Shown in pieces: positions 1 to 57,561 of a stretch of 57,561 nt of DNA. This DNA comes from a virus. The stretch's first letter is position 1; each line of letters opens with the position of its first letter. Under the pieces are notes generated by a model. The model had not been told where the DNA came from. It saw only the letters and a program-made list of their open reading frames with translations, and made no database searches. The DNA lies in IMG/VR virus record IMGVR_UViG_3300005095_000010, positions 1 to 57,561 of that record; one strand, 5' to 3'. The translations under genes were made by a program, and so were the position numbers.

Positions 1-18
1 TTCTCCTTAATTGTTAAA

Positions 19-33
19 GTTACAGGCTGTAAC
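19..33. repeat. Palindromic operator-like repeat, site 1 of 15
   Basis: GTTACAGGCTGTAAC, flanked by AAA/TTT to form a near-perfect 21-23 bp dyad. It lies between the leftward promoter at 75-103 and the Shine-Dalgarno (AAGGAG on the minus strand) of a gene that begins just left of the window. It is in the transcribed leader. Confidence 0.75.
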
Positions 34-74
34 TTTTCAGTTTTGTTACAGCACCTCATTCCAAATACAAGTGT

Positions 75-103
75 ATTATAACATCTTTACGGCAATTTGT
101 CAA
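75..103 (-). promoter_or_regulatory. Sigma70-type early promoter P1
   Basis: On the minus strand, TTGACA (98-103), a 17-nt spacer and TATAAT (75-80) with an extended -10 TGT. It points leftward to a gene outside the window and nearly touches the stop codon of the gene at 105. Its leader is almost identical to that of the promoter at 4439-4468. Confidence 0.85.
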
Positions 104-104
104 G

Positions 105-491
105 CTACCAGTCGTAGATAGCACCTATAAAATCCTGCTTAAACATCCATTCTAAATACTCCTCAAGCTCAGAATCGGTAATGGATAATTCTTCCCTCCT
201 ATCTAACATGGACTCATATAGAGATAAATATAGATACTGTTCAAATTTCTCTATATAAAATGTGTCCAACAACGTCCACCCCTTCTCATTAAAGAGATTT
301 GGGTATTCATACAAACCATAAATTCCTGTAAAAATTCCACCACGCACAGCTTTTTTATAAAGCTCAAACCTTTCTTGTAATGGGCGAGTTGTATCTCTAA
401 CATACTCTCTCAATACCTGACCTTGCTCTTTCACCTCCTCTAAAGCCCTTTCTGCGGCTGCAAAAGCTTCTTTAACCTCTTCATAATTCAT
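105..491 (-). CDS. Hypothetical protein, 128 aa
   Basis: Product unrecognised. Residues 1-50 are rich in Ala, Glu, Lys and Arg and look like a charged amphipathic helix or short coiled coil; the remainder is aromatic (several Tyr, Trp, Phe) with an acidic helix near the C terminus. No membrane segment or signal is visible, so it is probably a small soluble cytoplasmic protein. The start is supported by AAAGGAG six bases before ATG. It is the last gene of the leftward operon that begins at promoter 4439-4468, 25 bp beyond the 645-aa gene. Being an early gene of small size, a host-takeover role is possible, but that is inference only. Confidence 0.8.
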   Translation of the reverse strand: MNYEEVKEAFAAAERALEEVKEQGQVLREYVRDTTRPLQERFELYKKAVRGGIFTGIYGLYEYPNLFNEKGWTLLDTFYIEKFEQYLYLSLYESMLDRREELSITDSELEEYLEWMFKQDFIGAIYDW

Positions 492-516
492 CTCTGTCTC
501 CTTTCATTACAGCATA

Positions 517-2454
517 TCACTTACTCGACACAATCTTGTAAGGTTTACCATCAATCTTGATAGGGATATTCAACCCATCTTTACCATCTGCAATACCAAG
601 CACGATAGCACCATTTGGCTCAACATTAAAAGCGGTCTTATCACCTACAAGTTCAAGAACTTTACGATGCCCCTTCAATTCTGGCTTCATAGCATCAATA
701 AATAGCCCACGAATCTTCTCGTCAGATGTATATTTGTACCCGTCAAGCACAAAGAATGTGTGATGTAGGGTACTTTGCTCAGGGCTGCTCAAAATTGTTG
801 ATACGTCATACCACTTAGCTTCGACTTCCTTGTCAGAAACTTGGTAAGCAGATTTAAAGTTTACCATCTTACCATTAACAATCTCAAATTCCGCTACTAT
901 GACCTCTCCACTCAGCCGTCTCGGATAATGAATCACCTTAGTTACGTTAGGCGTGGCAATCTCTACATAGAAGTCCTCTTTTACAAAATTACTTCTACGA
1001 CTATACTGATGCACCTTTACAATATACTTACCATCTTCTGGTGAGGACGAGTAAATATTTTCTATTGGAGCTTTACCATCTCTACACCCACCTGCGTTCA
1101 TATCAACATCGAGTTTCCAAGCACCCACACAGCTATCACCAAAGTAAATATGACCTTTAGGAGTTATTATATGTAAATCCAAATCATCGCAGGCAAACCA
1201 AGCCAGAGAGACTCTATAAGGTGCTGTGATATTACCGCCATGTTTCTTAACAGCTTTTGCAATATTCGTAACATCACTTACACCTCCTTCATAAGTCCAA
1301 CCAAATCCACAACCCCAACGGTACATAGGTTTTGAACCTTTATGTAAAGGTACCGATGGAATTGCAATATGATTTCTGTCACTTTCCGTAACAGCTATCT
1401 GGACTGAATCAGCTTTATCAATCAGTCTCATTGCTTCACTCAATGACACCTCTTTACCAGAAGTTACACCCTGTAACTTTTTAGGTTTTGTTGGAAGTGT
1501 TCCAAGAATATCATCAACTTGGTCAGTTACTTCTGATTTTGGTGTAGACTCCCAAATAGTATGATGCTCAATATCAGCCAGTGTTGCGTGCCGTCTGAAA
1601 ATAGACTCAGAGTACCCTTCATCTTTTAGGAATTTTTGTGCAGCCTTTACTTGACGCTCACTTGCAATAGACTTTGCCCTCATGTAATTTGTTGGGTCAA
1701 CAGCCATAAGGTATTTCTTCTCTGCATCTTGAAGAGGAGTTCCTTTTACAATCTCATCAATAAGAATCCACATAGCAGAACCTTTCAGATGACTTGCTGG
1801 TTCCCCCCAGTTTCTTGCCAAGAAAAGGTTCTTATCTTTAGAAGAGTCATACTGCGGTTTCAAAGTCTTTGCACTCTCTACCATAGCTTTATAGGTATCA
1901 CCACGATAAATACCCTCATTGATATAACCAAGTACAGTATCAAGTACCTCCTCATCTACAGCCAATACATTACCAAGTGCCGTCATTCTACCTCTGATTC
2001 TTCCAAGCTCCGCCGTTGCATCCTTGTCAAACATTCTACCGTCTTGCTCAATATTGTAAAAGAAATGGTAGAATTTATCATGCCCCAGTACTGGCTCTTG
2101 GAGTACTGTCAACATCTTACCAGCCTGTGGAATATCTGTTAAGAAAGGTTCTACAATATTACAACCCTCAACATAATCTGCAACCTTACTTAGTACTACA
2201 TCTAATGGGTATGTCATAGATGCTCTTAGAATGGACTTACCATTCTCATCTACCACCTGACCCATATTTCTTAGGAAGTGAAAACAAGTATTACAGTCAT
2301 ACTCTCTACGCTCATTAAAGATTGGGTTTGTGCCTTCTGGGAAACCCTCTCTATAAATCTCTACAATTTTCTCTTTGTCTGCATCAGTTCTGTAAAATTC
2401 TTTTCTATCCCCGATGTAATCCGCCATTGTTTGTCCGATTTTTTTAAATTCCAT
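517..2454 (-). CDS. Conserved-type phage protein, 645 aa, with Cys motif and YfaP/DUF2135-like C-terminal region
   Basis: Largest gene of the leftward block. An N-terminal region holds a CNTCFHF motif (about residues 54-60), a compact Cys/His cluster that could bind metal. From about residue 410 there is a beta-rich segment of the form LAWFACDDLDLHIITPKG, LDVDMNAGG, ENI and GKYIVKVHQY, which resembles the YfaP/DUF2135 beta-sandwich fold. The middle part is mostly helical and charged. No membrane segment is visible. I cannot assign a function; the size within an otherwise small-gene operon suggests an early protein that may act on the host or be packaged. One of the 15 palindromes (1463-1477) lies inside the coding sequence and another lies just upstream of the start at 2481-2495. 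Confidence 0.85.
   Translation of the reverse strand: MEFKKIGQTMADYIGDRKEFYRTDADKEKIVEIYREGFPEGTNPIFNERREYDCNTCFHFLRNMGQVVDENGKSILRASMTYPLDVVLSKVADYVEGCNIVEPFLTDIPQAGKMLTVLQEPVLGHDKFYHFFYNIEQDGRMFDKDATAELGRIRGRMTALGNVLAVDEEVLDTVLGYINEGIYRGDTYKAMVESAKTLKPQYDSSKDKNLFLARNWGEPASHLKGSAMWILIDEIVKGTPLQDAEKKYLMAVDPTNYMRAKSIASERQVKAAQKFLKDEGYSESIFRRHATLADIEHHTIWESTPKSEVTDQVDDILGTLPTKPKKLQGVTSGKEVSLSEAMRLIDKADSVQIAVTESDRNHIAIPSVPLHKGSKPMYRWGCGFGWTYEGGVSDVTNIAKAVKKHGGNITAPYRVSLAWFACDDLDLHIITPKGHIYFGDSCVGAWKLDVDMNAGGCRDGKAPIENIYSSSPEDGKYIVKVHQYSRRSNFVKEDFYVEIATPNVTKVIHYPRRLSGEVIVAEFEIVNGKMVNFKSAYQVSDKEVEAKWYDVSTILSSPEQSTLHHTFFVLDGYKYTSDEKIRGLFIDAMKPELKGHRKVLELVGDKTAFNVEPNGAIVLGIADGKDGLNIPIKIDGKPYKIVSSK
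1463..1477. repeat. Palindromic repeat, site 2 (intragenic)
   Basis: GTTACACCCTGTAAC, the only copy fully inside a long coding sequence (the 645-aa gene). Both half-sites are intact although they must also encode protein. Confidence 0.6.
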
Positions 2455-2480
2455 TTTAATTCCTTTTTAAATTTTTTGAA

Positions 2481-2495
2481 GTTACAGGTTGTAAC
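2481..2495. repeat. Palindromic repeat, site 3
   Basis: GTTACAGGTTGTAAC in the short gap between the leftward genes at 2499 and 517, immediately upstream of the ribosome binding site of the 645-aa gene. Confidence 0.7.
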
Positions 2496-2498
2496 TTC

Positions 2499-2912
2499 TT
2501 AATCTGTGATTACCACACACTTAAATTCGTGACCGTTATCATCAAAATAAGTCACAGTGTACTTTTCAACTCTTGCCCACGAGTCCCTATATTCATCATC
2601 TTCTAACCATATATTGTATAGATTATCAATATACTCATCTTCTAGCCCTGAACTAAATACTCCTATACTTTTAGCCAAGTCTATTAATTGTTCCGTTTCG
2701 GGATTACACCATGTATTCCAGTCAAACTTTAGCTTTTCAACATACAGTGCATATAAGTTCAGCAACTTAACAACCTCATCTTTATCCTTATTAAAGATGC
2801 GTAGAGTGCCACCATCAATTTCAGTATCAAACCTAACTTCAATACAAAAAACATTTTTTGGTGGCTCTTTTTTAACAACCTCTACAGAAGTTTTTCTAAT
2901 ATTTGTAATCAC
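2499..2912 (-). CDS. Hypothetical protein, 137 aa
   Basis: Unrecognised acidic soluble protein. The N-terminal third is predicted beta (VFCIEVRFDTEIDGGTLRIF), followed by helical, Trp- and Tyr-rich segments and a C-terminal beta pair. No signal or membrane segment. It is the sixth gene of the leftward operon starting at 4364, only 11 bp after the gene at 2924. Start ATG is preceded by a GGAG-type site. Function cannot be inferred from the sequence. Confidence 0.75.
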   Translation of the reverse strand: MITNIRKTSVEVVKKEPPKNVFCIEVRFDTEIDGGTLRIFNKDKDEVVKLLNLYALYVEKLKFDWNTWCNPETEQLIDLAKSIGVFSSGLEDEYIDNLYNIWLEDDEYRDSWARVEKYTVTYFDDNGHEFKCVVITD

Positions 2913-2923
2913 TCACTACTCCT

Positions 2924-3340
2924 TTATAACTCCATTTGAGAATCTCTCCACTCATCATAACATCTATCCTCATAACTGCCAATAGCTGAGGCATACTCGG
3001 AATTTACCCACTCATCTTGTGATGGAAATTCAAACTCTTCATTAATAGAGTTGACAACATCTACCAAAGCTTCTGCTATTACCATATCTCCACCTCTAGC
3101 ACTTGTGGCTTTTTCATACGCCCACTGTGTAAGGTCGTCTACATAGTGTTTACCTCTATACTCTGCTAACAGTTTTTTTACTGGCTCAAGAATACCATCA
3201 CCTTTCAGCTCTGCTTCGGCATAGGTATTCAGATACTCATTCCAAGCCTCCTCCTCGGCATCCCAATAATCGCCCTCATGGTCTTCATAAAACTGTTTCC
3301 AACCATCAGCACCCTCTAATTTCTTAGCTCCGTAACACAT
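2924..3340 (-). CDS. Hypothetical acidic protein, 138 aa
   Basis: Unrecognised, strongly acidic (many Glu and Asp), Trp- and Tyr-rich. It begins MCYGAKKLEGADGWKQF and has no membrane segment. The start is well supported: AAGGAGG lies six bases before ATG, and palindrome site 4 sits directly upstream of that ribosome binding site. High acidity in a small early phage protein is sometimes linked to mimicry of DNA or binding of nucleic-acid enzymes; nothing in this sequence proves that here. Confidence 0.75.
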   Translation of the reverse strand: MCYGAKKLEGADGWKQFYEDHEGDYWDAEEEAWNEYLNTYAEAELKGDGILEPVKKLLAEYRGKHYVDDLTQWAYEKATSARGGDMVIAEALVDVVNSINEEFEFPSQDEWVNSEYASAIGSYEDRCYDEWRDSQMEL

Positions 3341-3356
3341 AAATACCTCCTTAAAA

Positions 3357-3371
3357 GTTACAGGCTGTAAC
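3357..3371. repeat. Palindromic repeat, site 4
   Basis: GTTACAGGCTGTAAC between the leftward genes at 3371 and 2924. Its last base overlaps the stop codon of the 57-aa gene, and the next bases lead into the AAGGAGG of the downstream gene. Confidence 0.75.
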
Positions 3372-3544
3372 TATTTAGTATACTTGGCAACTGTGATAAT
3401 AGTTTTAGCAAGCATAAAGAATCCCATAAAGATTACAGCGGCAAGATGTCGGGAATTACCTTCCATCTTGTCAAGCTCCTCTCTTACTGATTCTGAAATT
3501 GTATCAACATCCTGCTCAAATTGCATTTGTCCTGAGATACGCAT
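3371..3544 (-). CDS. Small single-span membrane protein, 57 aa
   Basis: Short gene: ATG at 3544, stop TAG at 3371. The protein starts MRISGQMQFEQDV, has a charged helical N-terminal half, and ends with a hydrophobic helix (LAAVIFMGFFMLAKTIITVA) and a short basic tail, so it is probably anchored in the inner membrane by its C terminus. AAGGA lies about six bases before the start; a second ATG one codon upstream overlaps the preceding stop (TGATG). The coupling to the gene at 3547 and the filled gap support it as real. Function unknown. Confidence 0.65.
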   Translation of the reverse strand: MRISGQMQFEQDVDTISESVREELDKMEGNSRHLAAVIFMGFFMLAKTIITVAKYTK

Positions 3545-3546
3545 CA

Positions 3547-3960
3547 TCAATCCTTCAGTGCTGCTCTAAGTTCCGCAATTTCTGCTTCAAGAGACTTGGT
3601 ATCTTTACCTTTGAGTGCTTCCAACTCCTTCTCTTCTTTAAGCTGTTCAAGCAATGCAAGTTTCTCTTTGAGCTGTGCTTTCTTAGTAGCTTCTTCACGC
3701 TCCGCTGTGCGGGTCTCATACACATCCTCCACAAGTGCAACAACCAGCTCTGCAACATTATCTTTACTGGTACGTTTAGTTAGTGACAACTTACTTGAGG
3801 ATTTTGTCTGAGCCTTGAATTTTGCATACACACTCTCAAGGGATTCCCCAACTTTACTCTCAGTAGGTAGTCCCCACAATGCCACAAATGAGAAAGTTTT
3901 ATGAACTCCCTCGATTTTCAAATTTACTTTTGCCGCCTCTTTCCAAATATTTTTTGCCAT
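3547..3960 (-). CDS. Hypothetical coiled-coil protein, 137 aa
   Basis: The N-terminal half (about residues 1-60) is mixed and basic. From about residue 85 to the end the sequence is a nearly continuous Lys/Glu/Leu/Ala heptad-like helix (TAEREEATKKAQLKEK and LEAEIAELRAALKD), a clear coiled coil that should make it oligomerise. The start ATG has AGGAG seven bases upstream. It lies 11 bp after the gene at 3972 in the same leftward operon. Product unrecognised. Confidence 0.8.
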   Translation of the reverse strand: MAKNIWKEAAKVNLKIEGVHKTFSFVALWGLPTESKVGESLESVYAKFKAQTKSSSKLSLTKRTSKDNVAELVVALVEDVYETRTAEREEATKKAQLKEKLALLEQLKEEKELEALKGKDTKSLEAEIAELRAALKD

Positions 3961-3971
3961 AATTTCTCCTT

Positions 3972-4364
3972 TTATCTTTCTTCACTGTTCTTAAAGAACT
4001 CATCAATATCATACCCATAAATACCCAAGATTGTTTCAACATTTTTAGATGATTTGAGATAATCCACCACCACTTCGTGCATAATTGCTTTCCCCTCGTC
4101 AGTAAGGTTATTTACAATATCTGCAATCAGCTCTGCTGTAATTGCATCTTTTTGGTATTTCTTACACAACACACCCTCTACAACCGTAGATACTATTTTT
4201 TGAATGACCACAGAATTATCTTCTGAATTAAACATAATCCACAAATCAACCGCCAGTTGGTGGTCTGTGTCTAACACACCATTTTTATAATCTTCAAGTG
4301 TCTGTTCAGCACTGCTAAACCCTAATGACTTCGCCACGTCATCACTTCTTTTTACTACTAACAT
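3972..4364 (-). CDS. Hypothetical helical protein, 130 aa, paralogue of the 7941 gene
   Basis: First gene of the operon driven by promoter 4439-4468. I place the start at the ATG beginning MLVVKRSDDVAKSLGF, because AAGGAG lies six bases before it and the longer open frame would run through the leader palindrome. The protein is all-helical. Its pattern of SLGFSS, a Tyr-Lys-Asn-Gly-x-Leu-Asp turn and QLAVDLWIMFNS matches AFGYET, FKNNKLD and ELAVEIVMVFQS in the 128-aa protein at 7941-8327, so the two are paralogues. Each is the promoter-proximal gene of its operon. Function unknown. Confidence 0.75.
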   Translation of the reverse strand: MLVVKRSDDVAKSLGFSSAEQTLEDYKNGVLDTDHQLAVDLWIMFNSEDNSVVIQKIVSTVVEGVLCKKYQKDAITAELIADIVNNLTDEGKAIMHEVVVDYLKSSKNVETILGIYGYDIDEFFKNSEER

Positions 4365-4386
4365 CTTTTTCTCCTTAATTGTTAAA

Positions 4387-4401
4387 GTTACAGGCTGTAA
4401 C
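4387..4401. repeat. Palindromic repeat, site 5
   Basis: GTTACAGGCTGTAAC in the leader downstream of promoter 4439-4468 and directly upstream of the AAGGAG of the gene ending at 3972. Confidence 0.75.
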
Positions 4402-4438
4402 TTTTCAGTTATCAGCACCTCATTCCAAATACTTCAGT

Positions 4439-4468
4439 ATTATACCATTTTTATATAACACCTGTCAA
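4439..4468 (-). promoter_or_regulatory. Sigma70-type early promoter P2
   Basis: Minus strand TTGACA (4463-4468), 18-nt spacer, TATAAT (4439-4444) with extended -10 TGG. It starts the leftward operon 4364 to 105. Copy A of the 79-bp element ends only 3-4 bp upstream of the -35 box. Confidence 0.85.
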
Positions 4469-4471
4469 GTT

Positions 4472-4550
4472 TTGCCCATAAGTTTTTCTTATTTCACGCT
4501 GTACAGGGGCTTTGCGGGTGGGTGGTCAAGACCATCAGTATAGTTTCCCT
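4472..4550 (-). repeat. 79-bp structured element, copy A
   Basis: Read on the minus strand it is identical over 79 bp to copy D (53531-53609). It contains the hairpin GGT-CTTG-ACC, the palindrome CTGTACAG and the hairpin ATAAG-AAAAA-CTTAT closed by GCCC/GGGC. It begins exactly after the stop codon of the gene at 4551 and runs into the -35 box of promoter P2. It is inverted relative to copies B, C and D. Confidence 0.85.
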
Positions 4551-4934
4551 CTACTTAGCTTTTTTAATCATAAGTTTTACACCCTTTCTAATATTTCTTA
4601 GTGTCCTCCTATCAGCTTCGGTCTCATAAAATTCTTTTAATAGTGGTGGGTTATATTCCTTAGCCAAACGACCTAAGTCTGCAAAATCACAATCACGTAC
4701 TTTTGTTTCATACAATTCTGCTAAATAGATATAATCTTTAGCGGTGAACCCATCTGTTTCAATGCTTGTGTAAGCTTTCCCTTTAAATTCATACCACTCA
4801 GTGTTGAGCTCCCTGTCGAAATAATGCCCATCTTTTCCAAAAATTGGTTTAACTTCTTTAAACACAGTGGTATCATCAAACCCACCATCCTTATAATAAC
4901 TTTTTGGTATAGAAAACCTCTTAAATCTACTCAT
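4551..4934 (-). CDS. Hypothetical protein, 127 aa
   Basis: Unrecognised soluble protein with a basic N terminus (MSRFKRFSIPKSYYKDGG), an aromatic acidic middle and a very basic C-terminal helix (RRTLRNIRKGVKLMIKKAK) that could contact nucleic acid. AAGGAGG precedes the start. It is the distal gene of a three-gene cassette (5521 to 4551) bracketed by inverted copies A and B of the 79-bp element. A degenerate copy of the early palindrome overlaps a TATAAT-like hexamer at 4955-4969, so it may have its own weak promoter. Confidence 0.75.
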   Translation of the reverse strand: MSRFKRFSIPKSYYKDGGFDDTTVFKEVKPIFGKDGHYFDRELNTEWYEFKGKAYTSIETDGFTAKDYIYLAELYETKVRDCDFADLGRLAKEYNPPLLKEFYETEADRRTLRNIRKGVKLMIKKAK

Positions 4935-4954
4935 TTTCTTTGACCTCCTTGAAA

Positions 4955-4969
4955 ATTATACCCTGTAAC
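4955..4969. repeat. Palindromic repeat, site 6 (degenerate, fused to a -10-like hexamer)
   Basis: ATTATACCCTGTAAC: one half-site is intact and the other has become ATTATA, which on the minus strand reads TATAAT, about 20 bp upstream of the start of the gene at 4551-4934. No -35 box is visible at the right distance. Confidence 0.45.
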
Positions 4970-5064
4970 TTTACAGAATACCCTCACAGTTTAACAAAAC
5001 CACCCCAAAAATCCATTTTCTACCCCTCACCCATACTCAGGCATAGGTAAGGTGTAGAAGTGGT

Positions 5065-5301
5065 TTATTTTGCGTGTTTTTTGTAAGCCTCTCTAATTCT
5101 TCTTAATCTTGTCTTGCTAAGACCTTGCATTTCTGACAATTCTTTTAAGAGACTATCAAGAATTTGATAAGAATCTTGTCCAACATTATCAATATTTTTG
5201 GAGAGAGCTTTAAATTGCTCCCAAGCTTCGGCATGTTTGGCTTCATCTTGTGTGTAATAAGCCTTACCATTCACAACATATCTCACCTCTTTTTTAATCA
5301 T
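5065..5301 (-). CDS. Hypothetical basic helical protein, 78 aa
   Basis: I choose the ATG at 5301, which overlaps the end of the upstream gene and has AGGTGG seven bases before it; a GTG three codons upstream is less likely. The protein is helical and basic, beginning MIKKEVRYVVNGKAYYTQDE and ending in an Arg/Lys-rich helix (SKTRLRRIREAYKKHAK). It could bind nucleic acid, but no known domain is recognised. It overlaps its upstream neighbour, so the two are probably translationally coupled. Confidence 0.7.
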   Translation of the reverse strand: MIKKEVRYVVNGKAYYTQDEAKHAEAWEQFKALSKNIDNVGQDSYQILDSLLKELSEMQGLSKTRLRRIREAYKKHAK

Positions 5302-5521
5302 CACTGCCACCTATTTCCTCATAAATATCAAAAGCATAGCAATACTCCCATCGGTCTCTATTATTTGTATCAGTTAAAACTGTACCTGACTCGTCAAATC
5401 CTGTAACTTCTACAATAGTACCAATATCAAATGTGGCAGTACCACTCAACAATTTAAATCTTTTACCAATATCTTTTTCCGTAAGATTGTCTATATCCTC
5501 TTCATGCCAAATTTTACACAT
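5294..5521 (-). CDS. Hypothetical small beta-rich protein, 75 aa
   Basis: Begins MCKIWHEEDIDNLTEKD and contains a run of short beta strands (GKRFKLLSG, FDIGTIVEVTGFDESGTVLTD, WEYCYAFDI) resembling a small SH3-like barrel. AAGGAG seven bases before ATG fixes the start. It is the first gene of the cassette lying between the inverted 79-bp copies A and B; copy B begins 28 bp upstream of it. No clear promoter lies upstream. Function unknown. Confidence 0.7.
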   Translation of the reverse strand: MCKIWHEEDIDNLTEKDIGKRFKLLSGTATFDIGTIVEVTGFDESGTVLTDTNNRDRWEYCYAFDIYEEIGGSDD

Positions 5522-5548
5522 TTTTACTCCTTAAAATTTTACTCTCTA

Positions 5549-5621
5549 AGGGAAACTATACTGATGGTCTTGACCACCCCCTCGCAAATGCCCGCCACAG
5601 CGGCAAATAAGTTTTTCTTAT
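5549..5621 (+). repeat. 79-bp structured element, copy B (diverged)
   Basis: Shares the first 33 bases with copies A, C and D up to the GGT-CTTG-ACC hairpin, then has its own version of the middle hairpin (CCGC-CACA-GCGG, a longer pairing than in copy C). The last hairpin is ATAAG-TTTTT-CTTAT, i.e. the same stem with the loop inverted. It is on the opposite strand to the adjacent genes. Confidence 0.8.
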
Positions 5622-5641
5622 AGCAATTTTTAGCTATTTTT
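5620..5641 (+). terminator. Possible rightward terminator after copy B
   Basis: Stem ATAGC...GCTAT followed by TTTTT on the plus strand. It sits directly after copy B and points rightward, although neighbouring genes are leftward. The remaining bases to 5720 hold nothing else recognisable. Confidence 0.45.
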
Positions 5642-5720
5642 GTATCATTTTCGGGGCTGTTTCCTCTAAGGTGTTACATTAAACCCTCGCAGGTATATTT
5701 TTGAAATATGGATAGTCAGA

Positions 5721-6038
5721 TTACTCCGACTTTACCCCATACTTCTTGTCAATTTCTGCACCGATTTCTTCGAGAGTTTTATAAACCCATTTTGGAAATG
5801 TATCTCCATCACCAGTCACTTGCTCAGAAACCCAACCCATAAATGTTTTATAGATACTTGGTAGTTCCTCTTCACTTGATTTTGTATGGAATGGTACTAA
5901 TGCAATCAGTGATGATAACATGCTCCCCTGCTCCATAGTCAATGAGCCTGTGGCTACATTTTTTGCAAGCACCTTTGATGAGATTTCCGCCACTTCTTTA
6001 ACTACCTTATCCATTTTTTCATTACTTACTTTACTCAT
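5721..6038 (-). CDS. Hypothetical helical protein, 105 aa
   Basis: Begins MSKVSNEKMDKVVKEVAEISSKVLAKNV; the N-terminal half is one long amphipathic helix, followed by a Met/Ser/Leu-rich helix and a Trp-containing C-terminal region ending EIDKKYGVKSE. No membrane segment or recognised motif. A GGAA-type site precedes the start, and its ATG overlaps the stop of the 60-aa gene upstream. It is the last gene of the operon driven from promoter 8452-8480. Function unknown. Confidence 0.75.
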   Translation of the reverse strand: MSKVSNEKMDKVVKEVAEISSKVLAKNVATGSLTMEQGSMLSSLIALVPFHTKSSEEELPSIYKTFMGWVSEQVTGDGDTFPKWVYKTLEEIGAEIDKKYGVKSE

Positions 6039-6217
6039 TTTCTTTCCTTATATTCTCTTTTCATATTATCCAGCATTTCTGCACTCATATACTCAATCTC
6101 CACCCCACAAACAGAGGCTACTTTATAAGCCCCTGTCCGATTAATGGTTATTACCTTTTTAGTTTGTGGGCAAGCCAGCCAATAGCGGCTAGTGTCAGCA
6201 TTTTTTATCACTCTCAT
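6035..6217 (-). CDS. Hypothetical protein, 60 aa
   Basis: Small basic protein beginning MRVIKNADTSRYWLACPQTKKVITINRTG. It overlaps the 3' end of the ATPase gene by 23 bp and the start of the next gene by 4 bp (ATGA), which is typical of translational coupling. Two cysteines (in WLACP and ASVCG) are present but there is no complete metal site. The size and packing suggest a small accessory protein of the upstream ATPase; function is not inferable from sequence. Confidence 0.65.
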   Translation of the reverse strand: MRVIKNADTSRYWLACPQTKKVITINRTGAYKVASVCGVEIEYMSAEMLDNMKREYKERK

Positions 6218-6797
6218 TGTAATCCTCCAATGTAATTAGTTGGGGGCAGTCAAAACTGAACCGTTGTTTTTTGATACTTGCAGAACATTGCCCTGATTCT
6301 TTATCTCTGTGGAAAATAGCTACAGTATCAGCCCCCTCAAATAATGATGTAGAGCCCTCAAGGGTATTATCAGCTTTTGTATGGTGTACCAAGATGATTG
6401 TAAGTCCTGATTCACGTGCAAGTTTTGTAAGCTCTGTCATAAGCTCATAAGCGTGTTCATCATCATTGATATCAACCTTACTATTTGCACCAAAAGCTTT
6501 TAGGGTATCCACAAATACCACATCATTATGGTCAGCATACTTAGAAATACCTATAAGTCCATTCAGGCTCACACCCTCATAGCTTGGTATACCCATAACG
6601 CTTTCATCACTGTTTATGTAGACAACATTATACCCATCACGTTTGAGTTTCTTATATAACCCCTCCAAATATACCGATTTCCCAACACCACTGGCACCTG
6701 CGAAAATGTTAACACCGCCATGTGCAAAGCACTGTAATCCTTCAAGTGGTTTTAACTCCTCTGCCTTTACTACGTTAAGCTGTTTTGTATCAAGCAT
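6195..6797 (-). CDS. RecA-fold ATPase (AAA_25/RepA-like), 200 aa
   Basis: Compact RecA-type P-loop ATPase. Walker A is GASGVGKS at residues 34-41, Walker B is VVFVD at about 93-97, and ILVHHTK at about 135-141 matches the sensor motif of the RepA/AAA_25 and RadA-like group. It lacks an N-terminal DnaB domain and a zinc finger, so it is a minimal ATPase core. In phages such proteins act as helicase, helicase loader or recombination ATPase. GGAGG lies upstream of ATG and the gene overlaps its upstream neighbour. It is the only clearly enzymatic member of the operon from 8327 to 5721, far from the Rep and SSB genes at 52-55 kb. Confidence 0.85.
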   Translation of the reverse strand: MLDTKQLNVVKAEELKPLEGLQCFAHGGVNIFAGASGVGKSVYLEGLYKKLKRDGYNVVYINSDESVMGIPSYEGVSLNGLIGISKYADHNDVVFVDTLKAFGANSKVDINDDEHAYELMTELTKLARESGLTIILVHHTKADNTLEGSTSLFEGADTVAIFHRDKESGQCSASIKKQRFSFDCPQLITLEDYNESDKKC

Positions 6798-7092
6798 GTG
6801 TGCCTCCTGATTCTGTTGCGTGTTCTGCTACCTCTTCTACCAACTCCTCACCCATAGCTTCCCCAGCTTCGTCCCAAGCTTCATACAACAAAGCTTTCAA
6901 AGCTTCGATATATAGTGCCATCTTTGAATTATCAACCATATAGGTCTCAAATGGGTGGGGGTGCGAGGTGTAATAGTGCCATACCCACATAACAATAGCC
7001 GTGACTCCACCAAATAGGAGTACCTTAAACCCCACCACTCTCACGGCTTTATAAGCCCTTACAACCTTCTCTTCAATTCTCATCTCTCTCAT
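6790..7092 (-). CDS. Single-pass membrane protein, 100 aa
   Basis: A basic N terminus (MREMRIEEKVVRAYKAVR) is followed by one hydrophobic helix (about residues 19-40, VVGFKVLLFGGVTAIVMWVW) and an acidic soluble tail with Glu/Ala repeats. The positive-inside rule predicts a cytoplasmic N terminus. AGGAG precedes the ATG. The gene overlaps the RecA-fold ATPase by 8 bp, so a role in localising replication or another early process at the membrane is conceivable but unproven. Confidence 0.75.
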   Translation of the reverse strand: MREMRIEEKVVRAYKAVRVVGFKVLLFGGVTAIVMWVWHYYTSHPHPFETYMVDNSKMALYIEALKALLYEAWDEAGEAMGEELVEEVAEHATESGGTHA

Positions 7093-7100
7093 TTTTACTC

Positions 7101-7202
7101 CTAATTATACAATGAAGCAAGATATAAAATTCCACAAAACACCACAAAATCCACCGCCCAGACAAATGCACGCTCTTTAGTGCTGATTGGATGTCTTTTC
7201 AT
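7101..7202 (-). CDS. Membrane microprotein, 33 aa
   Basis: ATG at 7202, TAG at 7101. The sequence MKRHPISTKERAFVWAVD continues into FVVFCGILYLASLYN: a basic N terminus and a single hydrophobic helix. AAGGAG lies about six bases upstream of the start, the stop lies 8 bp before the next gene's ATG, and the start overlaps the end of the 61-aa gene. These spacing features support a real gene despite its length. Confidence 0.6.
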   Translation of the reverse strand: MKRHPISTKERAFVWAVDFVVFCGILYLASLYN

Positions 7203-7362
7203 GTTGTACTCCTTGCTTTTGTTTACGTCTCACTACCCGAATATTTGAAAATTTAGGACGATAACCTCTAACGTACTTACGTTTGATTACAATCCCACCA
7301 CTGATTGTTACCATAACTAAAGAGTGTGCAATCAACTCTTCCAACAATGCTGATTCAATCAT
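7177..7362 (-). CDS. Hypothetical small protein, 61 aa
   Basis: Begins MIESALLEELIAHSLVMVTISGG, a moderately hydrophobic helix, followed by a strongly basic tail with many Arg and Lys (RKYVRGYRPKFSNIRVVRRK). The ATG overlaps the stop of the 29-aa microprotein (ATGA). The tail could bind nucleic acid or phospholipid. It overlaps the downstream 33-aa gene by 26 bp. Product unrecognised. Confidence 0.6.
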   Translation of the reverse strand: MIESALLEELIAHSLVMVTISGGIVIKRKYVRGYRPKFSNIRVVRRKQKQGVQHEKTSNQH

Positions 7363-7448
7363 TCTACTTCTCCTGCTATGATAATGTACATCATTGCAAT
7401 CATAAAGACCACAAATGCCACGTCTTCAACAATACTTGGTTCTACCAT
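7359..7448 (-). CDS. Membrane microprotein, 29 aa
   Basis: ATG at 7448, TGA at 7359. An acidic N terminus (MVEPSIVEDV) is followed by one hydrophobic helix (AFVVFMIAMMYIIIAG) and a Glu-rich end. GGAG precedes the ATG, which lies 2 bp after the stop of the 74-aa gene, and the stop forms ATGA with the next start. This tight packing makes it a credible gene. Confidence 0.6.
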   Translation of the reverse strand: MVEPSIVEDVAFVVFMIAMMYIIIAGEVE

Positions 7449-7450
7449 AA

Positions 7451-7675
7451 TCACTCCTTAATGTTATCCTTTACCCAAGCTTCTACAGCTTCTCTGTGTT
7501 TATGATAATAACCATCAACACTCGTACCTGTATACAGTGCTTCCATAGCCTTGTAAGTTACAGGAATACCTTTCCATTTGTCCGGGTTAGACATATACAC
7601 CACCTCATTCGTAACCTTGTTACAGATTACAAAGTCGAACTCGAAAGGGAATATTACTAAATCTTCAATGTTCAT
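7451..7675 (-). CDS. Hypothetical protein, 74 aa
   Basis: Unrecognised soluble protein with an aromatic N-terminal part (MNIEDLVIFPFEFDFVICNK) and a helical C-terminal half ending in VEAWVKDNIKE. The leader contains AAGGAT, and palindrome site 7 sits 16 bp upstream of the start. It is the third gene of the 8327-to-5721 operon. No domain, signal or membrane segment is seen. Confidence 0.7.
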   Translation of the reverse strand: MNIEDLVIFPFEFDFVICNKVTNEVVYMSNPDKWKGIPVTYKAMEALYTGTSVDGYYHKHREAVEAWVKDNIKE

Positions 7676-7690
7676 GTTAAATCCTTAAAA

Positions 7691-7705
7691 GTTATAGGCT
7701 GTAAC
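7691..7705. repeat. Palindromic repeat, site 7
   Basis: GTTATAGGCTGTAAC between the genes at 7709 and 7451. One half-site is GTTATA instead of GTTACA; in the minus-strand RNA this would give a C-A mismatch, which favours recognition as DNA. Confidence 0.7.
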
Positions 7706-7708
7706 TTA

Positions 7709-7957
7709 TCAGGCTATGATAAGTACTTCCTCAATACAGTGCTTAGGCACTTCATAGAATCTACCTACACCATACTCCCAAGTATAGGTATCTTCAATCT
7801 CATCATACACTACATTAATCTCCCTACACTCACCCAAGTATTGGTCAAGGGATTTGTCTGGAAACCCAGTAGGTTTGATAATAACTGTCATGTATTCTAC
7901 AGAAAACTCTGGCGGAGTTTTAAGCTTCTCCCAGAATTTTCTAATCTTTGTCAACAT
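7709..7957 (-). CDS. Hypothetical protein, 82 aa
   Basis: Begins MLTKIRKFWEKLKTPPEFSVEY and then has beta-rich segments (YMTVIIKP, CREINVVYDE, TYTWEYGVGRFYEV), suggesting a small alpha/beta fold. It overlaps the 3' end of the 128-aa gene by 17 bp, so it is probably translated by coupling. No recognised motif. Confidence 0.7.
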   Translation of the reverse strand: MLTKIRKFWEKLKTPPEFSVEYMTVIIKPTGFPDKSLDQYLGECREINVVYDEIEDTYTWEYGVGRFYEVPKHCIEEVLIIA

Positions 7958-8327
7958 CTCCCATACCTCCTAATGTGGACAACAGTTCCGAGATATCTGG
8001 CTGTTTTGGCAGTTCCATAGATTGTTGCAAACGCTTTTTAAAGTCTCCAACAGCTTTTTCGGGGATGGTATTTACCAAAGTTTCTGCCATACCAGATACC
8101 GTGGTACACCCATACAAAGCTTCCATAGTTGCAATGTACATTATCTGAGCATTTCTTGGAAGGCTTTGAAATACCATTACAATCTCTACTGCGAGCTCTT
8201 GATTTTTGTCCAGCTTGTTATTTTTGAAGGCTGTTAGTAATTCACCCATAGTTTCATAGCCGAAAGCCTCCGAGATTTTTTCCGTGCCTTTTTTAAGACT
8301 TAGTTTTTTCTCAGTTGTTTGTTTCAT
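7941..8327 (-). CDS. Hypothetical helical protein, 128 aa, paralogue of the 3972 gene
   Basis: First gene of the leftward operon from promoter 8452-8480. All-helical protein starting MKQTTEKKLSLKKGTEKISEAF, then AFGYETMGELLTAFKNNKLD and ELAVEIVMVFQS, which align with the 130-aa protein at 3972-4364. Both paralogues are first genes of operons whose leaders are also related, so promoter, leader and first gene appear to have duplicated together. Start is supported by AAAGGAT upstream. Function unknown. Confidence 0.75.
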   Translation of the reverse strand: MKQTTEKKLSLKKGTEKISEAFGYETMGELLTAFKNNKLDKNQELAVEIVMVFQSLPRNAQIMYIATMEALYGCTTVSGMAETLVNTIPEKAVGDFKKRLQQSMELPKQPDISELLSTLGGMGDVDKD

Positions 8328-8395
8328 TGTTAATCCTTTAAAGTTAATTTAGGCTGAGACCAAATTCTCATTAAGAAGTGGTGAGCTTCGCCAAA

Positions 8396-8410
8396 GTTAT
8401 AGGCTGTAAC
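8396..8410. repeat. Palindromic repeat, site 8
   Basis: GTTATAGGCTGTAAC in the long leader between promoter 8452-8480 and the gene at 7941-8327. A complementary extra half-site (GTTACAGC on the plus strand) lies at about 8422-8429. Confidence 0.7.
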
Positions 8411-8451
8411 TTTTCAAATTTGTTACAGCACCTCAATTAAATTGTAACCGT

Positions 8452-8480
8452 ATTATAACATCTTTACAAGTATTTGTCAA
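8452..8480 (-). promoter_or_regulatory. Sigma70-type early promoter P3
   Basis: Minus strand TTGACA (8475-8480), 17-nt spacer, TATAAT (8452-8457), extended -10 TGT. It drives the leftward genes from 8327 to 5721. Its leader shares the sequence GAGGTGCTGTAAC with P1 and, in part, with P2. Confidence 0.85.
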
Positions 8481-8494
8481 GCTTATAATACTAA

Positions 8495-8692
8495 TTAAGT
8501 TAACTTAAATCCACAGATTTTCTCTGCTTCTTTAGTTGCATTGTAGGATGTTGTCAAATCAACTATCCCATTTACATAATTCCAGTGTGTTTTTGTTGCT
8601 TTTTGGATAGCTTCTTCACACTGGGGTGTCAGATTTTCGGTGGACTGCACAGAAATTGTGCAGAAAACTGCAAATAATAATACCTTACTCAT
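8495..8692 (-). CDS. Small probable secreted protein, 65 aa
   Basis: The N terminus (MSKVLLFAVFCTISVQSTE) looks like a signal peptide, with a possible cleavage near residue 17. The mature part has two cysteines (PQCEEA and KICGF) that could form a periplasmic disulfide. It starts inside the end of the kinase-like gene (ATGAGTAA arrangement), so it is translationally coupled to it. A periplasmic role such as superinfection exclusion is possible, but that is a guess from location and size. Confidence 0.65.
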   Translation of the reverse strand: MSKVLLFAVFCTISVQSTENLTPQCEEAIQKATKTHWNYVNGIVDLTTSYNATKEAEKICGFKLT

Positions 8693-9284
8693 TACCGTCC
8701 TCCAAAATATTTTTTACACTTGTGTAGTGCAGTTGTTTTAGTGGTTCTGGGTAGTACCCATTAACGTCTATAACACTCCAATCAAAGAACAGGTCATTAA
8801 GTACCAACTTACCATTATAAGCCATCAGGTTTCTTGGAGAAACCTCCATACACAAATCATACGGGTTAATGTAATTGGATAGGTGCATTACAATTCCTAC
8901 TAATTCGTCACGAAGCCCTTTTAACTTGAACCCCTCACACACTTCCAAAATGTCGTGGTATCCTTTTATGGATGAATAGTACCACCCAGTACTACCAGTA
9001 GGTTTCCTAAAAGCTTTTAACAAATATTGGTAATATTTGTAGTATAATGTAGTCAACTGCCGTTTAGGGGCTGTCAATTTTTCATACTTAGGTGATAGGA
9101 GTACAGAAACTTCTGGGTGTGACTCAATACTACCTCTAAATTCATAGGTAGGTGTCATCCTACCCCCATCATATTCAGATAAAGCGTTCTTTACTGGGCA
9201 GATAGTAGCAATAACAGCATTATTACCATCAATTCCCCAAACTTTAGTGAAGGCTCCTCTTCCAATCACTTCTATTTTGCTCAT
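8685..9284 (-). CDS. Protein-kinase-like protein, 199 aa
   Basis: Residues 7-14 (IGRGAFTKVW) resemble the glycine-rich nucleotide-binding loop of protein kinases. Residues 147-152 (EVSPRN, within CMEVSPRNLM) sit where the catalytic loop D-x4-N is expected, followed by KLVLNDLFFD (159-168), which corresponds to the metal-binding segment seen in phage kinase-like proteins as LND. The catalytic Asp is Glu147 here, so activity may be altered or lost. At 199 aa it is shorter than a canonical kinase of about 250 aa. Phage kinases of this sort modify host RNA polymerase or translation factors in T7-like phages. It overlaps both neighbours and belongs to the leftward group 8495-9960. Confidence 0.65.
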   Translation of the reverse strand: MSKIEVIGRGAFTKVWGIDGNNAVIATICPVKNALSEYDGGRMTPTYEFRGSIESHPEVSVLLSPKYEKLTAPKRQLTTLYYKYYQYLLKAFRKPTGSTGWYYSSIKGYHDILEVCEGFKLKGLRDELVGIVMHLSNYINPYDLCMEVSPRNLMAYNGKLVLNDLFFDWSVIDVNGYYPEPLKQLHYTSVKNILEDGNE

Positions 9285-9382
9285 TTTTTACCCCTTCTAT
9301 TTAACTGATGTGGTTCATACCACCATATTGCTCCAACGGTGAAGCTTATTACTATTGTCTGCTCCATTACTTCATGTGCCAT
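9281..9382 (-). CDS. Microprotein, 33 aa
   Basis: ATG at 9382, TGA at 9281 overlapping the start of the kinase-like gene (ATGA). The sequence begins MAHEVMEQTIVISFTVGAIWWY and ends in a basic tail. The middle is a short hydrophobic helix, so membrane attachment is possible. AAGGAG lies five bases upstream of the ATG, with palindrome site 9 directly before it. Real-gene evidence is the ribosome site and the exact coupling. Confidence 0.6.
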   Translation of the reverse strand: MAHEVMEQTIVISFTVGAIWWYEPHQLNRRGKK

Positions 9383-9397
9383 ATCAACTCCTTAAAA

Positions 9398-9412
9398 GTT
9401 ACAGCCTGTAAC
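9398..9412. repeat. Palindromic repeat, site 9
   Basis: GTTACAGCCTGTAAC in the gap between the leftward genes at 9412 and 9281, just upstream of AAGGAG. Confidence 0.7.
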
Positions 9413-9927
9413 TATGCAATATCTTTGAAGAACGAGTCTACACTCTTCATAGTTACTTGTTTATTCACACCATGTACCGCTTTCTCACCATAGATTCTGC
9501 TAAGTTTTGGTAGCTCCTCCTCTCTATCAAACATAGTGTTCCATGTTCGGTGGTTGATGCCGTTAAGAGCCTGCTTTACTGTTACAGTGGCATGGTTAAA
9601 AATTACTCCCATGCTTTCTTGAATTTCATCAAGGTCTTTGAATGTGTTTACAGAATCCCAGTATTTTCCATCAAATTCCAATACTGCGTGGTAGCAGTTT
9701 GCAGGCTTACCACTATTGAGTTTTTCCAGCTCGGCATCATCCATATCTTTGGCAAATAGCCAAAGCATTTTTACTTTGCCTTTAAACTCTGGATAAGTTT
9801 TTTCTACCCACCGTTTATGCGTCAGTGCAATGATGGCACACCCTCCTTGGTTAGGACAATCTACAACACTGTCCACCTCATCCAACTTCTTTCTAAACTC
9901 TCTGTGGACTTTATTAAGCATACTCAT
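9412..9927 (-). CDS. Hypothetical protein with possible papain-like Cys/His pair, 171 aa
   Basis: I choose the ATG at 9927 (MSMLNKVHREFRKKL) because AAGGGGGT precedes it by eight bases; an in-frame ATG at 9960 would add 11 residues. A cysteine at the start of a helix (CPNQGGCAIIALTHKRW) and a later His in a beta segment followed by an Asp (NCYHAVLEFDGKYWDS) are spaced as in papain-fold cysteine peptidases or transglutaminase-like proteins. That is a pattern match only. The C-terminal part is basic and helical. No signal peptide is seen, so it would act in the cytoplasm. Confidence 0.7.
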   Translation of the reverse strand: MSMLNKVHREFRKKLDEVDSVVDCPNQGGCAIIALTHKRWVEKTYPEFKGKVKMLWLFAKDMDDAELEKLNSGKPANCYHAVLEFDGKYWDSVNTFKDLDEIQESMGVIFNHATVTVKQALNGINHRTWNTMFDREEELPKLSRIYGEKAVHGVNKQVTMKSVDSFFKDIA

Positions 9928-9977
9928 TCTTGTTACCCCCTTAATTATTTTCTTTAACATATTTTTCTACCTTAAAA

Positions 9978-9992
9978 GTTATAGTCTGTAAC
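9978..9992. repeat. Palindromic repeat, site 10
   Basis: GTTATAGTCTGTAAC between the lipoprotein gene at 10045 and the gene at 9412. Confidence 0.65.
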
Positions 9993-10044
9993 TTTTCAGG
10001 GACTGCCCGATTTTGAACAATTCCTGAAAAGTAAGTTTCAATTT

Positions 10045-10332
10045 TTATGTACCATAGTAATAGTATGTGTGTGTATTGCAGTCATTCTCCCATACCCGAA
10101 TTTCCACAATATCATCAGCCATCCACCCAATTTCTGTATAAGTGTCGGCGTTACTGTCCCACTCATATACCATACTTTCAACTTCATCTTCCAGTAAATG
10201 CACTGGGGTATAAATGTCCTCTTCAAGTGTCATAGGGCACTCATTAGTCACTCCTGACACCATCTCAGCTACCTCTCCACATCCTGAGAGGCATATGCCA
10301 GCCATGATTGCCGCTACTATAAAATTCTTCAT
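10045..10332 (-). CDS. Putative lipoprotein, 95 aa
   Basis: The first 18 residues (MKNFIVAAIMAGICLSGC) form a signal peptide ending in the lipobox LSGC, so signal peptidase II cleavage before Cys18 and lipid attachment are predicted. The mature protein is strongly acidic and Tyr-rich, with two further cysteines (NECPM and NDCNT) that may form a disulfide. It would be exposed in the periplasm or under the outer membrane. Phage-encoded early lipoproteins often block superinfection; that role is inference. The leader shares a TTAACGATTAAGGAT segment with the gene at 10436. Confidence 0.75.
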   Translation of the reverse strand: MKNFIVAAIMAGICLSGCGEVAEMVSGVTNECPMTLEEDIYTPVHLLEDEVESMVYEWDSNADTYTEIGWMADDIVEIRVWENDCNTHTYYYYGT

Positions 10333-10367
10333 GTTAAATCCTTAATCGTTAATTTAGTTTGTTAAAA

Positions 10368-10382
10368 GTTACAACCTGTAAC
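10368..10382. repeat. Palindromic repeat, site 11
   Basis: GTTACAACCTGTAAC in the leader of the lipoprotein gene, between it and the gene at 10436. Confidence 0.65.
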
Positions 10383-10435
10383 TTCTCAAATTTTGTTAGG
10401 GAGTGTTAATCTCCTACCACTATTTTATCAGAATT

Positions 10436-10780
10436 TTACCAGTTTCCGTCAAGCCCTACCTCTGCTTGAGAGGCATCATTATAGACCGCATACACTTTTA
10501 ACTGAAACTCCGCACAAATGGTAAACTCTTTCCCGAACCCATCGGGCTCTTGTACGACGTACCAGTACTGTCGTACACCTGTTTGGGCACTTTTTTTACT
10601 ATCATGGATTGTGTTAACTAAATCCAATTTATTAACAGCCTCTCTGTAAGCTATTGAAAAATCCTGCCCGTGAATGAACAGATTCTGTGAAACATCTGTC
10701 TCAAACTTAGTACTCTCCAACACTCTCTTTACGGTTCCAGTCAGTTCAAATCTGAACCCTGCAAGTTTTTTGTTACTCAT
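10436..10780 (-). CDS. Hypothetical protein, 114 aa
   Basis: Begins MSNKKLAGFRFELTGTVKRVLE and alternates beta strands with one helix (DFSIAYREAVNKLD); the C-terminal half is aromatic and beta-rich. It looks like a small soluble alpha/beta protein with no recognised family. AAGGAT precedes the ATG, in a leader almost identical to that of the lipoprotein gene. It is probably the first gene of the group running down to 8495; its promoter is not obvious, though a TATAAT lies at 10934-10939 on the minus strand. Confidence 0.7.
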   Translation of the reverse strand: MSNKKLAGFRFELTGTVKRVLESTKFETDVSQNLFIHGQDFSIAYREAVNKLDLVNTIHDSKKSAQTGVRQYWYVVQEPDGFGKEFTICAEFQLKVYAVYNDASQAEVGLDGNW

Positions 10781-10820
10781 TTGCCAATCCTTAATCGTTA
10801 ATTTAGTCGGAAGCTAAAAA

Positions 10821-10835
10821 GTTACAACCTATAAC
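10821..10835. repeat. Palindromic repeat, site 12
   Basis: GTTACAACCTATAAC upstream of the gene at 10436-10780. Confidence 0.65.
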
Positions 10836-11128
10836 TTTTTAGTTAGCTACCATGTATATACACATTTTTAAAAAGATATGTATATAAATAGTACCTATAA
10901 CTACCAATTTCCTACACCAATAGTATAACATAAATTATACTAAGTTACAAGCACCCACCAAACACCTCGCAACCCAAATTTTGTGAATTTCCAAGCAACC
11001 CCAAAATTTGGGGATTACCAGAATTTTACCAGATTGCTAAAAACAGTTTTACTGTTTATTAACAGCGTGGGCGTGGGCATTGGTAGGGTTTTGCCGTATT
11101 TTACCCAAATTTGTTAGTTTGCTAAAAA

Positions 11129-11143
11129 GTTACTGGCTATAAC
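11129..11143. repeat. Palindromic repeat, site 13
   Basis: GTTACTGGCTATAAC, a slightly degenerate copy in the non-coding region 10781-11279. Confidence 0.55.
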
Positions 11144-11174
11144 TTTTCTTTGGGTTAGTTTGTGAATATTTTTG

Positions 11175-11188
11175 TGAACATACGTTCA
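11175..11188. promoter_or_regulatory. LexA-box-like palindrome 1 (TGAAC-N4-GTTCA)
   Basis: TGAACATACGTTCA, extended by G/C to a 16-bp dyad (11174-11189). GAAC-N4-GTTC is the core of the Gram-positive-type LexA box. A second copy lies at 12806-12819. Confidence 0.45.
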
Positions 11189-11195
11189 CTTTTGT

Positions 11196-11228
11196 ACAGG
11201 AACTTATCAGTTGTTGATAAGTTCCTGT
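11196..11228. repeat. Perfect 14-bp inverted repeat
   Basis: ACAGGAACTTATCA, a 5-nt loop GTTGT, then TGATAAGTTCCTGT. No T-run follows on either strand, so it is not a standard intrinsic terminator; a transcript end-protecting stem or a protein site are alternatives. Confidence 0.6.
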
Positions 11229-11240
11229 CGGGTTTGTGTG

Positions 11241-11304
11241 AGATGCTTTAAAGCATCTGTAAAGCTTTTTGAAGATGCTTTAAAGCATCTGTAAAGCTTT
11301 TTGA
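11241..11304. repeat. Tandem 32-bp duplication (two perfect copies)
   Basis: Units 11241-11272 and 11273-11304 are identical. Each contains the 18-bp perfect palindrome AGATGCTTTAAAGCATCT. The second unit encodes the last residues and stop of the gene at 11280-11924. Confidence 0.85.
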
Positions 11305-11924
11305 AGGTAAGCGTTAACGGTTGCTAACGTGTTCTTTTTTTCTTTGCTTGCATGGTAATCTTGTGCGATATCTTCCAACTCCGCCACAAGGTCGAAAAAC
11401 TGATTCTCCAACTCTTCGACGGATTTGGTCGCTAACTCTGAAGCATGGTTAATAACTTCATCTTTAATCGCTTGCACCTCTTTTTTAGTGTCAACCTTTA
11501 CCGCTTCGGTTTTTGTCTCCGCCTTACCGCTTACCGTTTTAACCTTTGCAGAGTGGTTTTGCTTCTCTTTACCCTCTTTTCTAATCTCTTTGAGTTTTGC
11601 CATACTTGCTTTATCACCTAAAGCTATAATAGCGTCCACTACTTTAAAGTCCACTTGGTAAGCTTGTGACTTACCGTTAATGGACTTCTTATCATACATA
11701 CGCCCGACTACCATAGCAACATGCTTAAACGTCCCTATGCCAGTCTCTTTTGCTTCACTGTTGAGTTTTCCGTTAATAGTAGCTAACTCATTGTAAGATA
11801 CTTTACCACTCTTTACAAGTTTTGCCAGTGCCATAAGGTACTGTGCGTTTGATGCCTCCGCACTTTTAACTGTTTTGATGTACTCGTTTGTTAGTGCCTT
11901 ACCAGTCTTGAATGAAGTTTTCAT
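11280..11924 (-). CDS. Hypothetical basic helical protein, 214 aa
   Basis: Monocistronic leftward gene directly behind promoter 11973-12002. The protein is mostly helical and rich in Lys, Ala and Glu. Residues about 1-110 form a basic domain (MKTSFKTGKALTNEYIKTVK), the middle (about 110-145) is a Lys-rich linker that looks disordered, and the C-terminal part is an acidic coiled coil ending YLQKALQML. Basic N terminus plus coiled coil would suit a DNA-binding oligomer, and its place next to the candidate origin is suggestive, but no family is recognised. The ATG has AAAGGAT upstream. Confidence 0.75.
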   Translation of the reverse strand: MKTSFKTGKALTNEYIKTVKSAEASNAQYLMALAKLVKSGKVSYNELATINGKLNSEAKETGIGTFKHVAMVVGRMYDKKSINGKSQAYQVDFKVVDAIIALGDKASMAKLKEIRKEGKEKQNHSAKVKTVSGKAETKTEAVKVDTKKEVQAIKDEVINHASELATKSVEELENQFFDLVAELEDIAQDYHASKEKKNTLATVNAYLQKALQML

Positions 11925-11972
11925 TTGTTTATCCTTTAAAATGTTAATTTGCCCTTATTGGGCTGTAATCGT

Positions 11973-12002
11973 ATTATAAGACAATTTAGCTCAAATTGTC
12001 AA
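11973..12002 (-). promoter_or_regulatory. Sigma70-type early promoter P4
   Basis: Minus strand TTGACA (11997-12002), 18-nt spacer, TATAAT (11973-11978). It drives the 214-aa gene. Palindrome site 14 begins 11 bp upstream of the -35 box. Confidence 0.8.
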
Positions 12003-12012
12003 CCTCTTAAAA

Positions 12013-12027
12013 GTTACAACCTATAAC
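12013..12027. repeat. Palindromic repeat, site 14
   Basis: GTTACAACCTATAAC between the end of the gene at 12030 and the -35 box of promoter P4. Confidence 0.65.
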
Positions 12028-12029
12028 TT

Positions 12030-12320
12030 TTAATTTACCTTTACATCCATACCTAGTTCTAAGTTCATGGAGATTATCTTACCATCTTCAGTGGCAAAGT
12101 CTCCCTCAAAGTATATATCCCCACCGATAGTATAGAATGAATAGCTCTGGTAGCCATTTGTGTTACTAACACCACGATTAATTCTTACTTCACCAATACC
12201 GTCAATAGTAATAATTGAGTACTCATCGCCCGGCAATTTGCCACTGAAAATTTTGAGCAACTCGGCTCCTATCGTATTATGTAGTGTATTGTATTGGTTA
12301 ATCATCTGTGCCAATCTCAT
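12030..12320 (-). CDS. Hypothetical protein, 96 aa
   Basis: Begins with a helix (MRLAQMINQYNTLHNTIGAELLKIF) followed by beta strands rich in Gly, Tyr and Asp (YSIITIDGIGEVRI and SFYTIGGDIYFEGDF). No recognised domain, no membrane segment. It is the first leftward gene of the whole block, behind promoter 12370-12399, next to the candidate origin. AAAGGAT lies upstream of the ATG. Confidence 0.7.
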   Translation of the reverse strand: MRLAQMINQYNTLHNTIGAELLKIFSGKLPGDEYSIITIDGIGEVRINRGVSNTNGYQSYSFYTIGGDIYFEGDFATEDGKIISMNLELGMDVKVN

Positions 12321-12369
12321 GTTAATCCTTTAAAAGTTATTTGCAACCGCTTAACAGTTGCTTGGCAGT

Positions 12370-12399
12370 ATTATAACACCTTTTAACTTTTAAAATCAA
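12370..12399 (-). promoter_or_regulatory. Sigma70-type early promoter P5
   Basis: Minus strand TTGATT (12394-12399), 18-nt spacer, TATAAT (12370-12375), extended -10 TGT. It drives the gene at 12030. Confidence 0.7.
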
Positions 12400-12441
12400 T
12401 AGTTTTTAGAAAAATTTTTTAAAAAAGTTTTTCAGTAAAAA

Positions 12442-12456
12442 GTTACAACCTATAAC
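12442..12456. repeat. Palindromic repeat, site 15
   Basis: GTTACAACCTATAAC upstream of promoter P5; the rightmost member of the family. I saw no further copy to the right. Confidence 0.65.
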
Positions 12457-12572
12457 TTTTGAAATTAGTTTTGCTTATATCTTACACGTGTATATATATA
12501 ATGTAAGTAAACAGCTCGACGGGTACGGGCAGGGTACTACACAGGTAATATAAGTTATTATTATGTGTTTAT

Positions 12573-12600
12573 CAGTTGCTTTGCAGTTGCTTTGCAGTTG
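12573..12600. repeat. Short tandem iteration CAGTTGCTTTG
   Basis: Two complete 11-bp units and a third partial CAGTTG. A related CAGTTGCTTGGCAG lies at about 12355. Possible initiator-binding iterons. Confidence 0.5.
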
Positions 12601-12610
12601 TTGTTAGGTT

Positions 12611-12633
12611 GGGGCAAGGGTGGGACTGGCGGG
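12611..12633 (+). other. G-quadruplex-type motif
   Basis: Four G-runs separated by loops of 3, 1 and 6 bases (GGGG-CAA-GGG-T-GGG-ACTGGC-GGG) on the plus strand, which satisfies the standard G3+N1-7 rule, in an otherwise AT-rich genome. Confidence 0.55.
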
Positions 12634-12728
12634 CTGGTGGGGCTTTGCTTGGGTTTGGTAAGGGGCGGTTAAGTTTCTTTTAAGGTTTTGTGGGGCGGTG
12701 GGGGCGTAAAGAGAGCCCAACAGTTACT

Positions 12729-12866
12729 TTAAGGTGCTACAAAGTAACTGCAAAACCACTGCAAAAACCCTCATACAAAACCTAATAAACCACTGTCAAA
12801 ATAAATGAACAAGTGTTCATATTAAGGTGCTACAAAGTAACTGCCAAAACCTAATAAACCACTGTC
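12729..12866 (+). repeat. Composite direct repeat pair
   Basis: TTAAGGTGCTACAAAGTAAC occurs at 12729 and 12822, and CCTAATAAACCACTGTC at 12781 and 12850. In the second copy the two parts are adjacent; in the first they are separated by 23 bp. The first part also forms an inverted repeat AGTTACTTT/AAAGTAACT (12722-12749). Confidence 0.7.
12806..12819. promoter_or_regulatory. LexA-box-like palindrome 2 (TGAAC-N4-GTTCA)
   Basis: TGAACAAGTGTTCA, extended by A/T to 16 bp, placed between the two composite repeats and about 60 bp upstream of the late promoter at 12879. Confidence 0.45.
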
Positions 12867-12878
12867 CAAAACCAGACA

Positions 12879-12885
12879 CGATATA
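12879..12885 (+). promoter_or_regulatory. Late promoter motif CGATATA
   Basis: CGATATA followed by TA, 33 nt before the start codon of the beta-propeller gene. No -35 box is visible. Confidence 0.6.
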
Positions 12886-12911
12886 TAGGTAAATAAAACA
12901 AAAGGATACTT

Positions 12912-14129
12912 ATGACTCAAACAGTACATGACTTTTTGGAATTGCTAAAGTCTGGGCAGTACATGGTAGTTGATGCCAGCATCAAGACACGACCACAGAT
13001 AACCTCAGCAGTTTTGCCAATGTGTTTGGAAGAGATGCAAAAAGGCTTGGTACAATATACCGAGATTTTGCCAGAAAATTATAACTTAGAGAATGGAGAT
13101 ATTCTCAACAAATTCAGAAACAGTGAGATTCTGGGCAGACCTTATAATATACATGTAGATGGCACTGACATCTTTTTGGTAGATTATGATAGACATAATA
13201 TACTCACTTTTAATTTTGATTGGGAGCTGACAGCCAAGCACGAATTGTACCCACAAGACACATCACTTAGAAACCCCAACTGTGTTGTTGTCAACTCTGA
13301 TAAAATATTTGTGGGCACTAACTACTACAAAATGTGTGCCATTGATAAAGTGACTGGGGACGTGTTGTGGCAATTTGGTACATATAACAGTAGAGGTCGT
13401 CCAGAAGACGGTAAGATTGGTAGAATTTATGACATGGCTATAGCACCTAACGGTAACTTGCTAATTGCTACATACGACGGGGCAGGAGATGCCAATAAGT
13501 ATTACGGTACTGTGGATGAATTTACAGTTGATGGCACATTCGTTAAAAACCATCTTCAATATAACGTATCAGGACTTGGTGTAGACCATGAAGTTAGATA
13601 TCCAAGAGCTTTAAAAGTTTATGGGGATATGGTATATGTTGGTACAGCTAATAGAATTGATGTGTTTCAGTATGTTAATGATGAGTTAGAGTACCGTACA
13701 TATATTGCAAAACCAACTTCTGAAGCTGTGCAAGACCTGTCACTGACAGACTTTCTAATTTCTGACGACATCTTGTATGTTGTTGCAAGTTCTTTGAAGA
13801 AAGTGGTAGCATTTAACTTAGCTACAAAAGAAGTGGAGTATTCTGTTGGACACTACAGTTACGAGAATTACTCCGATGCAGTACATGAGGGGAATGGGTT
13901 CAATGACCCTAGAAGTATCTGTAAAGTAGGTGAAGATGTTGTGGTAGTTGACTCAGCTAACTATAATGTAACTAAGGTATTCCCGAAAGATTACATGGAA
14001 GTTACCTACCAGATGCCTACAAATGCAGAAGTTATTTACAGCTCTTTGGAAGTTGAAAATAACATTGCCAAGACACCGATAGGTATCGAGCCTCCAATAC
14101 TACATTTAGTTTTTAAAACTACAGTGTAG
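12912..14129 (+). CDS. Beta-propeller (NHL/PQQ-like) protein, 405 aa, probably virion-associated
   Basis: After a helical N terminus of about 60 residues (MTQTVHDFLELLKSG), the protein is a series of four-stranded blade-like repeats of about 45 residues. Typical blade sequences are GRPYNIHVDGTDIFLVDYD, NPNCVVVNSDKIFVGT, RIYDMAIAPNGNLLIAT, YPRALKVYGDMVYVGT and DPRSICKVGEDVVVVDS; the pattern resembles NHL or PQQ propellers. No signal peptide is present. It carries a late promoter and an AAAGGATAC ribosome site, so I infer a structural or receptor-contact protein rather than an enzyme. Alternative: a cytoplasmic scaffold. It ends overlapping the convergent gene at 14119 by 11 bp. Confidence 0.75.
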   Translation: MTQTVHDFLELLKSGQYMVVDASIKTRPQITSAVLPMCLEEMQKGLVQYTEILPENYNLENGDILNKFRNSEILGRPYNIHVDGTDIFLVDYDRHNILTFNFDWELTAKHELYPQDTSLRNPNCVVVNSDKIFVGTNYYKMCAIDKVTGDVLWQFGTYNSRGRPEDGKIGRIYDMAIAPNGNLLIATYDGAGDANKYYGTVDEFTVDGTFVKNHLQYNVSGLGVDHEVRYPRALKVYGDMVYVGTANRIDVFQYVNDELEYRTYIAKPTSEAVQDLSLTDFLISDDILYVVASSLKKVVAFNLATKEVEYSVGHYSYENYSDAVHEGNGFNDPRSICKVGEDVVVVDSANYNVTKVFPKDYMEVTYQMPTNAEVIYSSLEVENNIAKTPIGIEPPILHLVFKTTV

Positions 14130-14358
14130 TTTCTAGCCAGTTGCCTAACAAGAATATGGCAGCTGGTATAAAACTCCCTGCTGTGTAAGCTGCTATAATG
14201 TCATCATTGAATGCTTCCCCATACTTAAACTTCCTCCATAAAGCCACTACAACCCCTAGTATAAACATAGATTGAATACCAATAAATGCTGTTTGTGTTA
14301 AGAGTGTTATAATTGAGGCTAAGCCCACTCCAAAGTAAAATCTATCTCTGATTGTCAT
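14119..14358 (-). CDS. Small multi-pass membrane protein, 79 aa, holin-like
   Basis: Two or three hydrophobic helices (FGVGLASIITLLTQTAFIG, SMFILGVVVALW and AAYTAGSFIPAAIFLLGNW) separated by short charged turns. The size and topology resemble a class I or II holin, but a better placed holin candidate lies in the lysis cassette at 26329, so this may instead be an early membrane-acting protein. It overlaps its upstream neighbour by 17 bp. Confidence 0.65.
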   Translation of the reverse strand: MTIRDRFYFGVGLASIITLLTQTAFIGIQSMFILGVVVALWRKFKYGEAFNDDIIAAYTAGSFIPAAIFLLGNWLETTL

Positions 14359-14638
14359 TATCTCTCCTTGTAAACAGTTGTTTTAAGTCATAACTCAATA
14401 CGCCCACTACTTTTTCTCTAATCCATTGAAGTGATTGTGGATTGTTGTCGAGATAACCAGTGATAGTTATAATATTTACAATTGGAATAGCAGCCTGTAG
14501 TATTATAAACAAAGAGAATAGTAAGTCCCCAACTGTAAACTCACAAACATCGTTATATTCCTCATAAAACACAAATACCCATAGTACAATAGGCACTACA
14601 TAAAAAATGGCAATAAAAATTGTCACAAATATTTCCAT
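14342..14638 (-). CDS. Membrane protein, 98 aa
   Basis: Two hydrophobic stretches (MEIFVTIFIAIFYVVPIVLWVFVFY and LLFSLFIILQAAIPIVNIITITGY), then a basic cytoplasmic-type tail (KQLFTRRDNDNQR). First of a leftward two-gene unit inserted between rightward late genes. A TATAAT-like hexamer on the minus strand (14667-14672) may be its promoter but no clear -35 box is seen. Function unknown; the pair could act on the membrane together. Confidence 0.65.
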   Translation of the reverse strand: MEIFVTIFIAIFYVVPIVLWVFVFYEEYNDVCEFTVGDLLFSLFIILQAAIPIVNIITITGYLDNNPQSLQWIREKVVGVLSYDLKQLFTRRDNDNQR

Positions 14639-14720
14639 ACAAATCCTTTAAGTTAATTTAAGTTGTATTATAACAACTTAATACTTAATTATTGCTGAAG
14701 TCAGTAGTATTTTATAAGTA

Positions 14721-14727
14721 CGATATA
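14721..14727 (+). promoter_or_regulatory. Late promoter motif CGATATA
   Basis: CGATATAAT, 37 nt before the start codon at 14758; the overlapping TATAAT could also act as a -10 box. Confidence 0.6.
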
Positions 14728-14757
14728 ATAATGTAATTTAACACAAAGGATACTTAA

Positions 14758-15273
14758 ATGGGTATGTTTAAAGATATTGGGGCTTCTCCAAGAAACCTTG
14801 GATTGGCAACAATGAAAGAGACTATTAAGGATAATGTTAAAACCATTACAATAAATCTTGAGGATTTTAATGAGGATATTATCAATCCCGGCACGTTTTA
14901 CTGTAGAGTTAAACTCCCTGTAATGGAAATTGACACCCTTGAGGTAAAATTTGACAGTGAGCTTAAAGCTATACTACAAAGTTTAGATACAGAAGTTTAC
15001 GCTGTAAGTTTCGAGGGCGAGAGTACAGAGTATGAAGCTTTTGACCCACTAGAGATTAGAGTATTTGGTAGCAACATCAAAAACACTAACGGTAATATCA
15101 AACTTGTTTTTGGTAATGATGTAGCCACTATAGGGGTTTATGAATTTGTACAAATTCAAATTCCAAGATTTGGCAGTTTTGTTGGTGATGCTGTAACCAT
15201 AACCAGTTTTAATAGTGTTGGTACCCCAGAAGAAATTCTTCCATTTGTACCACAAAGTGGTGGAGGGGAATAA
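14758..15273 (+). CDS. Probable virion protein, 171 aa
   Basis: Beta-rich protein with little helix, beginning MGMFKDIGASPRNLGLA and ending in a Gly-rich tail (VPQSGGGE). Segments such as TFYCRVKLPVMEIDTLEVKF and PLEIRVFGSNI suggest a beta-sandwich. With a late promoter and AAAGGATAC ribosome site it groups with the virion genes. It could be a capsid decoration or fibre-associated protein; the family is not recognised. Confidence 0.7.
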   Translation: MGMFKDIGASPRNLGLATMKETIKDNVKTITINLEDFNEDIINPGTFYCRVKLPVMEIDTLEVKFDSELKAILQSLDTEVYAVSFEGESTEYEAFDPLEIRVFGSNIKNTNGNIKLVFGNDVATIGVYEFVQIQIPRFGSFVGDAVTITSFNSVGTPEEILPFVPQSGGGE

Positions 15274-15309
15274 TCCCTCCTAATTATAAAAAATAAATAA
15301 AGGATAAAT

Positions 15310-15909
15310 ATGGCACCTACATTTGATATACCAGTAAAGGTTTTGAAATTTTCACCTAGCCCGCTAGATGTGGTTAAAGTACAAGAAGCTTTGGCAGATG
15401 CTTATAAAGTTGTTTATCTTACACCAGATATGGTGGAGGAAGCGGATGGAGAGTGGAGATTTGAAGCACACATGGATATGCTAGCTACAGATGGTTTATA
15501 TGTAAAACTGTCCAAAGACTTTGCAGATGCTGTAAATAATGAGGGTTTGGCTGGCTCGGGGATTGTTAAAGTTAAACTCTACCATACTACAGAGAATGAG
15601 AAAGCCTTTGCAGCTACCCCATTTAAAGCTACTATTGATATCTCAGAAGTAAGAGACAGATTCGTGGAGCTAGAGATAGCAAGCACTTATGAAGATTCTG
15701 GCTTTATTGGACAAATTGAAGTTGCAGGAAGTAATATTACTGCTAATATCGCTTATGCTGATGGATTCATTGGTTATGGTGAGTGCCCAAGAAATGGTAG
15801 ATACATGGACAGACCTGTAGTTACTAAGACACGATTTATGTCACCAGAAGATTACTATGATATTACCTCGTGGGGTGGCGACAGAGATGAAGAAAAAGGT
15901 GGAATATAA
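15310..15909 (+). CDS. Probable virion protein, 199 aa
   Basis: Mixed alpha/beta protein beginning MAPTFDIPVKVLKFSPSPLDVVKV with a long central beta region and a Gly/Asp-rich C terminus. It follows the 171-aa gene after 36 bp with its own AAAGGAT ribosome site and is probably cotranscribed from the promoter at 14721. Together the two may form a small exported or decoration module, but I recognise no family. Confidence 0.7.
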   Translation: MAPTFDIPVKVLKFSPSPLDVVKVQEALADAYKVVYLTPDMVEEADGEWRFEAHMDMLATDGLYVKLSKDFADAVNNEGLAGSGIVKVKLYHTTENEKAFAATPFKATIDISEVRDRFVELEIASTYEDSGFIGQIEVAGSNITANIAYADGFIGYGECPRNGRYMDRPVVTKTRFMSPEDYYDITSWGGDRDEEKGGI

Positions 15910-15924
15910 GGGGCTAAGCCCCTT
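15908..15924. terminator. Hairpin at the end of the late unit
   Basis: AAGGGGC-TAA-GCCCCTT, starting at the stop codon of the gene at 15310. It has no T-run, so it is a weak or bidirectional terminator. A second hairpin GGTCAA-TTAC-TTGACC follows at about 15960-15975 at the end of the opposing gene. Confidence 0.45.
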
Positions 15925-15966
15925 CACCGCAATAAAACATGTTAACATTTTAAAGATTCTGGTCAA

Positions 15967-16419
15967 TTACTTGACCAAAACCGCATATTTTTTGAATAAA
16001 TTGAGTTTAAACCGATACAATCTTGTGTTTGAGCCTATATCCCCACCAACAATTTGGTCAAAATATAACTCATCCTCTATCATTCTTCTCAGTTTTTCAG
16101 TATTTATCAAGTATAAGTCAAAATCATCAATAGACCTAACCACTGCGTAGGCTATAAAATGAGCCGTTGTTGTTACAATACCAGCTGGCTTACCCCAACT
16201 TTCATACTCCACTACTATATTCCCAGTAGTAGCAGCGAAAAAATCTGCTTTAATCTCCAACATGTAGGTTTTATCATCAAGTGAGAATACACAATCATGT
16301 GTTTTAGTACCAGAAAATGTGTGAAATTTAAAGTTTTTATAAGATTTTTGTAGTTTTTTTATAACAGCTAGCTCAATTTTATCAGCTGTGTCCATATCCT
16401 CTTGAAAATTGTAATGCAT
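15967..16419 (-). CDS. PD-(D/E)XK nuclease-like protein, 150 aa
   Basis: Asp42 (KTHDCVFSLD) followed 13 residues later by Glu55-Ile-Lys57 (MLEIKADFF) gives the core D-x(n)-ExK of PD-(D/E)XK nucleases, in the expected beta-hairpin context. A helix with Glu13 (ADKIELAVIKKL) precedes it, as in that fold. Length is typical of phage single-domain nucleases or of a Holliday-junction-resolvase-like enzyme. It is the last gene of the leftward operon from promoter 18998-19026 and starts on the stop codon of the zinc-site protein. Role could be host DNA degradation or recombination. Confidence 0.7.
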   Translation of the reverse strand: MHYNFQEDMDTADKIELAVIKKLQKSYKNFKFHTFSGTKTHDCVFSLDDKTYMLEIKADFFAATTGNIVVEYESWGKPAGIVTTTAHFIAYAVVRSIDDFDLYLINTEKLRRMIEDELYFDQIVGGDIGSNTRLYRFKLNLFKKYAVLVK

Positions 16420-16667
16420 TAAGCTTCCTTTAAGATTATTTCAGAGATTTTTGCTCTTACTATATCTCGTTTATGCTTAATATGCCTGATATTACCACCC
16501 TCATCTATAAAAGCTGTAATAAGTTGCACGTTTTTAAGATTATCAGAGAAAATTGCAAACGATTTTGAAGATATTTTAAGGTGTTTTATTGCAAGAGCTC
16601 CACAGATACACTTAGGTTCTGCCAAACTCTTGCATAATTTACAATAAGGTATTGTTTTTAAAGTCAT
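16419..16667 (-). CDS. Small zinc-binding-type protein, 82 aa
   Basis: Four cysteines near the N terminus (YCKLCK and KCICG, about residues 8-22) make a compact treble-clef or zinc-ribbon-like site. The rest is basic with short strands and helices. Such small phage proteins often bind nucleic acid or RNA polymerase; nothing more precise can be said. It follows the membrane protein without a gap and abuts the nuclease gene. Confidence 0.65.
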   Translation of the reverse strand: MTLKTIPYCKLCKSLAEPKCICGALAIKHLKISSKSFAIFSDNLKNVQLITAFIDEGGNIRHIKHKRDIVRAKISEIILKEA

Positions 16668-16889
16668 TTAATACTTCAAATGCCTATAACTCACCCCCAT
16701 AATTAATGAGTAGAGAGTAAAATACAGGAATGATTTTAGAGTGACCCACATAGCACCAAAAAATGATAAACACTCTTGATTAGCTAACTCTACAATACCA
16801 CCAAAAAACATCCCAAAACTAGCAAAAATGCCCAAAAAACCAACAATTACTCCAAAAATTAGTAAAGAATTAGCAAATTTTTCTAACAT
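16668..16889 (-). CDS. Two-span membrane protein, 73 aa
   Basis: Two hydrophobic helices (LLIFGVIVGFLGIFASFGMFFGG and MWVTLKSFLYFTLYSLIMGV) separated by a short loop with one Cys; both ends are basic. Its ATG overlaps the stop of the HTH gene. Unknown inner-membrane protein in an otherwise DNA- and nucleotide-related operon. Confidence 0.7.
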   Translation of the reverse strand: MLEKFANSLLIFGVIVGFLGIFASFGMFFGGIVELANQECLSFFGAMWVTLKSFLYFTLYSLIMGVSYRHLKY

Positions 16890-17143
16890 TACCCAACCTT
16901 TTGTCCCTGACCACGACTTTTTCTTTGATTTGCTTTCATCATAGCATCAACATTTTCAAAGAAATTATCAGGCAGCTTTACATTTTCTGTACAATCATGG
17001 TACGTCTCATTACGAAGTACTCTTGTTACAGTCAGACGTGTCACATTTAGCTTATCAGCTATTCGTTTAACTGTGTTGCCATCAATAAAGGAGGTGAAGA
17101 TGTAACTTACATCCTCACAACTAAGTTTTTTAGGTATTGGCAT
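16889..17143 (-). CDS. HTH DNA-binding protein, 84 aa
   Basis: The segment FIDGNTVKRIADKLNVTRLTV (about residues 17-37) is a resolvase- or Hin-type helix-turn-helix. After it comes a basic tail (MMKANQRKSRGQGQK). It has no catalytic domain, so it is most likely a regulator or accessory DNA-binding factor. It lies 1 bp downstream of the MazG-like gene. Confidence 0.7.
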   Translation of the reverse strand: MPIPKKLSCEDVSYIFTSFIDGNTVKRIADKLNVTRLTVTRVLRNETYHDCTENVKLPDNFFENVDAMMKANQRKSRGQGQKVG

Positions 17144-17144
17144 C

Positions 17145-17684
17145 TTACTTACCTCCTGCTGCTAGAGCCTCAGCCATAACCTCATCATCAGAGCCATCAG
17201 GTGCTCTATACTGGGCTACAATTTCTGCAATTCTTTCTTCTGGTGGTACAAAACCATCTGGCTTGATAATTTTACCATTCTCATCCTTTTCTGTACCCTT
17301 CTCCTCATTTGCACTGATAACAGCATCAAGGCACTCTACCAACATTGGTACTAGATTGTCAAGCATAATTCCTTCAGCCTCTACTCTACCAACAAAGTCC
17401 GTAATTACAAAGTCAATAGGTCCAAACAATCCCTTAGCTACCAGATGATATGCGTTAGCTGTTTTGGCAAGTGTGCCTACACCCACAAAAATAAGGTCAC
17501 ATACAGCATCCACCCTATCAACGAATGTTGCTGCATCAAAATATTCTTTAGCCTCCTCACGTAGCATATCAACTTCGAGGTCTGAGTTCAACGCAAGTCC
17601 GTTGCGTGCCTTATTCCAATCTACAATCCTATTTACCTGCTCTGGTTTTGTTACACCTTGGATTAGTCTAATTGCTTCTGTCAT
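17145..17684 (-). CDS. MazG-like nucleotide pyrophosphohydrolase, 179 aa
   Basis: Contains the all-alpha NTP pyrophosphatase pattern: WNKARNGL, then DLEVDMLREEAKEYFDA (about residues 36-51, with the E-x(2-4)-EE metal ligands) and DRVDAVCDLIFVGVG (about 56-70, with the second acidic pair). This family hydrolyses NTPs to NMP and pyrophosphate, and in phages it can lower alarmone or adjust nucleotide pools. The C-terminal part from about residue 125 is an acidic, probably disordered extension. AGGAG precedes the ATG; the start overlaps the upstream HTH gene by 17 bp. Confidence 0.7.
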   Translation of the reverse strand: MTEAIRLIQGVTKPEQVNRIVDWNKARNGLALNSDLEVDMLREEAKEYFDAATFVDRVDAVCDLIFVGVGTLAKTANAYHLVAKGLFGPIDFVITDFVGRVEAEGIMLDNLVPMLVECLDAVISANEEKGTEKDENGKIIKPDGFVPPEERIAEIVAQYRAPDGSDDEVMAEALAAGGK

Positions 17685-17952
17685 TTTTTTCTCCTATTTT
17701 TAAGTTTTCTAAATCTATTTCTAAGTTACCAAATAAATTTCTTGGTAACCACACAATAATTGGTGTGTCGTCAAGCACATCCTTAACCTTTAAGCCTCTT
17801 CTCTTTAATCCTAAGAGTTGACGATGCTTCCTAATTGTCTGTTCTGAGCGTCCTAATAACTCACCAAGTTTTTTGTCAGAAAGAAAGAGGTAATTGTCAG
17901 TGAGGAAATTTATATCCTCATCTGTCATCTTACGCCAACCACGTTTACTCAT
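17668..17952 (-). CDS. HTH protein, Myb/SANT- or GcrA-like, 94 aa
   Basis: The N-terminal region WRKMTDEDINFLTDNYLFLS, LGELLGRSEQTIRKHRQLLG shows three helices with a Trp at the start, like SANT/GcrA-type DNA-binding domains that read DNA through the third helix. The tail is acidic. The ATG overlaps the stop of the 160-aa gene (ATGA). A regulator of host or phage transcription is plausible. Confidence 0.65.
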   Translation of the reverse strand: MSKRGWRKMTDEDINFLTDNYLFLSDKKLGELLGRSEQTIRKHRQLLGLKRRGLKVKDVLDDTPIIVWLPRNLFGNLEIDLENLKIGEKNDRSN

Positions 17953-18431
17953 TTTACTGGTTTATCTTTAAAGATTTCTTTAAACTCATAACCATAGTAC
18001 AAACCATCGTACTCGGTTGTTATAAGCTTATGCACAGCTTTCTGACAAGGAAGTTTAAAATACTTCAATAACTGGTAGGTTTCCTCTTCCCATGCTGCAC
18101 CTGTAGGAACAATATGGTCAATCTTTGTAAGAATCTTATAATCATCCAAAAGCTTGTTCAAATCTCTCTCAAGATGATATTTTGGAATGATAGTTACACT
18201 ACGCTTACCACTAAGACTTACTGAGAATGAGTATCTAAAACTAAGTGGTGTCAGTAAAGAATTTGTCTTACTGTAAAATTCCAAAAATGCCCTACGTATA
18301 CCATCAATATTCGATGAACTTATTAAAATTGGTGTTAGTAAGTCTTTCTGGTTCTGTGACATACCATCAAGAAATTGCTCAGCTACTTTAGGGTGCTCAG
18401 ACCACTTATCCGATAGAATCAGTCTCTTCAT
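17949..18431 (-). CDS. Hypothetical protein, 160 aa
   Basis: I place the start at the ATG of MKRLILSDKWSEHPKV, preceded by GAGGAG seven bases upstream, inside the end of the previous gene (26-bp overlap). The protein is mixed alpha/beta, basic, with a Ser-rich middle (SFRYSFSVSLSGKRSVT). No recognised family. Confidence 0.7.
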   Translation of the reverse strand: MKRLILSDKWSEHPKVAEQFLDGMSQNQKDLLTPILISSSNIDGIRRAFLEFYSKTNSLLTPLSFRYSFSVSLSGKRSVTIIPKYHLERDLNKLLDDYKILTKIDHIVPTGAAWEEETYQLLKYFKLPCQKAVHKLITTEYDGLYYGYEFKEIFKDKPVK

Positions 18432-18693
18432 CCTCGAGCTCCTCAATAACTGGTCCTTCAAATACCAGTATCTCTGTGTTTTCCCCTGCATACTCTCTTG
18501 CTGCCTCTAGGCTACTGAACATTGGCATAACACCTAACATTCCTTTTGCCCAAGTCATTGATAGGGTCAATTCCAAGTCTTCAAAATCTTCTGGAATATC
18601 ATCAACAATATCCTTGTTTTTATTTACTCTAATAGCAACATCCCTTTCCCTGACCAAGTTTATTGGTAGGAAATATTCCATTTTCTCACTCAT
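18406..18693 (-). CDS. Hypothetical acidic protein, 95 aa
   Basis: The start at MSEKMEYFLPINL is chosen because its ATG overlaps the end of the upstream gene and GGAG lies nine bases before it. The C-terminal part is very acidic (EELEDEETDSIG). A segment MFSSLEAAREYAG may be a short helix. Unrecognised. Confidence 0.65.
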   Translation of the reverse strand: MSEKMEYFLPINLVRERDVAIRVNKNKDIVDDIPEDFEDLELTLSMTWAKGMLGVMPMFSSLEAAREYAGENTEILVFEGPVIEELEDEETDSIG

Positions 18694-18970
18694 AATCTGA
18701 AACTCCATTATCCTGCTCTGAAAGTGTTGGCTCACTCTCTTCTGTGGAAGAATCAATATCTACCTCTACTGGAACAAATTCATGAATATTAAGAGTCCTA
18801 GCAGAACCACCAAAATCAATTAGATAAGTTTCTGTGGTCTGCTGCCTAATAATCTTCCCATCTCCAAATTTCTCACTGTATACTGCACCATGCGGCTCAT
18901 ATACAATAGGCTTTTTACGTGCCCTGCGTTTAGGTTTGGCAGCTTTTTGCACTGGTGTTGTTTTACCCAT
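18686..18970 (-). CDS. Standalone PcrA/UvrD-type Tudor-like domain protein, 94 aa
   Basis: Residues 1-24 are a basic, Lys/Arg-rich tail (QKAAKPKRRARKKP). Residues about 29-65 (GAVYSEKFGDGKIIRQQTTETYLIDFGGSARTLNIHEFVPV) match the pattern F-G-x-G-x-V...V-x-F-x-x-G-x(n)-L of the C-terminal Tudor-like domain of PcrA/UvrD helicases. In PcrA this domain contacts RNA polymerase. The rest is acidic and probably disordered. It is the first gene of the leftward operon behind promoter 18998-19026. An RNA-polymerase-binding role is inference from the fold alone. Confidence 0.55.
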   Translation of the reverse strand: MGKTTPVQKAAKPKRRARKKPIVYEPHGAVYSEKFGDGKIIRQQTTETYLIDFGGSARTLNIHEFVPVEVDIDSSTEESEPTLSEQDNGVSDYE

Positions 18971-18997
18971 GTAAACTCCTTTAAATTTTATGGACGT

Positions 18998-19026
18998 ATT
19001 ATAACACTCTTTTACAAGAATGTCAA
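18998..19026 (-). promoter_or_regulatory. Sigma70-type early promoter P6
   Basis: Minus strand TTGACA (19021-19026), 17-nt spacer, TATAAT (18998-19003), extended -10 TGT. It drives the nine genes 18970 to 15967. Confidence 0.85.
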
Positions 19027-19106
19027 GTGCTATATAACAAATATCGTAAATTTAATAAAGTAAAGTAACATGTTACAATAAATTTACCAGCAACTACCAA
19101 AATTGG

Positions 19107-19113
19107 CGATATA
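19107..19113 (+). promoter_or_regulatory. Late promoter motif CGATATA
   Basis: CGATATACA, 35 nt before the start codon at 19142. Confidence 0.55.
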
Positions 19114-19141
19114 CAGGTAAGAAAACTTTAAGGTAAAAGAA

Positions 19142-19396
19142 ATGGTAAATCATATATTTCCAAAGACAATAAATCTAGTGCATGTAAAAAATGGAGAGCT
19201 TGTTTTTGTATGCTCCTGTGGTAGAGTAGACTCAACTAGATTAAAAGAGTTCAACAAAAAAACCAGATGTCAAATTTGTACAAAAGCTAATGCTAAATTA
19301 ATAGCTGAAAATAAGGTCGTAAATAAATTCCAAATTTATGAACTTTTTGACACTATGAAGCAAAATGGGTTATATAATTTTGTTAATAAAATTTAG
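19142..19396 (+). CDS. Small zinc-ribbon-type protein, 84 aa
   Basis: The pattern CSCGRVDSTRLKEFNKKTRCQIC (two Cys pairs about 17 residues apart, residues 24-47) is a zinc-ribbon or treble-clef finger. The C-terminal half is helical and basic. It precedes the terminase small subunit gene by one unit and carries a late promoter, so a packaging or DNA-end-related function is possible. The 79-bp element copy C lies between it and the terminase gene. Confidence 0.65.
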   Translation: MVNHIFPKTINLVHVKNGELVFVCSCGRVDSTRLKEFNKKTRCQICTKANAKLIAENKVVNKFQIYELFDTMKQNGLYNFVNKI

Positions 19397-19403
19397 CTCT
19401 AAA

Positions 19404-19480
19404 AGGGAAACTATACTGATGGTCTTGACCACCCCCTCTCAAACGCCCGCCACAGCGTGAAATAAGAAAAACTTATGGGC
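19404..19480 (+). repeat. 79-bp structured element, copy C
   Basis: Shares AATTTAGCTCTAAA upstream with copy D and the first 33 bp with all copies. Middle hairpin is CGC-CACA-GCG and the last is ATAAG-AAAAA-CTTAT enclosed by GCCC/GGGC. It sits in the leader of the terminase small subunit gene. Confidence 0.85.
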
Positions 19481-19486
19481 TAATTT

Positions 19487-19507
19487 GGGTAAAAATTACC
19501 CATTTTT
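19487..19507 (+). terminator. Possible attenuator/terminator before terS
   Basis: GGGTAA-AAA-TTACCC followed by ATTTTTG, beginning six bases after copy C and ending just before the AAGGAG of terS. Together with copy C it could form a leader that reduces readthrough. Confidence 0.5.
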
Positions 19508-19532
19508 GTACTTTAAAAGGAGAAAAAATTTA

Positions 19533-20078
19533 ATGAAAACGGATAGTTTGGAAAAGGTGGCAAAGGCTGCTGACTTAGAGATACAAGAGATGCTTTCAAA
19601 TTTGCCTCAACAGGATGTTGAATTTGTTGATGAAGAACTTGAACATGACCCAGTGATACATAGCCCAGTAGTTAGTGTACAACCTGCAACACCTATGACA
19701 GTTATGGAAACTAATATATGTGAGTTATATTCTACTGGTATGTCAACTAAAGGTATAGCTGAGGAGCTCGGAATTGAGCCATATACCGTTAGAAATGTTT
19801 TAGCCAAGCCCCACATCAAAGATTTTGTTTCAGAGCTTATAAACGCTCAATACACAACTTCTATAGAGGGTAGACTAAGAGTAATTAATAAAATAATTGA
19901 CGCTAAGTTGGAAAAAATTGAGGAAGAGTATAACGGAGACTTCTCAAAAGCTACTAAAAAGGATGTTGTAGATTTGTTGATGATAGCTGATGGTATGCTT
20001 AAAGAACGTCAAAAGAAAGAGCTTGGCACTTCCGACAATGTGTATTTAAGTATTGTTAATCAAATAACTGGAGAGTAG
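19533..20078 (+). CDS. terS: Terminase small subunit, 181 aa
   Basis: Start at MKTDSLEKVAKAAD, with AAGGAG ten bases before it. A helix-turn-helix of TerS type (ICELYSTGMSTKGIAEELGIEPYTVRN, about residues 64-91) is followed by a long helical oligomerisation region and a C-terminal segment that usually contacts the large subunit. TerS recognises the packaging site and forms a ring. It lies 1 bp before terL. No cos or pac site can be identified here by eye. Confidence 0.8.
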   Translation: MKTDSLEKVAKAADLEIQEMLSNLPQQDVEFVDEELEHDPVIHSPVVSVQPATPMTVMETNICELYSTGMSTKGIAEELGIEPYTVRNVLAKPHIKDFVSELINAQYTTSIEGRLRVINKIIDAKLEKIEEEYNGDFSKATKKDVVDLLMIADGMLKERQKKELGTSDNVYLSIVNQITGE

Positions 20079-20079
20079 G

Positions 20080-21408
20080 ATGAAGTTAGCACCAGATGTA
20101 GAAGTTTATTTGAGTGTTAAAAAGAAGTTAAATAAAGAGAAAATTTACCAAGTAACTAATTTTAACCCTCACCCAAAACAAGCACTTATCTTGGATACAT
20201 TTTTTGAAGGTAAGTTTAGTATAATGACAATTACTTGTGGCAGACGTTTTGGCAAAACATACGCTATATCTGAAGCTGCATCAGCGGAATTGTTAGTGCC
20301 AAATGCATCAATACTACTTATCACTCCTACATTTTCTAACGCCAAGACGATGTTCGAGAATATTGAAAGAACCATAGTAAGTATGGGCATAAAAATAGTT
20401 TCAAGAGACTCAAAGGCTCTGACATTTACTTTAGAAAACCGTGCAACTATCTTTGTTGTTTCTCCAAAGTCCGTTGCTAACGCACTTGGTAGGAAATTTT
20501 CACTTGTAATTGTTGATGAGGGGCAAGATATTGATGACCTTGTTGACTTATTTGAGAACTACATTCAACCAGCGATGGCTGACTTTGGTACTGATGAGAA
20601 TGGGTATAATAATGCGAAGGCTATTTTTATTGGTACCGCTAGGGATGAAAGTAATGATTTGTATGAACTAATTTCAAGGGCATCATCAAAGAAATATTTC
20701 GGTTATATAAATTTTACTTTTCCAACATCGGACAATCCTTATATACCACAATCATTTATTGAGTCAAAAAGAAAAGAGCTAGACCCTGTAACTTTCGGTA
20801 GGGAGTATGAAGGTAAGTGGTCAAAATCTGATGGTGAGTTGATTTATTATGCGTTCAATGAAGATAAAAATGTGGTACCACATAATACTATAAAGTATAA
20901 TAAGGAAAGTTTATTTATTGCAGCACTTGATGTTGGGTTCACCGATAATACAGGGTATTTGGTAGGATTTGTTGAGCCATTTACAGGTAATATTTATATA
21001 ATTGGTGAGTATAAGGATAATGAGGCACCACTGTCTTACCATCAAGCTAAGATAAAAGAGCTTGATAATAGGTTTGGGAAGGTTAGAGATAGGTATATAG
21101 ACCCTGCTGCTGCTCAAATAGCGAATGATTTGTCCGTTGATTATAATATTTACACAACACCTGCTTATAACAAGATTGATGAGGGTATTAAATATGTCAA
21201 CCAAGCATTTTACCAAGGTAAATTATTTATTTCTGATAATTGCCCAGACCTAATTGCAGAAATTAAGAATCTATACTGGCAAAATGCCAAAACCAAGACT
21301 GTCAAAAAGACAAAGAAATTCAAACACTTTGACCTGTCTTTATCAACATTAAGATACTTGGTAGCTACTTGGAAAATACAGTCTGATGTGCAAATAGTAA
21401 AAATATAA
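20080..21408 (+). CDS. terL: Terminase large subunit, 442 aa
   Basis: ATPase domain with Walker A CGRRFGKT at residues 53-60 and Walker B SLVIVDEGQD at about 141-150, where the Glu after the Asp is the catalytic carboxylate. The nuclease (RNase H-fold) domain begins around residue 280 with ALDVGFTDN (Asp284), and RYIDPAAAQIANDLSV carries the second acidic ligand. Length is normal. It translocates DNA into the prohead using ATP and cuts the concatemer. The gene follows terS in typical order. Confidence 0.95.
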   Translation: MKLAPDVEVYLSVKKKLNKEKIYQVTNFNPHPKQALILDTFFEGKFSIMTITCGRRFGKTYAISEAASAELLVPNASILLITPTFSNAKTMFENIERTIVSMGIKIVSRDSKALTFTLENRATIFVVSPKSVANALGRKFSLVIVDEGQDIDDLVDLFENYIQPAMADFGTDENGYNNAKAIFIGTARDESNDLYELISRASSKKYFGYINFTFPTSDNPYIPQSFIESKRKELDPVTFGREYEGKWSKSDGELIYYAFNEDKNVVPHNTIKYNKESLFIAALDVGFTDNTGYLVGFVEPFTGNIYIIGEYKDNEAPLSYHQAKIKELDNRFGKVRDRYIDPAAAQIANDLSVDYNIYTTPAYNKIDEGIKYVNQAFYQGKLFISDNCPDLIAEIKNLYWQNAKTKTVKKTKKFKHFDLSLSTLRYLVATWKIQSDVQIVKI

Positions 21409-21428
21409 GCAGAGGTAATTACCTTTGC

Positions 21429-21435
21429 CGATATA
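21429..21435 (+). promoter_or_regulatory. Late promoter motif CGATATA
   Basis: CGATATATA, 33 nt before the portal start codon at 21462. Confidence 0.6.
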
Positions 21436-21461
21436 TAAAACAAATGATATAAAGGATGTTT

Positions 21462-22838
21462 ATGGGCTGGTTCAGCAATATGTTTGGAAGTGCTGGTGAT
21501 GACAATGGTTCCGTTAATGAATTTAATGGTATACAGACATTGGTAGTCTCTGGGCATGATACAAAAGCAACAAAAGCATCTTCTAAATACTTTGAAAGTT
21601 ACTCCGATGGTAATAAACCTACTTCTAAGAAAAATGAAGAGAACTATTTACATACATCAGAGTTAATATTTTCTGCTATTGATTATGTTTCAAAAGCAGC
21701 TAGTCAAGCTATACCGAGGCTTGTCAAAGTTAATCCATCTAATGGAGATAAGGAAGAAGTAACTGATAAAAAACTAATTCAGTGGTTGGCGGCACCTAAC
21801 CAATTTCAGAGTTGGGGAGAGATAGTTGAGTTAATAGTACAGGGGTACTTCCTGAGTGGTAACAGTTTTATTTCCCATGAATTGGTAAAAGGTAGATTTG
21901 AAAGTTGGCATTTAGGACCACCTAGTGCTGTCAAAGTAGTTCCAGATAAGAAAAAGTTTATCACGGGTTATGTTTATTTGGATAAAGTTGCTTACAAGAC
22001 AGAGGAAGTTATTCATTTTAAGAATCCAACCTTGAATAATATCTATTATGGGGTACCATCTGTACGACCACTGTTGGATACTTTGCTGTTAGAGGCAAGT
22101 TCCATAGGTGAGCTCAAACAATTTTATGAGGGTAGCACAATACTATCTGGTATTTTACAATCTGAATATAACCTATCTCCCGAACAAATACGTGAAATTA
22201 GGGAGCAATTTAAAGAGCTATATGGAAAACAAGGTTCTGAAAGACGTGGTACAGTAGTACTACCTGCACACATGTCTTACAATACTGTGCAGGCTACTCC
22301 AAAAGACTCAATGCTTTTGGATTCCTTAACAGTTTCCGAGAGAAGAGTCTTTAGGGTGTTTAAAATTAACCCTATTGCACTAGGTGGAGCTGAGCAGTCT
22401 ACATCCCACCCACAAGAGCTTATGAAAGCCACATTTAATACTGCGGTAAGACCTTATTTGTATAAAATAGAGGACCAGCTGACAGTATTTTTAAGAGAAA
22501 AGTTCAATGACCCTACATTAAAATTTTATTTTGATTTAGACAGAATTACAGAGTTGGAGACCCCACTTGATACAAAAGCAAATGCTAGTAAAACAATGTA
22601 CACTACTGGTATTGCATCACTTAATGAGGCTAGGGACTTGGTAGGCTTACCAAAACTTGATGAAGAAAATGCTGACAAACATATTTTGGCGGCTTATCTA
22701 TTTGGAGAAAATGCATCTTATGTAGAGGATGGGGGCACTATAGGAGCCCCAGCAACTGCTCCAGCTGGTAGTACTGACCCACATGGTGGAAGTGCAGATA
22801 TGCCAACAACTGATACAAATACATCAAACAACAATTAG
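21462..22838 (+). CDS. Portal protein, HK97 type, 458 aa
   Basis: I place the start at ATG 21462 (MGWFSNMFGSAGDD), because the ATG at 21456 overlaps the AAAGGA ribosome site; the layout AAAGGATnnTTATG matches other late genes. Conserved features of HK97-type portals are present: LIFSAIDYVSKAASQAIPRL, the clip and stem regions around LDTLLLEASSIGELKQFYEG, and a helical crown. The C terminus is Ala/Thr/Gly-rich. It forms the dodecameric DNA gate at one capsid vertex. Confidence 0.9.
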   Translation: MGWFSNMFGSAGDDNGSVNEFNGIQTLVVSGHDTKATKASSKYFESYSDGNKPTSKKNEENYLHTSELIFSAIDYVSKAASQAIPRLVKVNPSNGDKEEVTDKKLIQWLAAPNQFQSWGEIVELIVQGYFLSGNSFISHELVKGRFESWHLGPPSAVKVVPDKKKFITGYVYLDKVAYKTEEVIHFKNPTLNNIYYGVPSVRPLLDTLLLEASSIGELKQFYEGSTILSGILQSEYNLSPEQIREIREQFKELYGKQGSERRGTVVLPAHMSYNTVQATPKDSMLLDSLTVSERRVFRVFKINPIALGGAEQSTSHPQELMKATFNTAVRPYLYKIEDQLTVFLREKFNDPTLKFYFDLDRITELETPLDTKANASKTMYTTGIASLNEARDLVGLPKLDEENADKHILAAYLFGENASYVEDGGTIGAPATAPAGSTDPHGGSADMPTTDTNTSNNN

Positions 22839-22846
22839 GAGAATAA

Positions 22847-24151
22847 ATGAAATTCAATAAAAAAGATATTATAGGTTCCAAAACGGAACTTGTAATAAAA
22901 GAGACCACTGTTTCACAACCTAATGATGGTGTGGTAGTTATTTCTGGGTATGCAAACCGTTACTTAGATGAAAATGGTAAATTAGTTGTTGACCGTTCAG
23001 AGGAGTCAGTCCTGCCACAGGGGTACGACCTTTGTGATTTTATGAAGAACCCAATACTTCTTTATAGTCATGATAAATCGCAACCAATCGGTAAGATAAT
23101 TAACATAGATGTACGTGTAGATGGTCTTTACATAGAAGCTGAGGTACATAAGTTCATGAATGAGCAGGTGTACTACGGAGTACTAAATGGTATTTTGAAG
23201 ACTTTTTCTATAGGCTTTATGATACTTGATTATGCAGAAGTTGATGGTGTATATTTGTGGACTCAAACAAAACTATTGGAAATCTCTATAGTAAGTGTTC
23301 CAGATAATCAAGACTCCCTTTTCAGTGTTCTTACAGATGCTCCCTGCCAGACAGGTGTATGCCTTTTGGGTAGTAAAGCAATATCTTCCGAAACCATTAA
23401 ACAAAAGTCACTAGAGGCAAAAACTAAAGACTGGGTTTTGGTTGATAAAGAGAAGGTAAAAATGCATCTATCCGAGATTGGTAGAGAGGAGGATATAAAA
23501 GATGCCTACTTGGTAGTAAAAGATGTGTCTAACCAAGATACATGGAAGTTCCCTCACCATGATTTTGAACATGGCAGCCTTATTTTGAATAAAGGTGGAT
23601 TAAATTCTGCATTTTCCGCACTAAAGAGTGTCAAGGATGACGATATACTTTCTGTAGAAGAAAAGTTAGCTGCTGCGGAACACTTAAAAGGGCACTTTGA
23701 AGAACTATTACAAGATGGTTTGGTAGAAGAGGCAATTTTAGAAAATCTGACAGAGTTTATAACTGGACTTAAAAATCAATCTGAGGAAAGTACAGACATG
23801 AAAACTAAAGAAGAGGGTGCTACACAAGAGCAACCAGAGGCGGAAGTTACAGAAGCTGGTCAAGAAAATGAGACTTCTGAGGAAACTACTGAACAGCCCG
23901 CAGTGGAAACTACGATAAATTCTTCAGAGGAAACTGAAGAAGAGGAAGAGACTCAAAACCCAGAGGAAAATCAAGAAAAATCTGGTGAGGGTAACACTAA
24001 CTCTGACAGTAGTACGGTAGGTATGGAAGCTGTTGAAGCTTTTATTGGTTCTGCTAAGCAAACCCCTGAGGGTGTTGAGCAGTTGTTTGTGTTGTATGCT
24101 GAACTGGCAGACACACTTAATGAAGTATTATCATCTAATGAAGAGGATTAA
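22847..24151 (+). CDS. Prohead protease with fused scaffold-like region, 434 aa
   Basis: Residues about 25-165 are an HK97-type prohead protease (S78/U35 group): VVISGYANRYLDENGK, then PILLYSHDKSQPIGK with catalytic His75, and GILKTFSIGFMILDY with Ser121. A middle region from about 205 to 300 (WKFPHHDFEHGSL and AAEHLKGHFEELL) is a small helical domain often found attached to prohead protease genes. The last 130 residues are Glu/Thr-rich and low complexity, like a delta or scaffold segment that is probably cleaved out. It matures the capsid, which begins 2 bp downstream. A fused protease-scaffold gene explains why no separate scaffold is seen. Confidence 0.85.
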   Translation: MKFNKKDIIGSKTELVIKETTVSQPNDGVVVISGYANRYLDENGKLVVDRSEESVLPQGYDLCDFMKNPILLYSHDKSQPIGKIINIDVRVDGLYIEAEVHKFMNEQVYYGVLNGILKTFSIGFMILDYAEVDGVYLWTQTKLLEISIVSVPDNQDSLFSVLTDAPCQTGVCLLGSKAISSETIKQKSLEAKTKDWVLVDKEKVKMHLSEIGREEDIKDAYLVVKDVSNQDTWKFPHHDFEHGSLILNKGGLNSAFSALKSVKDDDILSVEEKLAAAEHLKGHFEELLQDGLVEEAILENLTEFITGLKNQSEESTDMKTKEEGATQEQPEAEVTEAGQENETSEETTEQPAVETTINSSEETEEEEETQNPEENQEKSGEGNTNSDSSTVGMEAVEAFIGSAKQTPEGVEQLFVLYAELADTLNEVLSSNEED

Positions 24152-24153
24152 AA

Positions 24154-25356
24154 ATGAAAATTAAAGCCATTGAAGATTTGGAAGCAAAAGTAAAAGAGCT
24201 TGCAGAGAAGCTGGTAGCAGAAAAAGAAGCTGCTGACCAAAAAATTAAAGATTTGGAAGCTGATTTTGCCGACAAACTCGCAGAAAGAAAAACAGAATTT
24301 GATGGAGAGGCAACTTTCTCTGCAAAAGACATTGAGAAGCTGAAGAAAAAATCGGCTGATATGTATCTTAATTCACTGCTTCTTGGTAAGCCAGTTGACC
24401 AAATGGAAGGTTACAAAGACCTATCTGCTATGGTAGAGAAAGCAATTGTACCAGCGGATGTACCAAGTTGGTTGGCGGAAGAGTTCTCTAGCCAAATTCT
24501 TGAAGACCTTGAACTTGAGCTCAAAATTGAGAGCCTATTTGCAAAAGTTAATATGCCTGAAAACAGAAATCAATTCTCGATTCCTGCTATTGTTGGTGAT
24601 GTACAGGCATACCTGATTGCACCTGGCGACGATGCTATTGAAAGTGCTATTAGCTCTGCTAAAGTAACTTTTGAAACTAAGCGTATCAAAACACTTGTTG
24701 GTGTCACCGACCAAGCTGACCATGAATCAGTTGTTATGATGACTGATATTGTTCGTGCAAGACTTGTTAAGTCACTTGCAAAAGCTTCTGAGGATGCAAT
24801 CATCAACGGAGATACTGCTATTGCAAACAACAATGATGTTCGTAAAGCATTTGACGGTCTATTGAAACTAGCTATTGCAGCTGGTAACACTGTTGATGGT
24901 GGTGGTGTTGCTCCTACAGCGGCTACTATTGCAGCTACTAGACAAGTTCTTGGTGTATATGGTGTAAACCTTGCAGACCTTGTTATCATTGTAAACTTCT
25001 CTACTGCGTTCAAACTACTTGAGCTTGCAGAAGTAATTACTGTTGATAAATATGGTCCAGCTGCTACTATTATCACTGGTGAGCTTGGTAAAATTTGGGG
25101 GATACCAATCGTTGTATCTGAGTATGTACGTACTGACCTTGATGCAAACGGTGAGAATGCAGGTTCTGGTGACAAAACAGTTCTTCTGATTGTCAACAAA
25201 GGATACTTTGCAGTTGCTGATAGAGGTAATGTCACTGTTGAAATTGAGCGTAGAGCAGTTAGTTCAACTAACCTTTATGTTGGTTTCCGTGACTTCGACT
25301 TCAAAATGCTGTCTGCTGGATTCACTCCTGTTGCAGCTCTTGTAAACGTAGCGTAA
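24154..25356 (+). CDS. Major capsid protein, HK97 fold, 400 aa
   Basis: An N-terminal coiled coil of about 60 residues (LEAKVKELAEKLVAEKEAAD) resembles the HK97 delta domain, removed by the protease. The core then shows PADVPSWLAEEFSSQILEDL, an E-loop region, and the C-terminal STNLYVGFRDFDFKMLSAGFTPVAAL typical of HK97-fold capsids. The gene is richer in Ala/Gly codons than its neighbours, as expected for an abundant protein. A short hairpin follows the stop. Confidence 0.9.
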   Translation: MKIKAIEDLEAKVKELAEKLVAEKEAADQKIKDLEADFADKLAERKTEFDGEATFSAKDIEKLKKKSADMYLNSLLLGKPVDQMEGYKDLSAMVEKAIVPADVPSWLAEEFSSQILEDLELELKIESLFAKVNMPENRNQFSIPAIVGDVQAYLIAPGDDAIESAISSAKVTFETKRIKTLVGVTDQADHESVVMMTDIVRARLVKSLAKASEDAIINGDTAIANNNDVRKAFDGLLKLAIAAGNTVDGGGVAPTAATIAATRQVLGVYGVNLADLVIIVNFSTAFKLLELAEVITVDKYGPAATIITGELGKIWGIPIVVSEYVRTDLDANGENAGSGDKTVLLIVNKGYFAVADRGNVTVEIERRAVSSTNLYVGFRDFDFKMLSAGFTPVAALVNVA

Positions 25357-25361
25357 GCTAC

Positions 25362-25375
25362 TCCCCTTCGGGGGA
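25362..25375 (+). terminator. Hairpin after the capsid gene
   Basis: T-CCCC-TTCG-GGGG-A, just behind the capsid stop. There is no T-run, so it probably only limits readthrough or protects mRNA. Confidence 0.5.
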
Positions 25376-25397
25376 AGATTATAAAATAGGATTACTT

Positions 25398-25670
25398 ATG
25401 TTTCAACTAAATTCAACTTTAACATTAACAATTATTATTTCCACCTTGATAGCTATCACAGGTGTTGCTATTTATGTACAAAGTGCAAGAATAGAGAATT
25501 ACAAACAACAACTACAAAACTCAGCCACTACTGCCAAGGTAGTTGAGGAGGCTCATAAAACAGCTTCTTTTGAGCAAAAACAGGCAATTACTTTTAATAA
25601 AGATAAGGATTCTATAAATGAAGTCAATATTACTAACCTTCCTGATGGTAACTACACTATTTCTTTTTAA
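25398..25670 (+). CDS. Inner-membrane spanin (Rz-like), 90 aa
   Basis: A single N-terminal membrane helix (LTLTIIISTLIAITGVAIYV, about residues 8-27) is followed by a helical periplasmic segment (KQQLQNSATTAKVVEEAHKTASFEQ) and a C-terminal beta tail ending YTISF. This is the layout of an i-spanin, whose periplasmic helix forms a complex with an o-spanin lipoprotein. Confirmation comes from the overlapping lipoprotein gene at 25618 in another frame. Spanins fuse the two membranes in the last step of lysis of Gram-negative hosts. Confidence 0.75.
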   Translation: MFQLNSTLTLTIIISTLIAITGVAIYVQSARIENYKQQLQNSATTAKVVEEAHKTASFEQKQAITFNKDKDSINEVNITNLPDGNYTISF

Positions 25671-25779
25671 TGGGTGTTCAGAGCGTATTATTTACGTTGA
25701 TAAACCTTGCCCACAATTACAAACATGGGAAGTAGATGGTATTGACTCTATAGATTTTGAAATAAAAACTAGGAATTGA
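25618..25779 (+). CDS. Outer-membrane spanin lipoprotein (Rz1-like), 53 aa
   Basis: Short overlapping gene: ATG 25618, TGA 25777-25779. It starts MKSILLTFLMVTTLFLFNGC, a signal peptide with lipobox FNGC (Cys20), leaving a mature part of 34 residues (CSERIIYVDKPCPQL and onward). AAGGA lies about eight bases before the start. It overlaps the last 53 bp of the i-spanin in another frame, the classic embedded or overlapping Rz/Rz1 arrangement. Unlike lambda Rz1, it is not Pro-rich. Confidence 0.75.
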   Translation: MKSILLTFLMVTTLFLFNGCSERIIYVDKPCPQLQTWEVDGIDSIDFEIKTRN

Positions 25780-25780
25780 C

Positions 25781-25927
25781 ATGAAAAGAGTTGTAGAAGT
25801 TTCTGCAGAGGAGTTTGAAAAGTTAGTAAATAAACTTAAAGAGTGCTTAAAAGCCAACAAAATCCTCAATGAACAAATCAGAGAATATAACAAAAATTTT
25901 GCAAATAAAGAGGGTAAAGATGGCTGA
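25781..25927 (+). CDS. Short coiled-coil protein, 48 aa
   Basis: ATG 25781, TGA 25925-25927, starting 1 bp after the o-spanin stop and ending over the ATG of the next gene. The sequence (MKRVVEVSAEEFEKLVNKLK and onward) is an amphipathic, Lys/Glu-rich helix of about 40 residues. Tight coupling on both sides supports it as real. Unknown role within the lysis or neck region. Confidence 0.6.
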   Translation: MKRVVEVSAEEFEKLVNKLKECLKANKILNEQIREYNKNFANKEGKDG

Positions 25928-26348
25928 TATTGGTGAAAGAGTAGCATTAGTTGAGCAAGCACTGGCTAGATTGACAATAATTCAAGAAGAGCAGACAAAG
26001 CAAACAGAGAGAATTATACGTTCTATGGACAATTTTACAAAAATTTCTGTCACTGTTGAGCAAAATGCAAAAGATATTGATATTTTACATGAAGCTATAG
26101 CTAAAATGCATGATAACTTACAAGAAGTCAGAGAAGGTAGTACAGATGTAAAGGAATACTGTACAACACTTAGCTTTAGTAGACTTAGAATGGCAATCTC
26201 GGTATCTGTGGCTGTTGTTATGGCAGTATTTGGATACCTGTACGCAGATGTTTCAAAAGCTGTTAGTAAATGTAGTTACCTAGAGAAAGAGGTAATTAAA
26301 TTGGAAATGCAGCATAGAGAGGTATTCAATGGAAAAATTAAACGATAA
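25920..26348 (+). CDS. Coiled-coil protein with one C-terminal membrane helix, 142 aa (XhlA-like layout)
   Basis: Start at MADIGERVALVEQALARLT. About 95 residues of coiled coil (QEEQTKQTERIIRSMDNF and onward) are followed by a membrane helix (MAISVSVAVVMAVFGYLYA) and a charged tail. A coiled coil plus a single membrane helix next to a holin and endolysin resembles XhlA-type hemolysin accessory proteins, but the resemblance is in layout only. It overlaps the holin-like gene by 20 bp. Confidence 0.65.
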   Translation: MADIGERVALVEQALARLTIIQEEQTKQTERIIRSMDNFTKISVTVEQNAKDIDILHEAIAKMHDNLQEVREGSTDVKEYCTTLSFSRLRMAISVSVAVVMAVFGYLYADVSKAVSKCSYLEKEVIKLEMQHREVFNGKIKR

Positions 26349-26553
26349 CAGAGTATCTAAAAACACTAGACCACTGCTTTTAATTTATATGGTGGTGTTT
26401 ATTACTGCGTTGGCAGTAGCTGATGCTGCTATTGAGGGGTTTGATGTACCTGAAAATTATATCACGTTATTTCAAATTCTTATAACAACCTCTGCGGCTA
26501 CTTACTATGGAGCAAGAAGTATTGAGAAACTGAATGCTATGAAGGATTATTAA
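26329..26553 (+). CDS. Holin-like protein, 74 aa
   Basis: Begins MEKLNDNRVSKNTRPLLLIYMVVF. Two membrane helices (LLLIYMVVFITALAVADAA and YITLFQILITTSAATYYGA) lie between a polar N terminus and a short charged C terminus. The Arg-Pro before the first helix and the overall layout are like the GTA-type holin family. The stop overlaps the endolysin start, and the spanin pair lies just upstream, so this is the best holin candidate. It would form holes that let the amidase reach the cell wall. Confidence 0.75.
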   Translation: MEKLNDNRVSKNTRPLLLIYMVVFITALAVADAAIEGFDVPENYITLFQILITTSAATYYGARSIEKLNAMKDY

Positions 26554-27098
26554 TGAAGATTGCTTTAATAGCTGGACATGATAGTTACTTTAAGCAAGGG
26601 GCTGTGGCTTCTGGCATTTCAGAGAATGTTTTTTGGAATGAATTATTGGAAGAAATTATTGATATTTTGCCTTCTAAGCATAAATACAAAATCTTTCATA
26701 GACCTAACCAGAGTGTTTATGGGTATAGAGGTGCTGTAAGTAGATTGCACAAAGATATAGACCATTGGGGAGCACAAGTAGATATAGAATTTCATTTTAA
26801 TGCTGCTGCATCCAAAGCCTCTGGTCATGAAGTTTTATATTATAAACACTCAAGAAGTGGCAAAGCTTTAGCAACAATTCTAAATGATAGTTTTACAAAG
26901 TTTTTAAATAACCCAAACAGGGGTATAAAACCAGTAGGACGTAACGATAGAGGTGGGTATCAATTAGCTATAGGTCGTAGTGTATCACTATTACCAGAGC
27001 CATTTTTTGGTACCACAGAAATACAAGATTTTTTAAAAGTAGGTGGCAAGCGTCACCTACTTATTGACTCTATAATTTCATTTTTAGAGGCTATATAA
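26553..27098 (+). CDS. Endolysin, N-acetylmuramoyl-L-alanine amidase (Amidase_3-like), 181 aa
   Basis: Zinc ligand pattern of Amidase_3: AGHDSYFKQGAVASG with His9, SENVFW with Glu24, and DIEFHFNAAA with His81; the catalytic Glu is likely in LLPEPFFG (about residue 153). The length matches a single-domain enzyme without a cell-wall-binding domain. It cleaves the amide between N-acetylmuramic acid and L-Ala. No signal peptide, so export depends on the holin. Confidence 0.85.
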   Translation: MKIALIAGHDSYFKQGAVASGISENVFWNELLEEIIDILPSKHKYKIFHRPNQSVYGYRGAVSRLHKDIDHWGAQVDIEFHFNAAASKASGHEVLYYKHSRSGKALATILNDSFTKFLNNPNRGIKPVGRNDRGGYQLAIGRSVSLLPEPFFGTTEIQDFLKVGGKRHLLIDSIISFLEAI

Positions 27099-27118
27099 AC
27101 TATACTTCAGTTTTAGTA

Positions 27119-27125
27119 CGATATA
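27119..27125 (+). promoter_or_regulatory. Late promoter motif CGATATA
   Basis: CGATATACT, 35 nt before the start codon at 27154. Confidence 0.6.
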
Positions 27126-27153
27126 CTTGTAAATAAAACTACAAGGAACAACT

Positions 27154-27417
27154 ATGGTCGTACTAAAATACACAGGAAAAGGTATCATCAGTCGTGGTAT
27201 TCACTTTTCTCCTACATACAATGCTGGGTTATACGATGTGCCTAAAGAGGACGCAGACTATCTACTAGCTACTTTCCCAAAACATTTCGTACTTATTGAG
27301 AAAAAAGCTTCTACAAAAACTGAAGAAGTTGAGAAGACTACCACAAAAGAGCCAGAAGCAAAGCCTGCAAGAAAAAGACGTACTCGTAAAAAAGCGGAGA
27401 CAGAAGCAAAAGAGTAA
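27154..27417 (+). CDS. Small protein with basic tail, 87 aa, probably head-related
   Basis: A short beta domain of about 50 residues (MVVLKYTGKGIISRGIHFSP and onward, ending FPKHFVLIEKK) is followed by a tail of alternating Lys, Glu and Thr and an Arg/Lys patch (KPARKRRTRKKAETE). A related small fold is found between capsid and connector genes in many siphoviruses. The basic tail could touch DNA. I give no family name. Confidence 0.7.
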   Translation: MVVLKYTGKGIISRGIHFSPTYNAGLYDVPKEDADYLLATFPKHFVLIEKKASTKTEEVEKTTTKEPEAKPARKRRTRKKAETEAKE

Positions 27418-27426
27418 AGGATTACT

Positions 27427-27978
27427 ATGATTTTAGAAGAACTGCTACAAGAGTTGAAGCAGTATCTACGCATAGAGCAGGACGATACAGAGCAGGATGA
27501 TTACCTAAAATCATTCTGTGAGGCTGCTGATGGGTACATATCTGCACAATACAACTTCAATATTATAACAAAACCTGTAACTAGCAAACAAATGCTTACC
27601 GCTTCACGAAGGAATAAGTTATATTTACCTAAAGTCCCTGTAATTGCTGATAGTGTTGAAATAACAAAGCCAGACAATACATTAGAGACTACTCCGTTTA
27701 CACTAATAGGTGGTGCTATTATATTTGATGAGCCTATTGATTATATGTTTGGAGTGTATACTATAACTTACTCATCTGGTACAGTAGATTCTGTAGAAAA
27801 TAGAGGAGATATTGAGCATTGTATTCAATTAGCCGCATGGTTGTACAGAATAGCGGATAAAGGTTTGGAAGGTATAGACCAGATTTCCACTGGTGTTAAG
27901 GAAAGTGCAAAAATGTTTGCTGGTATTCCTAAGAATATTACTACCTATTTTGAATCAAGACAACCAATAAGGCTATAA
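27427..27978 (+). CDS. Head-tail connector, HK97 gp6-like, 183 aa
   Basis: An N-terminal helical part (LEELLQELKQYLRIEQDDTEQDDYLKSF, then AADGYISAQYN) is characteristic of gp6-like head-completion proteins; it is followed by a beta insert (LYLPKVPVIADSVEITKPDN) and a C-terminal helix. The gene position after portal, protease and capsid is as expected. It forms the ring under the portal. Confidence 0.75.
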   Translation: MILEELLQELKQYLRIEQDDTEQDDYLKSFCEAADGYISAQYNFNIITKPVTSKQMLTASRRNKLYLPKVPVIADSVEITKPDNTLETTPFTLIGGAIIFDEPIDYMFGVYTITYSSGTVDSVENRGDIEHCIQLAAWLYRIADKGLEGIDQISTGVKESAKMFAGIPKNITTYFESRQPIRL

Positions 27979-27979
27979 A

Positions 27980-28459
27980 ATGGCTACAGGTACTTGGGAG
28001 CAAGGTATTGGTAGAAAAATATGGAAGAATATACGTCTTGACATTAACAAGTACCAGCAACACCTTGCAAAAGGTTACGCTGATAGTGCAAGAAGGCAAT
28101 TATCATCTTGGGAAAGGGCAGTTGAGAGAGTATTAAGTGACCCTTTGGGGAAAGAAGATTGGCATGGTATTAGAGACCCATCAAGAAAATTCCCATACCT
28201 AAATACTGGTACACAAGTAAATAGTATTTCGTCTGGTGTTACATTCAAATCTACTGGACAAGGTAATTTTTCCATTACCTCATGGGCAGAGATAGAGGTA
28301 CCTTATGCTGCTTTCACAAGTTTGGGTTATAAGCCAAGAAAAGATGGTAAGAAACCTAACTGGATTGGGTGGATGGATGATGTATTTAAAGGCACCAGAG
28401 GATTTAACTCTGTTGAGGACATTTTTGAGCTACTAACATTAGAAAGGGCAGGATTATGA
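27980..28459 (+). CDS. Neck/tail-completion protein, HK97 gp10-like, 159 aa
   Basis: Helical N-terminal part (KIWKNIRLDINKYQQHLA) and a beta-rich C-terminal half (GTQVNSISSGVTF) with an aromatic cluster (PNWIGWMDD), as in HK97 gp10-like proteins. Position between the gp6-like connector and the tail terminator supports the assignment, which is weaker than for its neighbours. Overlaps the next gene by 4 bp. Confidence 0.6.
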   Translation: MATGTWEQGIGRKIWKNIRLDINKYQQHLAKGYADSARRQLSSWERAVERVLSDPLGKEDWHGIRDPSRKFPYLNTGTQVNSISSGVTFKSTGQGNFSITSWAEIEVPYAAFTSLGYKPRKDGKKPNWIGWMDDVFKGTRGFNSVEDIFELLTLERAGL

Positions 28460-28869
28460 GTATTAGACAAGACTCAGTTGAGGAGTTAGCAGCTGATTTT
28501 GCTGCATCACCCTCATTTAAGCACGTTTATAAAAATATAGTACCAGTGTGGACAAAAGTAAATAATACTCCATCTGTTGCTATACTATATAGCGAAGAGT
28601 ACGCAGATAGAGACTCTCTGACAAGCAATAAAATTAAATATAACGGTACTATTTTAGTATACATCTATAATAAACAATCATCTGCAAAATATGAAGATAT
28701 CTTATCAGATTTGATAGAGGAAGCTCAAACTATAGTCATGGAAAATACATATCTTCAGTGTAATACAGTTGAGTGTATTGTTAGTGAGCTTAAAAAAGAT
28801 GGTGGTACCGTGCATCCGTGGGCAATAGCACAACTCAAAATACGGATAAAATATATTCATAGGATTTAG
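28456..28869 (+). CDS. Tail terminator-like protein, 137 aa
   Basis: Compact alpha/beta protein with a helix at the start (SVEELAADFAAS), strands (TPSVAILYSEEY and YNGTILVYIYNK), a helix (DILSDLIEEAQTIV) and a final strand (AQLKIRIKYIH). This is the topology of tail terminator proteins such as lambda gpU. It caps the tail tube at the head-proximal end. Assignment depends on order and fold. Confidence 0.6.
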   Translation: MSIRQDSVEELAADFAASPSFKHVYKNIVPVWTKVNNTPSVAILYSEEYADRDSLTSNKIKYNGTILVYIYNKQSSAKYEDILSDLIEEAQTIVMENTYLQCNTVECIVSELKKDGGTVHPWAIAQLKIRIKYIHRI

Positions 28870-28876
28870 CATATAC

Positions 28877-28883
28877 CGATATA
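28877..28883 (+). promoter_or_regulatory. Late promoter motif CGATATA
   Basis: CGATATACA, 36 nt before the start codon at 28913. Confidence 0.6.
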
Positions 28884-28912
28884 CAATAAATGATTGTATA
28901 AAGGAAGCCTAA

Positions 28913-30103
28913 ATGCTATATAAACAAATAACTTTTCAAATAGAAGTGCCAGTTTCCGTTGATTGGGGAGATGGTAATGTAATTCAATACCCTGCGGGGG
29001 AAATTACTGGTACTCCTAAAGGAGAAGTTATTATAACTTCCACTGAACCAGTGGAGGAAATTAACTTCTTAACAGATACAATTTCACAAGCTGCTTTTGA
29101 CGAAGCTGCTGATTATAAGTATGCAAACGAATTATTTAAAGATAAGAGAAACATTCAAGTAGTTTACTTTGATAAAAACAGTCCAATAGTAACAACAAGG
29201 CAAGCATTTGCTAATAGTGGGATTATATACCATGCTGATATGGCTCATCACAGACCACAGCAGTTACAATACATGCATTTACATGCCCATAGATTACAGT
29301 GTGTAGAGGGATTAGACACCAGACATGCGTTTAATGCTTATGGATTATTTGAAGATACACCACTATTAAAGCACCCAAGACCTTTTGAAATTGCTGCACT
29401 AGAGGACACAAATGCTGGTGGATGTCATTATGAGAATACTTTTCAATGTGTATACCCTGTATTTCATAACAACTTCTCACTTTCTAAGGTTCAGTTCGAG
29501 GAAAGTATAAAGCTGCCCGATGGGTATGAGATGTATTACCCATTTCTGAATGGCATAGTCCAGACCCCTAAAAGATATAGTCATTATGTCAGAGGATGCC
29601 ATGTAAACCCTGATAGTCTTTATTTTGATGGTAATAGAGATTACATTATTGTACATTATTCACCACAATATGACCAAGGTACTGCAACTGTTTGGGTAAA
29701 ACGTAGAAGTGATGGTAGGAATTATGATACTATCTTTGCCGAATCTGGTTCTGCTTCTCAATTGATAGCATGGATACCTTCTGATAATAAATTATGGTTT
29801 CAACTTGATGGTAGTTACAAGGGCAGGTGTGCAAGCAGTGTGACTATACCTGAGAATGTTTGGACACATATAGCAGTTACTTATAGTACAACTGATGTTG
29901 TTTTATATATTAATGGTGAAGTTGTTGGAGGTGTTGACAATGTTGCAATGTCTGGGGGGTTCTGGCAAAGAGCACATGATAACCTATCTATTGGTGGCAG
30001 TCCTTATGCAACAAGTATGTACGGGTGGTTAAAGCATTTTAGATGGTACAATAAAGTGCTCTCACAAGATGAAATAAAAGTTATTTATAATTCGGGGGTA
30101 TAG
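28913..30103 (+). CDS. Carbohydrate-binding-type virion protein: PKD/BspA-like region plus LamG domain, 396 aa
   Basis: Near the start SVDWGDGNV is a PKD/BspA-type surface motif. Residues about 60-230 contain leucine-rich BspA-like repeats (AFANSGIIYHADMAH and GLFEDTPLLKHP). From about residue 235 (SLYFDGNRDYIIVHY, VWTHIAVTYSTTDVVLYING, SIGGSPYATSMYGWLKHFR) there is a LamG/concanavalin-like jelly-roll domain. Proteins of this make-up bind glycans. The position between tail terminator and tail tube genes is unusual for a fibre and may mark a tail decoration protein. Confidence 0.75.
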   Translation: MLYKQITFQIEVPVSVDWGDGNVIQYPAGEITGTPKGEVIITSTEPVEEINFLTDTISQAAFDEAADYKYANELFKDKRNIQVVYFDKNSPIVTTRQAFANSGIIYHADMAHHRPQQLQYMHLHAHRLQCVEGLDTRHAFNAYGLFEDTPLLKHPRPFEIAALEDTNAGGCHYENTFQCVYPVFHNNFSLSKVQFEESIKLPDGYEMYYPFLNGIVQTPKRYSHYVRGCHVNPDSLYFDGNRDYIIVHYSPQYDQGTATVWVKRRSDGRNYDTIFAESGSASQLIAWIPSDNKLWFQLDGSYKGRCASSVTIPENVWTHIAVTYSTTDVVLYINGEVVGGVDNVAMSGGFWQRAHDNLSIGGSPYATSMYGWLKHFRWYNKVLSQDEIKVIYNSGV

Positions 30104-30104
30104 T

Positions 30105-32747
30105 ATGGGTCATTATATTGAAAATGGTACAATAATTACTACCACAAGTGATGTTGAGTTAACCCATACTGAGCAGCAAGTAGATGGTTATGAGCAATTT
30201 GTAGCAGCTAAAAGAGTAGTGATAGAAGAAGGTATACCAGCTTTTACAGATTATGGGCAGGAGTTTATAAATGTAATCCCTCCTATGATTAATAATGGCT
30301 CTCCAAACGGTGAGGTGTATTCATCTACAGGGTTAGAGACAAAAGTAGAGGCTTATAAAGCTTTTTCAAGAGACCCCAGCACTATGTTGCGATGGAGTAG
30401 TAAAAGTGGTTGGTTAAAGTATGATGCTCAAGATACTATATTTATAGCTAGGTATGTGTTAACCACCCCATATTCAGGGGATGCCAATGCCTTACCAAAA
30501 TCATGGAAAGTACTTGGCTCAGCTGATGATAGAAACTGGGTAGTTATTGACAGTCGTTATAATAAAACACTAGATTTAGGTACTAGGTATGCTTTCGAGT
30601 GTATTGCACCACATGGGTATAGATATATTAAAATTGAATGGAGTGACACAAGAGGTAATGTAGGGTACTCTTTATTTTCTACAATAGATTTTTATGGTGT
30701 TGTAAGATTAGCATTTGATTTCGATTTCGATGCTACGGAGCCAGTTGGTATGTTACATACAGAGCACCAAGAAGAGTTAACACATTTTCCTAGTGTGTAT
30801 AAGTTTCCTAAACTTGATGATATCGACCCATTTGGAGATGCATCACAACTTTGTTATTATAAATTAGATGGTGATTTAAATGATTCAATAACTGGCGTCC
30901 CTTTAAATACATATAGCATAACTCCAAGTTATGTTGAAGCCGATGACGGCTCAAAGGCACTAAACTTAGCAGGTGTAAATTCCTATTATTCATCCTACTT
31001 ATCAACACCCGATAAACTACCTCTGAATAATTTAGAGGGTGTGACTGTATGTGCGTGGGTAAAACAAACATTTTTTGATTATGATTTCTACCAATGTATT
31101 TGGACTATTACAACAAACAGGACTTGTAGCACAAGTGATAATTGTCGTATACAAAGCTTGTGGTTTAAAGACCATGATTCTACAGTACTTCATGGGTCTG
31201 TAATGTCCAATGGTGTTGACATTTCATGTGATACCCCCAGACATAGCGGCAGTACCGAAGAATGGATGTTTTTAGTAGTACGACAAACTGTAAGTGGTTT
31301 TGAAGTGCTAATTGATGGAAAAATACAGGCTGGTAGGGAGACTTACGCAACTGCTAGTATTATAAAAGATGGTTACTTAAATATCAGTGCATACAGACAG
31401 TATGCTAATTTCTATATAAAAGATGTGAGAGTATTTAATAAATACTTGGATGATTCACAATTAGCCAGAATACAGTTTGAGGGAAGGACTGTAGCTAGGC
31501 TTAGAGGTAATAGGATGCCGAAAGCCTTCACATTATTTGATAACTCCCATAAAATAAATGGTAAGGAACTACCATTAAATATTACTTCTTTTGAGGTCTT
31601 GAAAGAGCGTAAAAAATTTAGGTTTATAGATTATAGAATGACTGATGGCAATAGTATAAATAGTAATATTGCCATAGTTGAAGTTCAAGCACTAGCAGAT
31701 GATTTTACAGACATATCTAATGGCTCTCCAGTCTTAGTAGACCGTTCTGGCAATGGACACAAAGACTATATCACAGATGGGGACATTGATGCAAATCATT
31801 ATTACTCAGCAAATGCTAGTAGTGCTTATGTGCGTATTGATTTAGGGGAGCCAAAAGATATAAGATATATTCAAAATTGGAATTATTATGGGGATGGTAG
31901 GTATTATAAAAATGTGAGGGTGGCTTTAACCAATACCCCGTCACGTAGTTACACTACTGCTGATTATTATATCACACATGCTACCGAGTATCATGGTGTA
32001 TATACCGAAACAAGTGCTGGACACATAACCTCTAATTTGGCTTACAACTATATCTTTAAAGTTACTTTTGAGGTTGAGGATGTGGTATACCCGCCAGAAT
32101 ACACCAAAACTGTTGTCTTGAGATATCCAAGGGCTGGCAGTAGACTTTACAATATATTCTTTGAAGTGCAGAGAAATTTGTGGCATATAAAGCCAAGATT
32201 ATCTAAATCTATCAAAGAATCTATGCAAGTATTTGATACAGGAAATATGGTATTTCCTAGAAGAAAGATAGTAGTTGATGCGATAGCTATCGACGATATG
32301 CCTAAAGAATATTATCCACCATTCAAAGGTACTACAGATTTCTCTGATATAGCTGATAATGTTAGTTATAAGAAGGTCATTGGTACAGCTAAGTCTACTG
32401 TGGAGCAGGACTCATTGTTTGAGTTCACTTCTCACATAATTGCGGGGTCTGGGCAATACAATACAATAGTCAAAGTAATAAATGAAAATTGTAAGCCAAC
32501 TGACCACAGTAGTAAAGATATTCGATATAATTTATGTGGTGAAGATACAGGTAGGAAATTTCCTCCTATGGAATATGTTTACACTTCAGAAGTAGTATTT
32601 ATTACTTTTGGAAGGTATCATAATGCACCTACTGATAAAGAGGAAATAGAGGAAAATATCACTAATATAGTAGTTGTTGGTACTGTAGCCCCAACTGATG
32701 TAGAAAATAGTGATGTTGAAGAAAATATCGTCCATATAATTTCATAG
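30105..32747 (+). CDS. Large virion protein with discoidin (F5/8-C) and LamG-type domains, 880 aa
   Basis: Residues about 65-205 are a discoidin-type domain (MLRWSSKSGWLKYDA, SWKVLGSADDRNWVVI, GYRYIKIEWSD). Residues about 245-445 form a LamG-like domain (DGSKALNLAGVN, VTVCAWVKQTFF, FYIKDVRVFNKYLDDSQLARI). A second discoidin-like region lies about 510-680 (AYVRIDLGEPKDIRYIQNW). The remaining C-terminal part is beta-rich. It follows the 396-aa LamG gene by 1 bp, and the two presumably assemble together. It probably binds host surface glycans, either on tail decorations or capsid spikes. Confidence 0.75.
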   Translation: MGHYIENGTIITTTSDVELTHTEQQVDGYEQFVAAKRVVIEEGIPAFTDYGQEFINVIPPMINNGSPNGEVYSSTGLETKVEAYKAFSRDPSTMLRWSSKSGWLKYDAQDTIFIARYVLTTPYSGDANALPKSWKVLGSADDRNWVVIDSRYNKTLDLGTRYAFECIAPHGYRYIKIEWSDTRGNVGYSLFSTIDFYGVVRLAFDFDFDATEPVGMLHTEHQEELTHFPSVYKFPKLDDIDPFGDASQLCYYKLDGDLNDSITGVPLNTYSITPSYVEADDGSKALNLAGVNSYYSSYLSTPDKLPLNNLEGVTVCAWVKQTFFDYDFYQCIWTITTNRTCSTSDNCRIQSLWFKDHDSTVLHGSVMSNGVDISCDTPRHSGSTEEWMFLVVRQTVSGFEVLIDGKIQAGRETYATASIIKDGYLNISAYRQYANFYIKDVRVFNKYLDDSQLARIQFEGRTVARLRGNRMPKAFTLFDNSHKINGKELPLNITSFEVLKERKKFRFIDYRMTDGNSINSNIAIVEVQALADDFTDISNGSPVLVDRSGNGHKDYITDGDIDANHYYSANASSAYVRIDLGEPKDIRYIQNWNYYGDGRYYKNVRVALTNTPSRSYTTADYYITHATEYHGVYTETSAGHITSNLAYNYIFKVTFEVEDVVYPPEYTKTVVLRYPRAGSRLYNIFFEVQRNLWHIKPRLSKSIKESMQVFDTGNMVFPRRKIVVDAIAIDDMPKEYYPPFKGTTDFSDIADNVSYKKVIGTAKSTVEQDSLFEFTSHIIAGSGQYNTIVKVINENCKPTDHSSKDIRYNLCGEDTGRKFPPMEYVYTSEVVFITFGRYHNAPTDKEEIEENITNIVVVGTVAPTDVENSDVEENIVHIIS

Positions 32748-32767
32748 ACAGTGTATGATTTTTAGGA

Positions 32768-32774
32768 CGATATA
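32768..32774 (+). promoter_or_regulatory. Late promoter motif CGATATA
   Basis: CGATATATA, 33 nt before the tail tube start codon at 32801. Confidence 0.65.
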
Positions 32775-32800
32775 TATGAAAAGAATATAAAAGGACATAC

Positions 32801-33841
32801 ATGAGCTATAGAAGTACGAGTGCGGTGTACGCAGTCATTAAAGAAACTACTTTTAACAGTGGTGGTACATTTACAGACAGTGATGTTGTAGAAGTAACAT
32901 CTGATACTGCTCTGAAGCCAGAGATTGATGCGATTGAGCGTAAAGCTGTTTCCAATTCATTCCTGTCTTCTCCAAAACTGCCGGGGAAAGAATCTGGTTC
33001 TGGTACATTTGCCGTTGAGCTTATCCCAGTTGGAGGCACAAATAATGATATCAATGGAGCAGTTATTCTCGAAGTTGCTCTAGGAAGTAGAGAGGATGCT
33101 GGTGCAGACTCTGGAGCACTTATCGGGGTTAGTGATGCAAGTGGCACACCAGCTAATATGATTTATGAGGTACAATCTGGGGAAACTGGTGAAGCCGTAC
33201 TTTATAAACTAAATAAACCTTGTGGTGGTCAAGATAGTCTTGCTATCAAACAATTCCTTGGGTGTGATACTTCTGATTCTCAGATTATTACATATACTGG
33301 TATTGTTCCTAACTCTGTTACATTTGACTTCCCTGTTGCTGATATTGCAACTGTGTCGTTTGACACTGGGGCTGCTGGATTTGGTACAGCGTCTGGTGAA
33401 GCAATTCTACCATCAGTTTATATTTCTGCAAACCCTTACGTTGGTAAGAATGCGAAATTTACTGTTGATAATGTGGCGTATGAGGCAAAAGACCTCCAGT
33501 TTACTATTGAGAACACCGTTTCTGACAGAGAGGCACTTACAAGTTCTGGTATTACTGATAAAGTAATTACTGCAAAAATGGTTAAAGGTTCCCTGACAGT
33601 TACCTTTGAAAACTATGATGAACTTAATAAGTTTAAAAACTCTGTAGATGCGGCTATTTATCTTGAAATGACTTCTACAGACGGTGCAGATTCTTTCAAA
33701 TTTGCAATCTACCTACCAAGAGTTAGATATACCGCAGTTGGTATTGAAGACGATGATGGGGTACTTGCAAACAAGATTGAGTTTGAGGGTTATGAAGACG
33801 CTAATGGCGAAGCCCTGTTTATTGCACATCAAAAAGTGTAA
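32801..33841 (+). CDS. Major tail tube protein, 346 aa
   Basis: Beta-rich protein beginning MSYRSTSAVYAVIKETTFNSG, with repeated strands typical of tail tube folds, and two parts that look like a tube domain (residues 1 to about 220) and a second domain about 230-346. Own late promoter, strong AAAGGAC ribosome site and a terminator after it indicate a high-copy product. Placement directly before the tail chaperones and tape measure is the usual order. Confidence 0.75.
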   Translation: MSYRSTSAVYAVIKETTFNSGGTFTDSDVVEVTSDTALKPEIDAIERKAVSNSFLSSPKLPGKESGSGTFAVELIPVGGTNNDINGAVILEVALGSREDAGADSGALIGVSDASGTPANMIYEVQSGETGEAVLYKLNKPCGGQDSLAIKQFLGCDTSDSQIITYTGIVPNSVTFDFPVADIATVSFDTGAAGFGTASGEAILPSVYISANPYVGKNAKFTVDNVAYEAKDLQFTIENTVSDREALTSSGITDKVITAKMVKGSLTVTFENYDELNKFKNSVDAAIYLEMTSTDGADSFKFAIYLPRVRYTAVGIEDDDGVLANKIEFEGYEDANGEALFIAHQKV

Positions 33842-33849
33842 TGCACTGT

Positions 33850-33864
33850 GAGGGCTCTGCCCTC
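33850..33864 (+). terminator. Terminator after the tail tube gene
   Basis: GAGGGC-TCT-GCCCTC followed by ATTATAATAAC. Strong short stem without a long T-run. Confidence 0.55.
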
Positions 33865-33922
33865 ATTATAATAACATTTAACAATTTCTCCCCAAAATAC
33901 TACAATACCCCTTCTATTTTCA

Positions 33923-33929
33923 CGATATA
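33923..33929 (+). promoter_or_regulatory. Late promoter motif CGATATA
   Basis: CGATATATA, 36 nt before the start codon at 33959. Confidence 0.65.
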
Positions 33930-33958
33930 TAAATAAATAAAACAAAAGGATACCACTT

Positions 33959-34399
33959 ATGGCTATTACTATTAAACAAACAGCAGAAACTTATGAGTTT
34001 ATTCCACTTTCTGAAAGAATGGAGAAAGACCCATTTACAGTAACTATTAAAAGATTGCCTCCAAGACAATTTACAATTTTGGAAGATAAAATGGCTAAAA
34101 TCAACCAAGATGAGTCAATTTCATTTACAACTGGTACATTTAACTGGGCTGTTATCAAGAAGGGTCTGGTTGATTGGAAAAATATGCTTGATGAGGATGG
34201 AAAGCCAATTCTTCCTACAAAAAGTGGTAAAGGTGAGATTGTAGATGAATCACTTGACCTATTACCACTAGAATTGATTAGCGAGATTGCTAATACCATT
34301 GTCAGTATCTCTAAAGACCCTGACAATATTGATATTTACCTTGGCAACTTTAAACAAACTACAAAGGGTAAAACAGATGGAGAAAAACAGAGTAAGTAA
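33959..34399 (+). CDS. Tail assembly chaperone (gpG-like), 146 aa
   Basis: Acidic to mixed helical protein beginning MAITIKQTAETYEFIPLSER and located immediately before the tape measure gene, the usual place of the lambda G/T pair. It would coat the tape measure before tail assembly. The overlapping downstream gene at 34377 lies in the +1 frame, not in the -1 frame typical of lambda. The C terminus ends in KQTTKGKTDGEKQSK. Confidence 0.65.
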   Translation: MAITIKQTAETYEFIPLSERMEKDPFTVTIKRLPPRQFTILEDKMAKINQDESISFTTGTFNWAVIKKGLVDWKNMLDEDGKPILPTKSGKGEIVDESLDLLPLELISEIANTIVSISKDPDNIDIYLGNFKQTTKGKTDGEKQSK

Positions 34400-35051
34400 A
34401 GGGATATACTATTTTATTCCAGACCGTTACGAAAACTCTGTTGACTTTCAAATAACCTTCAGGGCTCTATCTTACAAAGAGATGGATGCCCTAACTTCCT
34501 TCCTAGAAACTGGCAGACATAACTTATTTGCATACCAAGTATGTAAGACGGCTATCATAGAGATAGAAGATGAGTTAGGTGCCACACACTCCTTAACCTC
34601 CCTCTCCCCAGAGATTATAACAGAAACATCCAACAAAATATTAGAGATGTCGTCATTACCAGCAGAAGAATATGAAAAACTACAATTAACTATAACTATT
34701 GCATTTGATGATACTTTTAAAACTGACTCATGGAAATGTGAAGTTTGTAGGTATAAAAAATTAGATAGGATACGTAATTGTGGTTTTAGAGGTGAAAAGG
34801 ACGGTGGCAATGACTTTTCAGTAATGGTTGGGGGGCAGTTATATAAGCACTGTCCGATATATGAATTAGAGCCAAAGCTACTAGATGCGGCTTTGGAAAG
34901 CTACTCAATGTATGATAAAAATTTGTTGCCAGATGATGGTGGGCTTTATGACCAAACTAAATTTTTTGTTATCTCTTCAAGATTAGTCACTCAAAAATTA
35001 AAAGAGGAAGAGATGAAAGAGTTAAAGAAACAACAGAGAAAAGGAAAATAA
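34377..35051 (+). CDS. Second tail chaperone-like protein with Cys cluster, 224 aa
   Basis: I place the start at MEKNRVSKGIYYFIPD, preceded by AAAGGG eight bases before ATG; it overlaps the first chaperone gene by 23 bp. The segment WKCEVCRYKKLDRIRNCGF, plus a later KHCPIY, gives four cysteines that could bind zinc. The N-terminal half is helical. Possible gpT counterpart, made either from its own start or by frameshift. The C terminus is Lys/Glu-rich (KEEEMKELKKQQRKGK). Confidence 0.6.
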   Translation: MEKNRVSKGIYYFIPDRYENSVDFQITFRALSYKEMDALTSFLETGRHNLFAYQVCKTAIIEIEDELGATHSLTSLSPEIITETSNKILEMSSLPAEEYEKLQLTITIAFDDTFKTDSWKCEVCRYKKLDRIRNCGFRGEKDGGNDFSVMVGGQLYKHCPIYELEPKLLDAALESYSMYDKNLLPDDGGLYDQTKFFVISSRLVTQKLKEEEMKELKKQQRKGK

Positions 35052-35052
35052 T

Positions 35053-38000
35053 ATGAATGCTGAGCACGGTAAAACATATATAGTTGATGTACAGATGGCT
35101 CTATCTGGTACAAAAGCTATGAGAAATAAACTTGTAAACACAATGTCAGATATTTCAAAAGTCAAAAAGGAGATTTCTGATTTGGGAATAGGTAAGATTT
35201 TTGAAGACCAGATTTCCAACCTACAAAACCGTGTTTCATCTTCATTCACAGAACTTAACAATTACATCACAGAATACCAAAGAAAGCTTAAAGAGATTGA
35301 TAGAGCAAAATTAGGCGGGGCTGATGTCACAGAGCTAGAATTATCATTAGATGATTCAGCTGAGGAAATGATTGCTAAATACAAAGAATATCTAAGTATT
35401 GTTGCAGATACTACAATAGAAGTAGAGAGATTGAAGCAAGTTAGTAAATCATCTATAGCATCTCAAGAAGCAGAGATATTAAAGACTATAACTCTTATGG
35501 AGAAATATGGAGTCAGTATTAGGCAAGCTGATTTAGCGTACCAGCAAGCTGCTCAAAAGGCTGAAGTTGCTAATAGTGCAGCACCACTAGCCAAATATAA
35601 CCAAGAACTTACAAAGAGATATGAACAACTTTCTAAAATTAGAGAGTTGCAGAATACTATGCAGTCTCTTGGGCTTGACTCATCAAAAGCAGCAGAATAT
35701 AGAGCAGAGTTGGCACGCATTGAAGATATATATGCAGACTTCTCAAAGCCAATAAAAGAAGCCGATGTTTTATTCAAAAACTTGAAACTTTCCCCAAAGC
35801 TAATAGCAGATATGGAGGCAGCCTCTAAATATGCTAAAGATTTGGGAACTGACCTTCAAAAGGCTATTAGCAAGAGTTCAGACCCTAAGGCTATAAGGGA
35901 GTTGCTAGAACTTCAAAAGAAGCTTGAAAAGGAGCAGCAAAATCTTGTAAAAGGCGGTAAAGAAGAGTATTCTATTGCTAAGAAAAACATTTCTGTAATT
36001 GATGAGCGTTATAAGAAGTATAAACAGCTAAATGAGCATGCAGATAGGTTGTTACAACTAACCAATGATGAGAAAAACCTTCAAAATGGTGTATCTGATG
36101 CAGTTGGTAAAGTAATTGATAAACTAAGAGCCGCTGCATTAGAGCAATTCGACTTATCAAAAAGTACCAGAGAGCATAATGGTATTCTTAAAGAAGCCTT
36201 AACTTTTGAATCACAACTTAACTCCAGCTTAAAAGAAAAAAATGGGTTAGAGATTAAACTTTTGAATCTCCAAACAAAACTTAATGAAAAATTGAGTGAA
36301 ATTAATAGGGTTATGAAACAGAAAGCCCCTTATGCTACTAAAAAGTCTTTGGAAGAGGCTAAAGCTGTTGCTAAGGAGCTAGAAAAAGAGATTGATAGTG
36401 TTGGTAATAAATTACAAGAAGTAAGAGGTATTGGTGCTATAGATGGCAACATAGACTCACACGCTATTAAAGTACAAAAAGCAGAGGTAGAGAAACTAAA
36501 TAGAAAATACTCAGAGACCTCTTTAAGAATAAAAGAAGTTAAGGCTAATTTGGCAGAACTTAGTCAAATTAAGTGGGGCGGTAATATCCTAAAGAGGGCT
36601 GTAGCGTATGCTTCTATGTACGCTGGTATTTATGAAGTTATCAGTGTTATGCGTAAAGGTGTTACTGCTGTTGTTGAATATGATACTCAAATGCGTACTA
36701 TTCAAGCAGTATTTGATGTTACTGGTAACACAGCAAAAAATCTTGCAGATAATATGCTGGCTCTTGGTAGAGCTTGGGGTGGTAGTGTGCAAGATATCAA
36801 TGAAGCGGCACTTGCACTAGGACGTGCTGGTATTGCAACTGAGAAGGTAACAGAAGCCACAGAAGTGGTCATTAAAATGGCTAAACTTACTGGTGATAGT
36901 ATTGCAGTTTCTGCAAGTGCTGTTATTACATACCAACAGGTATTTGGAGATACACATCCAATCCTAAAAGAGGTAGGTGACCAGTTGGCTTATGTGGCTA
37001 ACCAATCACGTCTCAGCACACAAGATATTGGTACTTTTTCAAACTACGCACTTGCAGCTGCCAAATCAGCTGGGCTTAGTATGGAAGCAATCAACGCAAT
37101 GGCTACATCATTCTCAAATGCTGGTGTTAATGCGTCAACAATCGGTACACAGATTCGTAGATTTTCATCATTGATGCGAGATAATTCTACAGCTGCTAAA
37201 GAGTTTTTCTTAAAGATTGGCACAACTCAAGAAGCATTTGCAGCACAAATGCAAAGAGGTAAGAAAAGTGCTGATGAGGCAATGACATGGATTGCAAACA
37301 GACTTAAAAGTTTGAGTAATGAAGAGTTCCAAAAAACTATCCAAGGTATGGATATTCTTGCATCAAACTCAATTACCCTATTGAGAAACAACGCAGACGA
37401 GTTTCTTAGACACTTTCAAACACTTAATGAGGGAGTGCAGGGAGAGATTGACAAAGCTAACTTGATTTCTGATGGATATCAAGCATCTTTTGAGAAAATG
37501 AAGATTGCTGCATCAGACGCTTTTATTGCAATAAGTGAGACAGCCGCACCTGTAGTGCAGGGTATGCTAGACTCTATGGCTGAATACTTTGATTACATAA
37601 AAGCTCACAAAACAGAAGTTGTAGCTGCCATTGATAGTATTTTGAATACTGCTAAATGGGTGGCAATATCAGCAATAATTGTAAAAGTCGTTAATGCTTT
37701 AAGTCTATTTAGCTCAAATGTTGGCGGGTTACTTAGCAAAATCTTGCCAGTTACTGCTGCTGTTGAGGCTTTAAGTGCGGGATTCTTGGCAGCTGCTGGG
37801 GCTGTGAGAGCATTTTTAGCAACTAACCCTGTAGGGTGGGCGATATTAGCTACTGGAGCTATTGCTGGAGCTGCTATATCAATTTACGATTATGCAACTG
37901 CTGTTGATAAAGCGGCAGAAGCTCAAAAGAATTATAGAACTGTGCAAGATGATATAAAAGCTGCTGAAAAAACAGTTTCAGAAAACAGAAAAGAACTTGG

Positions 38001-40683
38001 GCAGTTAATGTTAAAGCTTGGTGATAACACCTATAAAGCTTCAGAAGCGGAACTTGCTAGAGCTGCACAACTTGAGTATGCCATTCAGAAGGATGAAGCA
38101 CATATAAAAGTTTTAAGAGAAAAACAGAAACTAATAGAATTACAAGGTAAGGCTACTGTTACTGAAAATAATCTTAAAATTATTGAGCAGAAAATTAAGC
38201 TTGCTGAAGATGACGGTAACATGCAACTGCTCGGCTCGTTAAAAAGACAGAAAGAGCGTTTGGAAGCAGAAAAAATAAACATAACAGTTAAGTTTGGTAT
38301 TGAAAAATCCAGAACTGACTTTAAGCAGGGTGTTACCGCAATACTTGACGAGTACAAAGCAACTGCTGGTGTGCTGCAAAAACTAAAAGATAATGGTGTT
38401 GGTGAGTTGGGATTAAAACAACGCCAAGATGAGTTAAAAGCACTTGAAAAACAATTAAAAGATGTATACAACCTTGACATTAATATGTTTAAAGGTAAAG
38501 ATGTAGAGGCAGAGCTTGAAAAATACCTTAATACACTGCAAGGTAAAATGAATGCACTTGACGCTGAATTAAAAGTTGGTGTTGGGTTGCCAGAAGATTT
38601 ACGCCAAAGACTGCAAGAGAAATTGAATGACCTTAAAAAGGTCTTGGCTGAAAGTGGACTTAAAGCAAATGATATCTTTAGAGAAGTTGACTTTAACAAA
38701 TTTAAAGAGATGGGTCAGTCTATTGTCAATCAAATAAAGGCTGGTATGGATGTAGGTCCACAGGTTGAAGCCCAATTTGCAGAATTTGAAAGACAATTCC
38801 AGCGTATTAAAGATGCTGCTGCTGTTACAGCAATAGAGGTGAGTAAACATTTTGAAAAAGCTGTAGAGGGTATAGCACCAAAAAATGTAGATACCCGTTT
38901 TTATGAGTTAGTTAACCAGATAAAAGAAGCCCAAAAAGCTTTTGCAAATGCTGGTAATGCTAAGGCTGCACAGGTAGCAGTATCACAAATGAAAAATGCA
39001 TTGGCAGAGCTTAAAGAGAAGTATGGTGAAGTTGCCCAAGAAGCAGTAAATAGAGGACAAGAAGTTGTAAATGTCTACAATAAAGAAAACTTAGCAATTC
39101 AAAAAACTACAGGAGAAATTGCAAAACTCGGTAAAGCAATGTATGGGGATAACTCAAAGACTGTAGAGAAAGCTAAAGAACTTTCACAAGAAATGCGTGC
39201 AATTCTTGAAACAAACACTGACTTGAAAATGTCATATTCAGAAATTATGGACAAAATGACTGGTGAGGTTGATTTAGCTTGGCAAATAAAAAATGCCAAC
39301 ATATCAGCACATGAGGCAGACCTTCTAAGAGTAAAAACTAAGCAAGAGTTAGCAAAACTTGAAGCACAACTGATTCAATTACTAAATGCCTATAATGCAG
39401 CTGCATCAGAGACATCAAATTTAGATGAGCAGACGAAAGCCAAGGTGCTTGAAGAGATTGCTGGTATGATGACCAATTTGATTGAAAAATCACAAAATAT
39501 GGTTAAAAACCTTAAAGCAGCTGATGGTAAATATAAGTCACTTCACAAGTCTGGTAGTAAAGCAGCCAATGCAGCCAAAAAACATGCAGAGCAGGTTGAA
39601 AGAGCTGTACGTGCCATCACAAAACTTGAGGCTGATTACAGGTCAAAGATTGGTGATTTTAGCTTATCTGCTAAGTTGGGTATTGAATCAGATATCATGA
39701 AAATAGAAGAGATGGGTAGGAAAGCAGAATACTCCAAACAAAAGATAGAGGAATTGAAAGCCTTATATCTTGAAGGTAAGGAGATGGATGTAGATAGAGG
39801 CATTGTATCTGCTTTAAGTGATGCATCAGGAATACAAGGTCCTATGATGATGCAGAAGTATGAAGATGATAAAAGACGTTTAGAAGAATATTACGAGCAG
39901 AAGAAAGCTATAATCCAGCAAAAAGAGGCTGAGATAGCTCAAATGGAAGCAGCGGGTATGGATGAGGAATCTGTAGAGGATTTAAAACGTCAATTAGATT
40001 TAGAGAAACATAAGCTTTACTTAGAGGAAAAGTGGAGGTTGGACAACCAATACTACATGGACTTAGCAGCCTCTGTAAATGCTGGTCTTACTGATGCGTT
40101 AGGAGTTATGGAGCAACTTTATAGTTCTGGTTTGGTACGCTCAAAAGGATTTTTAAGAGCTATGCAGGCTCTGAAAGTAGCTCAAGCTATTATGACTACT
40201 TATCAAGCAGCTACAAAAGCATACGAATTAGGGTTAGAAACTGGAGGTCCAGCTGGTCCAGCTGTTGGTGCTGCGTATGCCGCTATAGCTATCGCTCAAG
40301 GTATGGCAAAAGTAGCCATGATTAAATCACAGAAATTCCACACTGGTGGTTACGTTGATAAACCATTGTCATCTGGTGTAGGTGGTAAAAAAGATGATGA
40401 AATCAATGCAGTACTACAGAAAGGTGAGTATGTATTATCTAAGCAAGAAGTTGCTCAGATAAAAGCACAAAACCGAAGAAATACTGGACAGCAATTGCCT
40501 AGTGAGAAACAAGAAACAAACACTTCCGATTCAAAATCTATACAGACTAGGGAAATAGCCCTACTTGCTGAAAGTATGAAGCCAGAAGTTGTGATTGTAA
40601 ACTCACAAGACCCAGCCGTTATTGAAGACTGGGCAACTTCACGAAGAGGTCGTGAAGTAATTCAAAACATCGTCAATGGGTAG
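35053..40683 (+). CDS. Tape measure protein, TP901 type, 1,876 aa
   Basis: Residues about 1-530 are long coiled coils. About residues 530-770 hold the TP901/PhageMin-type tail core (VVEYDTQMRTIQAVFDVTGNTAKNLADNML as a continuous region with DINEAALALGRAGIATEKV). About residues 865-970 is a hydrophobic stretch (LSAGFLAAAGAVRAFLATNP and GWAILATGAIAGAAISI). The rest is coiled coil, and the C terminus contains FHTGGYVDKPLSSGVGGKKDDE and VLQKGEYVLSKQEVAQI, typical of tape measures. At about 1.5 angstrom per residue the tail would be roughly 280 nm. It sets tail length and is ejected ahead of the DNA. Confidence 0.92.
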   Translation: MNAEHGKTYIVDVQMALSGTKAMRNKLVNTMSDISKVKKEISDLGIGKIFEDQISNLQNRVSSSFTELNNYITEYQRKLKEIDRAKLGGADVTELELSLDDSAEEMIAKYKEYLSIVADTTIEVERLKQVSKSSIASQEAEILKTITLMEKYGVSIRQADLAYQQAAQKAEVANSAAPLAKYNQELTKRYEQLSKIRELQNTMQSLGLDSSKAAEYRAELARIEDIYADFSKPIKEADVLFKNLKLSPKLIADMEAASKYAKDLGTDLQKAISKSSDPKAIRELLELQKKLEKEQQNLVKGGKEEYSIAKKNISVIDERYKKYKQLNEHADRLLQLTNDEKNLQNGVSDAVGKVIDKLRAAALEQFDLSKSTREHNGILKEALTFESQLNSSLKEKNGLEIKLLNLQTKLNEKLSEINRVMKQKAPYATKKSLEEAKAVAKELEKEIDSVGNKLQEVRGIGAIDGNIDSHAIKVQKAEVEKLNRKYSETSLRIKEVKANLAELSQIKWGGNILKRAVAYASMYAGIYEVISVMRKGVTAVVEYDTQMRTIQAVFDVTGNTAKNLADNMLALGRAWGGSVQDINEAALALGRAGIATEKVTEATEVVIKMAKLTGDSIAVSASAVITYQQVFGDTHPILKEVGDQLAYVANQSRLSTQDIGTFSNYALAAAKSAGLSMEAINAMATSFSNAGVNASTIGTQIRRFSSLMRDNSTAAKEFFLKIGTTQEAFAAQMQRGKKSADEAMTWIANRLKSLSNEEFQKTIQGMDILASNSITLLRNNADEFLRHFQTLNEGVQGEIDKANLISDGYQASFEKMKIAASDAFIAISETAAPVVQGMLDSMAEYFDYIKAHKTEVVAAIDSILNTAKWVAISAIIVKVVNALSLFSSNVGGLLSKILPVTAAVEALSAGFLAAAGAVRAFLATNPVGWAILATGAIAGAAISIYDYATAVDKAAEAQKNYRTVQDDIKAAEKTVSENRKELGQLMLKLGDNTYKASEAELARAAQLEYAIQKDEAHIKVLREKQKLIELQGKATVTENNLKIIEQKIKLAEDDGNMQLLGSLKRQKERLEAEKINITVKFGIEKSRTDFKQGVTAILDEYKATAGVLQKLKDNGVGELGLKQRQDELKALEKQLKDVYNLDINMFKGKDVEAELEKYLNTLQGKMNALDAELKVGVGLPEDLRQRLQEKLNDLKKVLAESGLKANDIFREVDFNKFKEMGQSIVNQIKAGMDVGPQVEAQFAEFERQFQRIKDAAAVTAIEVSKHFEKAVEGIAPKNVDTRFYELVNQIKEAQKAFANAGNAKAAQVAVSQMKNALAELKEKYGEVAQEAVNRGQEVVNVYNKENLAIQKTTGEIAKLGKAMYGDNSKTVEKAKELSQEMRAILETNTDLKMSYSEIMDKMTGEVDLAWQIKNANISAHEADLLRVKTKQELAKLEAQLIQLLNAYNAAASETSNLDEQTKAKVLEEIAGMMTNLIEKSQNMVKNLKAADGKYKSLHKSGSKAANAAKKHAEQVERAVRAITKLEADYRSKIGDFSLSAKLGIESDIMKIEEMGRKAEYSKQKIEELKALYLEGKEMDVDRGIVSALSDASGIQGPMMMQKYEDDKRRLEEYYEQKKAIIQQKEAEIAQMEAAGMDEESVEDLKRQLDLEKHKLYLEEKWRLDNQYYMDLAASVNAGLTDALGVMEQLYSSGLVRSKGFLRAMQALKVAQAIMTTYQAATKAYELGLETGGPAGPAVGAAYAAIAIAQGMAKVAMIKSQKFHTGGYVDKPLSSGVGGKKDDEINAVLQKGEYVLSKQEVAQIKAQNRRNTGQQLPSEKQETNTSDSKSIQTREIALLAESMKPEVVIVNSQDPAVIEDWATSRRGREVIQNIVNG

Positions 40684-40692
40684 CCCCGTTGA

Positions 40693-40699
40693 CGATATA
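40693..40699 (+). promoter_or_regulatory. Late promoter motif CGATATA
   Basis: CGATATAAT, 35 nt before the start codon at 40728. Confidence 0.6.
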
Positions 40700-40727
40700 A
40701 TAACAAGATAACAATTAGGAGCATTAT

Positions 40728-42797
40728 ATGGCTTACAGAATAGGTAAAGATGTAACTTACCGACAAATGTATATTGACATTTACAGATTTATGAGAGAGT
40801 TGACAAGTATCTCTGAAATTAATTACGAGTCCTCTAATGGTAATGGTGCGGTATTTGAGCTGTCTGCTCCAGCGGCAACATCAACAACAGAAACATGGAC
40901 TTTACAGTGTGAGGATGATACTTATCCAGCACGTTTCAGTGTTATGGGAAATCTTACAGGCTATACAGCAGATGCTTATGTTGATTCATTATATAATAAT
41001 GGGATTATATCATTTACTCTTAAAGATGGTACAGAGACATGGGTAGTTGGGGATATCATTTCATTTAGTACTAGGTCAGCAGTTTATACAGCTTGGGAGC
41101 CACGTACGATTGCTCCAGAGGGAGCTCCAGAAAAGCCACCTTTGATGGTAACAGCAATTAGACAAAAACAACCCCAATACGGCTCTGAATGGTTAGGGAG
41201 TAGGAGAGGGCTCAGTTATTTGATATCAGGTCCTAAAAATGGTTCGTGGGCAATGCGTCCATATAAAAAATCAAGAAATAGCTCATACTGGAATGATAAT
41301 TATAATACTTCAAGTTATGTTAATTATGTTGCCTACGGTGGACCTATCAATGTACAATCTCTCGGCAACACAGATGCAAATGCACCTTATAATTTTACCT
41401 TTCAAGCTTATGTGAAAAATATTTTTACTGATAGACAACATTATGGTGATGAGTCCACCGGGGAAGTATTTTATTCTGTGGTGGATAATAATGTTAGTGG
41501 CGGTACATTAACAATACAATTTAGAAACCATAGTGTGCGTGTTGGTATAAAGTATAAATATTGTTGTTTAGGGGATGATAGATACACATATTACTCTAGT
41601 TACAGGTGGTATAAGGATTTTGATATTGAGTCTTTCTTAGCATCTACTAACAAAACAGTTGATGATTGGTTTATGGTAACTGTAAAGGTTGATAGAGATA
41701 ATAACCAAATGGAGTTATTTCTTGATAAAACCTCCATAGGTGTGTACTCAAATCAATATATTAATGAGTCAAGACCAGTAATAGGTGGTATTGGGAGTAT
41801 GGGTGATGTAGCTGACCCAGTGATATGGAGGGGATTGTTATCAGAGACGCAAATTCATGATATTTATGATAGCCCTGACGCAGTCAATCCTTGGGCTCCT
41901 GAAGTGTATGATGCCTTTATGTGGGATGAAAAAACTACTTGTCCATTGATTGATATGGAGAATAAAGATAACTTGGGTAATGTGCTGACAGTACAGATGT
42001 ACCCACATGTATACCCATACTTTTCATATAGATATGATTCACTGCATCAAAGTTCCATTATCAGAAATGGGCATAATGACCCTGAGAGACAGCACATGAA
42101 TAGTATGTACTATCATAATGATACACATCAGTGGCACGATAAAGGCACACACGCAGAAGTTTATACTTTGGGTGCTCATCCTACCGATACAATAGTTGAT
42201 AAATATTGGGTTGTTGCAACAAATGAGTATATAGTCTGTGTATTTAAGATTTTTGACCAAAGTACTGTACAACAACTGCCTGTGTATCAAACATTTTATA
42301 TAGGTAGAGGGGACTCATTACAAGACAAGTTATACACCACTGTTATGGGTACTAGAAGTACTGGAAATGATTATTGGTATACAGCCAGTGATTCATTTAA
42401 ATCAGGTATGTACTACCAATGGAATTGTGTATGGTTTGGGCAATGGTTATGGCAGCTACCTACCAGAATAGGTGCCCCCTCTCACAGAGGTACTTACACA
42501 TCAGCAGGCAACTCTTTTAATGTATGGTCAGTCTTTCATGGCAGTAACTATGCAAGTGATGTCCCATCTGGTAGAAGTTCATCAGATAGAATGTATGCTT
42601 GGAATGGTTGGGGGATACATTATGGTAATGGATTATGGGCACCAGAGTTGATGGGAACTTTTTATGGATTATATGGAATACAGGCTTTGGAAACTACACC
42701 AGAGGATTTGGTAATTATTGATGGGATTGAGCACTTAGCTTATACGGATTGTACTCAATCTGGGGAAAATTCTATGATGTTACTAAGATTAGAATAA
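40728..42797 (+). CDS. Tail protein with LamG-like domain, 689 aa
   Basis: An N-terminal region of about 130 residues (MAYRIGKDVTYRQMYIDIYRF) is a possible attachment domain. Residues about 190-385 form a LamG-like jelly roll (FTFQAYVKNIFTDRQ, WFMVTVKVDRDNNQMELFLDK, VIWRGLLSETQIHDIYDS). The C-terminal 300 residues are beta-rich with many Trp, Tyr and His, like sugar-binding fibre tips. With its own late promoter after the tape measure, it is a candidate receptor-binding or tail-side protein. Confidence 0.7.
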   Translation: MAYRIGKDVTYRQMYIDIYRFMRELTSISEINYESSNGNGAVFELSAPAATSTTETWTLQCEDDTYPARFSVMGNLTGYTADAYVDSLYNNGIISFTLKDGTETWVVGDIISFSTRSAVYTAWEPRTIAPEGAPEKPPLMVTAIRQKQPQYGSEWLGSRRGLSYLISGPKNGSWAMRPYKKSRNSSYWNDNYNTSSYVNYVAYGGPINVQSLGNTDANAPYNFTFQAYVKNIFTDRQHYGDESTGEVFYSVVDNNVSGGTLTIQFRNHSVRVGIKYKYCCLGDDRYTYYSSYRWYKDFDIESFLASTNKTVDDWFMVTVKVDRDNNQMELFLDKTSIGVYSNQYINESRPVIGGIGSMGDVADPVIWRGLLSETQIHDIYDSPDAVNPWAPEVYDAFMWDEKTTCPLIDMENKDNLGNVLTVQMYPHVYPYFSYRYDSLHQSSIIRNGHNDPERQHMNSMYYHNDTHQWHDKGTHAEVYTLGAHPTDTIVDKYWVVATNEYIVCVFKIFDQSTVQQLPVYQTFYIGRGDSLQDKLYTTVMGTRSTGNDYWYTASDSFKSGMYYQWNCVWFGQWLWQLPTRIGAPSHRGTYTSAGNSFNVWSVFHGSNYASDVPSGRSSSDRMYAWNGWGIHYGNGLWAPELMGTFYGLYGIQALETTPEDLVIIDGIEHLAYTDCTQSGENSMMLLRLE

Positions 42798-42806
42798 AGG
42801 AATTTT

Positions 42807-43709
42807 ATGGCTTATACATACCATTACGACAAAACTAAGCTTGGAGATTATAGAAGTCCATTAGACTTTGTGGATACTGTTATCTCAAGCTCTGGTGATT
42901 GGGAGGTAAAGAAAAGAGTACACTCCGCTGCTCCTATCACAGGTACTGATAGATTAGAAGAGTTGTGGGTACAAAGTACTAACACAACATCTGGGCAGAT
43001 ACTTGCAATGCAATTTAAAGCACCTTATGGTGGTGGAATACAAATTGCATATAGTAGGGATACGGACTTAAACCTTCCTTGGGATGAACAACCAGAAGCT
43101 CCAAAAGACTCTGTATCAAGAGAGGGGACAGACGGCTCTTATCATTTTACACAGTTTTGGGGCAGGACTTTATCACCTACTTACACAGCAATAGTGATAA
43201 ATAGAGATTTAATTCATATTGTTTGGCAAGGTGGGCACTATGGTGGTAATGGTCCTTATAGAATTAGCACATTGTACTGTGCTTTAGACAAAACACACAA
43301 CTATTTAGATGGTGTATTATGGATTACATCACACAAAAGTGGTAAGAGTTGGTTTGGTATTCATTATAATGAGCACTGGTACCAAGAAGGTTATGGCACA
43401 ACAGATTCTATAGAAGGTCTACAGGGTAGATTAAATGACTTGGCAAACTCTCCAATGTTTGATAAAAACTATAGAGTTCACGGATTATATGTGTCACCTA
43501 TATCTGTACATTGTAACACAGGTATAGATGGGGCTGACAGTGCTTTGGAGTTAGCTGGATTCCTCCCATCAGGGGTTTATGGAACGAAGTATTATAATTT
43601 CCCAACAATGCTGGTTGAGGAAGAAATAAATAACAAGGTTTATATCTCATTACCATCACCAAATGGTAATTTGCCATATATAAACACAATTTTATATCCA
43701 CTAAGTTAA
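42807..43709 (+). CDS. Probable tail-associated protein, 300 aa
   Basis: Beta-rich, aromatic-rich protein beginning MAYTYHYDKTKLGDYRSPLDF. It follows the 689-aa gene after 9 bp with AAAGGA before the start. Segments such as FTQFWGRTLSPTYTAIVI and ISTLYCALDKTHNYLDG suggest a beta-sandwich or propeller-like fold. Family not recognised. Its surroundings suggest a baseplate- or fibre-associated component. Confidence 0.65.
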   Translation: MAYTYHYDKTKLGDYRSPLDFVDTVISSSGDWEVKKRVHSAAPITGTDRLEELWVQSTNTTSGQILAMQFKAPYGGGIQIAYSRDTDLNLPWDEQPEAPKDSVSREGTDGSYHFTQFWGRTLSPTYTAIVINRDLIHIVWQGGHYGGNGPYRISTLYCALDKTHNYLDGVLWITSHKSGKSWFGIHYNEHWYQEGYGTTDSIEGLQGRLNDLANSPMFDKNYRVHGLYVSPISVHCNTGIDGADSALELAGFLPSGVYGTKYYNFPTMLVEEEINNKVYISLPSPNGNLPYINTILYPLS

Positions 43710-43723
43710 AATAAGGATTATAG

Positions 43724-45178
43724 ATGGGCTTTAAATTAAGACTACGGGGGTACTTAGACGGTAACTCTATTATTGAAACTACCAATGTCACAGAATCTGC
43801 TGTAGTCTCCTTTGAGAAGCATTTATACATCCTTGAAGATTCCAAAGTTTCAGAGACTATAGATATTTGGATAACTCCAATAGAGTTGGCAACTATATTA
43901 AATATAGTTGAAACTTCTGGAATTGTTGACCAGCCTGTAATACATATTGTACACAGAAAAACTGCCGCTGTGCAAACTATTGGGTTTACATACTTCCCAA
44001 CATATCAAATAGCCGAGAATAAAGTAGACTACTCAACAATAACATTTGAAAATGAAATAGTAATGTTTGAGGATAATTTCCTAGTTGCTGAGAGGTGTGC
44101 TAGAAATCCACTTATAACTACTGATTATAAATATATAGAAGATGGGGATGTACCTGTTGAGGTAACCTATGTAGAAGCATTATTAAATCTTCCTACATAC
44201 ACTGATGATGAGACTGTTACACAAAGGTCTGTTGCTTGGTTATCGGTTAGATATAACATGCACCAGATTAACAAAAACCCCGTACCACCTCAAGGTGAAA
44301 TTGGAGCATCCCCAGCAGATAAGTGTATAAAATTTGGAGTAATTACAAGGGATAAAGAGATAGAGTTTACTATCACATCAGGGGAGCCATACGACTTAAA
44401 AGTAACTGAAATGTTAGTTCCAAGTTGGCTTGGTATTGAATTGAGGGGTATTCATATTAACTCAATTCTGCCTGCTGGGGGTACTCTGACATTTACAATC
44501 TATGCCTACTCAAATCTAGGGAGGAATGATGTTAGGGATTTTTTCACTATAAAGTTTGATGAAGTTATTCCAAGATATGAATCTTATCAAAAAGTTAGTG
44601 TTTGTGTTGATATACATAGACGGCAAGCACCAGATATTTTGATGATACCAGATAAAGGAACTTATAAAGAATCAATAGAGTACAAGACTCTGGAATTTAA
44701 AGGATTAAATAACGTCCTGAAAACTAAACCACTAATGCAAAATTGGAAATATTCTTGTAAGTATTCTGTGACTATTCATAGAACCGACTATCATAAGTCC
44801 TTCTTAAATGTTTTGAAGAGTGCTAAAGAGGTGGTATTTCAACATCCATTGTGGTCACAAGTAACATTCTTAGAGGATGATATGGAAAATTCAGTATTCT
44901 GTAAATGTGATACTTCTGGGTGTGATTTTAGAGAAACTGAATGGGCTTTCATATATGTCAGACCCGATGAGTATTATCTTAGACAAATACAGCAGATAGT
45001 TTCTGAAGGATTGATATTTACCAGAAATGTAGTTGCCGATAAAGGAGCGTTTATTATACCAGCCTTTCCAGCAATGGTAAAAGGAAATATTCAGACTTCA
45101 TACTCTGGTGAAAGATATATAAAAGGTACTATAGAAGTTATTGAATTTAGAGAAGGAGAATACTATGTCCCTTACTAA
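43724..45178 (+). CDS. Distal tail protein, 484 aa, with C-terminal domain duplicated in the next gene
   Basis: Beta-rich protein beginning MGFKLRLRGYLDGNSIIETT. Residues about 310-480 (TYKESIEYKTLEFKGLNNVL, YSVTIHRTDYHKSFLNVL, HPLWSQVTF, FIIPAFPAMVKGNIQ, IKGTIEVIEF) align with almost the whole of the 181-aa protein that follows. The middle segment (SWLGIELRGIHINSI) may be an immunoglobulin-like insert. By order it corresponds to a distal tail or adaptor protein between tape measure and hub. Confidence 0.65.
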   Translation: MGFKLRLRGYLDGNSIIETTNVTESAVVSFEKHLYILEDSKVSETIDIWITPIELATILNIVETSGIVDQPVIHIVHRKTAAVQTIGFTYFPTYQIAENKVDYSTITFENEIVMFEDNFLVAERCARNPLITTDYKYIEDGDVPVEVTYVEALLNLPTYTDDETVTQRSVAWLSVRYNMHQINKNPVPPQGEIGASPADKCIKFGVITRDKEIEFTITSGEPYDLKVTEMLVPSWLGIELRGIHINSILPAGGTLTFTIYAYSNLGRNDVRDFFTIKFDEVIPRYESYQKVSVCVDIHRRQAPDILMIPDKGTYKESIEYKTLEFKGLNNVLKTKPLMQNWKYSCKYSVTIHRTDYHKSFLNVLKSAKEVVFQHPLWSQVTFLEDDMENSVFCKCDTSGCDFRETEWAFIYVRPDEYYLRQIQQIVSEGLIFTRNVVADKGAFIIPAFPAMVKGNIQTSYSGERYIKGTIEVIEFREGEYYVPY

Positions 45179-45710
45179 TTTAGATACTTTAACGGTTGAG
45201 CCTGATAAACACACTTATTCTGAGAGTGTGTTTTATAAGACAAAACTATTTATCTCTGTAAATAATGTTACAAACTCCGAAGCTCTTAGACAAGACTACT
45301 TATATAGAGTAAAATATGGAGTAACCATACACAGTACCGACAAACATAAAGGTTATGTAAACATCTTTATGAGAGGTAAAACTAAAACAGTTCTACAACC
45401 ACTTTGGGCGCAATTTGTAAAAATCACAACCACTACTACTGATTCAGATACGATATATGTGGAAGACACAAGGTGGTCGGACTTCCGTGTGGGTAGTGAA
45501 GTATTTTTGTATCAACAATTTGATGAAGCAAATATAGCAACCATATCAGAGGTGGGGCAAAACTATATAAAACTTACAGAGTCAACCACAGTTTATGAGG
45601 GAATGTATGCTATACCATCGTTTCGTGGGTATATTAAGCAGATAGTTAACACAAAATATAGTAATGAGTTGTTTATAAAAGGCGATATACTCATAGAGGA
45701 GTTACAATGA
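45165..45710 (+). CDS. Distal tail-type protein, 181 aa, paralogue of the preceding C-terminal domain
   Basis: Start at MSLTNLDTLTVEPDK, with AGAAGGAGAA before it, overlapping the preceding gene by 14 bp. It matches the C-terminal domain of the 484-aa protein: YSESVFYKTKLFISVNNV, YGVTIHSTDKHKGYVNIF, QPLWAQFVK and AIPSFRGYIKQ. This indicates an internal duplication within the tail-tip module. Confidence 0.65.
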   Translation: MSLTNLDTLTVEPDKHTYSESVFYKTKLFISVNNVTNSEALRQDYLYRVKYGVTIHSTDKHKGYVNIFMRGKTKTVLQPLWAQFVKITTTTTDSDTIYVEDTRWSDFRVGSEVFLYQQFDEANIATISEVGQNYIKLTESTTVYEGMYAIPSFRGYIKQIVNTKYSNELFIKGDILIEELQ

Positions 45711-46330
45711 CATACGAAGGATTTGAAGTATTAGATTGGGTTGAGCCAATAGATACTGTTAATTTAACAATCCAAAATAAGTACAATATTATTGGTGATA
45801 TTTATCAAAAAAGAGAAATGCATATTCAACATGGAAATTACTCTAAGTTACAGTATAAATTCTCCTTTGATAATAGACAAGAGCGTTGGGAGTTTGCCAA
45901 CTTTTTCAAATATTGCAAAGGAAAACACCAAAGATTCTTTATACCATCGTTTAAGAATGACTACAAGTTACTGTACAGGGTTCCCAAAGGGGAATTTGAA
46001 CTTGTCTGTAAGAAAAGCTACGAAGTTGTGGCATTTACAGAACACTTACAGTTTATTTATTTGGAAGGTGAGCCAAGGTTGTATAAAATCTTGGAAGTCA
46101 CAGAAGGGTTTGATGATGTACTTGGTGTACCAATCACAACAATAAGAGTTAATGCATCATTTGAAAGAGATTTAGAACCAGAGTGTACCATACTACAAAA
46201 CTGCTATTTTGGTAGATGGGACACTGATACTCTTACTTATGAGTTAGATGATATTTATAATAGCACTGCCTCTTTACCTTTTAGAGAGGCTTCTAAAGAA
46301 GAAATTGCGGAGACGTTCACATGGGAGTAA
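45707..46330 (+). CDS. GTA gp12-like distal tail protein, 207 aa
   Basis: Begins MTYEGFEVLDWVEPIDTVNL. The central region (HRFFIPSF-like segment KGKHQRFFIPSFKNDY and LYKILEVTEGFD) resembles distal tail proteins of gene transfer agents, and it is followed by the hub gene in the same order. It overlaps its neighbours by 4 and 10 bp. The assignment rests on order more than on motifs. Confidence 0.6.
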   Translation: MTYEGFEVLDWVEPIDTVNLTIQNKYNIIGDIYQKREMHIQHGNYSKLQYKFSFDNRQERWEFANFFKYCKGKHQRFFIPSFKNDYKLLYRVPKGEFELVCKKSYEVVAFTEHLQFIYLEGEPRLYKILEVTEGFDDVLGVPITTIRVNASFERDLEPECTILQNCYFGRWDTDTLTYELDDIYNSTASLPFREASKEEIAETFTWE

Positions 46331-47073
46331 ATTTATATCATGTTAAAGTTGGACCATTAGAGTGGAGGTACACATCAGGTGAATTTGATGTAGTAACAGC
46401 TACAGATACATGGGTTGCAATACCTATGAAAAGGTCTGATTTAACATACGATTTGAAACAAACACAACTAAGTATTACCCTTCCATCAGACACTCCACCA
46501 TTTGATACTTGGAAATACAATATACCAGCGATACCTATTGAGGTAGCTGTTTATGATTACCCCTCAATGGGTATTAAATTTATGGGTAGGGTAAGCCAAA
46601 TATCTTATGATATCCAAAAAGGAACTGCCAAGGTAGGGTTAGGTAGTTCCGATACTATAGTAAATACAACAGCACCTAATAGGACGTTTGGTACACTATG
46701 CTCATTCGAGCTATTTGATGAAGATTGTGGGCTTAATAAAGATGCTTTTAAGGTTGTTGTAGATGCTGATGATATATCAATAAGCTCACCCACAACTATC
46801 AGCCATAGTGCTTTTGCAAACTACCCAACGGGCTCATTCAGAAATGGGTTTGTGTTGCTTGACACTGGTGAGAGTCAGTTTGTTGTAAACCACAACGGTG
46901 ACACAATAAAAATACTAGGACCTTTTGGTACTATAAGTGAAGCCTCAACATTAGAGGTTTATTATGGGTGTAATAAAAGTAAAGAATCATGCGGTATGAA
47001 GTTTGGAAACCTGCCAAATTTTGGTGGCTTTCCTATGATACCTAATGCTAACCCAGTTACGGAAGGATTTTGA
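46321..47073 (+). CDS. Tail hub protein, GTA gp13/DUF2163-like, 250 aa
   Basis: N-terminal strands YHVKVGPLEWRYTSGEFDVV are like the hub domain. The C-terminal half has FGTLCSFELFDEDCGLNKDAF and SKESCGMKFGNLPNFGGFPMIP, matching the conserved Cys-containing segments of DUF2163/phage_BR0599 proteins. In gene transfer agents four such cysteines can hold a cluster; here Cys appear at four corresponding places. It builds the hub between tail tube and tip. Overlaps the previous gene by 10 bp. Confidence 0.75.
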   Translation: MGVNLYHVKVGPLEWRYTSGEFDVVTATDTWVAIPMKRSDLTYDLKQTQLSITLPSDTPPFDTWKYNIPAIPIEVAVYDYPSMGIKFMGRVSQISYDIQKGTAKVGLGSSDTIVNTTAPNRTFGTLCSFELFDEDCGLNKDAFKVVVDADDISISSPTTISHSAFANYPTGSFRNGFVLLDTGESQFVVNHNGDTIKILGPFGTISEASTLEVYYGCNKSKESCGMKFGNLPNFGGFPMIPNANPVTEGF

Positions 47074-47074
47074 T

Positions 47075-47296
47075 ATGTTTTTATTTGCGTTTGTAGCAGT
47101 ATTGCTTATTGCAGTTTACTTATTGATGCCTACCCCAAACCAAGATACACCAGCAGCAGCATCAATGAAGGACTTCAACTTCCCAGACAATTCGATAGGG
47201 AAACCTGTCCCAAGATTGTATGGATTTGCTAGACTATTTGGTAACTGTATTTATGTTGGTAAACTGCGGTCTAAGAAAATTGAAAAATGTCAGTAA
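47075..47296 (+). CDS. N-terminal piece of a J-like tail protein, 73 aa
   Basis: Start at MFLFAFVAVLLIAVYLLMP, preceded by GGAAGGA seven bases upstream. A membrane-helix-like N terminus is followed by DNSIGKPVPRLYGFARLFGNCIYVGKL, which is the beginning of the conserved region of J/GTA tip proteins (P-V-P-x-x-x-G and G-N-x-I-x-x-G). The rest of that region is in the next gene. It ends with a TAA inside the ribosome site of that gene. Confidence 0.7.
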   Translation: MFLFAFVAVLLIAVYLLMPTPNQDTPAAASMKDFNFPDNSIGKPVPRLYGFARLFGNCIYVGKLRSKKIEKCQ

Positions 47297-47305
47297 AGGA
47301 AAAAG

Positions 47306-49444
47306 ATGGGTACTAAAAGTAAGTGTCAAACAGTAGGTTATGCGTATTTCATGAGCTTTACCTATGTGTTTGCTGAACATACAACTTCCTTGCACGGTGT
47401 TTACTTAGATGGTAATGCAGTTTATGGTAGGAATGTAGTTGAGAAGGTATCAAGAAAGTTGTGGAATGGTAAAGAAGTTGAGCAAGAAGTTGTTACAAAC
47501 AACCCACCTGTCACAACTAATACCACTCTACATTTTAAAACAGGTAAGCAGAATGACACAGTGCCTTCTCATTCACCTGATGGTACTGTACATTATGTGC
47601 AGGGCGGTGACTACCCAATGCCAAAAATGCAGCAATGGACAGGGCAACCAATAAAGTATAAAAACCTATCTGCATTGGTATTTGATGATTGTTTTATTGG
47701 TGATGGTGTACGAAACCTGCCTCAATACTCCTGTCTATTAGCAAATGGGTACTACCACAAAGTATCTGGTAATACAGATGATACCAGAGCAAATCCAGTA
47801 GATATAATATATGATATCCTCAAAAGAGACTTAAAAATGAGTGATAATGATATAGCTATAGACACTTTTGAAAATGCCGCAGCTACCTTGGATGCAGATG
47901 GTATTTATGTAGGGTTTGCCATGACATCAGAAAAGAAAGTGTCATTTTGGTTTGATGAACTTTTAAAGATTATGGACGGGGCTTTATACTATGACCCAAT
48001 AACTAACAAGCTATCTTTAAAGTTACTTCGTATGGATTATAACCCAGATGAAATAACAGTCTTGGATGATACTATGGTATCAAAAATGACACTAGATGCA
48101 CCGTCGTGGCAGGACACATACAATAAATTTACATTTAAATTCACAGACCCTTTTAAGGACGATGTAGCCTCTGTAGAATACTCTAACACTGCATCACGAC
48201 TATCGCTTGGCTACGACAGACCAAAAACAATACAATTAACCCCAATCAATAGTATGGGTGTATTGTCTGTTGTGGCTAACCGTATGGTTGCTAAGCTTGG
48301 TATTCCAAATATGGCTGTAAAGTTACAGGTGGATTTTATAGATTTTCCAAACCTACATATTGGGGCTGTATTTAAACTAAACTCAGACAAACTTGGTGTT
48401 TATGGGAAAATCTTTAGAGTTATGAAGATAACAGGTGATGCAGAGGATAAAGCTTATGTGAATATTACAGCTGTAGAAGATTTTTACGCCAGAGGATTTA
48501 ACTTTGATATTGTAGAGGATATAGGAGACGATTATGTACCGCCAGTGTACACTATTGATACTACACCACAGTATTTTAAAGCAATAGACTCAAGTAGGGA
48601 ATTTTCTGAAGAAGATGAGATGATTTGGATGGCTGGTAAGCCAGCCGACACTGATTATATTACAGCCATCAATGTTAATTGTGTAAATGGGGGAGACTCC
48701 ACGGGACAGCCGTCATTAGTTGGTAAATTGTTAGAAGTGATACCAGAGGATATTTCAAGTACTGATGAGCCATGTCCATACTATAACCAAACATACACAT
48801 TTGTTATTGAGGACTTGATTGGTGGTATGTATGAAATTATAGGGAGTTCAATTTCCTTACAGACACTTAAACATACCTTGGTAGTTGGTAATGAAATTAT
48901 GGTGTTTAAATCACTGAACAGTATTGGTAATAACCGATACCAAGTGGAAGGTATTATGAGGGGCGTTGGTGGCACTGAAATAGTTCAACATAATGTAGAT
49001 GATATTGTATATATCAATGGTGTGCTTCATAGAAATACAGCAACGGTAAGAGTGCCAAACGGGACACCTACCTTACAAGCTTACGCATATAACCACCAAG
49101 ATGTTGGTCCGAAGGTGACAATATATCCAACGTACAACCATACAATTAAAAAACCATATAAACCTGTGCCATATATCAAAGATGGCAAGATAGTGTGGCG
49201 ACCCCGTGTAGCACGAAAAGGGGCTACTTATAAAAACGCTGACAATATGACGGCTGGGGAAGATGAAGGCATTGTTACTGGGTATTATGTAGTTCAAGAG
49301 CCTAATGGAAATGAAGTTACTATAACTCCTCAAAATGGCGATATACTTATAGAATTTGTGCCAACTCAGACAGGCACGCATAAAGTAAAGCATGTTAACT
49401 CAGAAAACCATTATACTGATGGTTGGGTTAATATCACAGTATAA
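47306..49444 (+). CDS. Tail tip attachment protein, J/GTA-gp15-like, 712 aa
   Basis: Begins MGTKSKCQTVGYAYFMSFTYVFAEH, which corresponds to the segment that follows the P-V-P-x-x-x-G motif in related proteins. Middle parts (VDIIYDILKRDLKMSDNDI and FWFDELLKIMDGALYYD) match the tip-protein core. The C-terminal 200 residues are Ig- or fibronectin-like. It forms the tail tip that starts adsorption and membrane contact. AAAGGA precedes the start. The normal N-terminal segment is encoded by the separate 73-aa gene. Confidence 0.75.
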   Translation: MGTKSKCQTVGYAYFMSFTYVFAEHTTSLHGVYLDGNAVYGRNVVEKVSRKLWNGKEVEQEVVTNNPPVTTNTTLHFKTGKQNDTVPSHSPDGTVHYVQGGDYPMPKMQQWTGQPIKYKNLSALVFDDCFIGDGVRNLPQYSCLLANGYYHKVSGNTDDTRANPVDIIYDILKRDLKMSDNDIAIDTFENAAATLDADGIYVGFAMTSEKKVSFWFDELLKIMDGALYYDPITNKLSLKLLRMDYNPDEITVLDDTMVSKMTLDAPSWQDTYNKFTFKFTDPFKDDVASVEYSNTASRLSLGYDRPKTIQLTPINSMGVLSVVANRMVAKLGIPNMAVKLQVDFIDFPNLHIGAVFKLNSDKLGVYGKIFRVMKITGDAEDKAYVNITAVEDFYARGFNFDIVEDIGDDYVPPVYTIDTTPQYFKAIDSSREFSEEDEMIWMAGKPADTDYITAINVNCVNGGDSTGQPSLVGKLLEVIPEDISSTDEPCPYYNQTYTFVIEDLIGGMYEIIGSSISLQTLKHTLVVGNEIMVFKSLNSIGNNRYQVEGIMRGVGGTEIVQHNVDDIVYINGVLHRNTATVRVPNGTPTLQAYAYNHQDVGPKVTIYPTYNHTIKKPYKPVPYIKDGKIVWRPRVARKGATYKNADNMTAGEDEGIVTGYYVVQEPNGNEVTITPQNGDILIEFVPTQTGTHKVKHVNSENHYTDGWVNITV

Positions 49445-49453
49445 GGAGAAATA

Positions 49454-49684
49454 ATGGCACTATTAGGTAATGGGTTAGAGACGTTAGAGTTGGGCAGTAC
49501 AGGCTGGCGTGAGGTTATCAACGCTAACCTGTATAAACTAAAAACAGCCCAAGAGATTGAGAAACCAAATTATGATATTGAATTTGCGAGTAATGCACAA
49601 GGACCTATATTAACAGATAGAAATACTGGTGATAAGTACAGATTATATGTTGTAGACGGTGCCCTAAGTATTGAGCAAGTTTAA
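49454..49684 (+). CDS. Small tail-tip protein, 76 aa
   Basis: Begins MALLGNGLETLELGSTGWREVINANLYKL; the SxGWREVINANLYKL segment resembles the start of DUF2793-type tail fibre proteins. The rest contains strands (GDKYRLYVVDGALSIE). It may serve as a small adaptor for the next proteins. Ribosome site AAGGAG lies upstream of the start. Confidence 0.6.
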   Translation: MALLGNGLETLELGSTGWREVINANLYKLKTAQEIEKPNYDIEFASNAQGPILTDRNTGDKYRLYVVDGALSIEQV

Positions 49685-49698
49685 TAGGAGGTGTTTAA

Positions 49699-50577
49699 AT
49701 GACTTTACAGGATGCCCTATCATGTGGTAGGATAGTAAAAATACTCGTAAAAGAATCTTACAACACCTTTGAAGAAGCCAGCTCAGGTAATGATGTTAGG
49801 TATGGAGTTTCTCTAAGATTTAAAAACCTAAACGGAGCTGCTAAGTCTGATGTTGGTATCCTACTTGAGAATGTTAAAAGAGAGCAAAGTTGGTTTATAG
49901 AAACTGCCGAGCAAGACTCAGGAGATGTAGGGCTTACTGTAAAATGGCGGGGGTTGGTAAACTCCTCTAATACAGTAGAGGTGATAAATTCACTAGAGCT
50001 GCGTACCAAAGAGTCTTTAAAAGGGGATTTGGCGGTATTTAACACAAAGGCTAGAATTGAGCGTGGCAGGGTACTTGATTATATACACTCTCAAGATAAG
50101 ACAGATATTTCAGACCTAACTGCAGAAGAAGCGGAAAGAGTCACATTATATTTAGAGCCAAAAAAATTCAAAGATGTTAAAAATGCTGATGAAGAAATTA
50201 TAGGTATTTTTCACGACAATGTTGACCCACTTGTAAGTAACCAACAAGGTAATGGTATTAGTTCAAATGCAATTTTAGCAGCATTAGTAAAAACTGTGCA
50301 GGAGTTGAAAGTATTAGTATCACAGCTGTACGCAAAACGTGTTAATGATATGGCACTTATACAAGAATCTTGCATACCAATAGTGTTGATGATAGGATTG
50401 GGTAATGAAACATTAGAAGGCACGGAAAGTACTTCTTATGTAATTACAAGAACTAAATCGGTACTTGAGAGTACAGAAAATGAAGAGATAGTACTTGATA
50501 TAGAAACTGTAGGTACGGCAAAAGTGGTGAATGAAGATTCAGAAAATGAAGAAACAACAGACTATACGTTACAATAA
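49699..50577 (+). CDS. Probable tail fibre-associated protein, 292 aa
   Basis: Mixed protein beginning MTLQDALSCGRIVKILVKESYN. The N-terminal 130 residues are beta-rich, the middle is helical (LTAEEAERVTLYLEPKKF and AILAALVKTVQELKVLVSQLY), and the tail is acidic and Glu/Thr-rich. AGGAGG precedes the start. It lies between the tip protein and the last late gene. Family unknown. Confidence 0.6.
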   Translation: MTLQDALSCGRIVKILVKESYNTFEEASSGNDVRYGVSLRFKNLNGAAKSDVGILLENVKREQSWFIETAEQDSGDVGLTVKWRGLVNSSNTVEVINSLELRTKESLKGDLAVFNTKARIERGRVLDYIHSQDKTDISDLTAEEAERVTLYLEPKKFKDVKNADEEIIGIFHDNVDPLVSNQQGNGISSNAILAALVKTVQELKVLVSQLYAKRVNDMALIQESCIPIVLMIGLGNETLEGTESTSYVITRTKSVLESTENEEIVLDIETVGTAKVVNEDSENEETTDYTLQ

Positions 50578-50590
50578 ATTGTAGCGTAGT

Positions 50591-50597
50591 CGATATA
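50591..50597 (+). promoter_or_regulatory. Late promoter motif CGATATA
   Basis: CGATATATT, 33 nt before the start codon at 50624. Confidence 0.6.
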
Positions 50598-50623
50598 TTA
50601 CTAACAAATAAAGGAGAATTTAG

Positions 50624-51124
50624 ATGCAAGCTAAATCAAAACAAAGAGAAAACGTAACGGTAGTCATCAAAGATGCGGCTGGGAAAGTTAAAGGGGTTGT
50701 AAAAGGCTCTAATATTATCACAAATGACGGGGATATTTACTATGCACAAAAAATTGTCGGAGAAACTAACACTTCTTTTGAGCAGCCTTCACTGGTACTC
50801 GGTACAGGTACTTCTATTCCTTCAAAGACTGATACAGGTGTAGAAACACCTATTGCAGATTCTGATAAACTATTGGATTCTGGGTTCCCACAAAGGGATA
50901 ATCAAGACCCCGGAAATACAGACGGTGGCGTTAACACAGTAACTTGGAAGTTTTCTTACCCACTAGGTGCTGTAGTAGCTACAGGAGTATCAGAAGGTGC
51001 TATTGTAGATAATGGTGCATCACCAACAATGGCTCTGAATCACTTCCTATTCTCTAATGCATTTGATATTACTGATACTGACCAACTTACAGTATATGTA
51101 AATCATAAGTTTGTTGGGGTTTAA
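50624..51124 (+). CDS. Probable late structural protein, 166 aa
   Basis: Beta-rich protein beginning MQAKSKQRENVTVVIKDAAGKVKG with Asp/Gly/Thr-rich loops. It has its own late promoter and an AAGGAG ribosome site, and a strong terminator follows. Probably a structural or fibre-tip protein made in quantity. Unrecognised. Confidence 0.65.
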   Translation: MQAKSKQRENVTVVIKDAAGKVKGVVKGSNIITNDGDIYYAQKIVGETNTSFEQPSLVLGTGTSIPSKTDTGVETPIADSDKLLDSGFPQRDNQDPGNTDGGVNTVTWKFSYPLGAVVATGVSEGAIVDNGASPTMALNHFLFSNAFDITDTDQLTVYVNHKFVGV

Positions 51125-51131
51125 CCAACAG

Positions 51132-51147
51132 TGAGCCTTCGGGCTCA
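51132..51147. terminator. Terminator at the end of the late block
   Basis: TGAGCC-TTCG-GGCTCA, directly after the stop of the gene at 50624, between convergent genes. It can work in both directions; there is no T-run. Confidence 0.6.
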
Positions 51148-51178
51148 TAAATACGTTAACAGTTAACAAATACAACTG

Positions 51179-51634
51179 CTACAATATAGTAGCAATCGCA
51201 TAAGCATCAACTAAATCATCAAGCTTAGTTGCATAAATTTTAAATTGAGTTAAGATATCATCAGGGGTGGCACCAGACATCTCATCTTTTTTTGCTCTAC
51301 CATTACCAGTATACTGCTTTTTGATAGTAGGTGGTGGTAAAAGTTTTACACTATAATCAAGTCTTCGTAAACTATAATATATTGCTCCTAAAAGCATTGA
51401 TAGTTTATCCCTCATACCTTTTGATTGAAAAGAAGCCGCCTCTATACCTACTGTGCAATTCGATGGACTGTATTTTACAACAAAATCCATAAGTTTATTT
51501 ACTATCTCTACAGACCTATCATGTATATCTTTATGCTTTGGAGATAACAGAACAAAATCAACAAGGGTTTTATCCTCATCCAATACAACTATAGCAGTAT
51601 TTGTTGTACTACTATCAATACCTATAAAAAACAT
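51179..51634 (-). CDS. RuvC-like Holliday junction resolvase, 151 aa
   Basis: RNase H-fold with the acidic residues of RuvC: FIGIDSST (Asp7), VGIEAASFQ (Glu65) and KLDDLVDAYAIA (Asp139/140 and Asp143). The segment PPTIKKQYTGNGRAKKDEM matches the RuvC basic loop that contacts junction DNA. Length is near normal for RuvC (about 150-175). It probably resolves branched DNA before packaging. Coupled to the upstream gene by a shared start/stop base. Confidence 0.85.
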   Translation of the reverse strand: MFFIGIDSSTTNTAIVVLDEDKTLVDFVLLSPKHKDIHDRSVEIVNKLMDFVVKYSPSNCTVGIEAASFQSKGMRDKLSMLLGAIYYSLRRLDYSVKLLPPPTIKKQYTGNGRAKKDEMSGATPDDILTQFKIYATKLDDLVDAYAIATIL

Positions 51635-52257
51635 TATAGGTACCTTCTAAGTTTCTGCATTAACTCATCTATAACTGGTACGAGCTCTTGTGGCTGCTCA
51701 TTCATCCATACAGTTTTAAATGTATCAATTTCTTTAGCCAGCTCATACATTTCAGAAAACTTATTATATATATTTTGTATATTTTCTTTGCCCTCAACTA
51801 GCACAGGTGCTCCATTAAAAGCTGGCACAATATGTAGTATACCGCCCAAAACTACAGTGTCAAGTACTTTTGATAATTCATCTACCACATCTACATAATA
51901 CAAAGTAGGGTTGCTCCATAACTTATAAGTTGTACCATCAAAAACTTGTTGTGATTCTTTCAATAACCACTCAAATTTTGTAAAGTCACTTTTGTCTTTT
52001 ACCATTCTGTATGTTGGAAAACCACCCAAAATTTTATTAGTTATGACTTCTTCACCGTTTTCATCATAAACTACACCGTCCTTATAAGTAGCATTATCTA
52101 AATCTATAAGCTCTGGGAACTCAACAGGCAGTATTACTTCTCTATCACTTAAAACTACCGAGTCAATTATTACCGAGCCATACTCATCTCTTTTATAATA
52201 CTCCGCACGATAATTTAAAATATCCCCCTGAGTGTTTATAGTTGCTATGTATACCAT
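51634..52257 (-). CDS. Hypothetical protein, 207 aa
   Basis: I choose the ATG at 52257 (MVYIATINTQGDIL), with AAGGA seven bases upstream, rather than the TTG one codon earlier. Beta-rich N-terminal half (EYYKRDEYGSVIIDSVVL), then helical segments and a basic C terminus (DELMQKLRRYL). It has a late promoter motif at 52279-52285 though it lies on the minus strand with the RuvC-like gene, so these two are probably expressed late. Possibly tail-fibre- or packaging-related; no family recognised. Confidence 0.7.
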   Translation of the reverse strand: MVYIATINTQGDILNYRAEYYKRDEYGSVIIDSVVLSDREVILPVEFPELIDLDNATYKDGVVYDENGEEVITNKILGGFPTYRMVKDKSDFTKFEWLLKESQQVFDGTTYKLWSNPTLYYVDVVDELSKVLDTVVLGGILHIVPAFNGAPVLVEGKENIQNIYNKFSEMYELAKEIDTFKTVWMNEQPQELVPVIDELMQKLRRYL

Positions 52258-52278
52258 CAATCAATCCTTTTTATTTTA

Positions 52279-52285
52279 TATATCG
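52279..52285 (-). promoter_or_regulatory. Late promoter motif CGATATA (leftward)
   Basis: CGATATATA on the minus strand, 28 nt before the start codon at 52257; a slightly shorter distance than for the other copies. Confidence 0.55.
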
Positions 52286-52289
52286 TACT

Positions 52290-53414
52290 CTAAGCGGCAA
52301 CAGGAGGTGAGTTACATTTTGCAACACCAAGCCCAATTTTGGATACAACAACATCTTTCAAGACCTTTAAAGGCTTTGTATCCAATTCCACAGTTGTTAT
52401 AGGTTTTTGTGTAACAATATACAAAGCCTTAACAAGCTCTATAATTTTGTAACGATGTTTTTGAAAAGTATTTTTAGAGATTCCGAATACTCTTCCACCT
52501 TCTCTAGCACTCATTGAACGGAGTTTTTTGATACTAATTAGCCCCACAGATACAACCTTGCGGAGTAATTCATTCTTTTTAAGTTCCGCCTGTCTCTTTG
52601 CCAATTTTTGGTTAAACTCTACAGTTTTATAGTTTGCAGTTTTGTTTACCCACCTAGTTCGCATAAAATGTGTTATAGAGTTACAAATTGTTGATAATTC
52701 CTGCTTACTTACAGGAGAACTCATCTGTCCATTAGCCATAGTAAGTGCCGACAATACTAGCCCACGTAGGTTTTTAACATTACCGTACTTGTATGCTACA
52801 TGCCTACCATAATCGAATAAAGCTTTATTACGATTCCCCTCTGAAATCTTTGTAAAATCTGGAGCTTTATAACGAATTGTTTTCTTTTTCATAACATACT
52901 TATCACTCATACTATCAAGTTCTGGTAAAATTACAAAAAATTGTTGTAGTGTTGCTAAATCACTATGATAGTACTCTGTGTCATGTTTTAGTGGGTTACG
53001 GAACATTCTACCAGAGTATTTTGGCATGGCATGTTTATCACTTCCAAGTAATTCAATCAAAACTGAAGCTATTTTTTGATAGAGTGCTGTTTGTCTCATG
53101 TTACTTGTGACAATAGCTGCCTGTAATACCCAATGTATATGGAGACCTTTGGTGGTCTTTACAATAAAATTTGGTTTTGGAAGACCAGCGTTTTTTATAA
53201 TATCAAGCACTTTTGGGATGTCTTGGTGGGAATCTATATCAACTGATATAGCAGGTATATGAAATTTGTTACCAAAACGTACAAATTTATATTTTATAGC
53301 TTCTTTGAAGGGTTTGAAATGAGACTTTGCAGTCTTTTTGTTAGAGCATTGGATAGAAATATCAGCTGTTCTTGTATCAAGTAGATGTGGCATCAATGCT
53401 CTTAACTCTTTCAT
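52290..53414 (-). CDS. ColE2-type Rep protein / primase with PriCT domain, 374 aa
   Basis: The N-terminal 150 residues contain the Rep/primase core of the Replicase (ColE2 RepA) family: VDIDSHQD, PNFIVKTTKGLHIHWVLQ and GRMFRNPLKHDTEYYH. Around residue 190 GNRNKALFDYGRHVAYKYG is a PriCT_1-type segment. The C-terminal 120 residues are basic with an HTH-like region (REGGRVFGISKNTFQKHRYK), which would bind the origin. In ColE2-like plasmids this protein binds the origin and makes the primer. No ribosomal-frame interruption is visible; length fits the family (about 300-370 aa). Its promoter is not clear. Confidence 0.75.
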   Translation of the reverse strand: MKELRALMPHLLDTRTADISIQCSNKKTAKSHFKPFKEAIKYKFVRFGNKFHIPAISVDIDSHQDIPKVLDIIKNAGLPKPNFIVKTTKGLHIHWVLQAAIVTSNMRQTALYQKIASVLIELLGSDKHAMPKYSGRMFRNPLKHDTEYYHSDLATLQQFFVILPELDSMSDKYVMKKKTIRYKAPDFTKISEGNRNKALFDYGRHVAYKYGNVKNLRGLVLSALTMANGQMSSPVSKQELSTICNSITHFMRTRWVNKTANYKTVEFNQKLAKRQAELKKNELLRKVVSVGLISIKKLRSMSAREGGRVFGISKNTFQKHRYKIIELVKALYIVTQKPITTVELDTKPLKVLKDVVVSKIGLGVAKCNSPPVAA

Positions 53415-53530
53415 GCAAGTCTCCTTTTAAATTTTGTGTATTATATAACAATAACCCTTAATAATCTCTTAAATATATCGCAATTTGCCTAAGTTAAAGT
53501 CTTAAATTTTGCTTTAAATTTAGCTCTAAA

Positions 53531-53609
53531 AGGGAAACTATACTGATGGTCTTGACCACCCACCCGCAAAGCCCCTGTACAGCGTGAAATAAGAAAAACT
53601 TATGGGCAA
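53531..53609 (+). repeat. 79-bp structured element, copy D
   Basis: Identical to copy A over 79 bp but in the rightward orientation. It lies between the divergent rep and exonuclease genes, and promoter P7 begins 23 bp downstream. The preceding bases AATTTAGCTCTAAA are shared with copy C. Confidence 0.85.
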
Positions 53610-53632
53610 TTTTACCAAAAATTTGCCTAAAT

Positions 53633-53661
53633 TTGACATTTTTAATCAAACTTGTTATAAT
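53633..53661 (+). promoter_or_regulatory. Sigma70-type promoter P7
   Basis: TTGACA (53633-53638), 17-nt spacer, TATAAT (53656-53661), extended -10 TGT. Drives the exonuclease gene. Confidence 0.9.
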
Positions 53662-53685
53662 GCACAAAATTAAATAGGAGTTAAG

Positions 53686-54600
53686 ATGAAAACCATTTTA
53701 GTTATTGATACAAAACTTGTGTATTATTTTCAATTTCACAGGCACAAACACCCATTCAACTGCTTCCAAGATATTGCGAATAAAGTTTCAAAGCATATAT
53801 ACGGAGATATTACCAAAGTAGTATGGGTTAGGGATGAGGGTAAGAGTAAGCGTACAGAGTTTTACCCAGAGTATAAAGCACATAGAGAAAGAGATAAAAA
53901 GAAACAATCGAAAGCTGAACAAAAACGAAGAGCAGATTTTGAGAAACTTTACAATAATAGCAAAGATTTTTTAAAATACTTTGGTAGTGTTATATCACTG
54001 CAAGGGTATGAGGCAGATGATTTGGCTTCTATTATTGCAGAGGCTCAAAAAGACAAATCTGACATAGAGGTAATTTTAATATCTTCTGATGAGGATTGGG
54101 CAAGATTTTTATATGCAGATAATATTAAACTTCTACATTATGGTAGAGGTGAATTATATACCAGAAATGATATTGAAAGGGTTTTTGAATTTACATCTGA
54201 CATAAAACTCTTTGTTGATTCAATAACAGGTGTTAAAAAAGAGAATGTCGATGGTATTAAAAATGCTGGTAAAGGTCGGGTAAAATTGGCATTGGAAAAA
54301 TGTAAATATAATTTGCAAGAAACTATGACATTACTTGATGAATGGTGCGATATACATAAGTATGGAATGACATTACCAGATTGGGCTGATTCTGTTAGAG
54401 ATGTGTATGAAAGGAATCGCTCTATACTGACTCCTTACTCATTAGATAGTTTTTCTAGTGATGAGCACAGACAGTTTTTAAGCCAGTGGAACTCTAAAGT
54501 CAAAGCACCATCTCAAGAGATTGTGCTAAACTCCATCGAAAACTTTAACTATGCTGTGCAAGTAAGCCCAGAAATGTCAAGAATTTTTAAAATATTTTAA
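53686..54600 (+). CDS. FEN-like 5'-3' exonuclease / RNase H, 304 aa
   Basis: PIN/FEN-type nuclease: LVIDTK (Asp8), SKRTEFYPEYKAHRERD (basic helical arch start), YEADDLASII (Glu109, Asp111, Asp112), ILISSDEDWARFL (Asp135, Asp137) and SITGVKKENVDGIKNAGKGRV (H3TH DNA-binding motif with the last Asp). This matches T4 RNase H and T5 exonuclease. It removes RNA primers and flaps. Length is typical. AGGAG precedes the ATG and the promoter is consensus. Confidence 0.88.
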   Translation: MKTILVIDTKLVYYFQFHRHKHPFNCFQDIANKVSKHIYGDITKVVWVRDEGKSKRTEFYPEYKAHRERDKKKQSKAEQKRRADFEKLYNNSKDFLKYFGSVISLQGYEADDLASIIAEAQKDKSDIEVILISSDEDWARFLYADNIKLLHYGRGELYTRNDIERVFEFTSDIKLFVDSITGVKKENVDGIKNAGKGRVKLALEKCKYNLQETMTLLDEWCDIHKYGMTLPDWADSVRDVYERNRSILTPYSLDSFSSDEHRQFLSQWNSKVKAPSQEIVLNSIENFNYAVQVSPEMSRIFKIF

Positions 54601-54606
54601 AAACAC

Positions 54607-54635
54607 TTGACAAACTCTGTTAAACTTGTTATAAT
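54607..54635 (+). promoter_or_regulatory. Sigma70-type promoter P8
   Basis: TTGACA (54607-54612), 17-nt spacer, TATAAT (54630-54635), extended -10 TGT. It starts seven bases after the exonuclease stop and drives the SSB-like gene. Confidence 0.9.
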
Positions 54636-54708
54636 GCGACAAGTTTTAGAAAATAAACCCTAAAACCAAACCATAAACAAACCAAAACTAAACCAAAGGA
54701 GAATTATT

Positions 54709-55530
54709 ATGGCAACAAAAGAAGAATTGATGGCTCAAGGCTTTGACGAGGCAACTGCGGAGCTCTTGGCAAAAACATCAGGAACACAATCAGGTGGAGG
54801 TATGCCTTTCCCAGTACTTAAATTTAACTATGACCAAAAAGAGGTGCTAGTTGATAAAGGTATTAAAAAAGGTGAGTTCATCGCAGGCTGGAAAATTGAT
54901 AATAAAAAACTAGAAGTTGTTGAAGAGGGAGAGGTACTTCCAAATCCAATGGACTTTTATGTAGTAGCTTCAGTTTACCAGTGTAATCATTATGATACTC
55001 AAACACGTTCAACTGATATTCAGACAGATATCTTCTACTCACCTTACGACACACCTAAGATGGTAGATAAAAAATCTGGGCTTACTATCAAGGCTCTTAA
55101 AGAAGCTGGTAAGAAAGTAGTGTTTAACAACATTCTACTTCTTATGGTAAAAACTGAAGATGGTTATAAACCATATCTACATTACATGCATGGTACTAAT
55201 TACCATAAATGGAGTGAGCAGATTGGTGAGGCTGGTGTAGACCCAGATGCAATTACTCTTAGAACAAACTTTACAGTTAAGCCTAAGAAAGTACCTACAG
55301 ATTTCCAACCAGCTTGGGTAATGGAGCTTGTAAGTTTCTCTGAGAGAACTCCAAAAGAGATTTCTGACTCTGTGAAAGAAGTTGCAGAAGTTATCAAAAA
55401 ATTCAATAAGTGGGTAGAGAGCACCAATGCTGGTGAGTCTATTGCTGAGAAGAATAAAATGGTAGCTGGAAGCACAGCAGCACAAGGTGTCCCAGAAGTG
55501 GATATTGATGAGGATGAAATGCCATTCTAA
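54709..55530 (+). CDS. Single-stranded-DNA-binding protein (SSB-like), 273 aa
   Basis: A beta-rich core (about residues 30-210) with aromatic residues suitable for ssDNA stacking, then a helix and a C terminus ending VPEVDIDEDEMPF. An acidic tail ending in Pro-Phe is the hallmark of SSB proteins that recruit partners. The core does not match a bacterial SSB directly but fits phage ssDNA-binding proteins of this size. A strong own promoter and AAAGGAG ribosome site imply high expression, as SSBs need. Confidence 0.75.
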   Translation: MATKEELMAQGFDEATAELLAKTSGTQSGGGMPFPVLKFNYDQKEVLVDKGIKKGEFIAGWKIDNKKLEVVEEGEVLPNPMDFYVVASVYQCNHYDTQTRSTDIQTDIFYSPYDTPKMVDKKSGLTIKALKEAGKKVVFNNILLLMVKTEDGYKPYLHYMHGTNYHKWSEQIGEAGVDPDAITLRTNFTVKPKKVPTDFQPAWVMELVSFSERTPKEISDSVKEVAEVIKKFNKWVESTNAGESIAEKNKMVAGSTAAQGVPEVDIDEDEMPF

Positions 55531-55809
55531 TAAGTTAGTAGGCACCTGAATAGGGTGTCTGCGGCTATATGTCATATACGTATGGTATATAGCCGCAGAC
55601 CATTAAAGCTTGGGCACGTAAGATTGGATAAGGAGCTAGGAAAGCCTAGATAGCTCCCCAACTGCGGCATTCTCAATTCCTTCTATTAAAATTTTGTTCG
55701 ATGCCTCCCACTGACGGGTGGGACTTTATAGGGCTATAGTCGAATAGGCTTACCTATAATTAAACGGTTGCCCTCTGGTAATGTGCGGTAACATTACTAT
55801 GGTAACTTT
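55531..55809 (+). ncRNA. Structured non-coding stretch upstream of the tRNA cluster
   Basis: About 280 bp with no gene and many possible helices: GGCACC/GGTGTC (55541-55559), a perfect 14-bp stem (55557-55570 with 55587-55600), GGAG-CTAGG/CCTAG-CTCC (55632-55657), CCCAC/GTGGG (55707-55722), ATAGG/CCTAT (55744-55757) and GTTGCC/GGTAAC (55767-55792). The first two share bases and cannot form together. The density of strong stems is unlike other intergenic regions here. It may be an RNA gene transcribed with the tRNAs, or a structured spacer; no known family is recognised. Confidence 0.45.
55557..55600 (+). repeat. Perfect 14-bp hairpin
   Basis: GTCTGCGGCTATAT and its exact complement separated by 16 bases, 27 bp after the SSB stop. 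No T-run follows, so it is not a canonical terminator, but it may still end or protect the SSB transcript. Confidence 0.7.
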
Positions 55810-55901
55810 GGAGAGATGGTCGAGTGGTTTAAGACACTACCCTGCTAAGGTAGAGGTGCTATAATAGTTGCCCGTAGGTTCGAATCCTACTCTCTCCGCC
55901 A
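55810..55901 (+). tRNA. tRNA-Ser (GCT)
   Basis: Acceptor GGAGAGA pairs with TCTCTCC (55891-55897), then G and an encoded CCA. Anticodon stem CTACC/GGTAG with GCT in the loop; long variable arm as in class II tRNAs; T-loop GGTTCGAATCC. Total 92 nt. Reads AGC/AGT codons. Confidence 0.93.
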
Positions 55902-55906
55902 TTTAT

Positions 55907-55982
55907 TACGGTATAGTTCAGTTGGTAGAACGAGGCACTGTTAATGCCTATGTCGTAGGTTCGAGCCCTACTACCGTAGCCA
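55907..55982 (+). tRNA. tRNA-Asn (GTT)
   Basis: Acceptor TACGGTA pairs with TACCGTA, discriminator G and encoded CCA. Anticodon stem AGGCA/TGCCT with GTT at 55940-55942; T-loop GGTTCGAGCCC. 76 nt. Confidence 0.93.
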
Positions 55983-55989
55983 CTAAGAT

Positions 55990-56069
55990 GGGCAAATAAC
56001 TCAGTTAGGTTAGAGTGCTCGGCTCATAACCGAGTGGTCGGTTGGGTTCGAATCCCCCTTTGCCCACCA
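55990..56069 (+). tRNA. tRNA with anticodon CAT (elongator Met or Ile2)
   Basis: Acceptor GGGCAAA pairs with TTTGCCC, discriminator A, encoded CCA. Anticodon stem CTCGG/CCGAG with CAT at 56025-56027. Base pair 1-72 is formed, so it is not an initiator tRNA. Whether C34 is modified to read AUA (Ile) cannot be decided from sequence. Confidence 0.88.
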
Positions 56070-56098
56070 CCATATATATATATATTACATTAACTCTT

Positions 56099-56186
56099 GG
56101 AGAGTTGGCAGAGTTTGGTTTAATGCACTGGTCTTGAAAACCAGCGTGCGGAAGCACCGTGGGTTCGAATCCCACACTCTCCTCCA
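56099..56186 (+). tRNA. tRNA-Ser (TGA)
   Basis: Acceptor GGAGAGT pairs with ACTCTCC, then T and encoded CCA. Anticodon stem CTGGT/ACCAG with TGA at 56135-56137; a long variable arm (GCGTGCGGAAGCACCGT); T-loop GGTTCGAATCC. The discriminator is T rather than the usual G for serine, which is odd. Confidence 0.9.
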
Positions 56187-56283
56187 TTTATGCAATTACA
56201 TACTTCCATTCTATTATTAAGGTTCGTTTAAGTTTTCCTAAGTATAATTATAAAAATTAAATATACTTATACAAGGAAAGTTT

Positions 56284-56523
56284 ATGCGAAAATTAACACA
56301 CGATGATATTTACAGGGTCTTAGCAGGCTCTTTGATGGTACCTCTCACAGATTTTAATCCAAATGATGATTTAATTGTTCAGTACAATTTTGACTCCTTA
56401 GCAGTTTATGAGTTAGGCTTTCTTATAGAGGAGGAGTACGGTGTTTATATTGATATCCCAAGAACCTTAATGTCAAAAATCACTACCGCTAAAGATTTAG
56501 CAGATTTTATAGTTGAGGGGTAG
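56284..56523 (+). CDS. Acyl carrier protein, 79 aa
   Basis: Small acidic four-helix protein. YNFDSLAVYELGFLIEEEYGVYI (residues 34-56) contains the Asp-Ser-Leu motif, with Ser38 as the phosphopantetheine attachment site, followed by the acidic recognition helix. Start and end (TAKDLADFIVEG) also fit ACP. Length is normal. A TATAAT lies at 56243-56248 and AAGGAAA precedes the ATG. No fatty-acid or polyketide enzyme is in the window, so it would have to work with host holo-ACP synthase or modify a host pathway. It lies between the tRNAs and the sbcD-like gene. Confidence 0.85.
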   Translation: MRKLTHDDIYRVLAGSLMVPLTDFNPNDDLIVQYNFDSLAVYELGFLIEEEYGVYIDIPRTLMSKITTAKDLADFIVEG

Positions 56524-56527
56524 GGCA

Positions 56528-57520
56528 ATGAAAAGTAAAATTATTAGTGTTTGTGGAGATATACATCTAAATTTGAGAACTGCTTCCGATTATGATTGGG
56601 AAGTAGCTAGATATCTTAGTTTGATGGAAGTTTTGGCTAATGATGATTCCGGTGTGGTAGTTCTTAGTGGGGATATTTTTGATAAAGCTCATGCCACTTT
56701 GCAAGAGATTGCAGTATTTTACGAGGGTTTATCATTACTTGTGGATGCCAATAAGGAAGTTATTATTATTGATGGTAATCACGAGGAGTTGGACTCTGAA
56801 ACAACTACATTTGATTTATTGCCTAGAAAGGGCTTCACAAGGATTAAGGTGTCATATCTGACATTCGCAGGTGTGGAGGTGTGGTTTGTTGGGCACCCAC
56901 ATATTTCTAGCATAACATCTGATGTTATTATGCCATCTACTGATAAGAAGTCAATTTTGATAAGTCACTATAGGAGTGATATAGGTGTTGCAGCCGAGGA
57001 GGTTGATAATTATTTAGTATCATTGAAGTTTGATGATACAATCTTGTCGGATATTCATTACAGGCTAACCCCTGCTGATAATATCAGATATACATCATCT
57101 CCTTACGGGATACACTACACTCCTGAAAAGGATTATGGTTATTGCCAAATCATAATCAATGATGGTGATTATGAGATTGTTGACGTAAATTTGAAATTAC
57201 CTTCAAAGGTGAAGATTCAATGTACAGAGCAAGAGCTACCGACTGTGTTAGACTCTTTGGATGCCCAGAATAAGTATAAATTAGCCATTACTGGGGAGAA
57301 TACCACAGAGTCTTTGCAGTTACTTAAAGAGCATGGAGAAGTTACTAAATTCTCTTTTGAGGGAGGTGTAGATTCCTCACAAGTAGATGATATTGCCGAT
57401 GAGTTACTTATTACTATGCAAAATTCAGTAAGTGATGTAATTGTAGTGGCTTTAGCAGATTTAGAGTTAACTGAAGAGGAATTGGATAGGGCTAAAAAAA
57501 TTCTGCAAGAGGAGTTGTAA
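56528..57520 (+). CDS. SbcD/Mre11-like nuclease (T4 gp47-like), 330 aa
   Basis: Start at MKSKIISVCGDIHLNLR, with GAGGGG upstream. Calcineurin-like phosphoesterase motifs: CGDIHL (Asp11, His13), SGDIFD (Asp49), DGNHEE (Asn84, His85), ISHYRSD and later HY (LSDIHYR). These bind two metals. It forms a complex with the SbcC/gp46 ATPase, which starts at 57520 with TAATG overlap. In T4 such a pair resects double-strand ends for recombination-dependent replication. Length fits gp47. Confidence 0.88.
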   Translation: MKSKIISVCGDIHLNLRTASDYDWEVARYLSLMEVLANDDSGVVVLSGDIFDKAHATLQEIAVFYEGLSLLVDANKEVIIIDGNHEELDSETTTFDLLPRKGFTRIKVSYLTFAGVEVWFVGHPHISSITSDVIMPSTDKKSILISHYRSDIGVAAEEVDNYLVSLKFDDTILSDIHYRLTPADNIRYTSSPYGIHYTPEKDYGYCQIIINDGDYEIVDVNLKLPSKVKIQCTEQELPTVLDSLDAQNKYKLAITGENTTESLQLLKEHGEVTKFSFEGGVDSSQVDDIADELLITMQNSVSDVIVVALADLELTEEELDRAKKILQEEL

Positions 57521-57561
57521 TGAGTGTTAAATTTAAAAAGGTATCGGTAGATAACTTTATA
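57520..57561 (+). CDS. SbcC/gp46-like ATPase, 5' fragment (partial)
   Basis: ATG overlapping the sbcD stop (TAATG), then MSVKFKKVSVDNFI and the window ends. The K-x-x-x-V-x-N-F pattern is how SbcC/Rad50 ATPases usually begin, and this gene pair is normally adjacent. Only 14 residues are visible. Confidence 0.6.
   Translation, partial: MSVKFKKVSVDNFI

Follow-up and report, generated by a model that had tools for sequence, protein, structure and literature searches.

Dispersed-operator control is known from a few actinobacterial phages. T4-type phages reportedly carry PeSL cassettes, in which an early promoter and a stem-loop form a repeated intergenic unit with genes shuffled around it. In the Streptomyces phage phiC31, the conserved inverted repeats serve as operators of the c-gene repressor, and we know of no operator-derived leader hairpin in that phage. 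When we counted the ACTCACGTGAGT-centred dyad in the phiC31 genome (AJ006589), 15 copies were present, and several fell between annotated genes. Cluster A mycobacteriophages such as L5 and Bxb1 have 20-30 stoperators, many in short intergenic gaps; stoperators of the L5 type halt elongation, and their site sequences differ between heteroimmune phages (PMC6550527, PMC9283540).

Here we describe a putative operator array in a tailed phage represented by an IMG/VR virus record of 57,561 bp, the whole of which was analysed and is referred to below as the window. As in phiC31, a single phage carries over 10 dispersed copies of a near-perfect dyad. The two systems are nevertheless unrelated in sequence, and the phiC31 copies lie among late genes too. 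A repressor and an integrase are annotated in phiC31, but neither was recognised among the genes searched here. The likeness to L5 stoperators lies in the many copies in short gaps between genes read one way. However, L5 stoperators are 13-bp, asymmetric, orientation-dependent and monomer-bound, whereas the sites described here are 15-bp dyads without fixed orientation. The locus differs from PeSL cassettes in that its stem-loop appears to use half a DNA operator and that the putative operator occurs without promoters too. If this reading is right, an uncultivated phage group holds an independent, palindromic form of dispersed-operator (stoperator-like) control.

A Dyad Dispersed Through the Early Region

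Genes recognised in the record include those for terminase, portal, capsid, head protease, endolysin and an exonuclease as well as four tRNA genes, and bases 1 to ~12,500 hold a block of small, leftward-read genes of early type. Promoters with exact TTGACA and TATAAT boxes number 7 in the window vs 0.14 expected. An earlier note on this DNA had placed three of them, P1-P3, ahead of leaders with three complementary arms, and direct reading of the minus strand bears this out (Table 1). Arms 2 and 3 together read GTTACAGCCTGTAAC in P1 (33..19) and P2 (4401..4387) and GTTACAGCCTATAAC in P3 (8410..8396), the last carrying the mismatch that had been claimed, a C.A pair.

The dyad formed by arms 2 and 3 is not confined to the three leaders that the note had described. 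A search of the window with GTTACAGSCTGTAAC that tolerated up to 3 mismatches gave 17 matches vs 1.45 expected, a number reached in 0/100 shuffles; 15 of these were kept as copies, all within 19-12456. When every perfect 6-bp dyad in the 57.5 kb was counted, this family ranked first, with zero copies outside the early region. All but one of the copies (14/15) lie outside annotated coding sequence, mostly in gaps between leftward early genes, and many fall between a stop codon and the following ribosome-binding site; the distance to the next start codon is often 16-27 bp. The consensus of the putative operator is AAAAGTTAYAnnnTRTAACTTTT; its spacer is found in both orientations. A test for regular spacing of the copies fell short of significance in the window (p=0.10) and was suggestive in a related phage (p=0.0015). 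In six promoter leaders of the two phages the dyad starts 34-41 nt past the -10 box, which places it ~28-35 bp past the expected start site (roughly +28 to +35).

Table 1. Promoters, leader arms, putative operator copies and the candidate regulator gene in the early region of the window.
Feature	Position	Strand	Remarks
Putative operator copy 1, GTTACAGCCTGTAAC	19..33	-	33-26 doubles as P1 leader arm 2
P1 leader arm 1, GCTGTAAC	45..52	-	GAGGTG before it
Promoter P1, TTGACA-17-TATAAT	75..103	-	exact consensus boxes
Putative operator copy	1463..1477	-	inside 645-aa coding sequence (517-2454); ortholog in related phage has one in the same place
Putative operator copy	2481..2495	-	g2/g1 gap
Putative operator copy	3357..3371	-	overlaps g4 stop codon; 17 bp ahead of g3
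Putative operator copy, P2 downstream	4387..4401	-	4401-4394 is arm 2
P2 leader arm 1, GCTGATAAC, extra A bulged	4408..4416	-	
Promoter P2, TTGACA-18-TATAAT	4439..4468	-	exact consensus boxes
Putative operator copy, degenerate	4955..4969	-	ahead of g7
Putative operator copy	7691..7705	-	g16/g15 gap
Putative operator copy, P3 downstream	8396..8410	-	C.A mismatch in dyad; 8410-8403 is arm 2
P3 leader arm 1, GCTGTAAC	8422..8429	-	
Promoter P3, TTGACA-17-TATAAT	8452..8480	-	exact consensus boxes
Putative operator copy	9398..9412	-	g20 stop codon
Putative operator copy	9978..9992	-	ahead of g20
Putative operator copy	10368..10382	-	ahead of g21
Putative operator copy	10821..10835	-	ahead of g22
Putative operator copy	11129..11143	-	g23-g22 gap
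g23, 214 aa, first gene after P4	11280..11924	-	predicted N-terminal helix-helix-helix-strand-strand, winged-helix-like
Promoter P4, TTGACA-18-TATAAT	11973..12002	-	leader begins with unrelated stem-loop GCCC-AATAA-GGGC
Putative operator copy	12013..12027	-	immediately upstream of P4 -35 box; same place in related phage
Putative operator copy, outermost	12442..12456	-	upstream of g24

A Related Phage with an Altered Dyad Consensus

When five proteins or alignments were searched against IMG/VR, two related contigs emerged, one of which covers the early region, and a GTDB scan for related contigs found none. IMGVR_UViG_3300026521_000074 (G001, 47.7 kb) shares 92% protein identity with the window in the terminase and 90% in the capsid, compared with mostly only ~67-68% identity over long stretches between its early DNA and the matching window DNA. 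Its early region has 17 dyad copies with the consensus GTCAYA-N3-TRTGAC; elsewhere on the 47.7-kb contig there is no dyad copy and one further match with 3 mismatches. At dyad positions 3/13, 30/30 window half-sites have T/A vs C/G in 33/34 half-sites of G001, and this shift extends to nine positions that could be paired up through their gene context, including one inside the 645-aa gene. Around the dyad copies, the order of early genes differs between the phages. Because the dyad change is concerted over scattered sites with unlike flanks, it points to a single trans-acting recogniser whose specificity has changed. If so, two phages that closely resemble each other in their virion genes but have switched operator specificity would amount to a natural test of a regulator and ~15 sites changing together.

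A search with the leader pattern matched only G001 and one chance site in structural genes, and a palindrome-only pattern matched 38 stretches, mostly as single matches in unrelated phages. Two records with several palindrome copies (G003 and G005) were rejected as relatives; in the stretches compared they have no proteins in common with the phage of the window, and they serve as analogies only.

The Promoter Leaders Carry a Conserved Upstream Arm

Across the 32 sites of both phages, only promoter-proximal dyad copies are preceded by an arm with strong complementarity to arm 2, and none of the non-leader window copies has a comparable upstream complement. When upstream sequences were shuffled, the complement was significant for P1 and P3 (p<0.0005). 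P2 was missed by this ungapped test owing to its bulged A, which is present as the note had stated (GCTGATAAC at 4416..4408) and around which 8 pairs are preserved. A site at a coding end in G001 (39332) has a weaker upstream match (p=0.018), about as expected from 32 tests.

In the six leaders of the two phages (P1-P3, Q1-Q3), which come from the window and the one related phage with an early region and are partly copies of one another, so that independent covariation events are few and p-values optimistic, arms 1 and 2 pair at 47/48 positions and only 12/720 reassignments of the arms pair as well. Because MAFFT put arm 1 out of register, pairs were counted by script, with no covariance model. 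The imperfect pairs comprise three G.U, zero C.A and one A.A. Arm 1 follows the specificity shift between the phages, and Q2 shows a double change from C-G to T-A in the pairing with the operator spacer, which a half-site would not need. The first hairpin of the earlier note, that between arms 1 and 2, is supported by this covariation. Moreover, T stands at the outer position of arm 1 in 2/6 leaders vs 2/64 operator half-sites (Fisher p=0.034), and the spacer reads RCC in 6/6 leaders vs 6/26 other sites (p=0.001). Given these two biases, arm 1 looks constrained by RNA pairing and not as a third half-site.

Predicted folding puts the pairing of arms 1 and 2 at -7.9 to -13.3 kcal/mol vs -2.3 to -7.2 kcal/mol for arms 2 and 3, the former ahead in each of the six leaders, and the partition function gives an appreciable share of the latter in P2 only (0.34). 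The P4, Q4 and Q4a leaders, which have no arm 1, also open with a stem-loop, of unrelated sequence. Leaders of promoters 19026 and 53633 and of G001 promoter 34459 do not stand out for a stem-loop, but that of promoter 54607, outside the early block, has a weak A/T hairpin, and the contrast between early and other leaders is thus not absolute. Arms 1 and 2 thus look like a constitutive 5' stem-loop made from half an operator.

Proposed Mechanism and Alternative Explanations

The reading that we favour on balance, and consider probable, is a dispersed DNA operator array bound by a dimeric regulator of the phage, combined with a constitutive leader stem-loop. A phage-specific dimeric regulator would bind the array across the leftward early region. 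Because the operators of P1-P3 start well past the start site, bound regulator would leave the promoter uncovered yet could stop departing or elongating polymerase as a roadblock, and the other intergenic operators would block read-through likewise, in the manner of stoperators. Once transcribed, arm 1 would pair with the upstream operator half and give each of the mRNAs from P1-P3 a stable 5' stem-loop. In all likelihood this structure protects the mRNA 5' end or acts there as a spacer, constitutively and not as a switch, with mRNA stabilisation as its presumed effect. If so, one stretch of the leader is constrained as DNA site and RNA stem at once.

The earlier note had instead likened the leaders to attenuators. 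In an attenuator or riboswitch-like leader, pairing of arms 1 and 2 (antiterminator) would compete with pairing of arms 2 and 3 (terminator or repressor) and thereby set early expression. The premise holds on paper, as P1 and P2 have both pairings and these are mutually exclusive; the pairing of arms 1 and 2 is conserved, and some dyad copies precede short T-runs. Such a balance, however, is not borne out by predicted folding, the first pairing outcompeting the second in six of six leaders. The second stem, GTTACAG/CTGTAAC, cannot form with its 7 bp, which would leave a 1-nt loop; its maximum is 6 inner bp around GCC, extendable outward via A-U pairs, and a C.A mismatch breaks it in half of the leaders (P3, Q1, Q2). 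The T-run after the dyad is just 3 bases in P1-P3, and none of the 9 terminator-like sites in a scan of 1-13000 is a dyad copy. Comparable stems, a terminator hairpin with a U-tract, and a leader peptide or known ligand-binding aptamer are all lacking: no peptide or ORF is conserved across the six leaders, and comparison with Rfam gave no match to a riboregulator family. We regard attenuation as improbable, and the third arm makes better sense as one half of the dispersed operator. A broader possibility is that all dyad copies act as RNA: they would form intergenic hairpins, with the leaders as a special form, that are processed by RNase or recognised by an RNA-binding protein. Most copies do occupy transcribed stretches that separate a stop codon from the next ribosome-binding site, the stem can lengthen through the outward A-U pairs, and the symmetric changes between the phages fit RNA too. 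Yet a dyad kept as a transcribed-strand RNA stem should tolerate G.U above C.A, and the mismatches over the 32 sites are 8 G.U vs 9 C.A (binomial p=1), a lack of G.U preference that counts against attenuation as well. Furthermore, the P3, Q1 and Q2 copies pair poorly, and a copy precedes the P4 -35 box in both phages, though read-through from farther upstream could transcribe it. A purely RNA role thus seems quite unlikely to us. Because there is no RNA-strand bias, both phages have a copy ahead of the P4 -35 box and the scan flagged none of the window copies as terminator-like, arms 2 and 3 are best read as a putative double-stranded DNA operator.

If the dyad is a DNA site, arm 1 might be one too, namely a third half-site aiding the same regulator in loading at promoters, the leader hairpin being incidental. 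TGTAAC or TGTGAC lies within arm 1 of most leaders, and arm 1 shows the same specificity shift as the dyads. The distance between arm 1 and the operator varies, however (11, about 6, 11, 6, 6 and 7 bp, a difference of half a helical turn), the inserted A in P2 breaks the half-site and leaves the 8 pairs, a near-invariant outer C is replaced by T in two leaders, and pairing reaches into the operator spacer, the Q2 double change included. We therefore hold a third half-site to be unlikely, though the least easily dismissed of the alternatives. The copies might also be non-regulatory boundaries of recombination or module shuffling, as has been suggested for intergenic signals in phages of the T4 type, and the differing order of early genes around them agrees with this; such boundaries give no reason to expect a specificity shift throughout the phage or the retention of copies inside coding sequence, and the flanks of the copies are unconserved. 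This appears very improbable. A slimmer chance still attaches to an extension of the favoured operator array, in which one regulator recognises both operator DNA and the nascent hairpin of arms 1 and 2; early transcripts would then titrate or attract the regulator that controls them. If true, such a dual DNA/RNA code in the operator half would mean that a change in specificity forces matching changes in arm 1.

Candidate Regulators

Pfam, PHROGs and NCBIfam searches of candidate genes, a part of the gene set, recognised no repressor, integrase or partition gene. Since neither repressor nor integrase was recognised among the genes searched, the phage may not be temperate, and a lysogenic role for the array is unproven. 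A helix-turn-helix gene at 16889-17143 was ranked lower as a candidate regulator, its recognition helix being identical between the phages although the operator site changed. The product of g23 is a speculative candidate operator-binding protein: its predicted model is winged-helix-like, with good confidence for residues 1-115, and comparisons of its fold and sequence gave no significant match.

The position of an operator copy upstream of the P4 -35 box could mean activation instead of blocking at that promoter.

Repeated Element and Early Gene Order

An element of approximately 80 bp, with the core GGTGGTCAAGACCATC, occurs at four places in the window (see table). Genes 7–9 are bracketed by an inverted pair of copies, with two more located far away, and positions 4472-4550 and 53531-53609 share 100% identity across 79 bp. 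Pieces of the element are also present in the related phage, IMGVR_UViG_3300026521_000074. Possible identities for this element are the end of a mobile cassette, a replication element and a terminator.

Positions of the repeated element and of GAGGTG in the window
Feature	Position
~80-bp element	4472-4550
~80-bp element	5532-5611
~80-bp element	19387-19483
~80-bp element	53512-53613
GAGGTG before arm 1	52-57
GAGGTG before arm 1	4416-4421
GAGGTG before arm 1	8429-8434

The early gene modules of window 1-12500 and of the relative are differently ordered: the gene for a 645-aa protein (517-2454) lies downstream of g5 in the window, whereas in the relative it lies upstream of promoter Q3 and g5. 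The protein is assigned to phrog_1735, a family of unknown function that is widespread among phages, and has relatives in 471 phage records, with identity below 60%. In both phages, an operator copy is found in the middle of this coding sequence.

Leader and Possible Operator Motifs

GAGGTG immediately precedes arm 1 on its 5′ side in five of the six leaders, the sixth having GAGTTG. The motif is similar to a ribosome-binding sequence; comparison of the six leaders revealed no conserved start codon position downstream.

Similar AAAAGTTA-dyad sequences occur in two unrelated phage records (L069 and L070; about four copies each), spread through their first 6-11 kb, possibly representing further examples of dispersed operators.
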